From Zygnema cylindricum (Eukaryota; Streptophyta; Zygnematophyceae; Zygnematales; Zygnemataceae), in contig JBBHKE010000237.1 in the NCBI GenBank assembly GCA_037447655.1, positions 29,047 to 93,046 of the forward strand: DNA of 64,000 bases, read 5' to 3'. Under the pieces are notes generated by a model. The model had not been told where the DNA came from. It saw only the letters and a list, made by a program, of their open reading frames with translations, and did no database searches. Positions 1-64,000 of the stretch are shown piece by piece. A program made the translations under genes and the position numbers. Position 1 is the first letter of the stretch. Every line of letters begins with the position of its first letter.

Positions 1-1
1 C

Positions 2-1506
2 ATGGACGCAAATACTTGGGAACTAGCAGATTGTTCTCAGGACAGAAAACCAAGCTGTAAATGGGTACTTAAACTAAAACTGAACCCAATTAATACCATC
101 GAGAGATATAAGGCTCGATTGGTAGCAAAGGGGTTCACCCAAAATGAGGGGATTGACTATGAGGAGACTTTTGCTCCAGTTGTTTGGTTGCCATCAGTAA
201 GGATTCTCCTCAGTTTGGCAGCAACGCAAGACATGGAAACACACCAGATGGATATTAAGACTGCCTTTATTAATGGTGAGTTAGAGGAAGAAATTTTCAT
301 GAGGCAACTCGAAGGGTTGTGGAGGAAGGAGAAGAGATTAAAATATGCATGCCGATAAAGTCCTTATATAGAATAAAGCACGCTCCTGGACAATGGAATA
401 AGAAACTAGATGTGTTTCTCACCGGTCTGGGATATATGCAGATCATCTCTGGCCATTCAATCTATATGTTTGAAGATGAGAATGGTGTGATTTTTTTTGC
501 AATTTATGTGGATGATCTGCTCCTGGTAAGTAAGCCTTTGGAAAAGATCAAAAAGTTAAAGAAAGATCTTAAAAGCAGGTTTGCTATGAAGGATTTAGGT
601 GAGGCAAGATATATTTTGGGGATCCAAATAGAGAGAGATAGGGGGAAAAGGATTATCAAACTTACTGTGAAAGAAGCAATAGGTAATATGCTTGAGAAAT
701 TCCAGATGGAAAAAGGCAAATAATTGTGCCACTCCCATGGACTTGAAGAAAGTAAGTGATGGGAGTGTAGAAGGTGGAGTGATGAATTTAGATGATCAGA
801 TGAGTCCAGAGGAGAGAGAGCTTATAAAGTCTATTCTTTATAGACAAGTCTTAGGAAGTTTGATCTACTTTATTAACTGTACAAGATCGGACATAGCGGC
901 AGCAGTAGGAGTCCTCACTAGAAGTCTTAACGATCATAGGAAGAGAGATTGGGAGGCAGCCAAGAGAGTCATGAGTTATCTAGTAGGAACTAGAGAGTTA
1001 TGGTTGCATTTAGGAGGGGAGCACAGTGATATCACTACTTGGAGTGATGCCAGTTATGGGGATGCACCTATGAGAAGATGCACTTCTGGGTATGTGTTGT
1101 ATGTTGGGGAAGGTGCTTGTTGTTGAAGTAGTAAGCAGCCAAAGGTGGTTGCTCATTCTAATATGGAGGTTGAGTTTATGGCCTCTTGTTGTCCTGTGAA
1201 AGAGTTGATGTGGGTCAAGTCCTTGTTGGAAGAACTGGGTATACGAAGGAAAAAGTGCATAAAGTATTTTGCGATAATCGAGTTGCTATTATAATTATAG
1301 CTTATCTAAAACATCATTTCAAAGCTAAGCATATGGACAAAAGATTGAGTTTTGTGAGAGAAAAATTTGAGAATAAGATTGCGAATCTTGTATATAGATT
1401 GGATGAGGAAATGGTGGCTAATATGATGACAAAACCTGTGCCTTCTCCCAATTTAAAATATTGCAAAGAAAAGTGTGGACTAAAAGAAAAGTTAAAGTTA
1501 GACTAG
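2..1506 (+). pseudogene. Ty1/copia pol 3' part (RT and RNase H), family A, broken
   Basis: This is the end of a copia polyprotein that would reverse-transcribe the element RNA and remove its RNA strand. Reading order is RT fingers (TWELAD, CKWV, IERYKARLVAKGF), RT palm (FFAIYVDDLLLVSK near 500-540), the connection TPMDLKK, then RNase H (TTWSDASYGDAP near 1035-1065, CDNRVAI near 1270, HMDKRLSFVRE, ANMMTKPV near 1420). The YVDD catalytic pair is intact. The frame shifts near 320-360, 700 and 1130-1190, and TGA replaces a codon at about 1124, so no functional protein is made. The 5' part lies outside the window. A polypurine tract and LTR follow directly. Confidence 0.93.
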
Positions 1507-1519
1507 GAAATAAGTGGAG
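1507..1519 (+). other. Polypurine tract (PPT) of the family A element
   Basis: GAAATAAGTGGAG sits directly before the TGTTGAAATT start of the 3' LTR. It is a variant of the AAAATAAGGGGAG seen before other family A LTRs (28250-28262 and, in reverse, 23138-23150). A PPT primes plus-strand DNA synthesis. Confidence 0.8.
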
Positions 1520-2530
1520 TGTTGAAATTACAAGATTTATATGGTATTTTCTAGGTCAAAATAGATCAGTAAAATAAGAAAAAGAGAAGGGCGTACATCC
1601 TGCCTCCATCTTCTCTCTATAGCCACCATATTTGTTGTAGTTACTAAAAGATAGAGAGGGTGGTTGAGCCATGGTTGTCCTAGTTCAACAGACAGGACTA
1701 AAGAGTGACTTGTATCACTCTTAACAAAAGGTAGAGTCCGGCATGACTCGAACCTCGGACCGGCAGAGCGAGGCATAGCCGTCAGCTCTAACCAGTCTGT
1801 CGTAGGAGTTCGTTAACATACATAGGGTGTGATATTGATTTAAAATGTGTTTTGATCCTGAATCCGATTAACGGAATAACAAATGAAAGAACATAGAACT
1901 AAGTAATAAATAGTGCGAACATTATCTCGCACGAAACAAATGAATCAGACATTTTTTTTCGACGGCTAATATTAAATGTCAGTTTATGATATGACGGCAC
2001 ATATCGCTGCCAAAATCTCGGAATGGTCACCTTGGCGGTTTTTGGACGTGGCGTGACCTGGCTACATGTGGAGAGATATCATTCGGTTGCGGGAATTCCG
2101 GAGAACAGAAGGACAAGTTAAAAGTGGACACGTGTCCACTCAATGGCCTTGCCGTACACAGGCCGTATAGAAAGTACATTGTCTGTAGTACCTTTCTCTA
2201 TTATACACTCTTTTGATTAGTTCGTACGTCAGTAGATAGGGGTTGTGAGATGGGCTTTGGACTTAGAGAATTTGTTAGGTAGGAACCTCTCTCCCTTAGA
2301 GAGTTTTGTATAAACTTGGCATCTTTGCCACTTCATAACTAATCGGCTAGTTGGCTGTTTTCAGTGATTATTTTTGCTACGGACTCGTGGGAGTCCAAGC
2401 TGCACAAGGGTGTAGTCAGACTGTCAATTTGTCGTCTTGGGTAGCACAGGTTGTGGCTGAAAGTGGGTTAGTTAAAAGTTATCTAGAAGCTTTCTGAATT
2501 TTGTAGTCTAATGGAGGACACAGAATTGCG
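1520..2530 (+). repeat. 3' LTR of the family A copia element
   Basis: It begins TGTTGAAATT, carries the family A signature TATTTTCTAGGTC, and ends with ATGGAGGACACAGAATTGCG, where the ancestral end is GCA. Length is 1011 bp, against 1028 bp for the copy at 32463-33490. Landmarks in order are an antisense tRNA-like block (1725-1805), a short hairpin GGACTCGTGGGAGTCC near 2383-2398, and the gag start ATG at 2511. No matching 5' LTR lies in the window. Confidence 0.9.
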
Positions 2531-3113
2531 AGATGAACCAATATATAACATAAAACTAGAAATGTTACTCGGTCACCCTAACGTTTTTGTTTATAAATTT
2601 TTCGTAGATTAGACCGTGTATTTGTAGTATTGTTAAAGAAAAATATTTCAAGGTCCTGATTTGGGGTTGTTATACTGTTACCAACACCAAAAAAGAAGAA
2701 TGCTCGGGTCGATCCTCATTTGTTTTGCTCCACAATCGTGTCCATTGTTTTAGACTTTTTAACCGTTAAATACTTAAATATAAATTTTATGGGATATACT
2801 ATATAAGAGTACTTAGTAAGAATTAAAATGGATTGAGAAATTATTATTGCATAGAAAAACTTATATATTTTACATTGCAAATCATACGGTTGTTGTAAAT
2901 TTTACAATATTTAGTGAAGGCTCACTTGTTTAATATTGACAATGTTATTGTTATCTAATGCCTCTTAAAACAATTTGATAAGAAATATGGGTTATATGAA
3001 GTGTGTTTTTCAATTGTGTTGTTTCACATGTTTTGGCTATGATAAATCACTCTTACAAGGTTTTAACTTTAAGTTTCGCAGTGGTATAAATGTATCATAT
3101 ATACCTTCAATCG

Positions 3114-3126
<13 letters not shown>

Positions 3127-3177
<51 letters not shown>
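3127..3177. repeat. (TA)n microsatellite
   Basis: About 25 consecutive TA units are preceded by interrupted TATGTA units. The apparent ORF of alternating Y and I residues across it is an artefact. Confidence 0.97.
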
Positions 3178-3180
<3 letters not shown>

Positions 3181-3564
3181 GCGAGTCAAGAAGAAGCCAA
3201 ATCTCTTATCGTAAAATCACCACGGATCACATGGGTTGGCAAATGAGTTATGTGACTATAACTTTAGTTTTATGCACATTGGTGTACGTAAAATGCACAC
3301 GATCGTTTTATAACATATTATAAATTGTACAACGCGAGGTGATTTGCGGTAATGTTTTTTGATAAGGTGGATTCGCGTGCATAGGGTTTGAAAAAAGGAA
3401 AACGACAAAATGAGTACGTATGACAACAAACATTGAGTATATTCAAAGTGTTAAGGTGACGTTAATTGTACAGAGGTAATTGCATTTTTTCCGCAACGAC
3501 AAAATATTTTCTCGTTGGGGACTTCATTTTGGAGGAAAACGACTAAAAAACTTGATGCTTTAAT

Positions 3565-3780
3565 AAATGGGCGCATTCCCTAAAGGTGCGTCCCCATATG
3601 CCAAAGTAAAGGTTTTTTTAACAATGGATTTCCTCCAAAACCTCGCACTATACCGATAAATAATACAAGCGTACAAACAAAGTGAATAAATTGAAGTACA
3701 ATTTGCGTCCCTTTCAAAGTTAAAACGTAGTACATTTTCATCTTGTTATTTCCGACCATGACCATGTCTTGCCACGTTAA
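3565..3780. repeat. Dispersed repeat R1, copy 1
   Basis: The stretch with CCTCCAAAACCTCGCAC, then ACGATAAA-like sequence and TACAATTTGCGTC..TTTCAAAGTTAAA, resembles 53930-54100 in the same order. Its first part also resembles 9783-9857. No terminal repeats or coding capacity are visible. The match is by eye and degenerate. Confidence 0.45.
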
Positions 3781-4025
3781 TTTAAAATTGTACTAGAAAA
3801 CTTATAGGAGATATGTTATAAAACAAAGTATAATAAGACTATAGACGAGAGAACCTATTTGGGCATTTAAAACGATTTCAAAATATTTAGACGAGAAGAA
3901 GTTCATGTTTTTCTTTGTCCGTTTGCATCTAGTACATTTGTTTTGTTGCAAGGGGTCTTAAGAATTCAACCATGAACGACACATAGTTGGAAGTCTCTAC
4001 GTCTATAATGTAAAGAAAGTAATTA

Positions 4026-4370
4026 TGTGACCTCCATAGGTCCACAGAATGTCCAGCTTATATGATGCCTCTAGGATAATATTTGCACTTTTAACTTTGG
4101 CAATGAATAATTGCCACCCTGGCACGCAAAATCTCTGATCGATTACAACCCTGTGTAGCCTAGACTCCCCTGAGTCTGCAGCAAAAAGAATCACTGAAAT
4201 TTCCTAGCTGAACATTAAGTTATGGCTGGCCAAAGATGGCCTATAAATACAACAACACTCTGGGAGAGAGGCGGCTACCTTACTATTTCCTAAGTCCTAA
4301 GCTCTCTCTCTAAACCTACAACTAGCGTACCCTTAACCAACTAATTGACTGTAAGGTACAAGAAGGTACA
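4026..4370 (-). repeat. Truncated family A LTR, 3' half, reverse
   Basis: The family A signatures are read in reverse: gag-start region (GACCTCCATAGGTCC), the GACTCCCCTGAGTC hairpin, a TATA-like TATAAATA, and CTCTGGGAGAGAGGCGGCTACC. The 5' half is missing because another LTR abuts at 4371. Confidence 0.8.
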
Positions 4371-4738
4371 TGCAACTTTGAGACCTCCATATGTCCTCAT
4401 AGTAGGCAGCTCACTCGAAGCCCCTAGGATAACCCTGACCCCTTTGATGTTTCAAAAGAATAACTGCCACCTTGATAGATTAAAGCTTTGACCAACTTCA
4501 ACCCTGTGAAGGAAAAACTCCCCCGAGTCGATAGCAAAACGAATCTTGGAATTTGCTCCGCTGAGCAATAAGTTATGAAGGGTCAAAGTGGACCTTTTGT
4601 ACAGAAGCTCTCGAGGAGAGAGGGGTCTACCTACCAAATTTTATAAAACCTAAATACCTCTCTAAACCCTTTACTACTAGAGTACGACACCAATGAGATT
4701 ACTATGTCATACAGAAAAAGTACACGTGCCAAAGTACT
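4371..4738 (-). repeat. Second truncated family A LTR, reverse
   Basis: A second LTR 3' end starts with TGCAACTTTGAGACCTCCAT and repeats the same landmarks. It matches the subfamily of the LTR at 9858. It is cut at 4738, where the family B LTR begins, so the B insertion is the younger event. Confidence 0.8.
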
Positions 4739-5531
4739 TGTTGTTTTGGAAACCTTTAGTCCTCTCTTTATCTCGTGTGTGAGAAAGAGATTCTGGACTT
4801 CGTCGTTTTTGTGTGCTGGCTGATTTTTCGTTGAAAGGTTTTTAGTGTGGTATGTAAGTCCGAAGGGAGTATATAGGTTGAGTACACTCCAGGCACACGT
4901 GTCGGTCCGTGGGGAAGTCAAGATTGTGTGTTCCGGATGATAAAAAGTATTGATTCCTTTGGGGACCGGGTTTACACATGGAGGTTCACCTTCGATGACG
5001 AAAGAATCCGCCGTCATTTTTGGAAGAGGAATATTGACTGCGCCGTCATTTCAGCGGGCGAACTTTGACCATGTACTATTTTACTTTAGCGGCTGGTAGT
5101 TTTAGGTTTGCTGTAAAAAATTGTGTATGGTTGACGGCGAGGGTTTGTTTTGATAAGGTTTAGTGTACCGGTCGACCAATGGTGTGCATCAGCTGCAAGT
5201 TCACTTGTATATATAGGACTTAGAATATTTTGGAGTTAGGAATTATTTGTATGCAAAACTGCGAAGCAGTTTTTTTGGTGTCTTTGAATTACAAGATCAT
5301 TGTATTATTTTGGCAGAACCTTGTGAAATTCTGCATGTGATTTTTTTGTTGTATAATTAACATTGTGGTAAATTTTCAGACCTAGGGTGTGTCTATTTTG
5401 CTTGGGGCTTTATTGTGAAGTTGGTCTTTTGTGGATTTTTAGTGAGAGTTTCCTCTTTGTGTATTGATTATTATGGCAAATACCGGTGCTTCTTCTTCTT
5501 CTTCTGGGGCACCGGTTGCCTCAAGACAACA
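4739..5531 (+). repeat. 5' LTR of family B copia element (copy B1)
   Basis: It starts TGTTGTTTTGGAAACCTTTAG and ends GCCTCAAGACAACA, 793 bp, with TATATATA near 5207 as a likely TATA box. It is closely related to 55439-56284. The gag ATG (5473) lies inside its 3' end, 59 nt before the primer-binding site. Confidence 0.9.
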
Positions 5532-5546
5532 GGTCACGGGCCCACC
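5532..5546 (+). other. Primer-binding site, half-tRNA iMet type
   Basis: GGTCACGGGCCCACC directly follows the LTR end. It is complementary, with two mismatches, to the anticodon arm of eukaryotic initiator tRNA-Met (the region containing GGGCCCATAACC). Copies elsewhere have GGTTATGGGCCCACC, a perfect 15-nt match. Confidence 0.75.
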
Positions 5547-5972
5547 CTCACGGATCCCATTGTTTAATGGACAAAAATATTTGTATTGGGCGGATTTAAC
5601 TAAGTCTTACCTTAAGCAAGTGAAATTATTTGATGTGGTTTTCGGTGTTCTTCTGGATACGGATCCGAATTTTGATAAGAAAAACGAGGATGCTTTGCAT
5701 GTTCTTAAATAACTTCTGTCAAAAGATTTGAACATGACATATATCAATATCTCTAAGACATCTAAAATTGGGAAGGCTCTGAGAGAATCTTATTTCCTAC
5801 CTAGTGAACTGAATGAGGTTATAACTGCTAGAAATTTTTTGGATTACAAGTATACCGCGGGGGATATAAACTCATATTGTAATGGCTTGAAAATTCTTTT
5901 GTCGGAAAATGCATGTTCCGGGGGGAATTTTCCTCCCTATCATCAAGTTATGATTATAATGAGAGGGCTTCC

Positions 5973-7749
5973 TGTTGTTTTTGAAAAGTGAGTTTCGTGA
6001 GTACGCGGCGTTTTGTGCGTACACAATGGTTCGTGAAAACTTGACGCGATTTTTAATGCGTATGCTATTTTGATTTACTGTGGAGGTTCAAATGGATTTG
6101 TGAATCAGGGGAGTAATGGTTCTAATTGTTTTGGGATGTACGGAATTAATTAAGTGGCGGAAACAGAAGTAAGGAAAGATACAGAATATACAAGTCAAAT
6201 GAAAAACGGATTGCGAAACGATCCGATTTGGAATGTTTTGGAAAGGTACGCCACAGGTACAAATCATAATGATGACGAAAGGAATTCTAATTGAAAGTGG
6301 AGTGAGCGAAATTGAGTGAAAAGGAAGCTGCCAGTACGGACTAATTTGGATGAGGTGACGTCAGTATAAGAGGTGGATTGGCGGCAACCATGAAATTTTA
6401 CACAAACGAAAGATCAATGCATTGGAGAGAGAAATTGATTTGTATTTGGGATGATTTCATTAAGTGAGAAAATTCACTTATATACAAAATACACAATGCT
6501 AATTACCGTGGAGTCTAAGCGCTCTTTGATGTGGTGTAACAAAAAGGATCCTAGTCTAGATTCTAATTAATGAGTTCGAGACTTTACGTAATTGACGTTA
6601 TGACTAGATTCTACGCGATATAGTCTACATTCTAACGTATGTAGTCTAGAGTCTGAAGGATTGAATTTAGGGCATCAATGTACAAAAGTAATTAAACCTA
6701 AAGTAACGTCGTAGAGTCAAGCGACAAAAAGTACGATGACAGAATTAAAATACAAAAGAGAATCATAACAAGGAAAATTAAACATACGTAGGACAAACAG
6801 AGAGACTGTCGCCCAAAAGACTTGTACGTAGGTCGGCAAGACTGGACCAACGTAGGTAATGATAAGTCGGCCAAAAGACCTGTATGTAGGGCGGCAAGAC
6901 TAGACCAACGTAGGAAATTACAAGTACAGACAAGACCAAAAGAGAGTCAAGAGTGGACTGACAAATGAAATAAAAGGTACAAACGCGACTAAGAGTGAGA
7001 AAAAGTGAAGCGACGTTAAATAACCCTTAACTGTCAGTTCGTCTAGTGGATTGTGTTATCGTGTGACACAACATCAATGATGCCGAATAAGAAGCTACGG
7101 ATAGCGGCGTCGTTAGTTTGGTCATTTTGGTGAGGGACGCGAAATCGCGTCCATCACATGATATTTATTTTGGATGGTATTGATTCATTTGACGAAATTT
7201 GTAAGGTTTGTAAATATTTACAACAATGTTTTGTCCTATGTGTATTAATTTTTAGTGTAGATCTTTTGTTTATGACATATCACGAAGTATTCGGGTTTAC
7301 ACACATTAATAGAGGTAGTTGATAGGTTAAGTACGGCTAGTACGCCTCCGTACAGTCAGTTTAAGCTCAGTGTTTATTTGTAGGACTTAGTCATTTTTGG
7401 ACTTAGGAACTTTTTGGACTAAAATTGTTTTTGCTTCTTTGAAAGATATTTTCAGACCTGTTTTGTCTGTAATTTTCTTGGGACTTCATTGTGACGTTGG
7501 TCAGATTTATCAAAGTTCTGGCAGACTGTTTTTGTGCAACTTTGACTGAGAGATGTGATAAGGATATTTGGTATTTTTACATGATATTTTGTGGGAATAC
7601 TAAGTGGCCTAGAAAATATCTGTTCTTGAAGTTTCAGCCTGTTCTGGTTATTCTACAAAATTATGAGTGGATTCAAAGTAGGCTGTTTTTGGGGTAGTCT
7701 GTGGTGCTTCCGAGGGTAAATCCATGGCTGAAAATAGCTATGGACAACA
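5973..7749 (+). mobile_element. Solo LTR of family C/D inside gag
   Basis: It starts TGTTGTTTTTGAAAAGTG, ends ATGGCTGAAAATAGC..GGACAACA, and is flanked by the perfect 5-bp duplication CTTCC (5968-5972 and 7750-7754). Length is 1777 bp. Its 3' end is nearly identical to the LTR ends of element C (40310-40335). A tandem duplication of about 58 bp lies at 6812-6927. The internal part was presumably lost by LTR-LTR recombination. Confidence 0.9.
6812..6927 (+). repeat. 58-bp tandem duplication inside the solo LTR
   Basis: Two adjacent diverged copies of CCAAAAGAC..TGTA.GTAGG..CGGCAAGACT.GACCAACGTAGG are visible. No coding content. Confidence 0.8.
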
Positions 7750-8235
7750 CTTCCTACTAAATATATAGGAGCCACGGAACAGTTAAAGAGGTTAGAGAAA
7801 AGTAAATGGAATATAGCTGTAGCTCAAGCTTATATCTTAGAGAAAGAGGCCACTCAGATAACATTAAATGGTGGACAGTCAGCGGTAGCTTACAATGCTC
7901 AGACATATAAACTGGCTGGTTTTTCCGAAAATAGGAACTTTACCCCTAATCCGAATTATAGGCAATATGATAGGTGTGTCTATTGCTTTGGTCAAAGTCA
8001 TGTTTTCTGGCTGTGTCCGGCATTTATAAAAGCGTGTGAAACATGAATTTATCGTACAGGATGGAAGGTGCGGTCGGAGGATTCACCATCCAAAATGGCG
8101 GCATCAAAGTTGCCAAATAAAAATGCTGCGTTTTTTGCAACCGATGAGACATCACAAGACAAATGGCCAAAAGAAAGGGTAGAAGTGGTCAGATTTCCGC
8201 AATCGGATGATAATGAGTTTTTTGCTCTTTCATAA

Positions 8236-9783
8236 GATCTCATGGAGGGACCTTAAGAAAACGGGTGGATTATGGACTCCAGATGCTCTTCCCACATGTG
8301 CGGCAACCGAGATTACTTCAAAACCCTCACTTGAATTCCCACTCGCCGGATTTATTATGCGGATGACAGCGGTGTGGAGGCTACGACAAAAGGAAGCGTG
8401 GAGTTAGCTTGTGACATCAATGGTGAAGTTGTAAAAAGAACCTCAAATTCTATGGGTTCCATTCCCCTACATAATTCGCACTTCGAAAGAAGCTTATCTA
8501 GATAATGCCGACTCTAAGTTGATACAAACCCAAATGACTAACAACTTGACAGTCAGATCCGTAATACAGCTTCACCCTTGTGAAATAAGACTTTCTGTGT
8601 GCTTAGTTCCCCATAGAATGCAAAGGTAGAATATGAGTTTTGGATAATATTCCCCACTCTGAATTTACCTTAGAAATGTAGTTACAATGGCAAGAAAAAA
8701 CTCTAATCGACTACGCCCTTTTGTAGTCTGCACTCCCTTGAGTCCACGGCAAAAAGAATCACTGAAAATGGTCAATTGAATGAGGTGTAATTAAATGGCA
8801 AAGTTTGCCGATTTATACAGATGCTTTTTAGGAGAGAGGCGGCTATCTACCAATAAAATCTAAGTCCTAAACCCCTCTCTAAACCCCCTAGTACTAAGGA
8901 ACGGACCAATCAGAGGACTGTACCGTATATAAAAGTACAAGTGCCAAAGTACTTTCTGTACGGTATTTGTACTACATGGCCAAAACTGTGACACGTGTCA
9001 CTTTTAGATTTGTTATAGTGCGCTCCGAAAATTCCGTTAACTCTTAAGATGTTGCCACATGTCATCCAAAGTGGCGATGTCCGAAAACCGCCAAAATGTC
9101 CTTTTCGCGACGTCGGCGCTTACCACAGCTGTCCGATTAGATTGGCGTTTAAAATAAGCCGTTGAAATAAATGTTCGCACCATTTATTTTGTGCGGTGCA
9201 ATAGTTATCAACAATTTTTATGTCCTACCGTACGTTTCATTAGTTATATGATAAGGTCCTACGCGTAAATGTTTGAATATCTGTCAAACCCTGTATACCT
9301 CAGCATTGGTCGTACACTTATAAAATAAAGCTCTCGACTATCGGCTCTTCTGACGTACGATTTATACTACGATCAAATCCTGGTGCCGGTAGCCAAGTTT
9401 TGGTACAAACAAAGTATCTAGCCTATTATGTGTCTCCTTGGATAGCATAGGCAACCATGGTTCTAGCTCTCTTTTTGGTCTTCAGTGCATGCAACAAGTA
9501 TGGGGACTGGAGAGTGGAGCTAGAAGCAGGCTGCCTTTGCTAACTTTCTCCTTTTAGATTTCCCTTTCACGCCTAGAAAATACATGAATTTCAACAGAAC
9601 ATTGCATGATGTTCTCCATATTCCAAAGTTCAAGAAAAAAATGTTTTCCACTTCGGTGGCTGAAATGGAAGGATTTGAAATTTTGCAAAAGAATGGGAAA
9701 AAGGTAGTAAGCAAAGATGGGAGAGTAACCTTTGTAGACTATCACATTTCGTTCATTACACTATTTAGAAATCGCGTAGATTA
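8236..9783 (+). pseudogene. Family B copia protease to integrase start, split by a solo LTR
   Basis: Downstream of gag the frame gives GWIMDSRCSSHMCGNRDYF, a copia protease active-site region in which the usual DSGAS is altered to DSRCS. It continues to GEVVKR at 8442. The sequence resumes at 9597 with TLHDVLHIPKFKKKMFSTSV and KKVVSKDGRV, the protease end and linker to integrase. A 1.15-kb LTR separates the halves. Stops and the loss of everything after about 9783 make it non-functional. Confidence 0.85.
8443..9596 (-). mobile_element. Solo LTR, family A, reverse, in protease
   Basis: Read in reverse it starts TGTTGAAATTCATGTATTTTCTAGGCG and ends at the mutated terminus facing 8443. The flanks are GAACC (8438-8442) and GAACA (9597-9601), an imperfect 5-bp duplication. 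Removing it restores the KRTLHDVL reading of the host copia. Length is 1154 bp. It carries ACGTGTC motifs and the tRNA-like block (9335-9395). Confidence 0.88.
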
Positions 9784-9857
9784 GGTCTTTTCCCTATGTG
9801 CCAAACTAAGGGTTTTCTTTGACGCTTTATTCGAAAACTTAGTGTCGTACCGCTTAA
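9783..9857. repeat. Dispersed repeat R1, short copy 2
   Basis: TTTTCCCTATGTGCCAAACT..GGTTTTCTTTGACG..TCGAAAACTTAG resembles 53935-53995 and more weakly 3590-3650. It joins the broken family B copy to the next element. Confidence 0.4.
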
Positions 9858-10869
9858 TGCAACTCAAGGACCTTCTTTGGTCCTCAAAGTAGGTAGCTCA
9901 CTTGAAGCCCCTATGATAACCCTGACCCATTTGAGTTTTCACAAGAAAAATAAAACCTTGACAGATAAAAATTTTGACCAACTTCACCCCTATGAAGACA
10001 AGACTCCCCTAAGTCAATACTTAAAAGAATCTCTAAATTTGCTTCCCTGAGCAATAAGTTATGAAGGGTCAAAGTTGACCTTTTTCTAAGTCCTAAATCC
10101 CTCTCTAAATCTTATACTACTAGAGTACGGCACCAATGAGATTATTGTGTCGTACAAATAAGTATAGGTGCCGAAGTACTTTTTGTACCACCATCGTACG
10201 GCATGGACAAAATTTCGACGCATGCCATATCTACATTTGTTCTAGTATTATCTGGAGATGCCGCAAGCTTATGTGGTTGTGCCACGTGTCACTTGACGTG
10301 GCGATGACCAAAAACCGCCAAAGCGTGTATTCAACAATCTCGGCATCTATCGCGGCCGTTGATCAAGATCGACTTTTAATTATAGCCGTCGAAAATAATT
10401 GCGTGGTATTTGTTTCGTCGTCCAAACAAATGTGTGGTATTCGTTTTGTGGAGTACCATACACCGTACTATACAAAACTGTATCTATGTCCTAAGGATTT
10501 ATTTGCGCCATTAAATGAACTTTTCTATATATACGTATAAAAAACATTATGAAACCCTATATACCTTAACATCGATCCTAAACTAATAAAATTAAGCTAC
10601 CGACTACTAATGACTTGACGGACGGCAGGTTCCAGGATCAAATCTTGGGTCCGTAAAGTTCCCTTTTGGTAAACCTACCAAACTACTACCTATCTCTCTG
10701 GACACCATATGCAGCCATGGCTCTAGCTCCCTCTAAAACCTTCAAAGACTGCAAAAAGTGTGGGAGTTGAAGAGAGGAGATAGAGGCAGACTACCTCTAA
10801 CTCTTTTTTGCACTTTAACTTTACAAGTTTAATCATACGAAATACTAAAAAAAACCTTTAGTTTCTAGA
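9858..10869 (-). repeat. 3' LTR of element A2
   Basis: In reverse it begins near TAGAAACTAAAGG, right after the PPT complement CTCCCCTTATTTT (10870-10882), and ends TGCA at 9858. Length is 1012 bp. It matches 16301-17345 throughout, including the tRNA-like block (about 10575-10665). Confidence 0.88.
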
Positions 10870-10882
10870 CTCCCCTTATTTT

Positions 10883-13800
10883 CTAGTCACTCTTCAATTA
10901 AATACCACACTTCTTTGGCAAAAAAATAGCTTAGGGGAACGCACAAGTTTGGTCATCATATTTACTACCATCTCGCTATCAGCTCTGTACTCTAAACTGA
11001 TTATTTTGTCTTCTGCCTTCTGTCTAACAAAGCTGAGTCTAATGTCCATGTGTTTGGCTTTATAATGATTTTTAAGATTGGCAGCAATAGTGATTGCTGC
11101 CTGATTATCACAAAAAAAATTATGCACACCACTCTTAAGGTGACCAAGCTCACCAAGGAAAGACTTCACCCATTTCAATTCTTTTACAACATATTAAGAG
11201 GCCATATACTCAGCCTCCATGGTGAACTGAGCTATGACCTTTTGCTGTTTGCTACTCCAACAACAAGCCCTATCACCCACATATAATACATATCCAGAAG
11301 TATATGTCATCATCGGTGCATCACCATAAATGGCATCACTCCAAGTAGTGATGTGAATATTCCCCCCACCCAAATGCAACCATAGATCCGTAGTTCCTAT
11401 CAAATATCTAAGGACTCTTTTAGCTGCCTTCCAATCTCTCTTAGTGGGAGTATTTAGACTGAAACTCTGAGACCTCCATAAGTCCTCAGAGTGGACAGCT
11501 TCCAAGAAGCCTCTAGGATAATCCTGACCCCTTTGTGTTTAAGCAAAAATAACTGCCACCCTGGCAGACAAAAACTCTGACCACCTTCACCCTTAGGAAG
11601 ACAAGACTCCCCTGAGTCGATAGCAAAAAGAATCTCTGAATTTGCTCCCCTGAGGAGTAAGTTATGGAGGGTCAAATTTGACCTTTTGTACAGAAGCTCT
11701 CCGGGAGAGAGGGTCCTATCTCCTAAGTTTTCTAAGTCCTATCTCTCTCACAGACTCTATCTACTGATGTACGGAACCAATCAGAATTGAGTTCCGTACG
11801 CAAAAGTACAGCTGCCGGTGTACTTTAGGTACGGACATTGTACGACAAGGCCTAAATGTCGACACATGTCATATCCGGATTCGATGCCATAATCTCCGGG
11901 GATTCCACGATCCAACGAAATTTCGCCACGCGTCATCCGATGTGGCGATGGCCACAAACCGCCGAAAACTTCCTCCGCGATCTCGGCGCTAATTGCGGCC
12001 GTCCGATTAGAATCTAATTTAATCGTAGCCGTAATAAATACATGTGCGGTATTTGTTTCATTTACGAAACAAATGCGCGGTATTGATTTTTAGTCCGTAC
12101 CGTAATACGTACTTTATATATTACCGGATCTATGTATCCCGTAATCTATTATAGTTAAATGAATAATCGTACGTATACATATTTAAATAACTATCAAACT
12201 ATATACTACGTATCATGACTCCTAGACCTAACGGCTAAGGCTACCGGTATATCCTGTCTGCCGGCCGGTAGGTACAAGGATCAATTCCTGTCGCCGGCAC
12301 ATACCTTTTAAATAAATAAACCCGAACTAATATAAATTTCCCGTAAACTTCAGGATAGCCTAGGTAGCCATGGCTCTAGCTTCCTCTCCAATTTCTCAGT
12401 GACTGCGACAAGTTTGAGAGTTGGAGAGAGAAGTTAGAGATAGACTGCCTCGGCTTCTATATTTCTTTTCAGACCTAGAAAATACTTAAAAACCATTAGT
12501 TTCTACATAGACATTTACTCAGCACTCCTACAGCTGCAGCTAAATCCGACGGGGTAGAATTCATAAAAAAAATTACCTTTCCCAATACTTGCTTAAAATG
12601 AATAGTCTACATGAACTTCTGTTCTTCAAGACCTAATTTCTCGTCTAAGTTTATGACTCCTTCCACACTCTCCTCACTTCCATTCTTCAACTCCACTAGA
12701 GTTGTACAACTGTTAGCCTTATCCATCTGAAACTTTTCCACATGTTCCATATTGCTTTTTTTTTGAGTCAATCTTATAATATTTCACTCTCGGTCTTTTT
12801 CTACTTGAATTCCCAAAATATATCTTACCTCCCCCATATTTTTCAGCTCAAATCATCGCTTAAGATCCGTTTTCAGTTTATTAATTTTGTCCATTAATTT
12901 ATTCAAAACAAGCAAATCATCTACATAAATTGTAATAAAAACAACACCTTCCTCATCTTCAAAAACATAGATTGAGTGATTTGAGCTGATCTGGACATAT
13001 CCGAGACCGGTGGGAAACTCATCAAGCTTCTAATTCCACTGTCGGGGGGCCTTTTTCAAACCATAAAGAGATTTAATCAGCCGACTTTCCTTACTCTCCT
13101 CTCCTTGCTCAACAATCCTTCGAGTTGTCGCATGAAGATCTCCTCTTCCAATTCTCCATGCAAAAAAATTGTCTTAAAGTCCATCCGGTGCACCTCCATG
13201 TCTTCCACTACTGTGAGACTGAGAAGTATGCGAGACTGAGAAGTATGCGGACCGAGGGAAATTTGACGACCGGGGCAAAGGTTTCCTTGTAGTCGATTCC
13301 TTCTTTCTTTGTAAATCCTTCTCCCACTAATCAGGCCTTGTAGCGCTCAATGGTGTTATCAGGGTTCCGTTTTAATTTGAACACCCACTTACAACTGATT
13401 GGTTTTTGGTTAGGTGGACAATCCACCAGCTCCCAAGTATTGGCAGCCATAATTAAGGCCATCTCCTCATTGATGGCTGTCTTCCACCTGTTCATCTCTA
13501 GACAGTTCATCACCTCTCTATGAGTCTGAGGTTCATCAAGAGAAAATAGTTTTGTTACTTTGTTATTAACCTATTTTTATTGCAACTCTTTTCTACTTCT
13601 CTTTCCTCCCTCAAAATTTGTTACTGGAATCGATAGTTCGCGTGGGTTCTTTCAACAATCTTAGCTTCTCTCTGTCCCTTGTTTCCGAGTCAATTTCCAC
13701 CAAGTCTTTTGCTTCAGTTAGAGTTGTCACTAGAGTTTCCACTGCCGAGTCATTCTCGGTCTGATTTGTACCTTCAAGAATGTCATCTTCTCTGAAACTT

Positions 13801-15440
13801 GGATAGTTAGGAGATCAAAGTCATCAGAATTTTCTGACTCAAATCTGATTTTTACTGATTTTGCATACTTCAATAATCCATAGAGTTTCCGTCATCCATA
13901 ACTACTTGGTGCTTTACAAAGATTATATCTTCCATTTTTAGATCATAAACTTTGTATCATTTTACATCCTCATCATATCCTAACAAGTACCTCGGTTTCC
14001 CTTTAGGAACTAACTTCGAATTAGACTAATCTCTAGCTAGACTGAACACTTGACTGCCGAAAACCTTTAAGTGAGATATGTCTGGTTTCCGACCGGTCGA
14101 TCTCTCATAGGGTGTTTGGCCTTTTACCGCTGAAGTAAGAACTCTATTTTTTAGGTAAGAAGCACAGTTCATTGCTTCGCCCAAAACCTTTTTCTTATCT
14201 TCTTACCCGACAACATGCTTTTAGCAGTATCACTTAGTCTCCTATTTAATCTTTTAGCTACCCCAATCTGTTCCGCGTTTTGTGGAACTGTCTCTTGGTG
14301 ATGGACTCCATCTTCCCTCAAAAAATCCTAAAATTGGTTAGATTTATACTCTTCACCATTATCACTCCTTAATCTCTTGATTGGGGTTTCATGGAGTTTT
14401 TCACTCCATGTCTTATAATGTCTAAAAAATTCCTGAGCCTCTAACTACTTTTCAAAAAATACTCCTTGAAATACCGAGACCAATCAACGGTGAAAGTCAT
14501 CATAAATCTCTTCTCCCCGGGTGAAGGCACTTTGGTTGGTCCCCAAATATCTGTGTGTACAAAATCTAGAATCTTTCTCCCTTATAGGTGGGAGTTTTTA
14601 GGAAGGGTAACCTGTGTGCTTTTCCTTGAGCACATCCACTACAATCACTTAGATTCTCACTTTTACCGAACTGAATCCCTTCCACTACTCCCATCTTTTT
14701 CATCTCTCTTAACTTATCTAGATTCACATGCCCAAGCCTCCTATGCCACAACATTATATCATGAACACCAGCATAGTAAAGTTTATTCTTTTCATTTTTT
14801 AAATGCAACCTAAACATCCCTTTGATACCTTTTTTTTAGCAGTGAAATAAACTTCCTCCTCAAAACTAGTAGTAAAACTCCTTTCCTAGTGTTAGTATCA
14901 AAACCCTTATCATCTAATATAGATATAGAGATGAGGTTTTTTGTTCAGCTCCGGAATAAACAATACATCGGAGAATGTAACTATAGATGTCTTTCCTTCT
15001 ACGAACACTTTTAGATCTACCGATCCTACAAGAGTAGTAGTGAGTATCCTCCCATCCCTGTACTCTATCTCTACGGTGGGAATATTTCTTGTCTTAATGA
15101 ACAGGTGTTTATCCTTCCACATGTGCACGGACATACGTGAATCTACAATCTAGCTTGCTTCACCTTTCAATCCACTGAAAGCACATTTCTACTTTCGTGG
15201 AATTTCAACCTAGTTTTTCGCCTCCAACTCCTTATACAATAAGAGCTCATCCTCCTCGTCCTCGGATTCTGCCTCATGTACCTATGTCACAAGTGCATTT
15301 TTCTTTCCTCTCGAGGGTCCACCAATTTGCCTTTGCTTTAACCAAAGTTTGGTTAGCTTAGTACACGGTGCCATATGGTGTCTTATTTTCTTGCAAAAGT
15401 GATATAACCCTTTTGAGACCCTCGGTCCGGATTCATCGGA
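10883..15440 (-). pseudogene. Copia pol of element A2 (protease, integrase, RT, RNase H), broken
   Basis: From right to left the frames give a protease-linked segment (IPTVEIEYRDGRI..SFSDVL-like, 15134-14910), the integrase zinc-binding region (WHRRLGHVNLDKLREMKK..CSGCAQGKAHRLPF, 14817-14566), the RT start (TWELVDCPPNQKPISCKWVFKLKRNPDNTIERYKA, split by a stop upstream; 13513-13331), and RNase H (TTWSDAIYGDAP..WSSKQQKV, then CDNQAAITIA and HMDIRLSFVRQ, 11505-10894). Frames change repeatedly and a solo LTR interrupts RNase H at 11460. The gene is dead, but its order is the standard copia one: integrase before RT. Confidence 0.88.
11460..12507 (-). mobile_element. Solo LTR (family A, TGTAGAAAC subfamily) inside RNase H
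   Basis: A 1048-bp LTR is flanked by the perfect duplication TAGAC (11455-11459 and 12508-12512). In reverse it starts TGTAGAAACTAATGG and ends GAGTTTCA. Removing it rejoins the VLSKCLNTPTKRDWKAAKRV reading of the host element. The tRNA-like block is at 12215-12305. Confidence 0.92.
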
Positions 15441-16285
15441 CTGAGTCTTTTGTCCTCCTCCTCTATAGTTTTCTACTAAAAATTTTAGGATCCTTGCTCG
15501 TCCAATCAGTTCCTGTTGCCAAAGCTTGTCTACTATTCCCTCCCCTCTTGATCTCTATTGTATTCTCTCGGACGAAAATCATCCCTACCATAGAATTCAA
15601 GATCCACCTAGAGTCTGGCAAATCTTGCACATGGTTAACTATGTTTTCATAGTCATCCGGTAACTTCATCAACAGGCAGTTAACCTCCATATTTTTTGTT
15701 TTCACTTGACCGACACTCTTTAGTTCGAAGAAAAGGGTTACAAGCTCATTACAAAAGTCTAGCATTTGTTCCCGTTTGTATGCATATGCATCTACCTTTT
15801 GATCAGCCTATTGCTGATGCTGAACAGTACCACTGTGGTAAAACTATATGAGGGCAATCAAGAGATCGGATGCCCTTTCCACCTGCAAATGAGGAGATGC
15901 ATGTCCTTGAGTAAGATGGCAAGGAATGAAGTGTTTTGCCGCCATATTGTTGTAGTCCCAAGTATCAACATCATTCTCCTCATTCCTCAGAATAGGTGAT
16001 ATGAACGCTGAACTGGTTGCGTTAGGTGTTGTTATATGTGTAACTGTCTTCTTATCTTTCCCTTTTTCCATCACAATGCTCTCGATGTCTTCCGAATCCT
16101 CCGCTAGAACTGGATCTGTTTTTTTGGTAAATGTGCTTCCCCCAAACCTTCGAGGAATGGCTGAACTAGATGGACGCCTCACTTGTCCACTTACTATCCC
16201 CCAAAACCTCTTTTCACGTAGAGCCCCTGTCATCATACTTTCCCAATATATGAAGCCTATTTCATTAAATATGGGCACTCTAGAG
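15441..16285 (-). pseudogene. Copia gag of element A2, broken
   Basis: Starting beside the PBS and reading leftward, the frame gives FNEIGFIYWESMMTGALREKRFWGIVSGQ (as two overlapping runs), the family A gag N-terminus. Further on come NMAAKHFIPCHLTQG and, in another frame, MLDFCNELVTLFFELKSVG and LMKLPDDYENIVNHVQ. The gag start codon in the LTR is followed by a TAG before the PBS. At least two frame changes make it a pseudogene. Confidence 0.85.
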
Positions 16286-16300
16286 GGTGGGCTTATAACC
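16286..16300 (-). other. Primer-binding site of element A2
   Basis: In reverse this reads GGTTATAAGCCCACC, directly after the LTR end TAGCA. It differs at one position from the anticodon-arm complement of initiator tRNA-Met. Confidence 0.8.
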
Positions 16301-17345
16301 TGCTACCGTGAGACCTCCATAGGTCCTCAGAGTAGGCAGCTCACTCGAAGCCTATAAGATAACCCTGTCCCCTTTGAGTTTCCAAAATAATAATTGCAAC
16401 CCTGACAAATAAAAACTCTGACCAACTTCATCTTTATAAACACAAGACTCCCTTGAGTTGATTGCAAAAAGAATCTCTGAATTTGCTCCCCTGAGCAGTA
16501 AGTTATGAAAGGTTATAAATGACATTTTCTACTGGAACTCTTTGGGAGAGAGGGGTATACCTACCAAATTTTCTTAGTCCTAAATCCCTCTTTAAATCCT
16601 ATACTACTAGAGTACGGCACCAAAAAGATTATTTTGTCGTATAGAAAAGTACAGGTGCCGAAGTACTTTCTATACAACCATCATAGAGCATGGCCAAAAT
16701 GTCGATGACTACCATATCCCGATTCGTTCCCGTATTCTCCGGAGTTGCTGCAAGCTAATGTGGTTGTGCCACGTGTCATTTGATGTGGCGATGACCGAAA
16801 ACCGCCAAAGCGCCCATTTTGTGATCTCGACATCTATTGCGGGCGTTGGATTAAGATCAACTTTTAATTCTAGCCGTCGAAAAATAATTGCGTGGTAAAA
16901 CAAATGAGCGGTATTCGTTTCGTGGAGTACCGTACATTGAACTATAAAAAACTTTATCTATGTCCTATGAATCTGTTGGCGCCATTAAATGAAATTGTCT
17001 ACGTATATGTCTATAAATAATTATGAAACCCTATATACGTTAGAAGTGATCTTAGACTAATAAGATAAAGCTACCGGCTACTCGTGACTTGACGGACGGC
17101 AGGTACTACAATCAAATCCTGGGTTTGTCAAGTTCCCTTTTGGTAAACCTACCAAACTACTACATGTCTCTCTGTGGACAGCATAGGCAGCCATGACTCT
17201 TGCTCCCTCTCCAACTTTCAGTGACTGTGACAAGTGTGGGAGTTGAAGAGAGGAGTTACAGGCACACTGCCTCAACTTCTTTTCTGCTCTTTATCTTTAC
17301 AAGTTTAAGCTTAGAAAATAGTAAAAGTAACCTTTAGTTTCTACA
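16301..17345 (-). repeat. 5' LTR of element A2
   Basis: 1045 bp. It begins (in reverse) TGTAGAAACTAAAGG and ends GGTAGCA beside the PBS. Landmarks: gag ATG in its 3' end (complement at 16318-16320), the GACTC hairpin, a GTAC cluster near 16610-16690, CCACGTGTC near 16769, and the tRNA-like block at 17045-17140. Confidence 0.9.
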
Positions 17346-17947
17346 GTACAAGTACCGCTGTACTTTTTGTATGACCATAGTACGGTATGGTCGCTCTGCT
17401 GACCTGTGTCGGTTCCTGAGTTGTAGTTGCTCCCCCTATAATATCTGTTGTCCAACCATATCTCGCCACGTGTTGTCCGCCGACATAAGCTTGCGAACCG
17501 CCAAATGTCCACTCCGTAATTGTGGCTCCTGTATAAGCCGTCGATCGCAAACGACATTTGACTTCGTTTGTTGAAATTTGATGTCGTTTCGTTTATTTCG
17601 TATGGTACAATATTTCGTGCGTTACTATATGTATTATGTTCATTTTTTTCCGTATGTGTCTTCGCGTCACTATTTATATATCTATCATATACAATGTACG
17701 TAACGCTTGATCAAGTCCTAGTAGATAAAGCGAACGGCTACGCCCTTGAGCATATTCGAGAGGTCATAGTATGAATTTTGCTCTTGACAGGCTATCTTTG
17801 TAGGCGTTGTGTCTTCTACCAGTCTTTTTATTTGCATGAGACTGCCATGGTTGCCTGCCAGCTCTCAATGACTTCGTTAAGTATGAGAACTGTACAATGA
17901 CCATAGACTAATAAAAGGGATAGAATACAAAATACCCTTTTTTAACA
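17346..17947 (-). repeat. Truncated LTR of copia family E
   Basis: In reverse it starts TGTTAAAAAAGGGTATTTTG, followed outside by the PPT complement CTCCGCTTATTTT. The U3-like part has GTAC motifs and a degenerate tRNA-like block (17710-17775) but is diverged from family A. Its 3' end was cut by element A2. Confidence 0.75.
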
Positions 17948-18404
17948 CTCCGCTTATTTTCTATTCTATTTTTTTGCTTCAGTCCACACTTCTCCCTAAC
18001 AAATATCAATTTGGGAGAAGGAACCGGCTTAGTTAATATAACTGCTACCATTTCTCCATCCTGTCTATATTCCAAACTAAATATTTTATTCTCAACCTTC
18101 TATCTAACAAAGCTCAAACGAATATCCATATGCTTTCCTTTAAAATAATGCTTAGATTTGTTGCAATTCCATTCACAACTTATATCTTTTGCACTCCACT
18201 CTTCATATATCCTAGTTCTTGAAGCAGAGATTTCATCCACATTAATTCTTTCACAGCCGAACAAGAGGCCATATACTCCGCCTCCATGGTGGACCGAGCA
18301 ATCACCTTTTGTTGCTTACTGCTCCAATAGCAAGCCCCATTCCCAAAATATAACACATACCTAGAAGAACACCTTCGATGTCTTATGCTTGTCCTCTTAA
18401 CTGC
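17948..18404 (-). pseudogene. Copia RNase H 3' end, family E, copy 1
   Basis: Reading leftward from 18360: GNGACYWSSKQQKVIARSTMEAEYMASCSAVKELM (interrupted), then a degraded CDNQ region, LEYRQDGEMVAVI and KPVPSPKLIF. This is the C-terminus of copia RNase H next to its PPT. Frameshifts and stops occur. Confidence 0.8.
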
Positions 18405-18492
18405 CTAAGACAACCATGGCTGCCTGCCAGTGAACTGTAAAATGACCATAGACTCTTAAAAGAAATAGAATACAAAATACCCTTTTTCATCA
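18405..18492 (-). repeat. Short second fragment of the family E LTR
   Basis: AACCATGGCTGCCTGCCAG..ACTGTAAAATGACCATAGACT..ATAGAATACAAAATACCC repeats the LTR start region at 17845-17947, again beside a PPT complement. Confidence 0.75.
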
Positions 18493-18788
18493 CTCCCCTT
18501 ATTTTTTAGTCTTTTTTTTGCTTCAATCCATACTTCTCCCTACAAAATATCAATTTAGGAGATGGAACCAGCTTAGTCATCATATCTATTACCATTTCTC
18601 CATCCAATCTATATTCCTAACTAATTTTTTTTTTCTCAACCTTCTCTCTAAGAAAGCTCAAACGAATATCCATATGATTTGGTTTAAAATGATGCTTAGG
18701 ATTTGCTGCAATTGCAATGGCAACTTAATTATCACAAAATATTTTTTGTACTCCACTCTTCAAATATCCAAGTTCTTGAAGCAAAGAT
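18493..18788 (-). pseudogene. Copia RNase H 3' end, family E, copy 2
   Basis: The same RNase H end as copy 1 (CTTCTCCCTACAAAATATCAATTTAGGAGATGG corresponds to KLIF..REKC, split here), reaching to GTTCTTGAAGCAAAGAT, where a family A LTR was inserted. It forms a tandem LTR/RNase H duplication with copy 1. Confidence 0.75.
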
Positions 18789-19777
18789 TGTTAAAACAAA
18801 TAGATTTATGGAGTATTTTCTAGGTCTAAATAGATTAGTGAAAAAAAGAAAAGAAAAGCGCTGACAAATTGCCTCCACCTTTTCTCTCTAACCCCCATAC
18901 TTGTTGTGGTCACTCAAAGAGAGAGAGAGAGTGGTGGAGCCATGGCTCCCTCAGCTCCATTAGCAGGACTTAAGAGTGTCATAAGTCACTCTCAACAAAA
19001 GGTGGAGTATAGCAGGACTCGAACCTCTGACCGGCAGAGGGAGGCGTAGCCGTTAGCTCTAACCGGTCTGTCGTAGGAGTTCCTTAAATTACATAGGATG
19101 TAATATTTATTTAAATTGTGTTGCGATCTCTAATCCGATAAACAGATATACGAATGAAAGGACATAGAACTAGTTAATATATAGTGCAAACATGATCTCG
19201 CAAGAAACAAATGAATCAGACATTTGTTTCAACGACTAACATTAAAAGTCGTTTTTGATCCAAAACACATGTCGCCGCCGAGATCGCGCAATGGTCATTT
19301 CGGCGGTTTTTCGGACGCGGCATGAACTGGCGCCACATGGAGAGATAACATTTGGAAGTGGAAATCTCGGTGACATAAGGACGAGTAAAATAGAGACACG
19401 TTTCCAGTCAATGGCATTGTCGTACACAGGCCGTACAAAAAGAATATAGGCCGTAGTACCTTTCTGTACTATACAATCATATGATTTGATCATACTGCAG
19501 TAGATAAGGGTTCTGAGTGGGGTTTGGGACTTAACATTTTTAGTAGGGAGAAGCCTCTCTCTTTGAGAGATTGTATAAATTGGCAATTTTTGCCACTTTA
19601 TAACTTATCGCCTGTTTGGGCTTTTTCAGTGATTGTTTTTTGCTATGGACTCAAAGGAGTCCAAATTGCACAGGAGCGCAGTTAGGTTGAATTTTTTTTT
19701 GCTTGATCAGCAGTGGTTTTAGTCGAAAGAGGGCTAGTTAAAACTAACTAATGGCTTCTTGAATTGCGTAGTCCAAT
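18789..19777 (+). repeat. Family A LTR, 3' end lost
   Basis: It starts TGTTAAAACAAATAGATTTATGG with TATTTTCTAGGTC, and is collinear with 1520-2530 up to GTAGTCCAATTG. The last roughly 20 bp, which would carry the gag ATG, are missing. The tRNA-like block at 19010-19085 has a textbook B box in antisense, GGTTCGAGTCC. Confidence 0.85.
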
Positions 19778-21783
19778 TGTCATGCCGTAAGACGTCAGCA
19801 AACATTAATATTTATTTGTATACTAATAGACGTTTTAGTGACGTGACAAGTTCATATCCGAGAATACAACTGGAGATACGTACGGGACAAAGGTCGGATT
19901 ATACTCCCGTACGACACAGCGGGAACGCAATGTAAAATCAGTGTGGAACTCGACAGCGGTACAGCATCAGATGTCAGGAATTCAAACGGTTCCAAACCTG
20001 ACGGGTGTTTGAAGTCATGAAACCTTGGAGGTTTATGCATTATTCTTGCTTAGCTAAGGGAGGGTTTTCATTCTCGAGGTGTAGATGTAAGGCATTCTGA
20101 GGCAGCTACGCAGCGGTCGTCTCTAGAAACTGGTAGCCTTTGAACATAGAAAGCTACCTGCTCAAAGACATGTAGGAATTAGTGTAGCCGTACGGATTAG
20201 TGAAAGCATAAGATAAATGCCATTTGGCAAGATAGAAACTTATGCAAATTATGTAAGGGAATCCAACATTAGAAGGTTGTCATTTCCTCGCATGCATTCT
20301 TCTCGCGATTTTTGTCGAACTCTATGATTGTTACGGTTTCACCTGAAAATATATAGTGCTAGGCTAGGTTTTGAGTTAGGGTTTCTTTAGGCCCATAGCC
20401 TATGCTAGTGACTCTTTCTGAGCACTATTCTCTCTTTGTACCAAGTCCTTACCTAATCTACGGGCGGAAGCCAGCCTGCAAGGTTTCCTTCCAAACTGAG
20501 TTCTATTCGCGTGGGTGTACGAATTGTGTGGTGCGGATTTGGTGTTTACTTCTTGCCAGAGCGCTGACTTTGCAGTCTAGCTCCAGTCCTGAATGGCTTT
20601 GAGGGAATACCCGCTATCTCGGCTCCTTCATCCAGCTAACGAAGGGTTCTTGTCTGCTTGTTGGACCCCTGTAGGGAATATTAAAAGACTTCAGAGCCTA
20701 GTGGCTACTATCGCAAATATTCCCGTACTTAATTTGTTTTTCATTTCTAATTTTCTTTATTCCTTATGTCAATTGTTTTCTTTTTGTCAAGTTTATTTTA
20801 ATTTTTTTCATTTCTAATTTTCTTTATTCCTTGTGTCTCCTGTCTAGTTTGATTTTAATTTGTTGGTAGTTAAAAAAAATAAAATAATAATAATAATAAA
20901 AATAAATTTCTGTTATGCTTTGTTTTCTTGTTATTTGTTGTCTAGTTTGTTTTTGAATTGTTAAATCTAAGATTGTTGAACTGTCCGGTATCGTTTTCTC
21001 TTCTTTCTTCCTACCGCATTAACTCACTCAGAACACCTAGAAAACTTACAAACTTAATATTAATAAAAAAAACAAACCTCAAATTTATATCAATATATAA
21101 AATAGGTTGCACGAATTATAACATCGAATTATCGCTGTTTTATAGACGGGTAGAGCGTGGCATAGCGCTGATACGCGTACCCTAATAGGCTATTAACTAC
21201 GTTGGTATTTTGAGTTGTGATCTTTTCTCGACATTTAAGAACTGGAGGGAGGTTAGAGCATCACTATGAGACCTTACAGATCGCTCTAGGTGAGTTGTCC
21301 GGTCTTAGGTGAGTAGTCGCGTCCTAAGCGCGGTAACCTAAAAAGGTTAGGATCCGACCGAAGGCTGTGCCTTCTTTTCCGCATAGGCATTATGGTTGCA
21401 TTTTCTTAAGATCTGACCGTGAGTGGTCTCGGATAGCGATTTTTTGTCTATTACATCAGGTCTTGTGGGCCTTGGATAGTTTCTTGTTTTACTACATCTA
21501 GCCTTGTAGGCTTTAAATAGTTTCCTATTTTATTAAATATGGCCACAAGTGGCCTTGCATAGGTGACATGTTTATTCTTCGAGTGGCTTGAAGTGACTTA
21601 TTGTGGTATTGCTTAGATCTGGCTTTGAAAAGCCTTGTTAAGGCTCTTTACGATTAGACTCACCCCGGTGATACAGAATAGATCAAATCGTTTATAGGGG
21701 TGCGTGTTTCCGTGGGTTCTTGTTTGCGTGAATTTGAAGACTTCTTGTGTGATTTGATTATTAGATGTGGAAGTGGGCATTTG
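19778..21783. other. 2-kb stretch without a recognised gene
   Basis: No ORF resembles a known family. A TATA-like AAAATATATAGTGC lies near 20348, followed by TTTAGGCCCATAGCC and pyrimidine-rich DNA. An A/T-rich run with TAA repeats lies at 20872-20907. The TATA plus downstream leader could belong to an unrecognised LTR, but no termini or duplication were found. Confidence 0.5.
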
Positions 21784-21838
21784 TGTTGCTTTTGAAAGCT
21801 TTAGTCCTCTCTATGCCTCGAGTGTGAGGGAGATAGTA

Positions 21839-23137
21839 TGAAATTCTATGGGCTCCATTACCACACAGAATTCGCAGATCAAAAGAAGCTAATCTAGATA
21901 GCGCCGACTCAAGTTTATATAAACCCCAATGATTGACCCCTTTACAATCAGAACCCCATGACAACTTCACCCCTGTGAAATAAGACTTTCTATGTGCTCA
22001 GTTCCACCACCGAATGCAAAGTTAGAATATGAGATTTGGACACATTCACCCACTTTGACTTTCCCTTAAAAATGCAGCCACCCTGGCAGGCAATAACTCA
22101 AACCGACTACACCCCTTTGTAGCGTGGACTCCCCTGAGTCCGCAGCAAAAATAATCACAGAATTTGGTCAATTGATTTGATGGATATGGCTGGCCAAAGT
22201 TTGCCATTTATATAAGTTGCTCTCTGGGAGAGGCAGCTACCTACCAAAAATATTCTAAGTCCTAAACCCCTTTCTAAACCCTCTAGTACTAAGGTACGGA
22301 CCAATCGCATTACTGTATAGTACATAAAGGTACAGATTCCAGTGTACCTTTTGTACGGTCATCGTACGACATGGCTAAAAAGTCAACAGATGTCTTATCC
22401 GGATTCACTCTTATAATCTCCGGAATTCTTGCCTCCAAATCTTATCTCTCCACGTTGCGCCAGGTCACGCTGCGTCAGAAAAATGGTACCGTACAAGAAA
22501 GTACAAGTGCTGGAGTACTTTCTGTACGTACATTGTAAAATGTCGCCATAGTGCGACATTTGTCACTTCCCGATTTGTTTTCTTCCGTTCCGGAAATTTC
22601 GTAATCCTGTTTGTTGTTGCCACGTGTCATCCGGAGTGGCGGAGTCCGAAAACCGCCAAATTGTCCTTTCCGCGAGACCGACGCTAACCATGGCCGTGCG
22701 ATTGATATGGGTATTAAATACGAATCGTCGAAACAAATGTCCGTACTATTTGTTTCGTCCGGTACTAATAGTACAACTGTTTCTTTGTCCTATAGACCGT
22801 AATCTAGTTAAATGGGAAAACCTACGTGTATGTGTTTAAATACATATCAAACCCTGTACACCTTAGCACAAGTCCTAGACTAAACGGACAAAGCTAACGT
22901 CTACTATGACGGATGGCAGGTACTAGGATCAATCTTGGGTCCGTCATTCCTTTGGGTTAATCTACTCAGATTCTACTACTTTTCTCTCTAGATAGCTTAG
23001 GCAGCCATGGCTCTAGCTCCCTCTTCAGCCTCCAATGACTACAACAAGTTTGGGGGCTTGGAGAAGAAGTTAGAGACAGACTGCCTCTGCTATTTTCCTA
23101 TCCTAAAATAGACCTAGAAAATACTCAAATATCAACA
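21839..23137 (-). repeat. 3' LTR of element A'
   Basis: 1299 bp. In reverse it runs TGTTGATATTTGAG..AGAATTTCA, ending at 21839. PPT complement CTCCCCTTATTTT follows at 23138-23150. It carries seven GTAC motifs (about 22285-22370), CCACGTGTCA near 22620 and the tRNA-like block 22865-22950. Confidence 0.92.
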
Positions 23138-23155
23138 CTCCCCTTATTTTCTAGT

Positions 23156-23629
23156 CTATTTTCTTTTCGGCTCCCACACAGCCAATAAAAACAAACAAGC
23201 AATATCACCCTCTCCACCCTTTTTCTTTTTCCTTTTCCTTTTCTTTTCATAAAACCTTAAGAAAATATTCTCGTATTTAAAATAGAGCATTTGATAAACC
23301 GGAATAATAATTACACCACACATTTTATTTAGCATCCCACTTTTTAGAAATCCAAGCCAAGATTTTATCCACCTCATCTCTTTTCCATCCACACTAAATC
23401 CAATTTCCTTCTTGCAATTCAAACAGCCAGCCCCATCTCCAATCTGCAATACACACCCAGATGCTAACCCTTTTACAAGCGCACCTTTATAAATGCCATC
23501 ACTCCCTTTAGTGATGTCAAACCCATTACCCCCAAAAATTAAACTTTCCTCACTCTCACTTTCTAAATTTATTCCCAATAAATATTTCTCCTCCTCTAAA
23601 CCTTTCATTAGATATACCTCTTCTCCCAT
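23156..23629 (-). CDS. Degenerate copia RNase H remnant ORF of element A'
   Basis: A 157-residue frame with GGNGFDITKGSDGIYKGALVKG aligned (in parts) to the copia RNase H reading DITTWSDASYGDAP. Later KEIGFSVDGKEMRW replaces the usual STMEAEYMA, and MCGVIIIPVYQM replaces the CDNQAAI motif, so catalytic acidic residues are lost. The C-terminus is lysine-rich (KKRKRKKKKGG) just before the PPT. A sister copy with the same changes is at 27884-28234. It may be an untranslated remnant that happens to stay open. Confidence 0.6.
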   Translation of the reverse strand: MGEEVYLMKGLEEEKYLLGINLESESEESLIFGGNGFDITKGSDGIYKGALVKGLASGCVLQIGDGAGCLNCKKEIGFSVDGKEMRWIKSWLGFLKSGMLNKMCGVIIIPVYQMLYFKYENIFLRFYEKKRKRKKKKGGEGDIACLFLLAVWEPKRK

Positions 23630-23948
23630 ATCCTTTTAAACCCCTTCTAGTTTCACTTCTCCTTTTTCCTCGGAATCCGTTGAAGTCTCCCTTTCCGACC
23701 TGTTTTCTAATTCCAAAATACCTATATAATTATCCTCATTAATTTTTTTTTTCCTGTTTTAACTTATGGATCCTAGAACTGACTTTCTCATTTATAAGTC
23801 ATACACTCTACACTCCTCGGCATCCTCAAGTACCTCCTCTCTCTTTACTTTTGTTATACCTCCAAAAGCACACTGTTGCCTTCATGGAATTTCTGTGTAC
23901 TTTTCTCTCTTCTCCATTCTACCGATATGAAGAAGCTCTAAGATTTCT

Positions 23949-25013
23949 TCATCCTCTTTCTTCTCTTCCCCCTCTTTCCTCCTCATTCACACCCCAACTT
24001 CTAAGTTTTTCCAAACGAGGACACTCCTCTATATGGTGACCCAGTTCTCTACAAAAGAAGGAAACCCCTTTTTCCAAAGCTCCCCTTTCTTTTCTTCTCC
24101 CTCTCTTTCCACCGAAGTTTCGATAAGGTTTACCTTTGTCTTTCTTCCTCTCATCACGCTTCCGCTCGTCGCCGCCATTCCTCACATCACGCTTCCGCCA
24201 ATAACCACCAGCTGTAAATGCAGTCACCCTGTCACTTCCCCTACGAAGCTCCAAGGTGCTTTCCCTCACAAGTATTATCCCCATGGTGATGCTCCAAGTC
24301 CACGAGGAGACATCCATTCCCTGCATACGGTAAATGATGTCTTCGTACTCATCTGGGAGTTTCATGATTAGTGTATTAATCTTTCTCTCCTCAGATTCTA
24401 CATATCCTGCACTAGAATGCTCAACATATAATGCAGCAATATCATTGCAAAACTCTATCATGCTACCGCCTTTATAAGCATAGGCCTCTATTTCTTGTTT
24501 TACTAACTGCTGCCTTTCTATAGTCTCACTCTTATAAATCTGAATTAGTGCTTCCCATATCTCCGAAGACTTGATTTGACTTAAAAGAGTGATAGCTATG
24601 GAATTAGACACACATCTAAGTATGAGATGTTTTGTTATATTGTTTTTATATTCCCAAATATTCCTATCATTTTCTTCAGTTTTTAGTTCAGTTATAACCC
24701 CCACAAGTGGAACCGTAGCCGAGAGCCTAGCTCCCCTCACCATAGGTGTCCCTTTATCCTTCTCCCTTATATCTCCTTCCACTATAATGATTTTCCATTC
24801 ACCTTCTGTTGCATCTAAACTCTGGTTGGTTTTCTAGGCAGCCCCAGATGATTCTTTATAGTGAGCTCCTCCAAAGCCCGGTGGCGGACACCTCACTTGT
24901 CCCGAAACAATTCCCCATAAGTGCTTCTCGAAAAGCAATCCCTCCATTGAAAACTCCCAATAAGTGAAGTTTGTCCATCAAACATAGGCACCCTAGATGG
25001 TGGGCCCATAACC
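23949..25013 (-). CDS. Copia gag of element A', largely intact
   Basis: An open frame of 277 residues (24782-23949) shows the family A capsid features: NNITKHLILRCVSNSI, EIWEALIQIYKSETIERQQL, MIEFCNDIAALYVE, TLIMKLPDEYEDIIYRMQGM. A basic linker (RKRDERKKDKGK) precedes a nucleocapsid knuckle FFCRELGHHIEEC whose first cysteine is lost. Upstream to the PBS the same frame gives FEKHLWGIVSGQVRCPP, but a TAG near 24835 and a frame change near the PBS separate it from the LTR start codon. Acidic repeats end it. Packaging and particle formation are the expected roles. Confidence 0.82.
24999..25013 (-). other. Primer-binding site of element A', perfect half-tRNA iMet complement
   Basis: In reverse this reads GGTTATGGGCCCACC, immediately after the LTR end AGAATTTCA. 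All 15 nt are complementary to the anticodon arm of eukaryotic initiator tRNA-Met (GGTGGGCCCATAACC). Confidence 0.88.
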
Positions 25014-26315
25014 TGAAATTCTATGGGCTCCATTCCCACACAGAATTCGCAGATCAAAAGAAGCTAATCTAGATAGTGCCTACTCCAAGTTTATATAAAC
25101 CCAAATGATTGACTTCTTGACAATCATAACCCCATTACAACTTCAACCCTGTGAAATAAGACTTTCTGTGTGTTCAGTTCCACCACAGAATGCAAAGTTA
25201 GAATATGAGATTTGGACACATTCACCCACTTTGACTTTCCCTTCGAAATGCACCCACCCTGGCAGGCAAACACTTTGACCGACTACAACCCTTTGTAGCG
25301 TGGACTCCCTTGAGTCCGCAGCAAAAATAATCACGGAATTTGGTCAATTGAGTTGATGGATATGGCTGGCCAAAGTTTGCCATTTATATAAGGTGCTCTC
25401 TGGGAGAGGCAGCTACCTACCAAAAATATTCTAAGTCCTAAACCCCTTTCTAAACCCTCTAGTACTGAGGTACGGACCAATTGCATTACTGTATAGTACA
25501 TAAAGGTACAGATGCCGGTGTACCTTTTTAAACGGTCATCGTACAACATGGCTAAAAAGTCAACACATGTCTTATCCGGATTCGCATTTATAATCTCTGA
25601 AATTCCTACCTCCAAATCTTATCTCTCCACGTGGCGCGAGGTCATGCCGCGTCAGAAAAATAGTATCGTAGAAAAAAGTACAAGTGTCGGAGTACTTAAT
25701 GTACGTATATTGTTCAATGTCGCCATAGTGCGACATTTGTCACTTCCGGATTTGTTTTCTTCCGTTCCGGAAATTTCGTAATCTCGTACGTTGTTGCCAC
25801 GTATCATCCGGAGTGGCGGAGTCCGAAAATGGCCAAATTGTCCTTTCCGCGAGATTGACGCTAACCACGGCCGTGCGATTGATATAGGTATTAAATACGA
25901 ACTGTCGAAACAAATGTCCGTACTATTTGTTTCGTCCGGTACTAATAGAACAACTGTTTTTATGTCCTATAGACCGTAATCTAGTTAAATCGGAAAACCT
26001 ACGTGTATGTGTTTAAATACATATCAAACCCTTTACACCTTAGCACAAGTCCTAGACTAAACAGACAAAGCTAACGGCTAGTATGACGGACGGCAAGTAC
26101 CAGAATAAAATCCTTGGTCCGTCATTCCTTTGGGTAAATCTACTCAAATTCTACTACTTGTCTCTCTAGAGAGCTACGGCAGCCATGGCTTTAGCTCCCT
26201 CTTCAGCCTCCAGTGACTACAACAAGTTTGGGGGCTTGGAGAAGAAGTTAGAGGCAGACTGCCTCTGCTATTTTCCCATCCTAAAATAGACCTAGAAAAT
26301 ACTCAAATATCAACA
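25014..26315 (-). repeat. 5' LTR of element A'
   Basis: 1302 bp, clearly the partner of 21839-23137 (several percent differences by eye). The gag ATG in reverse reads ATGGAGCCCATAGAATTTCA at its very end. The tRNA-like block is at 26045-26130. Confidence 0.92.
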
Positions 26316-27050
26316 AGTTTCACGACTTAGCATATGTTAGGTTGTAAGTTCGTTTGAGTACACGCTAGAATTGATGTTCCACTAGATCGGTAGGGAGTAC
26401 ACGTTTGTATACACTCCAAGACACAAGTCACTACAAGAAAGAAGACACTCCAGAATATCTAATTGTTGGTGCATATATACACTTGAGGACAAAATGGCAC
26501 ATGGAGATTTGTCTACGGTGCTGAATCTGATATGTACACTGCGGACGGAAACCGATGGTCCGTGTGAACCGTATACGCAACAAATGACGTGGCATACAGA
26601 ATCCTACTCTTTGTAAATATCTAGTTAAGTTGATTTTTGTCTTTGTGTGGTAAGCTGATTAGTATAGGAATCTCTTTCTATGACGTACCTTGTTCGGTTC
26701 GAGCAGTAGGTATTTATTGTTCGCTGGTATGCCTGCGTACGTTTAGCAGCATAGGCTTCAGTGTATACTAATAGGACTTAGACAACTTTGAAGGTATGAA
26801 CACTTTGTAGTCAAGAACTATACAACTTGTTTTTGGCATTTTTATGTGTGAATATCTCACAGATCTGTTGGCAAAATTACTTGTAATTTGTGTGTGTGTT
26901 CATCCTCATGTTATCTACATTGTGGTAAATTTGCAGGGCTATTGTGAATCTGGTTTGGGTTTTATCAACTGTTGAAGTTGCTATTTTTTAGACCGGTTTT
27001 TGTGAAAGTTTCTTGCTTGGTTTGGTTCCGAGATGACTACATCCGCATCC

Positions 27051-27873
27051 TGTTGATATTGGAGTATTTTCTAGGTCTGTATTAGGATAGAAAAAGAGCT
27101 GAGGCGGTCTGCCTCTAACTCCCCTATCCAAGCCACCACACTTGTTGTAGTCACTGAAGGCTGGATAGGGAGCTAGAGCCATGGCTGCCTAGGCTCTCTA
27201 GAGAAGACAGGGGGTGAATTAGGTAGACTTACCAAAAGCTAGTTGACGGACCCAGGAATTGATCCTGGTATCTGCCGTCTGTCAATTCGCATTAGCCGTT
27301 AGCTTTAGCTGTTAAGTCTAGGACAGATATTACGATATGTAGGGTTTGATAAATATATAAATCGTCATATGTAGATTAATCCGTTTAACAGCTAATAGAT
27401 ACTTAGTATATAGATACAGTTTGATTTAGTACGAAGTACGGTATGTGGACAGAACGGATACCAAGCATTTGTTTCGATAGCGAAACAAATACCGCGCATT
27501 TGTTTCGATAGCGAAACAAATACCGCGCGTCGAATTTCAGCGGCTATGATTATAGCCGGTTTTGATCGGACGGCCACGATAGGCGCCGCGATCACGCAAA
27601 AGGCATTTTTGGCGTTTTATGGTATTTGCCACGTCAGATGACACGTGGCGTGATAACATTCGACTATGGGAATTCCGGAGATTATAGGAACTAATCCTGA
27701 TTTGACACGTGTCGATATTTGGCCATGTCGTACAATGGCCGTACATAAAGTACACCGGCACCTGTACTTTTCTGTACGACACAGTAATTTGATTGGTGCC
27801 GTACTTCAGTAGATAGAGTTTTAGAGAGGGAATAGGACTTAGAAAATTTTGGGTAGGCAGCTGCCTCTCCCAG
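27051..27873 (+). repeat. Truncated 5' LTR of element A''
   Basis: TGTTGATATTGGAG to CTGCCTCTCCCAG. It carries the tRNA-like hairpin (27240-27330) and a duplicated TTTGTTTCGATAGCGAAACAAA hairpin motif, listed here only as its arms TTTGTTTCG and CGAAACAAA (27468-27525). It stops before the TATA box. Confidence 0.92.
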
Positions 27874-27883
27874 TTGGGAATAT

Positions 27884-28250
27884 TTGGGGGTGGATAGATT
27901 TGACATCACTACTTGGTGTGACGTCACTTGTGAAGATGTGCCTGTAAAAGGGTTAGCATCTGGGTATATGTTGCAGATTGGAAATGAGGCTGGCTCTTTG
28001 GATCGCAAGAGAGAAATCGGTTTGTGTGTGGATGAAACAGTGATGAAGTGGATAAAATATTTGCTCGGGTTTATGAAAAATGGGATGTTAACTAAAATGT
28101 GTGATGCAATTATCATTTCAGTTCATTTAATGCATTGTGTTAAATATTTAAGTTTTATGAAAGGAAAAGGAAAAAGGAAAAAGAAAAGAAAAAAAAAGGG
28201 AGGGGGTGTTTGTTTACATGTTTGTGGAAGATGAAAGAAAATAGACTAGA
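27884..28250 (+). CDS. Degenerate copia RNase H remnant ORF of element A''
   Basis: An open frame to 28234 reads RFDITTWCDVTCEDVPVKG, LASGYMLQIGNEAGSLDRKREIG, LCVDETVMKWIKYLLGF, MCDAIIISVH and ends in a lysine-rich tail. Compared with active copia RNase H it has lost the TMEAEYMA and CDNQ signatures in the same way as 23156-23629. The shared changes indicate a common defective ancestor that was still mobilised. Translation is uncertain, since the deletion removed gag and its start. Confidence 0.6.
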
Positions 28251-28262
28251 AAATAAGGGGAG
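28250..28262 (+). other. Polypurine tract of element A''
   Basis: AAAATAAGGGGAG lies directly before the 3' LTR start TGTTGATATTTGAG. Confidence 0.88.
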
Positions 28263-29472
28263 TGTTGATATTTGAGTATTTTCTAGGTCTGTATTAGGAT
28301 AGAAAAAGAGTTGAGGCGGTCTGCCTCTAACTCCCCTATCCAAGCCCCCACACTTGTTATAGTCACTGAAAGCAGGATAGGGAGCTAGAGCCATGGCTGC
28401 CTAGGCTCTCTAGAGAAGACAGGGGGTGAATTAGGTAGACTTACCAAAAGCTAGTTGACGGACCCAGGAATTGATCCTGGTATCTGCCGTCTGTCAATTC
28501 GCATTAGCTGTTAGCTTTAGCCGTTAAGTCTACGACAGATATTACGATATGTAGGGTTTGATAAATATATAAATCGTCATATGTAGATTAATCCGTTTAA
28601 CGGCTAATAGATACTTAGTACATAGATACAGTTTGATTTAGTGCGAAGTACGGTATGTGGACAGAACGGATACCGCGCATTTGTTTCGATAGCGAAACAA
28701 ATACCGCGCATTTGTTTCGATAGCGAAACAAATACCGCGCGTCGAATTTCAGCGGCTATGATTATAGCCGGTTTTGATCGGACGGCCACGATAGGCGCCG
28801 CGATCACGCAAAAGGCATTTTTGGCGTTTTATGGTATTTGCCACGTCAGATGACACGTGGCGTGATAACATTCGACTATGGGAATTCCGGAGATTATAGG
28901 AACTAATCCTGATTTGACACGTGTCGATATTTGGCCATGTCGTACAATGGCCGTACATAAAGTACACCGGCACCTGTACTTTTCTGTACGACACAGTAAT
29001 TTGATTGGTGCCGTACTTCAGTAGATAGAGTTTTAGAGAGGGAATAGGACTTAGAAAATTTTGGGTAGGCAGCTGCCTCTCCCAGAGAGCACTCTGTATA
29101 AATGGCAAACTTTGGCCAGCCATAACTATCAATTTACTTGACCATTTTCAGTGATTCTTTTTGCTGCGGACTCAGGGGAGTCTAGGCTACACAGGGACTT
29201 AGTCGGTCAGAGTTTTTGTCTGCCAGGGTGGCTGCATTTATAAGGGAAAGTCAAAGTGGGTGAATGTGTCCAAATCTCATATTTTAACCTTGCATTCTGT
29301 GGTGGAACTGAGCACACAGAAAGTGTTATTTCACAGGGGTGAATCTATATTGGGATTGTGACTGTCAAGGGGCTAGTCATTTGGGTTTATATTAACTTGG
29401 AGTCGGCACTATCTAGATTAGCTTCTTTTGGATCTGCATACTCTGAGGACCAATGGAGGTCTTAGAGTTTCA
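28263..29472 (+). repeat. 3' LTR of element A'', complete family A LTR
   Basis: 1210 bp and the best-preserved A LTR in the window. In order: TATTTTCTAGGTCTG signature; antisense tRNA-like block and hairpin (28447-28540); two hairpins with arms TTTGTTTCG/CGAAACAAA (28680-28735); ACACGTGGC (28852-28860) and GACACGTGTC (28916-28925); six GTAC motifs (28938-29014); TATAAAT (29097-29103); hairpin GGACTCAGGGGAGTCT (29168-29183); gag ATG (ATGGAGGTC) near 29453; end GAGTTTCA. Confidence 0.93.
28916..29103 (+). promoter_or_regulatory. Predicted U3 promoter of the family A LTR
   Basis: ACGT-core sites (GACACGTGTC, G-box/ABRE-like), then six GTAC motifs within about 80 bp, then the TATA box TATAAAT at 29097. 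The same order recurs in all family A LTRs. GTAC is the core bound by plant SBP-box/SPL-type factors. The regulatory assignment is inferred from motifs only. Confidence 0.55.
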
Positions 29473-29477
29473 CATCC

Positions 29478-30445
29478 TTATCCTCTTTGGTTCCGGCTGT
29501 TGTCTCAGAACAACAGGTGACGAGCCCGCCTTCACAAATTTCGGTTTTTGATGGGAGAGAAAATCTGTATTGGGCTGACTTTGTCAAGTCTTAATTTGTA
29601 CAAGTGAAGCTTTTTGATGTTGTTAATGGATCTATGGTAGAAACAGATGTAAACTATGATCAAAAGAATGAGCACGCTCTTCATCTAATAAAATTAATGA
29701 TATCTAAGGAGCTGCATATGACATACATTCAGGCTTCTAAAGCATCAAAGATTTGGGATGCTTTGAAAAAGACATATTCTAACCGTAATGCATAACATGA
29801 GATTATAACTGCTGGGCAGATCTTGGAATATAAGTATACAGGCGGAAGCATGGCAGAATATTGCAATAAATTCAGACTTCTAGTTGCAAAAGTACATGTT
29901 CTAGTGGTTCATTTTTTGAGTATCACCAAGCAATGGTTTTAGTAAGGGGGCTTCCTACTGAGTATAAAGGTGCCTAAGATAAACTGAAAAAATTGGATAA
30001 GACACAGTGGAATCTAGCTACACCTATAGAGTATGCGTTAGAAGAAGAAGCAAATCAGTTGGCATTTAATTCAGGAATGCCAGCAGTAGCTTACAATGCT
30101 CAGTTTGAGAGAGATAATAGATTTCAAGGAAATCAGTCTTTTCAACAATATGAACGGTGTTTCTATTGCTATAATAATGTTCATTTGTACAAGTTTTATC
30201 CTTTGTATATAAAAGCGTGTGAAACTGGTACTTATCGCAAAGGATGGAAGGTGAGAGGAGCTCCATTTACACTAAAACCTTTGAGCAAAACTGCGGCTTT
30301 TTCAGCGGAGGAAGAGGAACCGGCGAAAGAGATGGAGAAGGAGAAATCAGAGGTTGTTAGTTTTCCTAAAACTGACGACACCGATTTCTTTGCTATTGCA
30401 AAGATGATGGAGGGAGAGAAAGATCTCGGGTGGATTATGGACTAG
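29478..30445 (+). pseudogene. Family B copia gag of element B2, broken
   Basis: The frame leaving the LTR reads VPAVVSEQQVTSPPSQISVFDG, ENLYWADFVKS, then a stop. It continues KLFDVVNGSMVETDVNYDQK, HMTYIQASKASKIWDALKK and, in another frame, DKTQWNLATPIEYALEEEANQLA. The nucleocapsid knuckle is damaged: CFYCYNNVHLYKFYP lacks the last cysteine. The end FFAIAKMMEGEKDLGWIMD runs into the protease. Stops at about 29594, 29793 and 29976 and a frameshift inactivate it. Confidence 0.88.
29516..29530 (+). other. Primer-binding site of element B2
   Basis: GGTGACGAGCCCGCC directly follows the LTR end GAACAACA. It is a diverged form of GGTTATGGGCCCACC and is read in the gag frame as VTSPP. Confidence 0.65.
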
Positions 30446-31560
30446 GAGAGTTCCTCCCATATGTGTTGGAACAAATCCTATTTCAAGGATATGACACCTA
30501 TCCCTACTCGTCAAATCTTTTATCCTTGTGGTGCCACTGCGGAAGCTAATGCTAAGGGTAGCATAGATTTGAATTGTGAGATAGATGGCAAAGCTGTAAA
30601 AAGATCTTTGCATGATGTTTTATATGGTGCGTAAATTTAAGATAAAATTGTTTTCTACCTCAGTTGCAGAGAGTAAAGGTTTTGATGTTCTTCAGAGCAA
30701 AGGCAAAAAGAGAGTAAGCAAGGATGGGAGAGTAGCCTTAGTGAGAACTAGAGGCCCAAACATATTGTATCGGATGGACTTGGTTAATAAAGTTGATTTT
30801 ATGTATTCTAGTGTTCTTTTTGAAAATGTTTTGTGGCATAAAAGGCTTGGGCATGTTCTTAATGAGAGGCTTAAAAAGATGGTGAAGACTAATATGATAG
30901 AAGGTGTCAAGCTTGGTGAAAAAGAATCCTATATTTGTGATGGTTGTGCTTTAGGAAAGCTTCATAAGCTTTCCCTACCACATACTTTAGATTATCGAGC
31001 AAAGGATCTTCTCGCCCTTATCCACTCGGATGTATGGGGACCGGCCAAAGTTCCTTCCCTGAGTGGAAGGAAATACCTTGTTACCTTCACCGATGACTAC
31101 TCACGTTTCAGCCGAGTGTACTTTATGAAAGAGAAGAGCAAGGTCTTCACACATTTTAAGCATTTCCAAATCTGGGCAGAGAAACTTCACGAAATATCGA
31201 TCATTGCTTTGCGATCTGACAAGGGTCAAGAGTATGTATCAAATGAATTTGCTGAATACATGAAAAAAAATGGAATTTCTCATGATTTTACTGTTTTTTA
31301 AACTCCGGAAAAGAATGGCGTGGCTGAAAGACTCAATAGGTACTTGATTGAATGTGATATATCTATGATGATAGATAAAGGTGTAGATCCGAAATTTTAG
31401 GGGGAAGCTTTTTTAGTCTACTTCTTACATTAGAAAAAAAATAGAAACCAGATCTGTGAAGGACAAAACACTTTATGAAATGTGGACAGGAAGAAAGCCA
31501 AATGTTAGTCACTTTAGAGTATTTGGAAGTAAGTGTTTTATGTTAGATAACCTTCCAAAT
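30430..31560 (+). pseudogene. Copia protease and integrase of element B2
   Basis: The protease active-site region is GWIMD-stop-ESSSHMC (30430-30462). After one frame change, 30612-31301 is open for 229 residues. It includes the integrase zinc-binding domain (WHKRLGHVLNERLKK..CDGCALGKLHKL) and the catalytic core (HSDVWGPAKVPS, TFTDDYSRFSRVYFMK, RSDKGQEYVSNEF). The first two catalytic aspartates are visible. The third acidic residue region TPEKNGVAERLN follows a TAA at about 31299. Further stops occur to 31560. Confidence 0.88.
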
Positions 31561-32462
31561 TGGAAATTAAGTCTAAATCTTTACCTAGGATATTTTTGAG
31601 CTATGATGATGAGTGCGTACGATATAGAGTGTATAATCCTCAGAAAAATACAATTCATATTGTTAGGAATGTTCAGACCAAAGAAGAAAGCCAATCTGTT
31701 GATGGTTTTAGCATGAATGAGGCGGAAAAGGCAGAATATAATCGCAGGAATATGTCATCCTTGAGTAGATTCTTTTCAAGCAAACAGCAGTTTCTTCCTC
31801 TACATCTGAACTACCACATCATTTGGGGCTGCCAGATCCACCTACTATTGTAACTACTACCGGACCACCTCCTCCTCCTCCTCCTCCTCCTCCTCCTCCA
31901 AGACTACGTCGATAACCAACAGTTCTCGCTTCGGATTTTCCGGGGGGAAGAAGAAAAAGCAGCCGGCTAGGAGGTGACCGAGTGGATTTGCTTATTTTGC
32001 AATCAGAGGGGAGCCTCTTACCATTCAAGAAGCTTTCTCCGTTCCATAAAAAGATCTGTGGATTGCTGCGGCGAATGACGAGATAAAGTCAATTATGGAG
32101 GCTCAAATTTTAGAGCTTGTTGAACTCCACCGGATCGGAAAGCGATTGGTTATAAATGGGTATTCAAGTTAAAACCGAATCCCGATAAAACCATTGAGAG
32201 ATATAAGGCCAAGCTTGTTGCTAAGGGGTATAGCCAAAAAGAGGGCATTGATTATAAAGAGACGTCCTCACATGTAGTTCGTTTCCTACTGTTAGGATTA
32301 TTTTATCTTTAGGAACACTAGAGGATATGGAATAACATCAAATGGATGTGAAAACTGCTTTCTTGCATGGGAATTTGGAGGAAGTTATATATATCAAGCA
32401 CCCAGAGGGATATGTAGAAAAAAGGAAATAAAATCTGGTTTGTAAACTGTTGAAGTCCCAAG
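31560..32462 (+). pseudogene. Copia RT N-terminal part of element B2, truncated
   Basis: After a proline-rich linker encoded by a CCT repeat, the RT begins [38 protein letters not shown], then QMDVKTAFLHGNLEEVIYIKHPEGY and LVCKLLKS at 32455. It is cut at 32463 by the family A LTR. The rest of a family B pol (YILGIQVERD onward) reappears at 44738, possibly from the same element. Several stops and frameshifts are present. Confidence 0.85.
31866..31899 (+). repeat. (CCT)n trinucleotide repeat
   Basis: About eleven CCT units encode a proline run in the pol frame, in the hydrophilic linker between integrase and RT. The poly-leucine and poly-glycine ORFs in other frames are artefacts. Confidence 0.93.
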
Positions 32463-33490
32463 TGTTCAAATTAATAGATTTCTAGGGTATTTTCTAGGTT
32501 TAAAATGTAAATAAAAAAAAGAAAGAAAAAGGACAGACAGCCTGCCTACACCTCCTCTCTCTAGCCCCCATACTTGTTGTAGTCACTGAAGGAGAGAGAG
32601 AGTGGTTGATCCATGGCTACCTTGGTTCAACAGGCAGATATTTTTAAGGCTACTAAAAATATACCTGACGGACCCGGGATTTGATCCCGGTACGTGCAGT
32701 TCGTCAAGCTGGCCGATATTGGTCAACTTTATCCTACTAGACTAGGACCAATGCTAAATCCTATAGTATGTGATAGATATATATATATATATTTAGGAAG
32801 GAGCAAATCCATTAAACTAAAACTGTGTTTGGCGTGCATGGATACAGTTTTATAAATGTACCAATTCAAAACGGATACCACTCATTTTGTTTCGACAACA
32901 AAACAAATATCGCGCAAGTATTTATTACGGCCAAGATTGCGTCTCGCTGCAAATCGAACAGCGCACATCATCGCCAAAATCCCGGAGAAGTCACTTTGGC
33001 GTTTAGTGACGTGGCATGACCTAGAGCCACGTGGAGAGATGACATTTGGTCATAGGAATTCCGAAGAATGTACGGACGAGTGAAAAAGAGACACGCGTCC
33101 GCTTAATAGTCCTATCGTACATAGGTCGTACAAAAGGTACATCGGCACTAGTACTTTTTGGTACGGTACAGTAATCTGATTGGTCCGTACTTTAGTAGAT
33201 AGATGTTATTAGAGGGAATCAGGACTTAGAAAATTTTGGTAGGCAGTCACCTCTCCTTTTGAGAGTTTGTACAAATTGGCATTTTTACTGCCTCATGACT
33301 TATCGCCTAGTTGGGCGTTTTAAGAAAATCTTTTTCCTACGGACTCAAGGGAGTCTAGGCTGCACAGGGGTGCATTCTGATTATCAGCTTCATTACCTGG
33401 CCAGCAGTGGATGTGGGTTAAAGTGGGCTAGTTAACAACTATCTAGAGGCTTCCTTTATTCTGTAGTCTATTGGAGGACACAGAATTGCA
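32463..33490 (+). repeat. 5' LTR of family A element A4
   Basis: It starts TGTTCAAATTAATAG, carries TATTTTCTAGG, and ends CACAGAATTGCA, 1028 bp. The hairpin in the tRNA-like block (32664-32706) has arms CCGGGA/TCCCGG instead of CCAGGA/TCCTGG. The gag start position is TTG (33471) where other copies have ATG. Confidence 0.92.
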
Positions 33491-34472
33491 GGTTATGGGC
33501 CCACCCTCTTGGGTACTCACTTTCAATGGATCTGGGTTCATCTATTGGGAAGCCATGATGATGGGAGCTTTGTGTGAAAAACGATACTGGGGTATCGTTA
33601 GTGGACAAGTGAAACGTCCACCTTGCAAACTCCGCAAGGATTTGGAGGAGTAAGGTTTTCCTGCTGCACCGACTGCTTCCGCGGAGGAGGCAGACGATGG
33701 GGACAGCAATGTGTCCGAAAATGGGAAAGGGAAGGAGACACCCCTCACCCCTTTTGCCATGGCACCAAGAGCGGCGGTCGTGAAGACAGAGGAGAACGAT
33801 GTTCAAATGTGGTAAGACAAAAACATGGCTGCCAAGAACTTCATTCTAAGGCATCTCATTCGAGCCTTGGCCACCTCTCACCTTAAAATTTACAAGGCCG
33901 AGGAGTTGTGGGAAAGTTTGGTGGAGATCTATAGAGCTGGTACTATTCAGGAGCTCCAGTTGGCTGAGCAAAAGCTAGTGAGTTACACGTACAAAAAAAG
34001 AAAGATGTTAGATTATTGCAATGATTTTTCTTGTTTGTATATAGAGATGGAAAGTGCTGGTTGGACAGGCACAATGAAAATGAAAGTAAACACTCTCATC
34101 ATGAAGTTACCAGACAAGTATGAGAACTTAGTGTACCGAGTACAAGAAATGACTGATAGTTCATGGAAGTGGAATAAAGTGGTCAGGATGATACTTGTGT
34201 AGGAAAATACCATGGAGATCAGGGGAGGTGGAAAGAGCGTTCAAGCTCTAGCCGCCGGGGGGGAATTGTGGAGACCGGAACCGAAAAAACCATACAAAGG
34301 AGAAAGAGTCCAACTTGGAGGACCGAGGCCCCCAAAGGGCCTATGTCATTTTTGCAAAAAGCCAGGGCACTTTATTGCAGATTGTGCCAAGCTGGCGGAG
34401 CTGAGGCTCAAAGAGAACCAAGGAGGGGGTTCTTCCGAAGGGAAAAAAAGGCAATTTTGGTCACAAAGGTGA
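33471..34472 (+). pseudogene. Copia gag of element A4, broken
   Basis: The N-terminus reads EDTELQVMGPPSWVLTFNG, GFIYWEAMMMGALCEKRYWG and stops at 33651. The middle resumes at 33825: MAAKNFILRHLIRALATSH, EELWESLVEIYRAGTIQELQ, TLIMKLPDKYENLVYRVQEM. A TAG at about 34200 precedes EIRGGGKSVQALAAGGELW and the zinc knuckle CHFCKKPGHFIADC (34346-34387). A frame change separates the first and second parts. The pol frame overlaps the 3' end, which is probably a mutation because copia Gag-Pol is normally one frame. Confidence 0.88.
33491..33505 (+). other. Primer-binding site of element A4
   Basis: GGTTATGGGCCCACC is a perfect complement to 15 nt of the anticodon arm of initiator tRNA-Met, directly abutting the LTR end. 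In the gag frame it encodes VMGPP. Confidence 0.88.
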
Positions 34473-35519
34473 CAGGAGACATCGAGGATGAGTCCTATGA
34501 GGAGGATGGGGAGCTTCTTCTTGACGAGAGTCTGGAGGAGAAGGAGATCCCTTGGAGACAAAAGTGTGCCCTTGGAGCAATTCGGGAAGCTCCACAAGAA
34601 GGATGGATCATCGACTCAAGTGCATCCAAGCATATGTGTCGTGAGAAGGACCTCTTCACTAAGCTAAGGAAAATCCCTACTGTAGAAATAGAGTATAGGG
34701 ATGGGAGAGTTGTTACTACAGATCTAGTGGGATCGGTTGACCTGGAAGTTTTAGTGGGGGGTAAGAATTCTATTCTCACTTTCTCCGATGTGCTTTATAT
34801 TCCTCAGCTAAGTAAAAAACTTGTTTCTACATCTGTGTTAGATAACAAAGAGTTTGATACTTTTACTAGAGAGGGAGTTTTTACAGCCAAGTATGGGGAT
34901 GAAGTTTACTTCACTGCAGATAAGGGTAGCCAAGGAATGTTTAGGCTTTACCTGAGTAATGAAAAGAAGAATGCTTACTATGTTGGTGTCCCAAAATTGA
35001 TGATTTGGCATAAGCAGTTGGGGCATGTGCATTTTGATAGGTTGAGGGAGATGAAGAAGCTAGGTGTGGTAGAAGGCATTCAGTTCAGAAATAATGAAAT
35101 GGTGGATGATTGTAGTGGTTATGCCCAAGGAAAAACTCACAGACTTCCTTTTCCTAAAGCCGCCATATATAGGGGTGAAAAAGTACTAGATTTGATCCAC
35201 ACAAATATTTAGGGACTAGCAGAGGTACCTTTAGTTGGAGGAAGAAGATATATGTTGACAATCACTGAAGATTGGTCTAGATACTCTAGAGTTTATTTTC
35301 TAAAAACAAATTCAGAAACACCAACTTACTTCAAAGAATAGAAAGCCTGGAGTGAGAAGTTCCATGCACCCCTATTAAGAGAATAAGGAGTGATAATGTG
35401 GGAGAGTATACTTCTAACCAATTTGAGGAATACTTAAGATATCAGGGAGTTCAACACCAGAAAATTGTACCACATAATCCAGAACAAAATAGTGTAGCAG
35501 AAAGGCTAAACCAAACACT
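34440..35519 (+). pseudogene. Copia protease and integrase of element A4, truncated
   Basis: Protease: GWIIDSSASKHMCREKDLF (34600-34656); the active-site glycine of DSGAS is serine here. Then IPTVEIEYRDGRVVTTDL, FSDVLYIPQLSKKLVSTSVL. Integrase: WHKQLGHVHFDRLREMKK..CSGYAQGKTHRLPF, in which one zinc cysteine is tyrosine, then LDLIHTNI-stop, LTITEDWSRYSRVYFLK, and EYTSNQFEEYLRYQGVQHQ after a frame change. The last recognisable residues are NSVAERLNQTL at 35519, where the Gag-protease-methyltransferase fragment begins. RT and RNase H are absent. Confidence 0.88.
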
Positions 35520-35527
35520 AAAGCCAT

Positions 35528-36022
35528 TTGACTAAGGCATATGGCCTCAAATTTACTTTCGAGCAGGCTGCAAAATATGACGTACGCTATGTAATGCAGA
35601 CTAGTTGGTGGGACGCTCACGAGCGACCTAAGTATTCTCGTAATGCAAACCCGAATCATAATCCTAATCCACGCAACCCATGGCCCAATCCGAGACCTCC
35701 AAGGGCTCCAGCGATGGGAACATTACCATCAAACCTTGGTGTTCGTATATGCTTCCGATGTGGTAACACTGGTCACGACGCACGCAACTGTGCGGATAAG
35801 ACTGCTATGTGTACTTATGAGGGATGGAGAGAAAGCCGAGATGCAGGCTACCGTTGCGGCCATGATGGAAGAGCAGTTTGCCGCGCTTATGGCGTAGGTC
35901 AAACCGCAATTACTGGGAATGGCTCGAACTGTGGTCCATATGCCCTTTTTTTGTTAGGTGATCTCTTCGGGAGTCCATTGTTCAAAAGCGGGCAACTCAG
36001 ATTTAAGGGACTCGCGATATAA
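35528..36022 (+). pseudogene. Gag C-terminal part with zinc knuckle
   Basis: An open frame of 164 residues starts inside the domain (YGLKFTFEQAAKYDVRYVMQ), then an asparagine/proline-rich linker (NPNHNPNPRNPWPNPRPP). The CCHC knuckle is CFRCGNTGHDARNC (35753-35794), spaced C-x2-C-x4-H-x4-C. It continues HDGRAVCRAYGVGQT and NGSNCGPYALFLLGD, which looks like a second, degraded Cys/His cluster. Near 35990 the reading moves to another frame (SDLRDSRYNRESKPTNRRIPLSF, in two runs). The role is nucleic-acid binding and particle assembly. The N-terminal capsid is missing. Confidence 0.78.
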
Positions 36023-36730
36023 TCGCGAGTCAAAACCCACTAACAGGCGTATCCCACTATCGTTTGCTAAAGAACCTCGCTCGCCTATTCCATAATTGGC
36101 CTTAAGCATCACCGCTGAAGCATTAACAATTATGGAAAAGAGCATACAAGACACTTATAAGGTCAAAGAATGTTTGTCCATCTTGTCCTCCATGCTTCTT
36201 GAGCCGGATAGCAACGAAAAAATTGTAGATCTAACACCTTCAGCAGTGGCGTTAGAAGCACTTCAAAACCATCATAATGCCCTCTCCCTTCAAGCTATTA
36301 CTCTTGAAGAGCGTTGTAGCCTCATTCCACTTATCAGTTTCTTAGATAACAAATTGGTCGTTTTTACAGTTAATGGGGTTGCTCCTGCGTTGCCTCTCAT
36401 GGACACGAGCCCAAAACCTATTATCATCGGGTCAGAATTTGCCATAAAAATAGGTCTTACAGTAGATAAGCTACAACCCACTACCACACGTCTGTTGACT
36501 TCCGCATGTACCACAAAGTTGTCCTCGCTATTATGATGAAACCTATCTGTTTTCAAGTTCAGAGTCAGTCAGCGACCGATTTCGCAGAAATATATGCTCA
36601 TGCCTTGGTCACCAAGTGTAGTGATTATGAATGCTTGGTCAGTCAAGACGTCATTTTCCGAGTTGGGGGGGTGGTTGAAATCCATGAACAAACATTTTGG
36701 TACAAACCGAACAACTTTCCAGAACGTTAA
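35990..36730 (+). pseudogene. Retroelement aspartic protease, broken
   Basis: The frame ending at 36536 contains LVVFTVNGVAPALPLMDTSP, KPIIIGSEFAIKIGL: a beta strand, the catalytic DT[G/S] triad position as DTS, and the following strand of a retropepsin. After a shift near 36520 the frame continues FAEIYAHALVTKCSDYECLV, SQDVIFRVGGVVEIHEQTFW, the usual end of a retroviral-type protease (LGQD..F..GG). A TAA at about 36731 is read through to reach the methyltransferase frame. It would cut the polyprotein. The assignment rests on pattern, not on alignment. Confidence 0.68.
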
Positions 36731-36929
36731 ATTTGCTTACCTCTTATCTCAGCCCGGCAGCCCATGCCTACTACGGCCCATTCGGCACTAATCTTGCCAG
36801 CCTATGCCGCAGTTGGCATAGGTTCAAACATCTTTGAATCTCTAATTGCGGATGAAATCTCACCAGATCCCCAGGGTTTCGCCAAAATTATTTTGTACAC
36901 CTCGATTTACCATTGACTCTTCGGATTTT

Positions 36930-37955
36930 GACGACTATACATATTTACTATTCCTATTCCTTTATCTAGTATTCTAGATCCACCGTCCATTATGATGGAT
37001 CCTTCCAGGTTCGTGCCCATTAAATGCAAACCGGTCAGTTTACAACCTCACTCGAATGGTCTCGTTATTTTAGACATTTTCGCATGAATCGGTACTTCAC
37101 TTCTCTCTTGCTGGAACGGGCTTTTTATTAAACACTATTATTCGGTAGATATTGATCCCTTAGCTCGGCGCGCTCAGCTGCATCACTGTCAAATCTTGCA
37201 TGAACAATATCCACACCTTTTACCCCAGTCCATTTTTTATGACATGCATTCGGCTCTACCACATGTTATCCGCCTAATAGGAAATCACCATTTGTAGGGA
37301 TTAATACCAATCGATCTTTTTTTTGCTGGATGGGAATGTCAAGGTATGTTTAGAGCCGCGAAAGGTTTAGGTCTCGCGGATTTACGTACTTAGTTGTTTT
37401 TCGAGGTGGTGCGTCTTATCCACTTCTTCCAAAAACTGGATCGCCCTTTTGGAAACGTTTTAGAAAACTTCGCAGCTTACAATGACCCTCGACCCACGAT
37501 CCTCGCAGATTACAAGCGGATTAAATTATTAATTGGACCACCACTGATCATTGATGTCGGACGCCACGGTTCGCTAGCCCATGGGGTTCGTTCCAAGTGG
37601 ACTAACCTGGTGGACATAGGCTGGCTCGAAGAAGCTAACCTCGTTGTTCGACAACCTAACCTGTCCATCCAAGATGCACATCTTCCATTTTATAAGGTCC
37701 AGACCTGTATCGAAATAGACTTTCCTCTTGCATTTTGTCTTAATATCCCTAGCCAGCCACTACATGCACTTCCTACACTAGTCGCATATCCACACTCACA
37801 CGCATATTCGCATAACGGACCAGGCATGCTTCTGAACACCAATACAGGCAGCTTAGAAGACCCTACTGCTGCAGAATGAGAACATCTTTTACACTTCATT
37901 TCAGGCACCACTGCTGCTTCGGGACTCACTGAGAGGCAGCGCTGCACCTTACTTG
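36930..37955 (+). pseudogene. DNMT3-like cytosine-5 DNA methyltransferase domain in a retroelement
   Basis: The enzyme class transfers a methyl group from S-adenosylmethionine to C5 of cytosine. Motifs in order: I, LVILDIFA-stop-IGT (37061-37095); II, YYSVDIDPLARRAQ (37133-37180); IV, IDLFFAGWECQGM (37310-37350) with a cysteine in the catalytic position but E in place of the usual P; GLGLADLRT-stop-LFFEVVRLIHFFQ, the DNMT3-type RLFFE segment; VI, VLENFAAY (37460-37483); VIII, GSLAHGVRSKWTNL (37567-37610); and X, GLTERQRCTLL (37925-37955), cut by the next LTR. Three stops (about 37085, 37295, 37391) fall inside the domain, and a fourth lies at 37877; there are no frameshifts over about 300 residues. 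Non-functional now. Confidence 0.8.
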
Positions 37956-40335
37956 TGTTGGTTTTTTGAAACCTTTAGTCCTCTCTATATCACATTGCTA
38001 TGCAACCATGCTGCGCTAGTCACACCGCAGCCATAGCCGCATGTATGAAAAAGATAGCTGTTATCATGCTGCGCTGGTCACATCGTAGTCATAACAGCTT
38101 GTGTACTAGGTACTTAGAGTATTGATCGTACGGAATTGGACTTCAAGTGACGCAAAGAAACATAGACGAAAGTGTTGAATGTGTTGGAGAAATGGACAGC
38201 GGATCTCGAAGCGATCCGATGATTAATATTCGAAATGATTTAAATTGTACATCCGCTGTACGAAACATAATGCGGCGGTCAACATGTGATGAATTGGACG
38301 CCACCAGAGCTACGGACGGCAGCGCCGTCAATTTGGTGAGGGACGCGAAATGGCTTCCATTACATGATATTTATTTTGGACGGTCTTGATTAGTTTGACG
38401 GAATTCGTAAAACGTGTAAATATTTAACAATGTTTTGTCCTGTGTATTAATTAATAGTGTAGATCTCAGATACACTCACATTAATAGAGGTAGTTGATTG
38501 ATTTTGTACGGTTGGTATGCCTTCGTACACTTAGTACTAAGTTGTAGTGTATATTTGTAGGTGTTGTTCTTTGGTCTAAAATAGACCGCAAAAGCCACCC
38601 AAACTATCTAACAAAAAAAGTTAAGCAAAGTTAGGCCAATGAACAATCATTTGAAATGCATCCTCCATTTAACATACATGCATACACAGATGCAATCATT
38701 CATCCGCACAAGGCAAAGCAATCATCCGTACACAAATGGAGCAAGCATGCATCCACAGATGCATGAATAACATTTAGGGTTACATGAAAATCACAAAAAA
38801 CCCTAGGACAAATGCATAAATAATGCATAACAAAGAAGTATATAAATAACAAATATAAATAATAATATAAGAATGCATCACACATAAACAAAAGTATAAT
38901 CAAACAATAAATGTATCATATAAATGCATGACCTAATAGACAACCCTAAATTACTTTATCTTTGGTCCCTAGTTTTCTTAACAAGCATTGATGATGATTT
39001 CCTAATGAAGCTCAAATCTATATATACATTTGTGAGCTGTCAACAAATCGCTACGTGTCAAATTAACCAACGTAACTTCCACTAAATAGTATTTAATCAT
39101 TATAACCTACTACAACAAATAGCCTAACCGTAAGTGCACACCTGTGAGTTGACCAATCATAAGCGTACACTTATCTCCAAGTACGACATTGCATACACAC
39201 AAATTAAATTACCGAAACCCTAAATGATCACCTAAATAGAAACTGTAATTATCAACACTAAAATATTAATTCACATAAGACAAAAAAATGTTAATTCAAA
39301 TATTTACACAGACGCGTCCGCAAAATCCGACCGCTTAGTGACAGCTTGCTTAGTCACCTGTAGACAAAACCACGTAGTGAACCGACATCGCATAAGTACG
39401 GTCCACGTGATAGTACGTCATCATAAAAATGCGATCAATTGAAAATGTTGGCGGACGTCGTCCGCCCTCCACGTCTAGCTCGAACTACTTGCCAAAATAA
39501 ACCGTACCATCTAATCATGTGCTTACCAAAACTGCGTACCTCTCCGTAAATTCCGCCGATCAGATTCAAAGTAAGTCCGTCCAAAATATATTATGCGTAC
39601 CACCGGCGTCCTTTTTCCATAGATGCCGCCTAACCCATTATGTTCTGTACGGCCGACGTACACTTTAAACATTTCGTACATTTCACATCTGATCGCTTCG
39701 CGATTCCCCGTCCATTTCCCAACACATTTTGCGCCACTAAATTAGTCCATTAATTTTACTCGTACATTTAATCCCCAATCCGCAAATCCGTTCGAGCCTC
39801 CACATTAATTCCGGTAATAAAGTTTGCACGAAAATACTCGCACGCATGTACGAAACTGAATCTTCCAAAAACAACAGTAGGAATTAGTCATTTCTAGACT
39901 CAGGAACACTTTTGGAGAGAAACTATTTTGCTCCTTTTTGGGAATTTCATTTGAGAATTGCTCTCATTTTCTATTGGCTGAATCATCTGAAAATTTGCAT
40001 GTGTGTTCCACCTTGAATTTAAAATATTGTGGCAAATTTGCAGACCTATTGTGTGTCTGATTTGCTTAGGGCTTCATTTTGAAGTTGGTCATATTTATCA
40101 AAGTTTTGCCTAGCTGTTTTTGTGCAACTTTGACTGAGTGTTGTGATAATTCGGTTAGGTATTGTTATACGAAAATTGGTGGGAATACGAAGTGGCCTAT
40201 GAAATATCTGGTTGAGTAGTTTCAGCTTGGTGTGGTTAGTTTGTAGAATTCTGAGTGGAATCAAAGAAGGCTGTTTGGGGTAGTCAGTGGTGCTTCCGAG
40301 GGTACATTCATGGCTGAAAATAGCTATGAACAACA
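37956..40335 (+). repeat. 5' LTR of element C
   Basis: It starts TGTTGGTTTTTTGAAACC, ends CTATGAACAACA, and contains a reverse solo LTR (38562-39876). Without that it is about 1.06 kb. It has direct GCTGCGCTGGTCACATCG-type repeats near 38010-38095. The gag ATG at 40310 lies 26 nt before the LTR end. Confidence 0.88.
38562..39876 (-). mobile_element. Solo LTR of family D, reverse, inside the LTR of C
   Basis: 1315 bp, flanked by the perfect duplication GTAGG (38557-38561 and 39877-39881). In reverse it starts TGTTGTTTTTGGAAGATTCAG, identical to the LTR start at 63531, and ends AAAGAACAACA. No coding content. Confidence 0.92.
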
Positions 40336-41185
40336 GGTTATAGGCCCACGCCCATGGCTACCTATTTTGGATGAATCAACCTTGCTCATATTTGACGGTT
40401 CTAAATATTACTATTGGAGGAGTATTATGGAGAGCTACTTCAGGTCGAGGAAGCTAATGAATGTGGTGGATGGGACATGTGCTGAATCATCGGTTGGATG
40501 GGAGGAGATGAACAACGAGTGTTTGCTGATTATCAAGCTATACTTGAACGAGGAAATTTTAATGACTTACCTTGGTCTAGAAAGTGCAGCTGAATTATGG
40601 AAGAGCTTAGAACGTGTATATCAAAAGACCTTTGTTTATCACTGGATGAGTAATGTCACGAAAATAGTTGAGTATAAGTATGATGGAGGTACTATCGAGA
40701 ATTATCGTATTGGGTTACAGATGTTGTTTGTAGAAAATGATATTACAGGAGGAAACTTCACAAATACTCAAAAGGCTTTCTTATTAATGAAAGGATTACC
40801 AAAAGAATATAGGTGTGCTTTAGATAGGTTAAGACAAGTTGATAAACGGAATTGGAACTTACCTTAAGCAATCAGGTGTGTCTTAGAGGAAGAGGCTAAT
40901 AACGAGGCTCTAAAGAATAGGGGGAATTTTCAAGATATTAGTTCACAGTTCCAGAGAAATAAGAAAAGTTGTAAGGGAGAAAACTGTTTTTACTGTAATG
41001 ATGTAGGGCATACTTTCAGGGTATGTCCGCTATATAAAAGTGCATGTGCTTAAGGAATTTTCAAGAATGGATGGGATGACAATCGAGTTCGACCCCCTAA
41101 ACGAAGGGTTACACTTCCCGTCGAAGAATTAGTATACTTACCGATTGTTGCTCTTCGAGATATTGAACATGAGGAAAGAAAATGA
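40310..41185 (+). pseudogene. Copia gag of element C, one frame with two stops
   Basis: The start ATG at 40310 is in the LTR: MAENSYEQQVIGPRPWLPIL. The capsid is well kept for 185 residues (FDGSKYYYWRSIMESYFRSR, MTYLGLESAAELWKSLERVY, YKYDGGTIENYRIGLQMLFV, FLLMKGLPKEYRCALDRLR) up to TAA 40865. The same frame continues AIRCVLEEEANNEALKNRG and the zinc knuckle CFYCNDVGHTFRVC (40987-41028), with a second TAA at about 41051. With so few lesions this gag decayed late. Element C would need pol proteins from another element. Confidence 0.9.
40336..40350 (+). other. Primer-binding site of element C
   Basis: GGTTATAGGCCCACG directly follows the LTR end CAACA. It has two differences from the perfect iMet anticodon-arm complement and is read in the gag frame as VIGPR. 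Confidence 0.8.
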
Positions 41186-42260
41186 GAAATTATTGTGACC
41201 GGAAATGGAGTGGAGAAAGAGGTGACAAAAAAAGAGACAATTTTTGTCACTTTTACAAACAACAGATTGGTGATTGATGAACATTTGCAAGAGGAAGAGG
41301 TTATTGAAGTAAAAATACTAGGAGGAAGTGAAGGTGATTTGGAAGAAAATAGAATTGCGAAAATGGGAAAAATATCAAAATTCAGTAAGAAAACGAAGAA
41401 ATGAAGTAGAATTCAACGGACGAATCGTAGAAGAAAACGTATTCCGAAAGTGGTCAAAAGAAGACGGTGTGAAAAGTAACTTTACGGAAATGATTACCAT
41501 TAACATTCGATAATATTTATGGATTTTTGAAATTTGGTTTTTGATCGTTCTAAATTTTATTGAAAAATAAAGTTTTTATTTTTGAAGACCTAAAAAGAGG
41601 CAGCGAAAGCAATGGTGTATCTAGGAATGACGAATTTAGGAAGAGATGGCCGCAAGGAGCTGGAGCAGTGGAGACGTTGAACACATCTTGCTATGCTGCT
41701 ATGCTGCTATACTGCTACGCTAAGTGTTCGGTATCAGGTAGTTTCATATCGCGATAATTTCGATATTCGATATATCGAATATCGATCGAGCAGATTCCTC
41801 GATATATCGTACCGGGACCAACATAAATTATCGCGATATATATCGCAAAAATTGCGTGTCGTACATGAACTAAATTTTCGGGGGGGGTATTGTTTTTTAA
41901 AAGGTTAGTTTCGCAATTGCGCTGCTTTGACCTCACTATCATAGCGGCTACTGTGCTCATGTTTTATTTCGGATGTACGAAACTAAACTTTCAGGGGAGT
42001 GTTGTTTTGAAAATTCAGTTTAGTGAGTGCGTGTCGTTTCATGCATACAAAATGTTTCTTTTGTCAAGTACGAGATTCTAATGCTATCTTGATTAAATGT
42101 GGAGGTTCGAATGGATCTGCAAATTGGGGGAGCAATGGTACTAATTGCTTGGGATGTACGGAATTGTTTGAATCAGTGGTAACGTTAGCCCAAACAGTGG
42201 TGACGGTTGAACAGAAGGGGAGAAGGGAGAAATGTAAACTTAGTGGCTGAGAGAGTCTAA
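41186..42260 (+). other. Non-coding internal tail of element C
   Basis: There is no pol domain. Short acidic/lysine-rich ORFs (41195-41404) have no recognised family. A GCTGCTATGCTGCTATACTGC run (listed here as GCTGCTATG repeats) lies at 41690-41720. Strong CGATATATCG-type palindromes lie at 41745-41845. Two earlier PPT/LTR-start junctions appear near 41873 and 42001, the second reading TTTCAGGGGAG then TGTTGTTTTGAAAATTCAG, a family D LTR start. PPT 42261-42273 (AGGTTTGGGGGAG) ends it. Confidence 0.7.
41760..41785. repeat. 26-bp perfect palindrome with flanking CGATATATCG repeats
   Basis: The centre ATAT is flanked by arms TCGATATTCGAT and its exact complement. Two more CG-rich palindromes (TATCGCGATA near 41747, TTATCGCGATATATATCGC near 41828) follow within 100 bp. 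It could form a cruciform. Confidence 0.88.
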
Positions 42261-42577
42261 AGGTTTGGGGGAGTGTTGGTTTTTGGAAACCTTTAGTCCT
42301 CTCTGTATCACATTGCTATGCTGCCCTGTTGCGCTGGTTACATCGCAGCCATAGCAGCGTGTGTGATAAAGATATTGTGCTGCCATGCTGCCCTGGTCAC
42401 ATCGCAGTCAGAGCAACTTGCGTACTAGGTACTAATTTTATTGGCACGTACCCAATCGGACTTCAAGTGACGCGAAGACACATAGACGAAAGTAAGGCTT
42501 GCTTAAAGGGAAAAGGACGGCGGATCGCGAAGCAATCTGACGTTAGATAATCGACGCGGTTGGAACTGTATGTGTCG

Positions 42578-43960
42578 TGCATGAGAGGCAAGCAAGCGAA
42601 CATGCATCACAACCAGCAAAGTCATGCTCACAAATATATACAACAACGGAAATAAATATGAAAAGTCAAAAAATGTATACACCATGAGAAGGAATAAAAG
42701 TGACAATGACCCAAAGAGAGAAAGGGAAGAATACTCCCCTATAGTGAAGTGGACCCAATAATTATGCTCAACCAGGAGGTAGCCACTAGGCTCTTTGGTC
42801 TTTATCACATTCCCTACAAGAGTTATCTCGTTACGACAACAAAGCATGAAATATTCCAACCGGAACAAGGGAAAATCCAATTCCGATCAAAAATACACTC
42901 CTTCCAAGCCAACCGAAATAAAAACAAGACAGAAACACACAACCAAACCGTCAAGCAACCCGAGGAAGGCACAGCAAGGTACAGATGTGCTCCCCCACGA
43001 TCTCTAATTCCACACTTCCACCAAAAGACCAAGTTTGGATGGAAGCCTTCCGGACGTGGCCTTAGGCCGCGTGGATTAAAAACATGAGCAAAAATAAAAG
43101 GGGAAATATTCTTATCGTATCTAGCCTCTATAGCTAGCAAGCAAGGAGAAGAAAGACACGTGGGCAATCGGTGAGAGAGAGAGCAAGAGAAAAGCTCTGC
43201 TGCCAAGAGAAAATTCTTGTCCAAAAGCTAAATTCTCTAAGTCTGAGAATTAGGCTAAGTAAGAGCTACGCTAGGCCTAAGCAAAATTAGCCTACGTCTA
43301 GTCTACTTTACATGCATGAAACGCCTTAAGATGTTGGCCCATAGGCGGCCAACATCGTTTGCTGTACGCCAGACAAAATCCACCGTTCGAGGGTTAAAAC
43401 CCTCCCTAACTACATGTGCGCGCGAACCTACATGGGTTCGCGACTTAAATAATTAGATAGTGTATCGAAGCGTCCCCCGGGAATCCGATGCGCTTCCAAA
43501 CGAGACTCCGCGTACATACTTCGAAATCGCGTGCATACGCACGAATCGAAGCATACCGCACAATATAAAAGGTCTAGCACGAAATACTCAAAATCGCGTC
43601 ACGTCGCCCAAACGATGTTTCGCATCCAACTTTGAAAACCGTGTACCTACGCACGAAATAAAACATATCGCACGAAATTAGTACCTTTCAACAAAAAAAC
43701 TGAAAATATGAATCGGAATTAAATCGCACGTGCGAACGAAACTTATATATGCGTAAGGAAATCGCGCGTGCATGCATAAAATCGAGCGCGCGTGCCCAAA
43801 ACCGTGCGTGCGTGCGGAATACTGAGCGTGCATGCAAAAAACCGCGCGTGCGTGAGAAATACCGCGCGTGCGTGCATGATATCGTGCGCACGCGCCGAAT
43901 ATCGCGCGTGCCGACATGATATCGTGCGCGCGAGCAATCGACACTATGGGGCATGACATA
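42578..43960. mobile_element. Unclassified 1.4-kb insertion in the 3' LTR of C
   Basis: Bounded by TGTCG direct repeats (42573-42577 and 43961-43965). The ends TGCATGAGAGGC and GGCATGACATA are not a clear LTR pair. It contains GGGTTAAAACCCTCCC and other short palindromes, and a 20-bp tandem array (43761-43940). No recognised protein. It may be a solo LTR of an unknown family or a non-autonomous element. Confidence 0.6.
43761..43940. repeat. 20-bp tandem repeat, nine units
   Basis: Units follow the pattern ATCGCGCGTGCGTGCANAAT with substitutions but no length change. The reverse strand lacks stops in all frames, so three overlapping Arg/His/Ala-rich ORFs appear. They are not evidence of a gene. 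Confidence 0.93.
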
Positions 43961-44737
43961 TGTCGCAAGTACGAAACAAAATGCGACGGGCGACATTTGA
44001 TGAATCGGACGCCGCCGGAGCTACGGAAGTTGGCGCCGTCAGTTGGATCATTTTGATGAGGGACGCGAAATCGCGTCCATCACATGATATTTATTTTGGA
44101 CGGTCCAGATTCGTTTAACAGAATTCGTAAAACTTGTGAATATTTAACAATATTTTTGCCCTGTGTATTAATGATTAATGTAGATCTGAGCTACCCTCAC
44201 ATGAAATAGAGGTATTTGATTGATTACGTACGGCTGGTATGCCTCCGTACAGTTAGTAGTAAGCTGTAGTGTATATTTGTAAGACTTAGTCATTTTTAGA
44301 CTTAGGATCTTTTTGGACAGAAACTGTTTGTTCTCCTTTTTGGGAATTTCATCTGAGAATTGCTTTCAGTTCTATAAGCAAAATTTTCTGAATTTTTGCA
44401 TGTGTGTTCCTCTTTGTGTTGGAAATATTGTGGCAAATTTGCAGACCTATTGTGAGTCTGATTTGCTTAGGGCTTCATTGTGAAGTTGGTCAGATTTATC
44501 AAAGTTCTGGCAGGCTGTTTTTCTGCAACTTTGAATGAGTGTTGTGATTATTCGGCTTGGTATTGTTATATAAAAATTGGTGAAAATACGTAGTGGCCTA
44601 AGAACTATTTGGTTGAGTTGTTTTAGCTTGGGTTGGTTATTCTGTAGAATTCTAAGTGGAATCAAAGTAGGCTGTTTTGGGGTAGTCTGTGGTGCTTCCG
44701 AGGGTACATTCATGGCTGAAAATGGCTATGAACAACA

Positions 44738-45599
44738 ATAAATTCTAGGAATTCAGGTAGAAAGAGACGAAAACAGAAAATTATCTTTTTAACTCAGAAA
44801 GAAGCAATCGGGAACATGTTAGAAAAGTTTGGCATGTCATAAGCAAAGGGGAGTGCCACCCCTATGGAATTCAGGCAGAAGTTGGAGGGTACGGAAACGG
44901 ATGGTGGTGTTTTGGTTGATGATTTCTTGGATTCATGGGAGGCATATTCTATGTCGTCCATTCCTTACAAGCAGATTGCAAGAAGCCTCATTTATGAACT
45001 GTACTCGTCCAGACATCGCCGCGACGGTTGGAGCTTTGGGCCGAAGCTTGCAAAATCCGAGGAAGTTTGATTATAAGGCAACAAAGAGAGTTCTTCGTTA
45101 TCTTGCAGGAACTCGAAATATTAGACTCCTTTTCGGTGGAGAGGAAGTCAAAATTCATACATGGAGCGATTGAGCTACGGAGATATGCCCAGCCGACGCT
45201 CCACTACTGGATACATTCTGAAGATCGGCAATAGAACTTGCTGCTGGAGGAGCAAAACTTCAGAAGGTAACAGCTCAGTCTACCATTGAGGCTGAGTACA
45301 TGGCTGCTAGCTCGACAGTTAAGGAGTTACTGTGGGTGAAGTCTCTCCTCTAATAGCTTCTCTTTATGCAATCTATACCTCAAATAGTGTGGTGTGATAA
45401 TCAGGCAACCATAGCAATTGAATCTAATCCAAGCCATCACTTTAAGAGTAAGCACATTGACATCAAGTTGCATTTTGTGAGAGAAAAGGTGATGGGAAAA
45501 GTCCTTAAATTGAGTTATTTACCGGATGTGCAAATGGTTGCTAACATGATGACAAAAACTTTGCCCGCACCCAAATTATAATTTTGTAGGGAGGCATGT
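44738..45599 (+). pseudogene. Copia RT end and RNase H, probably family B, broken
   Basis: It begins abruptly at the RT segment ILGIQVERDENRKL, then AIGNMLEKFGMS and TRPDIAATVGALGRSLQNPR. RNase H follows: TKRVLRYLAGTRNIRLLFGG, IHTWSD, STIEAEYMAAS, WCDNQATIAIESNPSHHFKS, KHIDIKLHFVREK, ANMMTKTLPAPKL. Frames change near 44990-45030, 45170 and 45330. The end is interrupted by Gypsy1 at 45600 and resumes at 52832 with the PPT and a family B LTR, so it belongs to a B element. It may be the 3' part of B2 (21784-32462). Confidence 0.88.
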
Positions 45600-46069
45600 T
45601 GTAACAGAGTAACATAGTTGAGTACTTAGTGGCTAGAAACTAGGTTGCTATAGTTGCGATTGCAGAGCAGCGCAGCTGCGATTCCAGACCAGCGCAACAT
45701 AGCAGCGTAGCAACGTAGTAGAGTAGCGTGGCAATTTAGCAGCGCAGCATAGAAATGCTGTAGAATGTAGATTGAACTGTATTGTTCTAGAAAGATATTT
45801 TGGATAGATCGCGGTTGACCGTGAAGGTCCACGTGTACAATTGTACAGTAATAGGTTGACTAGCCGACAGTTATTTTAAATAGTGGAGCAGACTTAGTGT
45901 AAGGACAAGCTCTATGAGTAGACCTTCGCAGCGAGCGCTGGATGTTGTAATCCTCTCCCGAGTAATAAAGCGCAACCTTTACTTGTCCTTGCGGTGTGTT
46001 CTTGCTCTTGCTACGAGATGATCCTTGGTATCTTCCGCTGTGCATTGTGGTATCTTTGTCCCTTTTACA
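45600..46069 (+). repeat. 5' LTR of Gypsy1
   Basis: 470 bp, TGTAACAGAG..CCTTTTACA. It contains many GCAGCG/GTAGC-type short repeats (45655-45750), an A/T-rich TATA-like TTTTAAATAG near 45873 and AATAAAG near 45964, a possible poly(A) signal. Confidence 0.92.
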
Positions 46070-46070
46070 C

Positions 46071-46083
46071 TGGTATCGGAGCT
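46071..46083 (+). other. Primer-binding site of Gypsy1
   Basis: TGGTATCGGAGCT lies one base after the LTR. It resembles the 3'-end complement of initiator tRNA-Met (TGGTATCAGAGC) with one change, the usual priming mode, unlike the half-tRNA type of the copia families here. Confidence 0.85.
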
Positions 46084-46103
46084 TAACCTCGTGACTCGAC
46101 AGC

Positions 46104-47090
46104 ATGGCTGACCACTGCGTATCCACCGCTGAAATGTTAGCGCAAGTTCTCCGGGAGTTAGAAAACGTCAGATTACATAATGCGCAACTGAGCATCACCG
46201 TCCCAACATTGGAATCTCATCTTGGTGAACGACCGCATGGAGGAGCGGAAAGAGACTTAAGGAGACCGAAATTAAGACTTCCCGACAAATTTGATAAGGC
46301 CAGGCACAAGAACCTTGACACGTGGTTGTTCTCCATTGCAAAAAATCTCGAAAACTTTCCTAGTCTATCACACCGTGAGAAGATTCACTACGCGGGTGGT
46401 CTCCTTAAAGGAGCAGCGGGAGCATGGTGGAGGACAATGGTAGAAAACGATGAGACGGCGACTGTTTGGGCTCTATTCATCCAACTCCTCCGCGACTCTT
46501 GGCAACCTGTCAATACGGTTAAGGCTGCGAGAGATAAAATTGCACTATTGAAACAACAAACTTCACTGTTGGAGTTTACACAGCGGTTTTGGATTGCAAG
46601 GTTCTAATACCTACGATGACGGAGGATGAAGGCGTGGATCGCTACGTGAAGGGGCTTAAGGCATCCATTCGTAGGGATGTGGAGCAACGGCTAGCTAAGG
46701 AAAGTACAACTCCTAGTCTCTCGGCAATCATTTAGTTTGCTGAACGGACCAATTCGGTAGACTTCACCTTCCGTAGACCATACCATTATGGGTCGAGCAG
46801 TGGCCGAGGAGGTCAACGCGACGATGGTCCGACTCCGAAGGAGCTCGGAGCAATTGATGAGGATAAGGAGGTGGTCAAGGTGATGCGGAAAAAGAAGAAG
46901 ACTACCAAAGCCAAGACGAATGACTTATCCCCCGAGGAGCTCCAACGGAGGAAGCAAAATGGTTTATGCTTCTAATGCGGTTCCCCTGACCATATGGCCC
47001 GAGAGTGCCCAAAGCGGAGAGGTTCCAAAAAGAGCAAACTTAACGTCATGCTATTAGCTGGTGAAGGAGGAGACCCTTTGATATTTTGAG
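46104..47090 (+). pseudogene. Gypsy1 gag
   Basis: ATG 46104 begins MADHCVSTAEMLAQVLRELE. The capsid helical domain includes LRLPDKFDKARHKNLDTWLF, GGLLKGAAGAWWRTMVEND and LLRDSWQPVNTVKAARDKI. After a frameshift at about 46600 it continues VDRYVKGLKASIRRDVEQRL. The nucleocapsid knuckle CF-stop-CGSPDHMARECPKR (46968-47012) has a TAA in the second loop position. Two more stops (about 46735, 47088) occur. Gag packages the RNA in the particle. Confidence 0.9.
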
Positions 47091-47533
47091 GTCGAATCGG
47101 AGTGAGCGCAGCTAGTTTCATGTTGGACTCCGGTGCATCGGGGAATTTCATCAATGAGGTGCAAAGGTTGAAGCTTCCTCTCGTGGTGCTAAAGGATCGT
47201 CAGTCGGTACAATTGGCCGACGGAAGTTCCTTTACCATTACCCTTCGTACTCCGAGGTTACGCGTCGAGATTGGGAGGTTCCAATGGTACGACACACTTC
47301 ACGTATTACCTCTTGGAGACCATGAGGTAATCTTGGGGAAGCCGTGGCTACAAAAATGGAATCGGACGATCGATTGGAGAAGTGGCGGCATGAGAATGAA
47401 GAATGGTGAAGAAGAGTTTGAGGTAAAAGCGCGAGCAGCTGGTATGGGAGCGGAAGAGGGACGCCTACTTTCGGCCTTACAGCTAAAGAGGGCAATCAAG
47501 AAGGGGGAGACGATTGGTATGGCGGTCGTCTAG
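47091..47533 (+). pseudogene. Gypsy1 protease
   Basis: FMLDSGASGNFINEVQRLKL (47118-47180) is an intact DSGA retropepsin active site. It continues VQLADGSSFTITLRTPRLRV and HEVILGKPWLQKWNRTIDW, the flap and the conserved ILG.PWL end. The 143-residue frame is open from 47102 to TAG 47533. It would process the Gag-Pol polyprotein. Confidence 0.9.
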
Positions 47534-49000
47534 CCTATAGAGGAGGCGAAGGAGGATATTCCGGAGGAATGGAAGAAGAAAGACTCCGACTTCGACTTAA
47601 AAGAAAGTGACGACATCGGAAAGACTTCTGAAGAGGCCCTGAAAGTCGTGACAAAACTTCTCGAGGAGTATGTTGATGTTTTTCCCCCGAAGCTCCCAAA
47701 ATGATTACCTTGGAACCGCGAGGTAGACCACAAGATAGAGCTTGTGCCCGGAGCGGTACCCCCGGCTAATCGGATGTACAAAATGAGTTACACCGAATTA
47801 GACGAAATCAAAAAGCAACTTGAGGAGTTTGTCAAAGCCGGAGCAATTGAACCAAGCAAGTCAGTGTATGGAGCCCCCGTCCTTTTCGTAAATAAAAAAG
47901 ATGGAGGTTTTCGTATGTGTGTGGATTACCGAGCGCTAAACAAGTTAACAATGAAGAATGCGTACCCTCTACCGAGGATAGACGAATTGTTGGATCGACT
48001 ACGAGGAGCTAAATATTTTTCGAAGATAGATTTGGGGAGCGGTTATCATCAAATCAGAATTGCCGAGGAAAATGTGGAAAAGACAGCGTTTAGAACTCGG
48101 TACGGCCATTTCCAGTTTCGAGTTATGCCATTCGGGTTGACTAATGCAGCGACAACTTTTATGCATTTGATGAATTCCATCTTTCGGCAATATTTGGACT
48201 CGTTTGTAATCCTCTTTCTAGACGACATCTTGGTGTGTAGCCGCACGCTGGAGGATCATATGAAGAATCTGCGGACGGTCCTACAAGTCCTTCGGGAGAA
48301 CCACTTGTACGCAGAAAGAAGTAAATGCAACTTCTTGAAGGAGAAAATTGATCTTCTGGGCCATGTGGTGAGCCGAAGGCATCGCAGTGGATCCGAACAA
48401 AACTAGGGCAGTGAAGGAGTAGCCGCAGCCAGCGAGCATTACGGAGTTACAGAGCTTTCTTAGATTATGCTCCTACTATCGTCGTTTTGTTGAAGAGTTC
48501 GCATAAATTGCTGCACCACTCATGGAATTACTCAAGAATGACGTGTCTTATGAGTGGAAATCGGCGCAAGGGGTAGCATTTAACACGCTAAAGGAGCGGT
48601 TGGTTACCGCCTTTGTGTTAGCTGTTCCCGACCTTGACTTGCCTTGGACGATATTCACCGACTCCAGCGATACGGCTATTGGAGCGATCTTTATACACGA
48701 TCAAGGAAGAGGCCTCCAACCCGTTGCCTACGACATTCGAAAACTAAAGGGCCACCCCTGAAAAGGAAACAATCGCAAACATAAATGCACTAGAAGTTTG
48801 GAAGTGTTACGTCCTAGGGAAGCGGATCACTGTCATCACTGATCATTACGCCCTACCGTATCTACAAATACAACCGAAGTTGTCCAAGAAAAAAGTGCGT
48901 AGGATGACGTTTCTTCAGACCTTCAGGCCATAACTCGTTATTGAGTACAAGCCGGGAAAGACAAACCCGACGGATGGGCTGTCTATGAGACCCGGCGTAG
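47534..49000 (+). pseudogene. Gypsy1 reverse transcriptase and RNase H
   Basis: RT frame 47744-48406 is open: [90 protein letters not shown] and the catalytic [10 protein letters not shown] (FLDD form). After a frame change: FLRLCSYYRRFVEEFA. RNase H: WTIFTDSSDTAIGAIF (48650-48695), VITDHYALPYL and IEYKPGKTNPTDGLS. Stops at about 47702, 48422, 48506, 48760 and 48932. Confidence 0.92.
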
Positions 49001-50570
49001 CTGCGCCGGTGACAAAGCAACGATCGCAAGCATCGCAGGATAGAAGCGCAAATTTTGTGAAAAGGAACACCGCTGCGTTAGATGCAGCGCAAGATCTAAC
49101 ACTCAGCGGAGTCACCAGTACAATACAAGTGGACAAGCAGTGGTTGAGTAGAATCAAGGCCGCTTACGACGAAGACGAGACCATAAAGGAACTCGTTAAA
49201 CGGAAGGCAATAATTCAAACCGCCAATGGTATGTGGCGATACAGACCAAGTCAGACAACCCGACTTTACGTTCCGACTAACTAAGAATTACGTCATGCAA
49301 TACTTAAAATGAGTCATGACGAACCGCTCAGCGGACATTTCGGGCGAGATAAAACAACGGCACGTGTCGCTGAGGCGTATAATTGGCCAAACATGACGCG
49401 AGACATAGCGGATTATGTTCGGACGTGTGACTCTTGTAATAGGAATAAACTGGAATTGGGGCAAAAGGGTATGTTACAACCCCTTCTGACACCAACGGCT
49501 CCTTGGGAGGCGATTTCGATGGATTTCATCGTGGCTCTTCTGTTGACTCGGGAGGGCTATGACTCTATCTTTGTCGTTGTGGATTATTTAACGAAAATGG
49601 CGCATTTTCTACCCACGATAACCACAGCCACAGCGCGGGAGGTGGCAGACTGATTCTTTCGCGAGATATTCCGTCATCACGGACTTTCGAAAAGAATCGT
49701 CAGCGACCGCGATCACAAATTCGTGAGCCACTTTTGGAGAAACCTGTTTGAGCTGTGTGGCACGAAGTTGGCCATGTCCAGAGCTTACCACCCTCAAACG
49801 GATGGTCAGTTTGAAAGGGTGAATCTTACTTTGGAGGAGGCTTTGCAGGCGTACGTATCGGTTCACCAAACGGATTGGGTGAACCATTTAACAGCAATCG
49901 AAGTGGCGTACAACACTGCGGTGCACTCGTCAACAAACGCTACACCATTCTCCCTCAATGGTCGACAGCCCATAATTCCTCAAAACTTGTTGGTAGCGGA
50001 CTGACCTACACCCGCAACCCTCGATTTTGCCAAAACGCTGCAAGGGAATCTAGAAAAAGCAGCGAAAGGCGCTCCAGCTTGCAAAGGATCGGGAAAAGTC
50101 CCAGGCCGACGCTCACCGAAAGGACATCGTTTTTCGCGTGGGTGATAAGGTTCGGCTTAGTATGGCAAATTTATCATTACCGGGTGCCCTATCTAAGAAA
50201 TTGGCACCGAAATTCACGCACCCGTTTACAGTTCTTTCACGAGTGGGAGAGGTCGCTTATAAATTGGATATACCGAGGGAGTGGCATATCCACAATGTCT
50301 TCCATGTTTCCCTTATAAAACCATTTCGCAATCGCGATACGATTTTTCCCAATTGACGGCCGAATACCCCTTTGCCGCCCATTTGGGGCACTTCGGACGA
50401 GTATGAGGTGGAAGAGATCCTTCATTCACGTCGCTCTCGTCATTCTACCTCCAGCCAATATTTGGTGCGTTGGAAGGGCTACAGCGTTGAGGATGACTCC
50501 TGGGTGGACGAGAAAGATCTACTCTCACCTGAGTTGCTGCGCCGGTTTCAGCAGAGTGAGGACACTTGGC
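49000..50570 (+). pseudogene. Gypsy1 integrase with C-terminal chromodomain
   Basis: The zinc-binding HHCC region includes SHDEPLSGHFGRDKTTARV and YVRTCDSCNRNK (49309-49450). Core: PWEAISMDFIVALL (first D), IVSDRDHKFVSHFWRNLFEL (second D, near 49700), AYHPQTDGQFERVNLTLEEA (E). The C-terminus has YKLDIPREWHIHNVFHVSLI and, after a stop, the chromodomain EYEVEEILHSRR..YLVRWKGYSVEDDSWVDEKDL (50399-50520; only short runs given). Chromodomains bind methylated histone tails and steer insertion to heterochromatin. Stops at about 49282, 49651, 50004 and 50355, plus a frameshift near 50010-50140. Confidence 0.92.
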
Positions 50571-50574
50571 TATA

Positions 50575-51046
50575 CCGGAGGGGCAATCGCAGCGGATGGG
50601 ATAAAGGAGCGAATCGCAGTGTAGCAACCATCGCAATAATATTGGGGAGGCGGCAAAGAAACGCAACGGCGATGTTACCTAACCGCAGCGCTGTGGTTGC
50701 GCAACCACCAAAGCGCAGCGTTATCGCGGTGCTGTCAGAGAATCGCAAAGGTGTCGCTACGCTGAAAAAAAAGCGCAACGGCGCAGTTGTGTCTTGCCAC
50801 ATTGGTAACGACGAACCCTCGGTGTCATCTCAACATCGGAGTTTACTAAAGGTTGGACGCTGGGATACTCTCGAACGCTGCGACCCATGGAAGACTCCAA
50901 TCGTGAAACCCTCAACCCTCCATGATAAAGCTGCCATCTGCTCTCGCAACCAACCCAGTCCGAGCAGTTTGGAGAGTGTTTCCCTCCGCACAACCAGCTT
51001 ACCTTTGCTTCTTGAATTACCTGAATTGTCTTTTACAACAGCATCC
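50575..51046 (+). other. Repeat-rich tail after the chromodomain of Gypsy1
   Basis: The frame stays open to 51133 but is a low-complexity Arg/Asn/Ser/Ala sequence built from recurring AATCGCAG, CGCAACGGC and CGCAGCG units (50588-50790). The same units fill the element's LTRs. It may be an expanded non-domain tail of integrase or the leader of the next ORF. Confidence 0.6.
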
Positions 51047-52314
51047 ATGGCGTCGTCATCCTTTCCACCACCAAAGAGGAGGAGACTGGTACGGGTGGGG
51101 CAAAGGGATGTGCTCGTCCCGATAGATTGTTAGTGGCGGCAGAGGCCATGGTAGAGGCAGATCGGAGGAGAGAGGTAGAAGCGGAGCCAGAACCGGAGGA
51201 AACAGCTAGTAGCGAGACAGGGCCGGCAAAGACCAGTTGGGGGGAGGAATCGGAAAATTTACAGGACCCTGAATACAACCCACTCCGGGAAAGGGATCAG
51301 GAGTATGAGGAAGATCATGAGCTCTCGGAGGCGGAGGAGCCAGAGCGAGAATCAACACCTCCGCCGATTGAGGAGCGCGCCTCGGATCTAGAGGTCATGC
51401 GGGAACTTAATAAGGAGAGTACCACAGATGAGCAGTCTTCTGAAAGTGCAGAAAAGAAGGCAGAGGCACAGTATCCCAGCGGTGATGATGTGTTTCTCCT
51501 TCGAGGGGGACAAGAGGACACGGGCGAAGAGAGTGAAAAGGGAGAAGAAATTCCCAATTATCTCTTTCCACTCCCTAGTGACACCCGCCATCCGGATCTC
51601 ATCTTCAGCTTTCTGAAGCGCTTTTATTGGGACCCTTCGGAGTGGCCTGAAGAGTGGCGTACTGAAAAGCCCAAGGACCCTATCTATATCCTCGCCAACG
51701 TAGCGTCATACCCGGCCTGGAATTTTATGAGGACAAAGGACTTGGGGAACAACCACAATGGTTATGTGCAGCTAAACCCCCATGCCTTGCCGTTCGTGGA
51801 GGTGGTCGAAGATCACTACCGGTACAAGATGGATGTTTCCGGGTTACTTCACCACTATCACCCGTGGGATGTCCGCCTTCACGACATCATCTCTCGTGCA
51901 GAGGTCAAATCCGAGGTACGGGCACTCAAGTTGGCCTGAAAGAATGCATTGCAGCGGGCTCGAGCGGCCAAAAAACATATTTCCTTCAAATTAAGGAAGG
52001 TAACTCGGTGGAAACCAGTAGAGGAAGTGGCAGAAGAGGAACAGCAAGCCAAGGAACCCAAAGCTCCCCAAGTTTTGGCACATGAAGCACCGGGGCGGGC
52101 GGCCATTCCGCCGCCACTGGAGGAACCAACTACGGAACCAGAGGAAGGGGAGGACCAACTTCGGGAGCGAATCACTCGGAGGCGCTTGGCAGCGGCAGAC
52201 CACCATATCGCGCTGCTGGAGACTCGATGTGAGCAGCTCCAAAATCAACTCGACACCTTGCGACAGGAATTCGAGGAGACCTATGACATACTCTGGCAGT
52301 TGCAGTTTCCCTAA
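51047..52314 (+). pseudogene. Extra 3' ORF of Gypsy1, unknown function
   Basis: The frame 51127-52314 (about 395 residues, a single TGA at 51937) lies between pol and the PPT. A possible start is ATG 51047 (MASSSFPPPKRRRL, with a basic nuclear-signal-like run) after a shift, or ATG 51148. The N-terminal half is strongly acidic (EAEPEPEETASSETGPAKTS; EESENLQDPEYNPLRERDQE). The middle has conserved-looking aromatic residues (FSFLKRFYWDPSEWPEEWRT, LLHHYHPWDVRLHDIISRAE). The C-terminus looks coiled-coil (HHIALLETRCEQLQNQLDTL). No transmembrane segment, so not a typical env. Family not recognised. Confidence 0.75.
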
Positions 52315-52345
52315 GTAAGTAAGGTTCAGCGGGACGCTGAATCCT

Positions 52346-52358
52346 TAGTGGGAGGCAC
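52346..52358 (+). other. Polypurine tract of Gypsy1
   Basis: TAGTGGGAGGCAC lies directly before the 3' LTR start TGTAACAGGG. The purine core is GTGGGAGG. Confidence 0.6.
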
Positions 52359-52826
52359 TGTAACAGGGTTACATAGTTGAGTACTTGGTGGCTAGAAACT
52401 AGGTTGCTATAGTTGCGGTTGCAGAGCAGTGCAGCTGCGATTCCAGACAAGCGCAACATAGCAGCGTAGCAACGTTGTAGAGTAGCGTAGCAATTTAGCA
52501 GCGCAACATACCAACGCTGTAGAATGTAGATTGAACTGTATTGTTCTAGAAAGATATTTGGATAGATCTCCGCTGACCGTGAAGGTCCACGGTACAATTG
52601 AACAGTAATAGGTTCACTAGCCGACAGTTAGTTTAAATAGTGGAGTAGACTTAGTGCAAGGATAGACTCTATGGGTAGACCTTCGCTGCGAGCGCTGGAT
52701 GTTGTAATCTTCTCTTCAGTAATAAAGCGCAACCTTTACTTGTCCTTGCGGTGTGTTCTTGCTGTTGCTACGAGAAGATCCTTGGTATCTTCTACTGTGC
52801 ACTGTGGTTTCTTTGTCCCTTTTACA
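52359..52826 (+). repeat. 3' LTR of Gypsy1
   Basis: 468 bp, TGTAACAGGG..CCTTTTACA. Collinear with 45600-46069 and followed at once by the duplicated CATGT. Confidence 0.93.
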
Positions 52827-52868
52827 CATGTGGGTTAAGTGACTAGTGAGTCTAAAGCTTTAAGGGAG

Positions 52869-53700
52869 TGTTGTTTTTGGAAAGCTTTAGTCCTCTCTAT
52901 TTCTGGGATGTGTGAGAGAGAGAGAGTTGTTTAGGACTTAGTTTATTTTTGGGTAAGTTGGTTCAGTATTTGCTAAAATTAGTGTGACAGTGAAATTGGG
53001 AGTTCATGGTTCAGTCACACTAGGGACACGCGTCGTCTGCTGCGAGGAATGCTTGTATGTCTTCCGTGGACATACATTCGGTAAGGACCACATGATTCTT
53101 GAGAGCACATCCACGGTGCCGAATTCGGTGATTAGACGGTTGACAGCTGCGGCCGACAACTGTTGACGAGGCGTGACTAGATCACGATAGCTCTTCTTTG
53201 TTATCGTGATCTGATTGTCGGTGTAAATATTTGTTAGAACAAAATTTTGTCTTTAGTGAATAGTGGATTAGTGCAGAATGCGTGATTCATGACATGCCTT
53301 GTGTACACAGGCATACTCACAATATTTTGTTAGACGTACGGCTAGAATGCCTTTGTATAGTTTAGTATAGCTTCATCATAAAAGTAAGACTTAGTAAATT
53401 TTGGAGATTAGGATCAAATGATATGAACACTGGACACTCAATTTTATGTAATTTCATTTCTAAATATCTCTTAGATATTTGAGCAGAATTAATTGAAATT
53501 TTGTGTGTATGTTCTTCTGTATGTTATCTATAGTGCGGTAGATTTTCAGGTCTATTGTGTCCCTCGATTGCAAGTTATTATTTGTCAAAGTTGTTGTTTT
53601 GCTATCCGTCTTTGTGGAAGCTTCCTCTCTTGATTTGTTCTATAATGACTACTGTTGCCTCTTCCTCATCTTCAGTACCAGCAGTTGTCTCAGAACAACA
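52869..53700 (+). repeat. 3' LTR of a family B copia element
   Basis: The PPT-like CTTTAAGGGAG precedes TGTTGTTTTTGGAAAGCTTTAG. The end is GTTGTCTCAGAACAACA, 832 bp. The gag start in its 3' end (ATG 53645, MTTVASSSSSVPAVVSEQQ) is untranslated in this copy. It is collinear with the three pieces of the B2 5' LTR. The 3' flank is AAAAAAACTAAG. Confidence 0.9.
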
Positions 53701-55438
53701 AAAAAAACTAAGAAAAAACCCTAACTTTATCAAATGGGAAAGTGCCCTTATTTGTAAATTAGATGAAGACGTGATACGGATAAAATAAACTCGCACGAAA
53801 TGAAACAAACTTCGTACATATTAAGAAAAGGCACTCGCGTAAAACATCGATGAAACTAAATGAAAAATGTGCGCGTGACGAAATCAAAGCACACTATTTA
53901 CGATTCGCGATTAGTTTTCAATTTTACGGCTAAGGGCATTTTCCTTTGTGATAAAGTTATGGTTTTTTTTTCCGTTTTCCTCGAAAACTTTGCCCTGAAC
54001 GATAAAATCTGCAAAGTAACAAAAAATTGAAATTACCACAATACAATTTGCGTCACTTTGAAACTTTAAATGTATTCTAGTTTGCTGTCTAGCGCGATGC
54101 AGTTTGTTGTTTTACGCATTTTGACCGACTTTCAAGTCCTTCTAACTCATTTTTAAACTTTTGACAATTTTTGTGCGCATAATACCCAAAAAAAAACCCA
54201 CTGCATGTTTAAACTTTGTGCGTGACTTTTTTCGGTTCGTTTTTTTCTGTATAGGGGCCGTGGAGGGGTCTCGACCAACGGACGCCATTTTCCAAAAGCG
54301 AAGTCCGTGAAAGCGCCTCTGTCTCTCTCCCTCTCCCACTACCTCGTCTATCTCACAATTCTTGCAATGAAGAACGATGATAATGGTATCAAATGAATAA
54401 TCTATAAAAATGATTTCTTTTGACTATCTTTAGGCATATTTTGATGGCAAGTAGAGTGAGAAAGGACTAAAAAACAAAATCGAGAAACCATGGTGGAAAG
54501 TTTTAGCATTTGTGACGTCGACGCTGTCATAATTGAGCTTGACGTCAAAATGTCACAAACCCTAAGCATATACAATGTCACAAGTAACTAGACGTCTAGA
54601 ATCGTTGCTATTTTGTAAACATCATCATTGTCGCGAGTTTTGTAGGCGTCTACATCCGTCATAACTTACACGGACGTCTACATCCGTCACTTTTTAAAGT
54701 AACAAGTTAATTATGTAACATTAGAATGCTCTATACATAGTACCGAGAATCTTCGCTAAAAAACAAAGTTACAAGACTAAGATTTGGTTACATGGGAAAG
54801 TACACTTAGTTAAAAGCCAGCATATGCTCTCACAATGGAGCTCTGGTAAAGGGAGAAAGTGACTTCGCGCAACAATTTTATTCACATGTGGTTGCCGCAG
54901 TTTGGTTAGTCGTAAACCTTGGTCGGCCGTGTGAATTGTTGTTTTTTTATGACGGTCACGGAACTTTTTAACTAGTGGTTAGAATAGTTCGGTTGTCAAA
55001 GTTGTTCGATGGATCGATCGTCAAATCTAAACTCATCGATATACTACTTTGCGCGGAGAGCAAACGGTCGGTACAGGCCGTAACGAGGAGACTCGCGGAT
55101 GCTCGAGGAGAGTAACGCTGGCCGCAAGATAACCCCGCGGCGACTCCCGCGGATGCTGGTTTGACACATTTTAAATTGCCCCACGAAGCAGTCACCGACC
55201 AGGTATACTTGTCTTTCGCAGAAAGACGCAAACAAATTTGTAGGTGCTTTCGTGGCGGGCGATACAAAGAGCGATTAAAACAATATCAATTAAAACCAAC
55301 GCACAAAGGCTTTCCAAAAAGAATTAAAATGTCGAGCCTATGGTTGTGATGCTTCATGAAAGAGAAAAATATATAAATTTGGTGACATATAACACTCCGC
55401 GTGGAGAATTCCATACGTCGAAATACAATGATCATACT
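53701..55438. other. 1.7-kb stretch without a recognised gene
   Basis: It contains a further R1 repeat copy (53930-54100) and a set of GACGTCTACATCCGTCA-like direct repeats (54530-54695). No ORF here resembles a known family. It may be old host DNA or a diverged DNA transposon. Confidence 0.55.
53930..54100. repeat. Dispersed repeat R1, copy 3
   Basis: TTTTCCTTTGTGATAAAG..GTTTTCCTCGAAAACTTTG..CACAATACAATTTGCGTCAC..TTTGAAACTTTAAATG matches copies at 3565 and 9783 in order and orientation. Nature unknown. Confidence 0.45.
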
Positions 55439-56284
55439 TGTTGTTTTAGAAACCTTTATTACTCTCTATATCTCGTGTGTGAAAAAAAGATTCTGGACTT
55501 AGTCATTTTGTGTACAGGCTGAATTGTCGTAGAAGAGATTTGGTGTGGTATGTAACTCCAAAGGGAGTACACATATTTGGTACACTCCAAGCACACGTGT
55601 CGGTCCATGAGAAAGTCAAGATTGTTTGATCCGGACGACGAAGTACAATTTCATTTAGTGACCGGGTTCACACGTGGAGGTTCATCTTCGGTGATGAAAG
55701 AATGCGCGGACGGTGGACGGAGTCCGCCGTCATTTTTGGAAGAGGAGTATTGACTACGCCATCATTTCAGCAGACGAACTTTGACTACGTACTATATCAT
55801 TTTAGCGGCGGTCAGTTTTAGGTTTGATGTAAATAATTGTGTACGATTGACGACGGGGTTTTGTTTTGACTAGGTTTAGTGTACCGGCCGATCACGGTAA
55901 TTATGGTTCGGTGTAGTTCAACTGTAGTCTCACTTGTATATGTAGGACTTAGAATATTTTTTGGAGTTAGGAATTCCTTGTATGCAAAACTGCGAAGCAG
56001 TTTTTTGGGTGTCTTTGAATTACAAGATCATTGTGATCTTTGAGCAAAACCTTGTGAAATTCCGCATGTGGTTTCTTCGTTATATAATTTACATTGTGGA
56101 AAATTTGCAGACCTAGGGTCGGTTCGGTTTGCTTGGGGCTTCATTGTGAAGTTGGTTTTTGTGGGTTTTTCGTGAGAGTTTCCTCTTTGTGTATTGATTA
56201 TTATGGCAACTGCTGGTGCTTCTTCTTTTTCTAGGGCACCGGTTGTTCTTCTTTTTCCAAGGCACCGGTTGCCTCAAGACAACA
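55439..56284 (+). repeat. 5' LTR of family B copia element B3
   Basis: TGTTGTTTTAGAAACCTTTATT to GCCTCAAGACAACA, 846 bp, closely related to 4739-5531. TATATGTA near 55936 is the TATA candidate. The 3' end has an internal duplication of the GGCACCGGTTG segment. Confidence 0.9.
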
Positions 56285-56690
56285 GGTCACTGGACCACCC
56301 TCACGGATCCTAGTGTTTAATGGACAAAATTTTTTCTATTAGGTGGATTTAACTAAGTCTTACCTTAAGCAAGTGAAATTATATGATGTGGTTTTCGGTG
56401 TTTCTTCCAGATACGGATCCGGATTTTGATAAAAAAATGAGGATGCTTTGCATGTTTTTAAATTACTCCTATTAAAAGATTTGAACATGACATACATCTA
56501 TATATCTACAGCATCAAAAATATGGAAGGCTTTGAGAGAATTTTATGTTCTAGCTAGTGAGCAGAATAAGGTTATAACTGCTAGAATAATTAGGGATTAT
56601 AAGTATACCGGGGGGGAATATGAACTCATATTGTAATGGCTTGAAACTTCTTTTGTCGGAAAATGCATGTTCCGGGGGGAATTTTTGTAA
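56203..56690 (+). pseudogene. Family B gag fragment of element B3
   Basis: ATG 56203 in the LTR (MATAGASSFSRAPVV) leads, after a frameshift caused by the duplication, to the PBS-like GGTCACTGGACCACC at 56285 and FNGQNFFY. A later frame gives LKLLLLKDLNMTYIYISTAS, KIWKALREFYVLASEQNKVI and ARIIRDYKYTGG, the capsid. It ends at GNACSGGNF-like sequence at about 56690, where homology stops. Multiple shifts and stops. Confidence 0.85.
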
Positions 56691-57600
56691 CAGTAATAGT
56701 GGATGGAACTTCTTCTTAAATGGGTATTTAAGTGTTACGAATAAAGAATTTTTAATTTGGTAGACGTCCGCAAAAGAATCGCACGATCTTGAGTTGTATT
56801 TTAAAAGATATAGCGATTGGTGTGTTTAGGCTACAACGCGAGGTCAAAATAACGAGTGGGTGTTCATTGTAACGGGTTAAGGCTCAAACTAGCCGCGGAA
56901 TTTTAAGCGCACGTTTAAAAAGTGCCAAATGAATCAATATTTTGTTTAGTGCGCTCGATAGTTTGATTCCTACAATTTTTAGTACGAAATGTCACTTTCA
57001 CTTAATACAATTTCGTAGGTAGTTTCGCGTGTGAAATTTGCGACGCACGTTCTTGCAAAGTCGCGTTTCGTTTGGCGCGCACTTTTGCACGTAAATGTTA
57101 CGTAGTGAAATGTAGCGTTTGATTGGTTAGCAAATCCTACGTAGTTCGTAAAAGATTTCGCATGTTTTTGCATTGGTCAGTTTGATTCCTTGTTCTTGTC
57201 GATGAATGATTTGCCAAAGTAAAACTTGTTCAACGGAGCGTTGACTTTAGCCTGGCTAGTCCAGGGCGATGATGGATAGATAGTGATGTCTAAGAGGAGA
57301 GTAGGCATCTTTTCCTTTAGAAAGGTTTGTGGAAATTATGACTGATCTTGGTCTTGAGCGATTAAAACCATATTGGAGCAATGGCATTTTTACACTAAAA
57401 TCTTTTACTAACTAAATAGTACTTAAGTAGTTATTAAGATTGGAGAGTAGTGGAAAACACTTTAAAACAAGGGTTGAGCCATGAGGACAAGAAACCAAGC
57501 TGAATCGAGCGTTTTTAGGTGTGAAGGTTGCGTGTGAGGGGGTCCACGTCGCCCTGCACTCCTTTCACTCCAATTTCGCTTTACGACGCCTCGCGCCGCG
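56691..57600. other. Stretch without a recognised gene
   Basis: No recognised coding sequence. The right part may be U3 of the Gypsy2 5' LTR, because a TATA box follows at 57614. The LTR start was not found. Confidence 0.45.
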
Positions 57601-57613
57601 CGGCGCATCATGT

Positions 57614-57964
57614 GTATAAATATGTTTAGGGTTTTTTTCTCATTCGCGTTTTTTTTATATAAAAAAAAACACAACCAACAACCCTATGACCCTAAAAATC
57701 CGCGGTACGCGGGCGGTATTTTGCAAAGTGTGTAGGTCTCGGCACATTTCGCCTCGTGTAGGAGACCTGCACACCCTGCACACCACGGGCGAGCCGACTA
57801 AAAAACCTTACCTAATGTTATGTGGACAAAGGCTTCTTCTAATTTAAAGTTTATCCTTATGTGAGTGATGTCCAATGTGGATGTGTATTTTCCAATATGT
57901 GGAATGTTTGGTTGAAATTGTTTGTAGTAATGGGATTTTTTTAGAGGTAGGAGATCGTGTTACA
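57614..57964 (+). repeat. 3' part of the 5' LTR of Gypsy2
   Basis: TATAAATATG (57614) is a good TATA box. The region ends GTGTTACA at 57964, followed after two bases by the PBS TGGTATCGGAGC (57967-57978). The LTR left end is unknown and no second LTR is in the window. Confidence 0.6.
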
Positions 57965-57966
57965 TA

Positions 57967-57978
57967 TGGTATCGGAGC
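57967..57978 (+). other. Primer-binding site of Gypsy2
   Basis: TGGTATCGGAGC, an initiator tRNA-Met 3'-end complement with one change, the same form as in Gypsy1. Confidence 0.8.
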
Positions 57979-58688
57979 TTTGGATAGAAACCAAGGAGAA
58001 GCTTGCTCCCCCGAAAATCGACTATCGTGAGCGGTAAGGGTGTTTTGACCTGTGTCGGTGGAACCACAATGTGAAGTTGTAAGGGATTGGAGGGAAACTA
58101 AGTGACCACACTTCCATCGGCCGCTGGTTAGATGTGGGGCGTGCTTAGGTCCTAAAGACTCAGGCGGGGTGGGCAGTGTAGCCACCGCTGAAAATCACTC
58201 GAATTATCTAGAGGCCAAACAAACTTACCTTCTCCTAGCAATGATTCAAGTGTAGAGGGAGGGCTTAAAGCCATGAACGGTGAGGATGTGAGGATTACAG
58301 AGTAAAAGATCATGATGTATTGGGGAATGGGAAATTTACTAATAGAGGAGATGGAAAGTGGAGTACTTTACTTCTTCAAGGGCAAAGGAGTCCAAAAATG
58401 ACTCAAAACTTTTCAAACTCTAAATTGTTACCTTTGATTGCTTTCAACTTTGTTGTTGCAAAATGTGTTGGAAACTCTTTACCTTTCTATTTCAATGTTC
58501 AGGAAAATTGAATTTTCACTTACTTACTTCTAATGTTTATTTGATTTTTTAGATTTTGATATCTTTCAAAGGATTTGTTAACGAAAGGAAGTCTTGGATT
58601 GGAGAAATTTGAGGACTTCAAATCTGCTGCAAACTCTTAGTGATGATTATACTCTACCTTTCTTATTTCTTGATTTCATTGTGTGATA

Positions 58689-59899
58689 ATGGCAAATTCT
58701 GCATGGAAACGTGAAATGGAAAATGCTTTGAATGTTTTGAAGAAGCGTACTGAGAAATTTGTCAAAAGATTTAATAATAATGTTGCTATTGTGGATGAAA
58801 CAATTTCAGAATTGAAGAGTGAATTGAAGGATGTTAAGGAAAATGGGAATGTTCAAAAATAGGATGAGCAAATTAATTTAATTCACACCTGAAATGATGT
58901 TAATGATCAAAAGGGTGAGAGTAATAAGAGAAATTCAAGTTTTCGGGAGGATGATCACGATAGACCTAAGAAGATAACAGATCTAAAGTTGTCTATTAGT
59001 GAGGCACCATCCGTTGATGGTAAGAAGATTGATGAGTTAGAGGATTAGATTTTTCATATGGAGTATTATTTGGAATCTAGAAATTGAAATTGTGATGATT
59101 ACACTTCGTTTGCTGTTAGCTGTCTCAAAGGTGATGCTCAGATTGGTATTACACTCAGAGAAAGTCTAACCTAATTCATGATAATGTTGATTGGGAAGCT
59201 TTTAAAACCCGATCAAATCGCGTTTCTTGTCTGTCACTTAAAAATCGAGAATTGAAAAAAAATGGCTGAACTTTAAACATACTATATCTGTGAAAGATAT
59301 CTGTGAAAGATTATATTGTGAAATTTGACTCACCTAACATTTATATCATAAGTTTGACCGATGAAATGGCTAAGTTGCATTTCTTGAACTATTTGAATCA
59401 TATGCTGAAATCAGAACTGGAACATCAAAAATTTATTAATTTGAAAGAATTACAAGACAAGTCATTGAAATTAGAGGATCAATTTGGGTATAATCAGGAA
59501 ACTCGATCACTCTTTGGTAACTTCAATAAATTAGCCGAGTGGGGTGAGGAGGAATTTGTGGAAGAGGGTGTGAATGCAGGTCTGGTGAATAGGCAGAATA
59601 TCTTCAGGGAAAATCAGAGAGGTGGACATAGTGTTAATGCAGGAAACAAATTTAAGAATAGAGGGGGATATATTAAGAGTCCTAAGCCAACTGTTAATGC
59701 ACAAAGACCCAATCTAAACATTACCACATGCACTAGAGGTCATAGGGCATTAAAGTGTGCACACCTGAATAATATTAACTGTTATAACTGTGGAAAGAAG
59801 GGACATTTCAGCAAAGAGTGCTCAAAACCGAAAAAGAAGGTCACTTGTTCTAAATGCGAAGGTGAAGATCCTTACGCTAAGGACTTTACAGATAGGTGA
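58689..59899 (+). pseudogene. Ty3/gypsy gag of Gypsy2, broken
   Basis: From ATG 58689 the frame begins MANSAWKREMENALNVLKKR with an acidic/lysine-rich coiled region (DETISELKSELKDVKENGN), then stops. The capsid continues in other frames (HMEYYLESRN, FAVSCLKGDAQIGI). The last 198 residues (59303-59899) are open: FLNYLNHMLKSELEHQKFIN, then an Asn/Gly-rich linker and the zinc knuckle CYNCGKKGHFSKEC (59781-59822), with CSKCEGEDPYAKD as a degraded second one. The element is cut soon after, and no pol follows. The 58000-58688 leader has no ORF. Confidence 0.85.
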
Positions 59900-59969
59900 T
59901 CTCTTAAATCAATTGATTTCAATGAAGGTATGCACGAAGATATTGGATTATACTTAGCTGAGCAGGAGG

Positions 59970-60772
59970 CCCACTTGAGTCTGCAGCAAAAAGAATCACT
60001 GAATTTGCTCACCCGAGCATTAAGTTATGGCTGGTCAAAGATGACCTTTATAGTTACAAGCTCTCTTAGAGAGAGGTACCTAAATATCACTAAGTCTTGG
60101 TCTGCCTACTCACGACTACCCACTACTAAATCCTAGTCAAATAGGAACATTATACAGTACAAGAAGGTACGATGGGCGATGTACTTATTGTACGGCCATT
60201 GTACGACATGGTCTACAAGGTGACATCTGCCAAATCGGGAGCCATGGTTCCTCCTCCCATCTTCTCCGGTATCAAATAATGTGGCGCCACGTGGCACCGT
60301 GTGACGCTATCTCCAAAGGCCGCCGAAAGCTTATTGTGGGTGGCGGCTGTAATGGTGGTGGTCCGATCTGTTGTATTTATACGGCTTCGATTCTCCTCCA
60401 TGCATGAATTGATTAATGCGCGTTTTCGTTAGTCTGCTGCGAATTAGTCCTTTGGATCAATAAATATATATGCGTGAAACATTTCATGTGTATCATTTCG
60501 TTAGTGCCTTAATGGATAAGGAGTGGGTCTACATAGTATTCTGCAGACCCTGGTTCAAATCCGGCCAGAGGCAGTATGTTGCTAAAACTAGTAAAATACC
60601 TTCTAATTCATTCAGCCTCCTTCTAAATGATGCAGCAGCCATGGCCTGCTTTTGGTCCTCTCTTTCTCTCTTTTTGCATTCTAACTCAAATATAGAAGTG
60701 AACTATTAATTACCTTTTTCCAACACTCTATTAATTTTCCAATACAGACCTAGAAAATACATAAATTTCAAC
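59970..60772 (-). repeat. Truncated family A LTR, reverse
   Basis: In reverse its start (TTGAAATTTATGTATTTTCTAGGTCTG, read across 60746-60772 in short runs) lacks a PPT outside, so it is not a 3' LTR. The gag-start end is lost at 59970. It has the GTAC cluster (60150-60210) and GCCACGTGGC near 60287. Its tRNA-like block (60503-60580) is the best preserved. Confidence 0.85.
60503..60580 (+). other. tRNA-like domain with A and B boxes, antisense in a family A LTR
   Basis: On the plus strand, antisense to the LTR, TGCCTTAATGGATAAGG (60505-60521) resembles a tRNA D arm (4-bp stem CCTT/AAGG) and A box. CCTGGTTCAAATCCGG (60550-60565) contains a perfect B box GGTTCAAATCC. Their spacing (47 nt start to start) is close to that of a tRNA. 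The acceptor stem is not complementary, so it is not a tRNA gene but looks like a tRNA-derived SINE head. Confidence 0.6.
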
Positions 60773-60773
60773 T

Positions 60774-62660
60774 GAGTGAATGGCATAAGGTGTCGTACCA
60801 ACATCACTGTTGGCTTGGAGGATGGAGGTCAAGTATCAGGCGGTGAAATTGGTTTTTCTGGTTTTTCTTGCTCCTCTCCCCCAGCTTCCTCACTATCGAC
60901 ATCAAAATCTGCGGTCGGAGTTGTGCCTGGAGGGTTGTCTTCCGGCCGTTCAGCTAGATATTTCTCAAACCATTCTTGATCACTTTGTTAATCAAAGGCG
61001 TCTCTTTCCAACCGTTTTTGCTTATCCGCCTGAAAATGTTCAATACCTCGTGGCAGTTTCGGTTGAGGTGGTGGAGGTGGTTCTGTTAGCTTTAGGCGGA
61101 GGCCGACATTAGTGTTCAAGATTACCGCCTTGGGAGTAAAATATAAAGGTCCAGTCACTTTCCTGCTATGGTCTTTCTGGTCCATTTTCTGTTTATCTTT
61201 TCTTTCTTCCGAGGTTGAATTGCGTAGCTGCCGGCGATAGTCCTTTACTCCAACATTCCAAGCTCCGGACATCAAGGTGCGGGCGTGGTGGGCATTAGGA
61301 GGTTCCATATCACACCCCATAACATCGTCATTGTCTCCACCCGCCGTGGCTTCTTGTTCAAGCTCCGCTAGCTTTTGCAACAACTCTTTTTTCTTCTTTT
61401 GGAGTTTCTGAGCGGTTGTCAAAGAAGGAGCCTGGGTGGAAGATCTTAAGCGCAGGGGTTCCAACTCAACAGCCATCGCGGCGAATTGTTGACTTTGTTG
61501 ATGGAAGATATTCTCCGAGGTGAGTCTTGTCTAACCTAATGGCGCTCGTTCTGGATCATCTAGGGTTTGACGCCCCCATGGGTAAAGGAGATGGAGGGGA
61601 AGAGGATTCAGTGCCGTTTGTCCTCCACCGGTGAACAAAGTGTATTGCATCATTTCTTTAGGTACCCCATTCTTGCCAAAACACACCCCTCTTTGTGTCC
61701 TAGGAAGCCACATGCTTCACATTTGGAGCCTTCGGTGGTATATTTGCTTCTCAGCTCATTGGATATTTGAGCATCATCGAATATTGGGAGTTTGATTTGT
61801 CTCAACTGGGATTGAGACATCTTAGCAGTTTTAGATCAGGGCGTGGGTCGGTATGTCTCCTTATTGACATGTGTCCTTTCTCCCCCTCCCTCTCCTTGTC
61901 TGCGTTCCAACTGCCTACGGAACCTTTCTGCTCGTTCTTTTTCAAATTCAATTTTCTTTATTACCAACTCATGTTTGAGTTTTCTCGAAAAGTGTTTCCA
62001 ACCGTGACCTGCTTGCTGACAATTTAGACAGTTGTAGAGAAACACTTTTTTCGTCCGCCCCCATGGCAAGTTCGGACCCTTTCTCCGCCTCTTGCTTCCC
62101 TTTAAGCTTCCGCAAAGCTTGTAATTTTGTCGTTCCTCCTATTGCAAAGAAGTTTCTCCGGCGAACCCTGCAAAGTTAGCTCTGGCCTTGCCAATGAAAG
62201 CTTTTTCCCGGGCCTCGCTGTGGACGAAATGGTCATACAATTTCACAGCCAACAGAGAGGCGACTTTCGCCGAGGGATTAATATCATGGATTGCTTGACC
62301 GGCAATCCAATTATCCAAGGCAGTTTGCCCTGTTGGTCCGAACAAATTACAGACAGCGATAAAGTATTATGTTGCCATAGCCGGAAGGTCAATTGTGGAC
62401 AGTTTGGTCTTGTGACATATGCTGGAGAGGCGATTAAAGAGAGTCTACGGTGTTTCATTCTTCAAACACCAAAATTCCCTGAATTTTTTAATGGCGGCCT
62501 TAATTCTTTTGGTGTATAGGAGTCTCCATAAGTTCAAGAGAGTGGTGCACGGGGTAGGATTGGCGACCATCCTAGTGGCAGCTCGTGCGGCTTTAATTGC
62601 TTGCAGCTGGTTGACATGCACTTGACATTCATTGAAAAGTTACTGTATATCAAATTTCCA
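60774..62660 (-). pseudogene. Gag-like gene with two zinc knuckles, unclassified retroelement
   Basis: Read leftward: an alpha-helical segment (IKAAIKKFREFWCLKNETP, LFNRLSSICHKTKLSTIDL, AKVASLLAVKLYDHFVHSEA) resembles a Gag capsid. Then NCLNCQQAGHGWKHF (about 62030-61986), a CCHC knuckle missing its last cysteine, a charged helix (KKIEFEKERAERFRRQLERR), and a second finger CEACGFLGHKEGC. The last part is open for 162 residues (61476-60988; EPLRLRSSTQAPSLTTAQKL, LLQKLAELEQEATAGG, PPPPPQPKLPRGIEHFQADK) and ends acidic (EEAGGEEQEKPEKP). Several frameshifts. A host gene cannot be fully excluded. Confidence 0.55.
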
Positions 62661-63530
62661 AAAATTGCACCAAAAGACTACTTTGACCTAATATATCTCT
62701 AAGCTTAATTATCCAAATAAAGTGAAGTAAAGTCCTATCAGCTATGCTTTATAGACTTTAATATGACATCTGATTATAGAGCAAAAACATAAAGTGTGCA
62801 CTCAAAATCGTCTCTCAAAAATAGATTTTGGTGCCTTGTCGGCGAAATAATAACTAACTCCAAAATTGGTCAAATACCGCATCCAATGATTTCGTAATAA
62901 GGTTGAAATTCCTCCATAGGTAATAAATTTTATCGTGCATGACAAAAAAAGAAGTGCTCTTCGGTGTCGCTACGTTACCATTACGTCTATATTGTCGATT
63001 TATTCGATACGCTAGTACTCAAAATAGAGTAGTTAGGGTAGAATTCCATTAGACGAAAAATAGAGTTCGTTACTGGACGGCGAACTTTTTCGTATAGCGC
63101 CGTAAAAAGCCGTACCTTAATTTTTTTTTTTGTTAGACGAAGCATTGTTACTGAAAAGCTGTCGGGAGGTTCTAATGGTGTAGGCAAAATTCCTGGCCGT
63201 TGAATATTCCACTTTTTCAGATCCGAGGAGCAATTCCGCACATCATACAGTGTGAAAATACTCTCCTCGCGAGGAGAGTTTCACGATACTGGTGGTATAC
63301 CATTGGAACACGTGACAAAAAAAAAATCCATTTTGAACAAGCGATAATAGGCCTACACGTGGTACAGGCCATATGCCGCAAGCCTTGTTGGATGCAGGTG
63401 AGCCGAAAATATCCTCGCAAGCTCCGTCTGACATCCACCGATATTCAAAGTTTGTCGCGACCTTCAAAGGTTGCCGCATTTTTTGCCATTTTGTTTCGAA
63501 ATTTTAATTTCCATTTCCAAAATCAAAATC
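62661..63530. other. Stretch without a recognised gene
   Basis: No homology recognised. A 20-bp perfect palindrome lies at 63260-63279, embedded in GTGAA/TTCAC outer arms. The ORFs here are short and overlap in conflicting frames. Confidence 0.5.
63260..63279. repeat. 20-bp perfect palindrome
   Basis: ACTCTCCTCGCGAGGAGAGT, flanked by GTGAAAAT on the left and TTCAC on the right, which extends the inverted repeat with a 3-nt bulge. Confidence 0.92.
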
Positions 63531-64000
63531 TGTTGTTTTTGGAAGATTCAGTTTCGCATATGCGTGCGTGTATTTGCTTGCTTACGTAATTACCGGAGTT
63601 AATGTGGAGGTTTGAACGGATTTGCGGATTGGGGGTTTATTGCACGAGTAAATTAATTAACTAATTGAGTGGAGCGAAATGCGCTGAACAATGGACGGCG
63701 GATCGCGAAGCGATCCGATTTGAAATATTCGAAGTGTTTGAAAAAGTACGGCCGCCATACGAAACATAATGCGACAGACCGCATTTATTAAATGTGACGC
63801 CGCCGGTACGGAGCGTCGTATTTGACACGTGAGATGTACGGCAAAGTACGTAGTAACGGTACGGACTAATTTGGATAGCTTGACGAGGTTTCGACAAGTG
63901 GATTTTTCTTATGACCACGCGGCGCGACACCAAGGGTGCCGATTAAGAGTGACGGACGGCGGATATAGTCCGCCGAGATTTTCTATGCAGTGGTGACACG
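63531..64000 (+). repeat. Family D LTR, start only
   Basis: TGTTGTTTTTGGAAGATTCAG matches the reverse solo LTR at 38562-39876 and continues with GTGGAGGTTTGAACGGATTTG, as in 6090-6115 and 42100-42125. There is no PPT before it. It runs off the window end. Confidence 0.85.

Follow-up and report, generated by a model that had tools for sequence, protein, structure and literature searches.

A decayed Gypsy-type retrotransposon copy with a DNMT3-like methyltransferase and its split-repeat relatives in the same genome

Sequences resembling gag, protease and a cytosine-5 DNA methyltransferase (DNMT) lie side by side at positions 35520-37955 of the window, by which we mean the whole stretch of 64,000 nucleotides analysed, and they raise the question of whether a single retroelement carried its own methyltransferase here and, if so, how such an element is built and inserted. 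Retrotransposons carrying their own silencing enzyme are known from two algal lineages. According to the main text of PMC5890265, KnitGypsy-Dnmt3 of Klebsormidium nitens has the Gypsy domain set, a Dnmt3-like DNMT without introns in the Pol frame and DIRS-like repeats in the order A-coding-B-A-B; its DNMT is under purifying selection and the Klebsormidium DNMTs retain their key residues. Other retro-DNMTs were expressed in laboratory yeast in that study. The same source describes SymbioDIRS-Dnmt3 of Symbiodinium, with a Dnmt3-type DNMT in Pol, A-coding-B-A-B repeats and a tyrosine recombinase, and there de Mendoza et al. 2018 suggested self-methylation of retrotranscribed DNA (PMC5890265). We found that window 35520-37955 is the gag-protease-DNMT portion of a Gypsy-type retrotransposon, in a decayed state.

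Structure and decay of the window copy

The features of this copy are listed below with reference to C1344, an open-frame copy in the same host assembly (352,776,454 bases, 2689 contigs), and to L089, a relative outside the host genome; labels in C and L (C1344, L167 and so on) denote the regions and loci examined. Within that assembly the window spans C180:29047-93046.

19778..20719, + strand: 5' repeat A1, beginning TGTCATGCCG after the flank ...TCCAAT; 83.1% DNA identity to C1344 repeat A over 954 columns
20720..21688, + strand: leader from repeat A1 to gag; 83.4% identity to C1344 up to 20837 (blastn)
21689..35519, no strand given: interrupting sequence, ~13.8 kb of other transposons, largely Copia-type, outside the retro-DNMT element
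35520..35818, + strand: gag portion with the zinc knuckle (35750-35791); 90.6% DNA identity to C1344, aligned to L089 gag
35819..36536, + strand: gag tail and N-terminal protease half (LMDTSPKPIIIG), frame 0; aligned to L089 residues 517-561
36537..37042, + strand: C-terminal protease half and spacer, frame 2; tblastn HSP with L089 ORF1 from 36581
37043..37954, + strand: DNMT3-like cytosine-5 methyltransferase with 4 in-frame stops, frame 2, cut in motif X
37061-37084, + strand: DNMT motif I
37334-37342, + strand: DNMT motif IV ECQ, Cys codon 37337-37339
end at 37468, + strand: DNMT motif VI LEN
37956..38559, + strand: Copia LTR 5' end (TGTTGG...) inside motif X; direct repeats with 42273-42554 and 43969-44281

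DNA identity between 35520-37955 and C1344 is 85-91%, and across 35819-37955 the blastn alignment is unbroken at 85.1%. Relative to C1344, 158 bp are missing at 35818/35819. The reading frame passes from frame 2 to frame 0 at ~35825 and returns to frame 2 at ~36500, and seven in-frame stops fall in 36482-37954, four of them within the DNMT; the initial annotation had the methyltransferase continuing in the same frame as the upstream parts, which these breaks contradict. The extent that it gave, 35520-37955, holds for the coding part, but the element also takes in 19778-21688. Beyond 20837 the leader matches C1344 at 76% over 600 columns and 78% over 51 (blastn, to ~21600), and tblastx matches reach 21688, corresponding to C1344 element positions up to 2051, while the gag N-terminus (element ~2052-3137) was not found anywhere in the window. 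All C1344-matching pieces lie on the + strand (window searched by blastn with the C1344 element), and their order, strand and lack of overlap suggest that 19778-21688 and 35520-37955 belong to one copy.

At its 3' side the visible retro-DNMT element ends at the Copia LTR at 37956, which truncates the DNMT in motif X; the second LTR copy of that Copia element begins at 42274, with a polypurine stretch ahead of it. Searches of the window and of the following 10 kb of the contig recovered neither RT nor any later part of this copy, and the RT-integrase matches at 47.8-50.0 kb are 24-40% identical and represent another Gypsy element. The window copy is dead and interrupted.

Two further observations concern its neighbours. 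Both LTRs of the DNMT-cutting Copia element hold an extra ~1.3-1.4 kb (38560-39876 and 42554-43969), probably nested insertions. A second, unrelated Gypsy element at 46104-51133 contains gag, a protease-like ORF, RT, integrase and a C-terminal ORF with a chromodomain recognised by eye (YLVRWKGY); the DNMT-bearing ORF1 of L089 has no significant match there.

The domains read initially from the letters alone were recovered. The Gag zinc knuckle is present (CFRCGNTGHDARNC, 35750-35791; Pfam zf-CCHC E 1.9e-3, 18.7 bits, cut-off 20.8), as is the retropepsin-like segment at 36396-36431 in frame 0, which aligns with the L089 protease; Pfam reported no protease on the protease-bearing piece of the window. 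The DNMT motifs lie in frame 2 at 37043-37954. A check against DNA_methylase (PF00145), which had been recommended, did return a match, but at E 1.3e-3 and 18.6 bits, under the 22-bit cut-off; dcm gave E 9.2e-4 (18.9 bits vs 100.65), and the best PDB match was DNMT3A (E 5.8e-3). These scores are marginal because the copy has decayed. Its three frame pieces align in order with L089 ORF1, at 202-232 for the zinc knuckle, 517-561 for the protease and 583-1047 for the protease end to motif X; 36581-37954 forms one tblastn HSP of 474 columns (31% identity, E 1e-46), and the zinc-knuckle and protease pieces score 62 and 71 against shuffle maxima of 44 and 54 (200 shuffles each).

Open-frame relatives in the host genome

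PF00145 gave at least 123 scored matches from 782 candidates in the host assembly, the decayed DNMT of the window not being among the 123. Twelve distinct places were examined, namely L164-L171 (L169 being region C1374) with C1344, C1407, C449 and C544; eleven are of retroelement type and match the L089 DNMT, and the twelfth is L170. The family also appears, as a 5' part, in one of ten arbitrary host stretches (eight contigs). On L158 (C3:1-10000), a stretch that also holds a 5' part of a retro-DNMT element, the minus strand has an open frame of 597 codons that resembles a host gene.

In C1344 a single frame of 2395 codons encodes gag, protease, DNMT, RT, RNase H, integrase and a PHD finger, so that the initial reading of a retroelement polyprotein with a DNMT3-like methyltransferase is realised there in one open frame. 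This is the Ty3/Gypsy domain order with a DDE-core integrase, of which the window retains only gag, protease and DNMT. Pfam recognised RVT_1, RT_RNaseH, Integrase_H2C2 and rve in pieces of C1344, with zf-CCHC and Asp_protease_2 both below cut-off, and reported no ADD or PWWP domain; a scan of the open frame found no tyrosine recombinase at E 0.01 and rve instead. The PHD finger lies C-terminal to the integrase in all five regions examined, above the Pfam cut-off in C1344 (E 3.4e-10), C449 (1.8e-11), C1407 (2.2e-10) and C544 (2.7e-5) and below it in C1374 (4.6e-4). The search for intact same-genome copies with RT and LTRs, proposed at the outset, succeeded for the open frame including RT, but the repeats of C1344 are arranged A-coding-B-A-B and not LTR-coding-LTR. 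The retro-DNMT family looks alive, and some better-preserved relatives in the same genome are apparently recent insertions.

Two alternatives would detach the methyltransferase from the retroelement. Gag/protease and DNMT might be separate insertions adjoining by chance, the case that the initial annotation had itself named as refuting it; the region does consist of nested transposon sequence with frame breaks, but C1344 and L089 have all parts in one open frame and in the same order, and the unbroken DNA identity to C1344 across 35819-37955 also speaks against it, so that this reading is refuted and keeps practically no probability. Equally negligible is a decayed host DNMT3 gene or retrocopy adjoining a retroelement: although the closest solved structures are DNMT3 enzymes, the C1344 DNMT sits in frame between protease and RT, which refutes the idea for the window stretch, and retroelement type prevails at the twelve PF00145 places examined, L170 being the chromomethylase exon discussed below. 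We hold to a single Gypsy-type element, and of the two options initially offered for it, a degraded relative of known elements or a separate capture, the former is better supported, as domain order and A-coding-B-A-B repeats match KnitGypsy-Dnmt3 as described in the main text of PMC5890265.

Motif IV, selection and affinities of the methyltransferase

The aligned DNMTs fall into two subfamilies, one with ECQ in motif IV (subfamily 1: C1344, C1407, C449, L167, L168 and the window) and one with PCQ (subfamily 2: C1374, C544, L165, L164 and L171); the alignment was made without L166, whose DNMT lies in two HSPs, and without L170 of the host. The ECQG proposed as motif IV of the window was correctly placed and is not decay, ECQ being present in all six aligned subfamily-1 rows. 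The motif IV Pro is present in 12 reference enzymes and invariant in 21 rows of another alignment, and the ECQ subfamily, in which the catalytic Cys, the Glu-Asn of motif VI and both motif I and motif VIII are retained, may be non-catalytic.

Ka/Ks of the DNMT ranged from 0.11 to 0.40 in the 19 of 78 pairs for which it was computable, the remaining pairs being saturated, identical or from the same locus. Values were 0.11 for C1344/L167, 0.15 for C1344/window, 0.17 for L167/window and 0.14 for C1374/C544, with the higher ones (0.25-0.40) in close subfamily-2 pairs and in C1344/C1407 (0.32, two differences); RT-integrase of C1374/C544 gave 0.10. The DNMT is under purifying selection, the ECQ subfamily included, and the low C1344/window value implies that most of their divergence predates the death of the window copy. 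CpG observed/expected was 0.66-0.99 in four copies, 0.84 in the window and 1.08 in six arbitrary stretches; this is no clear sign for a methylation reading, and we count it against our best explanation.

L089 was the one outstanding match (E 7e-31; the next of 64 loci, 1e-10) when prokaryote genome contigs were searched with a profile built from DNMT3A, five phage enzymes and the DNMT of the window. It lies on contig CADCWO010000201.1 of a metagenome-assembled genome labelled Synechococcales cyanobacterium (isolate AVDCRST_MAG81) and is probably a eukaryotic contaminant of that bin. Like the window element, it is Gypsy-type, with gag-protease-DNMT followed by RT-RNase H-integrase and a DNMT of the same clade: ORF1 matches aspartic protease (E 7.8e-4, below cut-off) and DNA_methylase (E 6.8e-12) and has CCHC motifs by eye, Pfam giving no zinc knuckle in it at E 0.1, and ORF2 matches RVT_1, RNase H and integrase. 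Unlike in C1344, which has no such stop, ORF1 and ORF2 share a frame parted by one TAG (3489-3491). The TAG is followed by CAATCA (3489-3497), a context that favours stop-codon read-through. L089 also hints that the sample contained an alga or moss with retro-DNMT elements.

In a 46-row tree that took 28 of the 136 extracted bacterial and viral ORFs, mostly high scorers, all eight retro-DNMT rows grouped as a single clade (100/100), in which L089 was placed next to subfamily 2 (96/84); barring transfer of the element from one host to the other, the two subfamilies would therefore predate the divergence of these hosts. A long branch of its own (2.58 changes per column) leads to the retro clade. 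DNMT3A is on that side of the tree too, itself long-branched and placed among enzymes of phages and bacteria, with DNMT1, DNMT2 and M.HhaI apart. The tree program flagged long branches (DNMT3A, DNMT1, DNMT2 and others) and an atypical residue composition of five retro rows, and we are unsure of the deep placement of the retro clade. DNMT3A is outscored by many phage and bacterial enzymes.

Among solved structures, the L089 DNMT matched DNMT3A best (1.7e-8), followed by HaeIII (1.1e-5), HhaI (1.5e-5) and DRM-type enzymes (0.006-0.027). A structure model of it (pLDDT 74.3, pTM 0.77), from an alignment whose 20 other rows were viral-contig and prokaryote enzymes, was compared with the PDB by Foldseek, and all 50 matches listed were DNMT3 entries (best E 1e-14). 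The retro-DNMT shares with DNMT3A/3B and with DNMT3-like phage and bacterial C5 methyltransferases the unrearranged order of motifs I to X and the motif VIII R..W.N; it differs from DNMT3A/3B in that C1344 has no ADD or PWWP by Pfam and carries a PHD finger elsewhere in the polyprotein. "DNMT3-like" is a fair label, denoting likeness and not necessarily descent from a host DNMT3 gene. A DRM identity, with motifs VI-X before I-V, was rejected on the order I, IV, VI, VIII, X in the window and its relatives. Phage or giant-virus origin was likewise set aside, single-protein queries finding no close relative in viral contigs; 80 loci retained in a separate search match the window piece at 24-33%.

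The short exon-like frame at L170:1501-1746 has its best PDB matches in 9mvy, 7ubu and 4fsx (E 8e-28 to 9e-28; next group 7e-12), of which we take 4fsx to be maize chromomethylase. By these similarities, L170 points to an exon of a host plant-type chromomethylase and to a green-lineage host. No Rubisco large chain turned up in the host assembly, as expected for one without plastid (the control query matched 5 of 14 genomes).

Split repeats and a proposed route of insertion

C1344 works like a Gypsy element and ends like a DIRS element. It lacks two full terminal LTRs and has the split direct repeats of the DIRS/PAT type, in the order flank, A1, coding, poly-G, B1, GC, A2, B2, flank. Repeat A (5014-5944 and 14481-15411) is 100% identical over 931 bp and repeat B (14237-14478 and 15412-15654) 99.6%; repeat A identity is 99.5% in C1915 and 99.8% in C829. 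The inner junction B1-GC-A2 forms the palindrome GACAGCTGTC in six copies from two subfamilies (C1344, C1407, C449, C1374, C1915 and C829), and the outer element ends read TG...CA, with the C1344 borders TTGG|TGTC...GACA|TTGG. Among the five copies with both outer borders read, three have a perfect 4-bp target-site duplication (TTGG in C1344, CCCT in C1915, AAGG in C829), expected by chance in ~1 in 256 per copy, and these three are the youngest-looking, with repeats >99% identical. C449 has TCAT/GCAT, matching at 3 of 4 bases, and the mosaic C1374 has CCGT/GAGG and no duplication. C783, C2577, C82, C1407 and C544 stand outside that count: A2 is missing behind B1 in C783 and C2577, no 5' end could be located for C1407, and in C544 the start of A is present but no 3' end was recognised. 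By eye, no classical tRNA primer site was recognised after A1.

We propose a route that would account for this layout. The RNA would run from A1 into A2, the plus strand would start at the poly-G stretch, and reverse transcription would yield B-GC-A as an LTR equivalent in a cDNA that closes to a circle. The DDE integrase would then cut the palindrome at CA^GC in each of its strands, so that the circle opens at the B/A boundary and GC is lost. Retroviral integrases take off two bases after CA. As judged from the sequence, such a cut on both strands would produce exactly the genomic ends seen (TG...CA), and the linear product with these processed ends would insert with a 4-bp duplication. More speculatively, double-stranded cDNA might be methylated by the DNMT, either ahead of insertion or on it, and the PHD finger might direct the element to particular chromatin, the element thus bringing its own mark. 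Taken as a whole, a Gypsy-type family with a DNMT3-like DNMT between protease and RT, a PHD finger behind the integrase and split repeats resolved by circle opening is, in our judgement, the probable explanation.

An origin of A-coding-B-A-B by recombination between ordinary LTR elements or by nested insertion, with linear integration as usual, could draw on the mosaic C1374 and on C783 and C2577, which lack A2 behind B1, but it is improbable: the B1-GC-A2 junction recurs in both subfamilies, the three copies with >99% identical repeats are bordered at their outer A and B ends by target-site duplications, and KnitGypsy-Dnmt3 is described with the same layout in the main text of PMC5890265. A somewhat better case, though still an unlikely one, can be made for a DNMT kept in a non-enzymatic role such as nucleic-acid binding or scaffolding, at least in the ECQ subfamily, where Glu replaces the otherwise conserved Pro in 6/6 rows; the retained catalytic Cys, Glu-Asn and motifs I and VIII, the C1344/L167 Ka/Ks of 0.11 and the PCQ of the aligned subfamily-2 rows argue against it. 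Our preferred account, the split-repeat Gypsy family with circle opening, can be extended to a reader-writer element (DNMT with PHD finger) whose circular cDNA is opened by a DDE integrase, with repeated methyltransferase uptake and a working ECQ enzyme, an extension that we offer tentatively.

Compared by description, the present family and KnitGypsy-Dnmt3 have in common a Dnmt3-type DNMT in the Gypsy Pol frame and DIRS-like repeats; the PHD finger, target-site duplications, palindromic junction and ECQ subfamily go beyond that description. The main text of PMC5890265 has no mention of a PHD finger, split repeats, a circular form or target site duplication, and literature searches brought no further retro-DNMT report that we recognised among the matches listed. 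SymbioDIRS-Dnmt3, as described there, has a tyrosine recombinase, whereas in the present family the integrase is of the DDE type (rve, Integrase_H2C2) and the duplication 4 bp long. Split repeats are common to the present Gypsy family (C1344, C1374) and to methyltransferase-bearing DIRS elements.

With the L170 chromomethylase, host and element methylation machinery can be compared within one genome. The host genome makes testable why an element writes DNA methylation and whether this writing is tied to a chromatin reader, in what way a Gypsy integrase handles split repeats and whether Glu is tolerated for Pro in motif IV. If the extended account is true, split-repeat elements (DIRS and the present family) acquired methyltransferases several times, the reason being that the enzyme acts on DNA at its circular stage, and one lineage evolved a working C5 methyltransferase with ECQ replacing PCQ; the link between methyltransferase and circular stage deserves a survey across retroelements.
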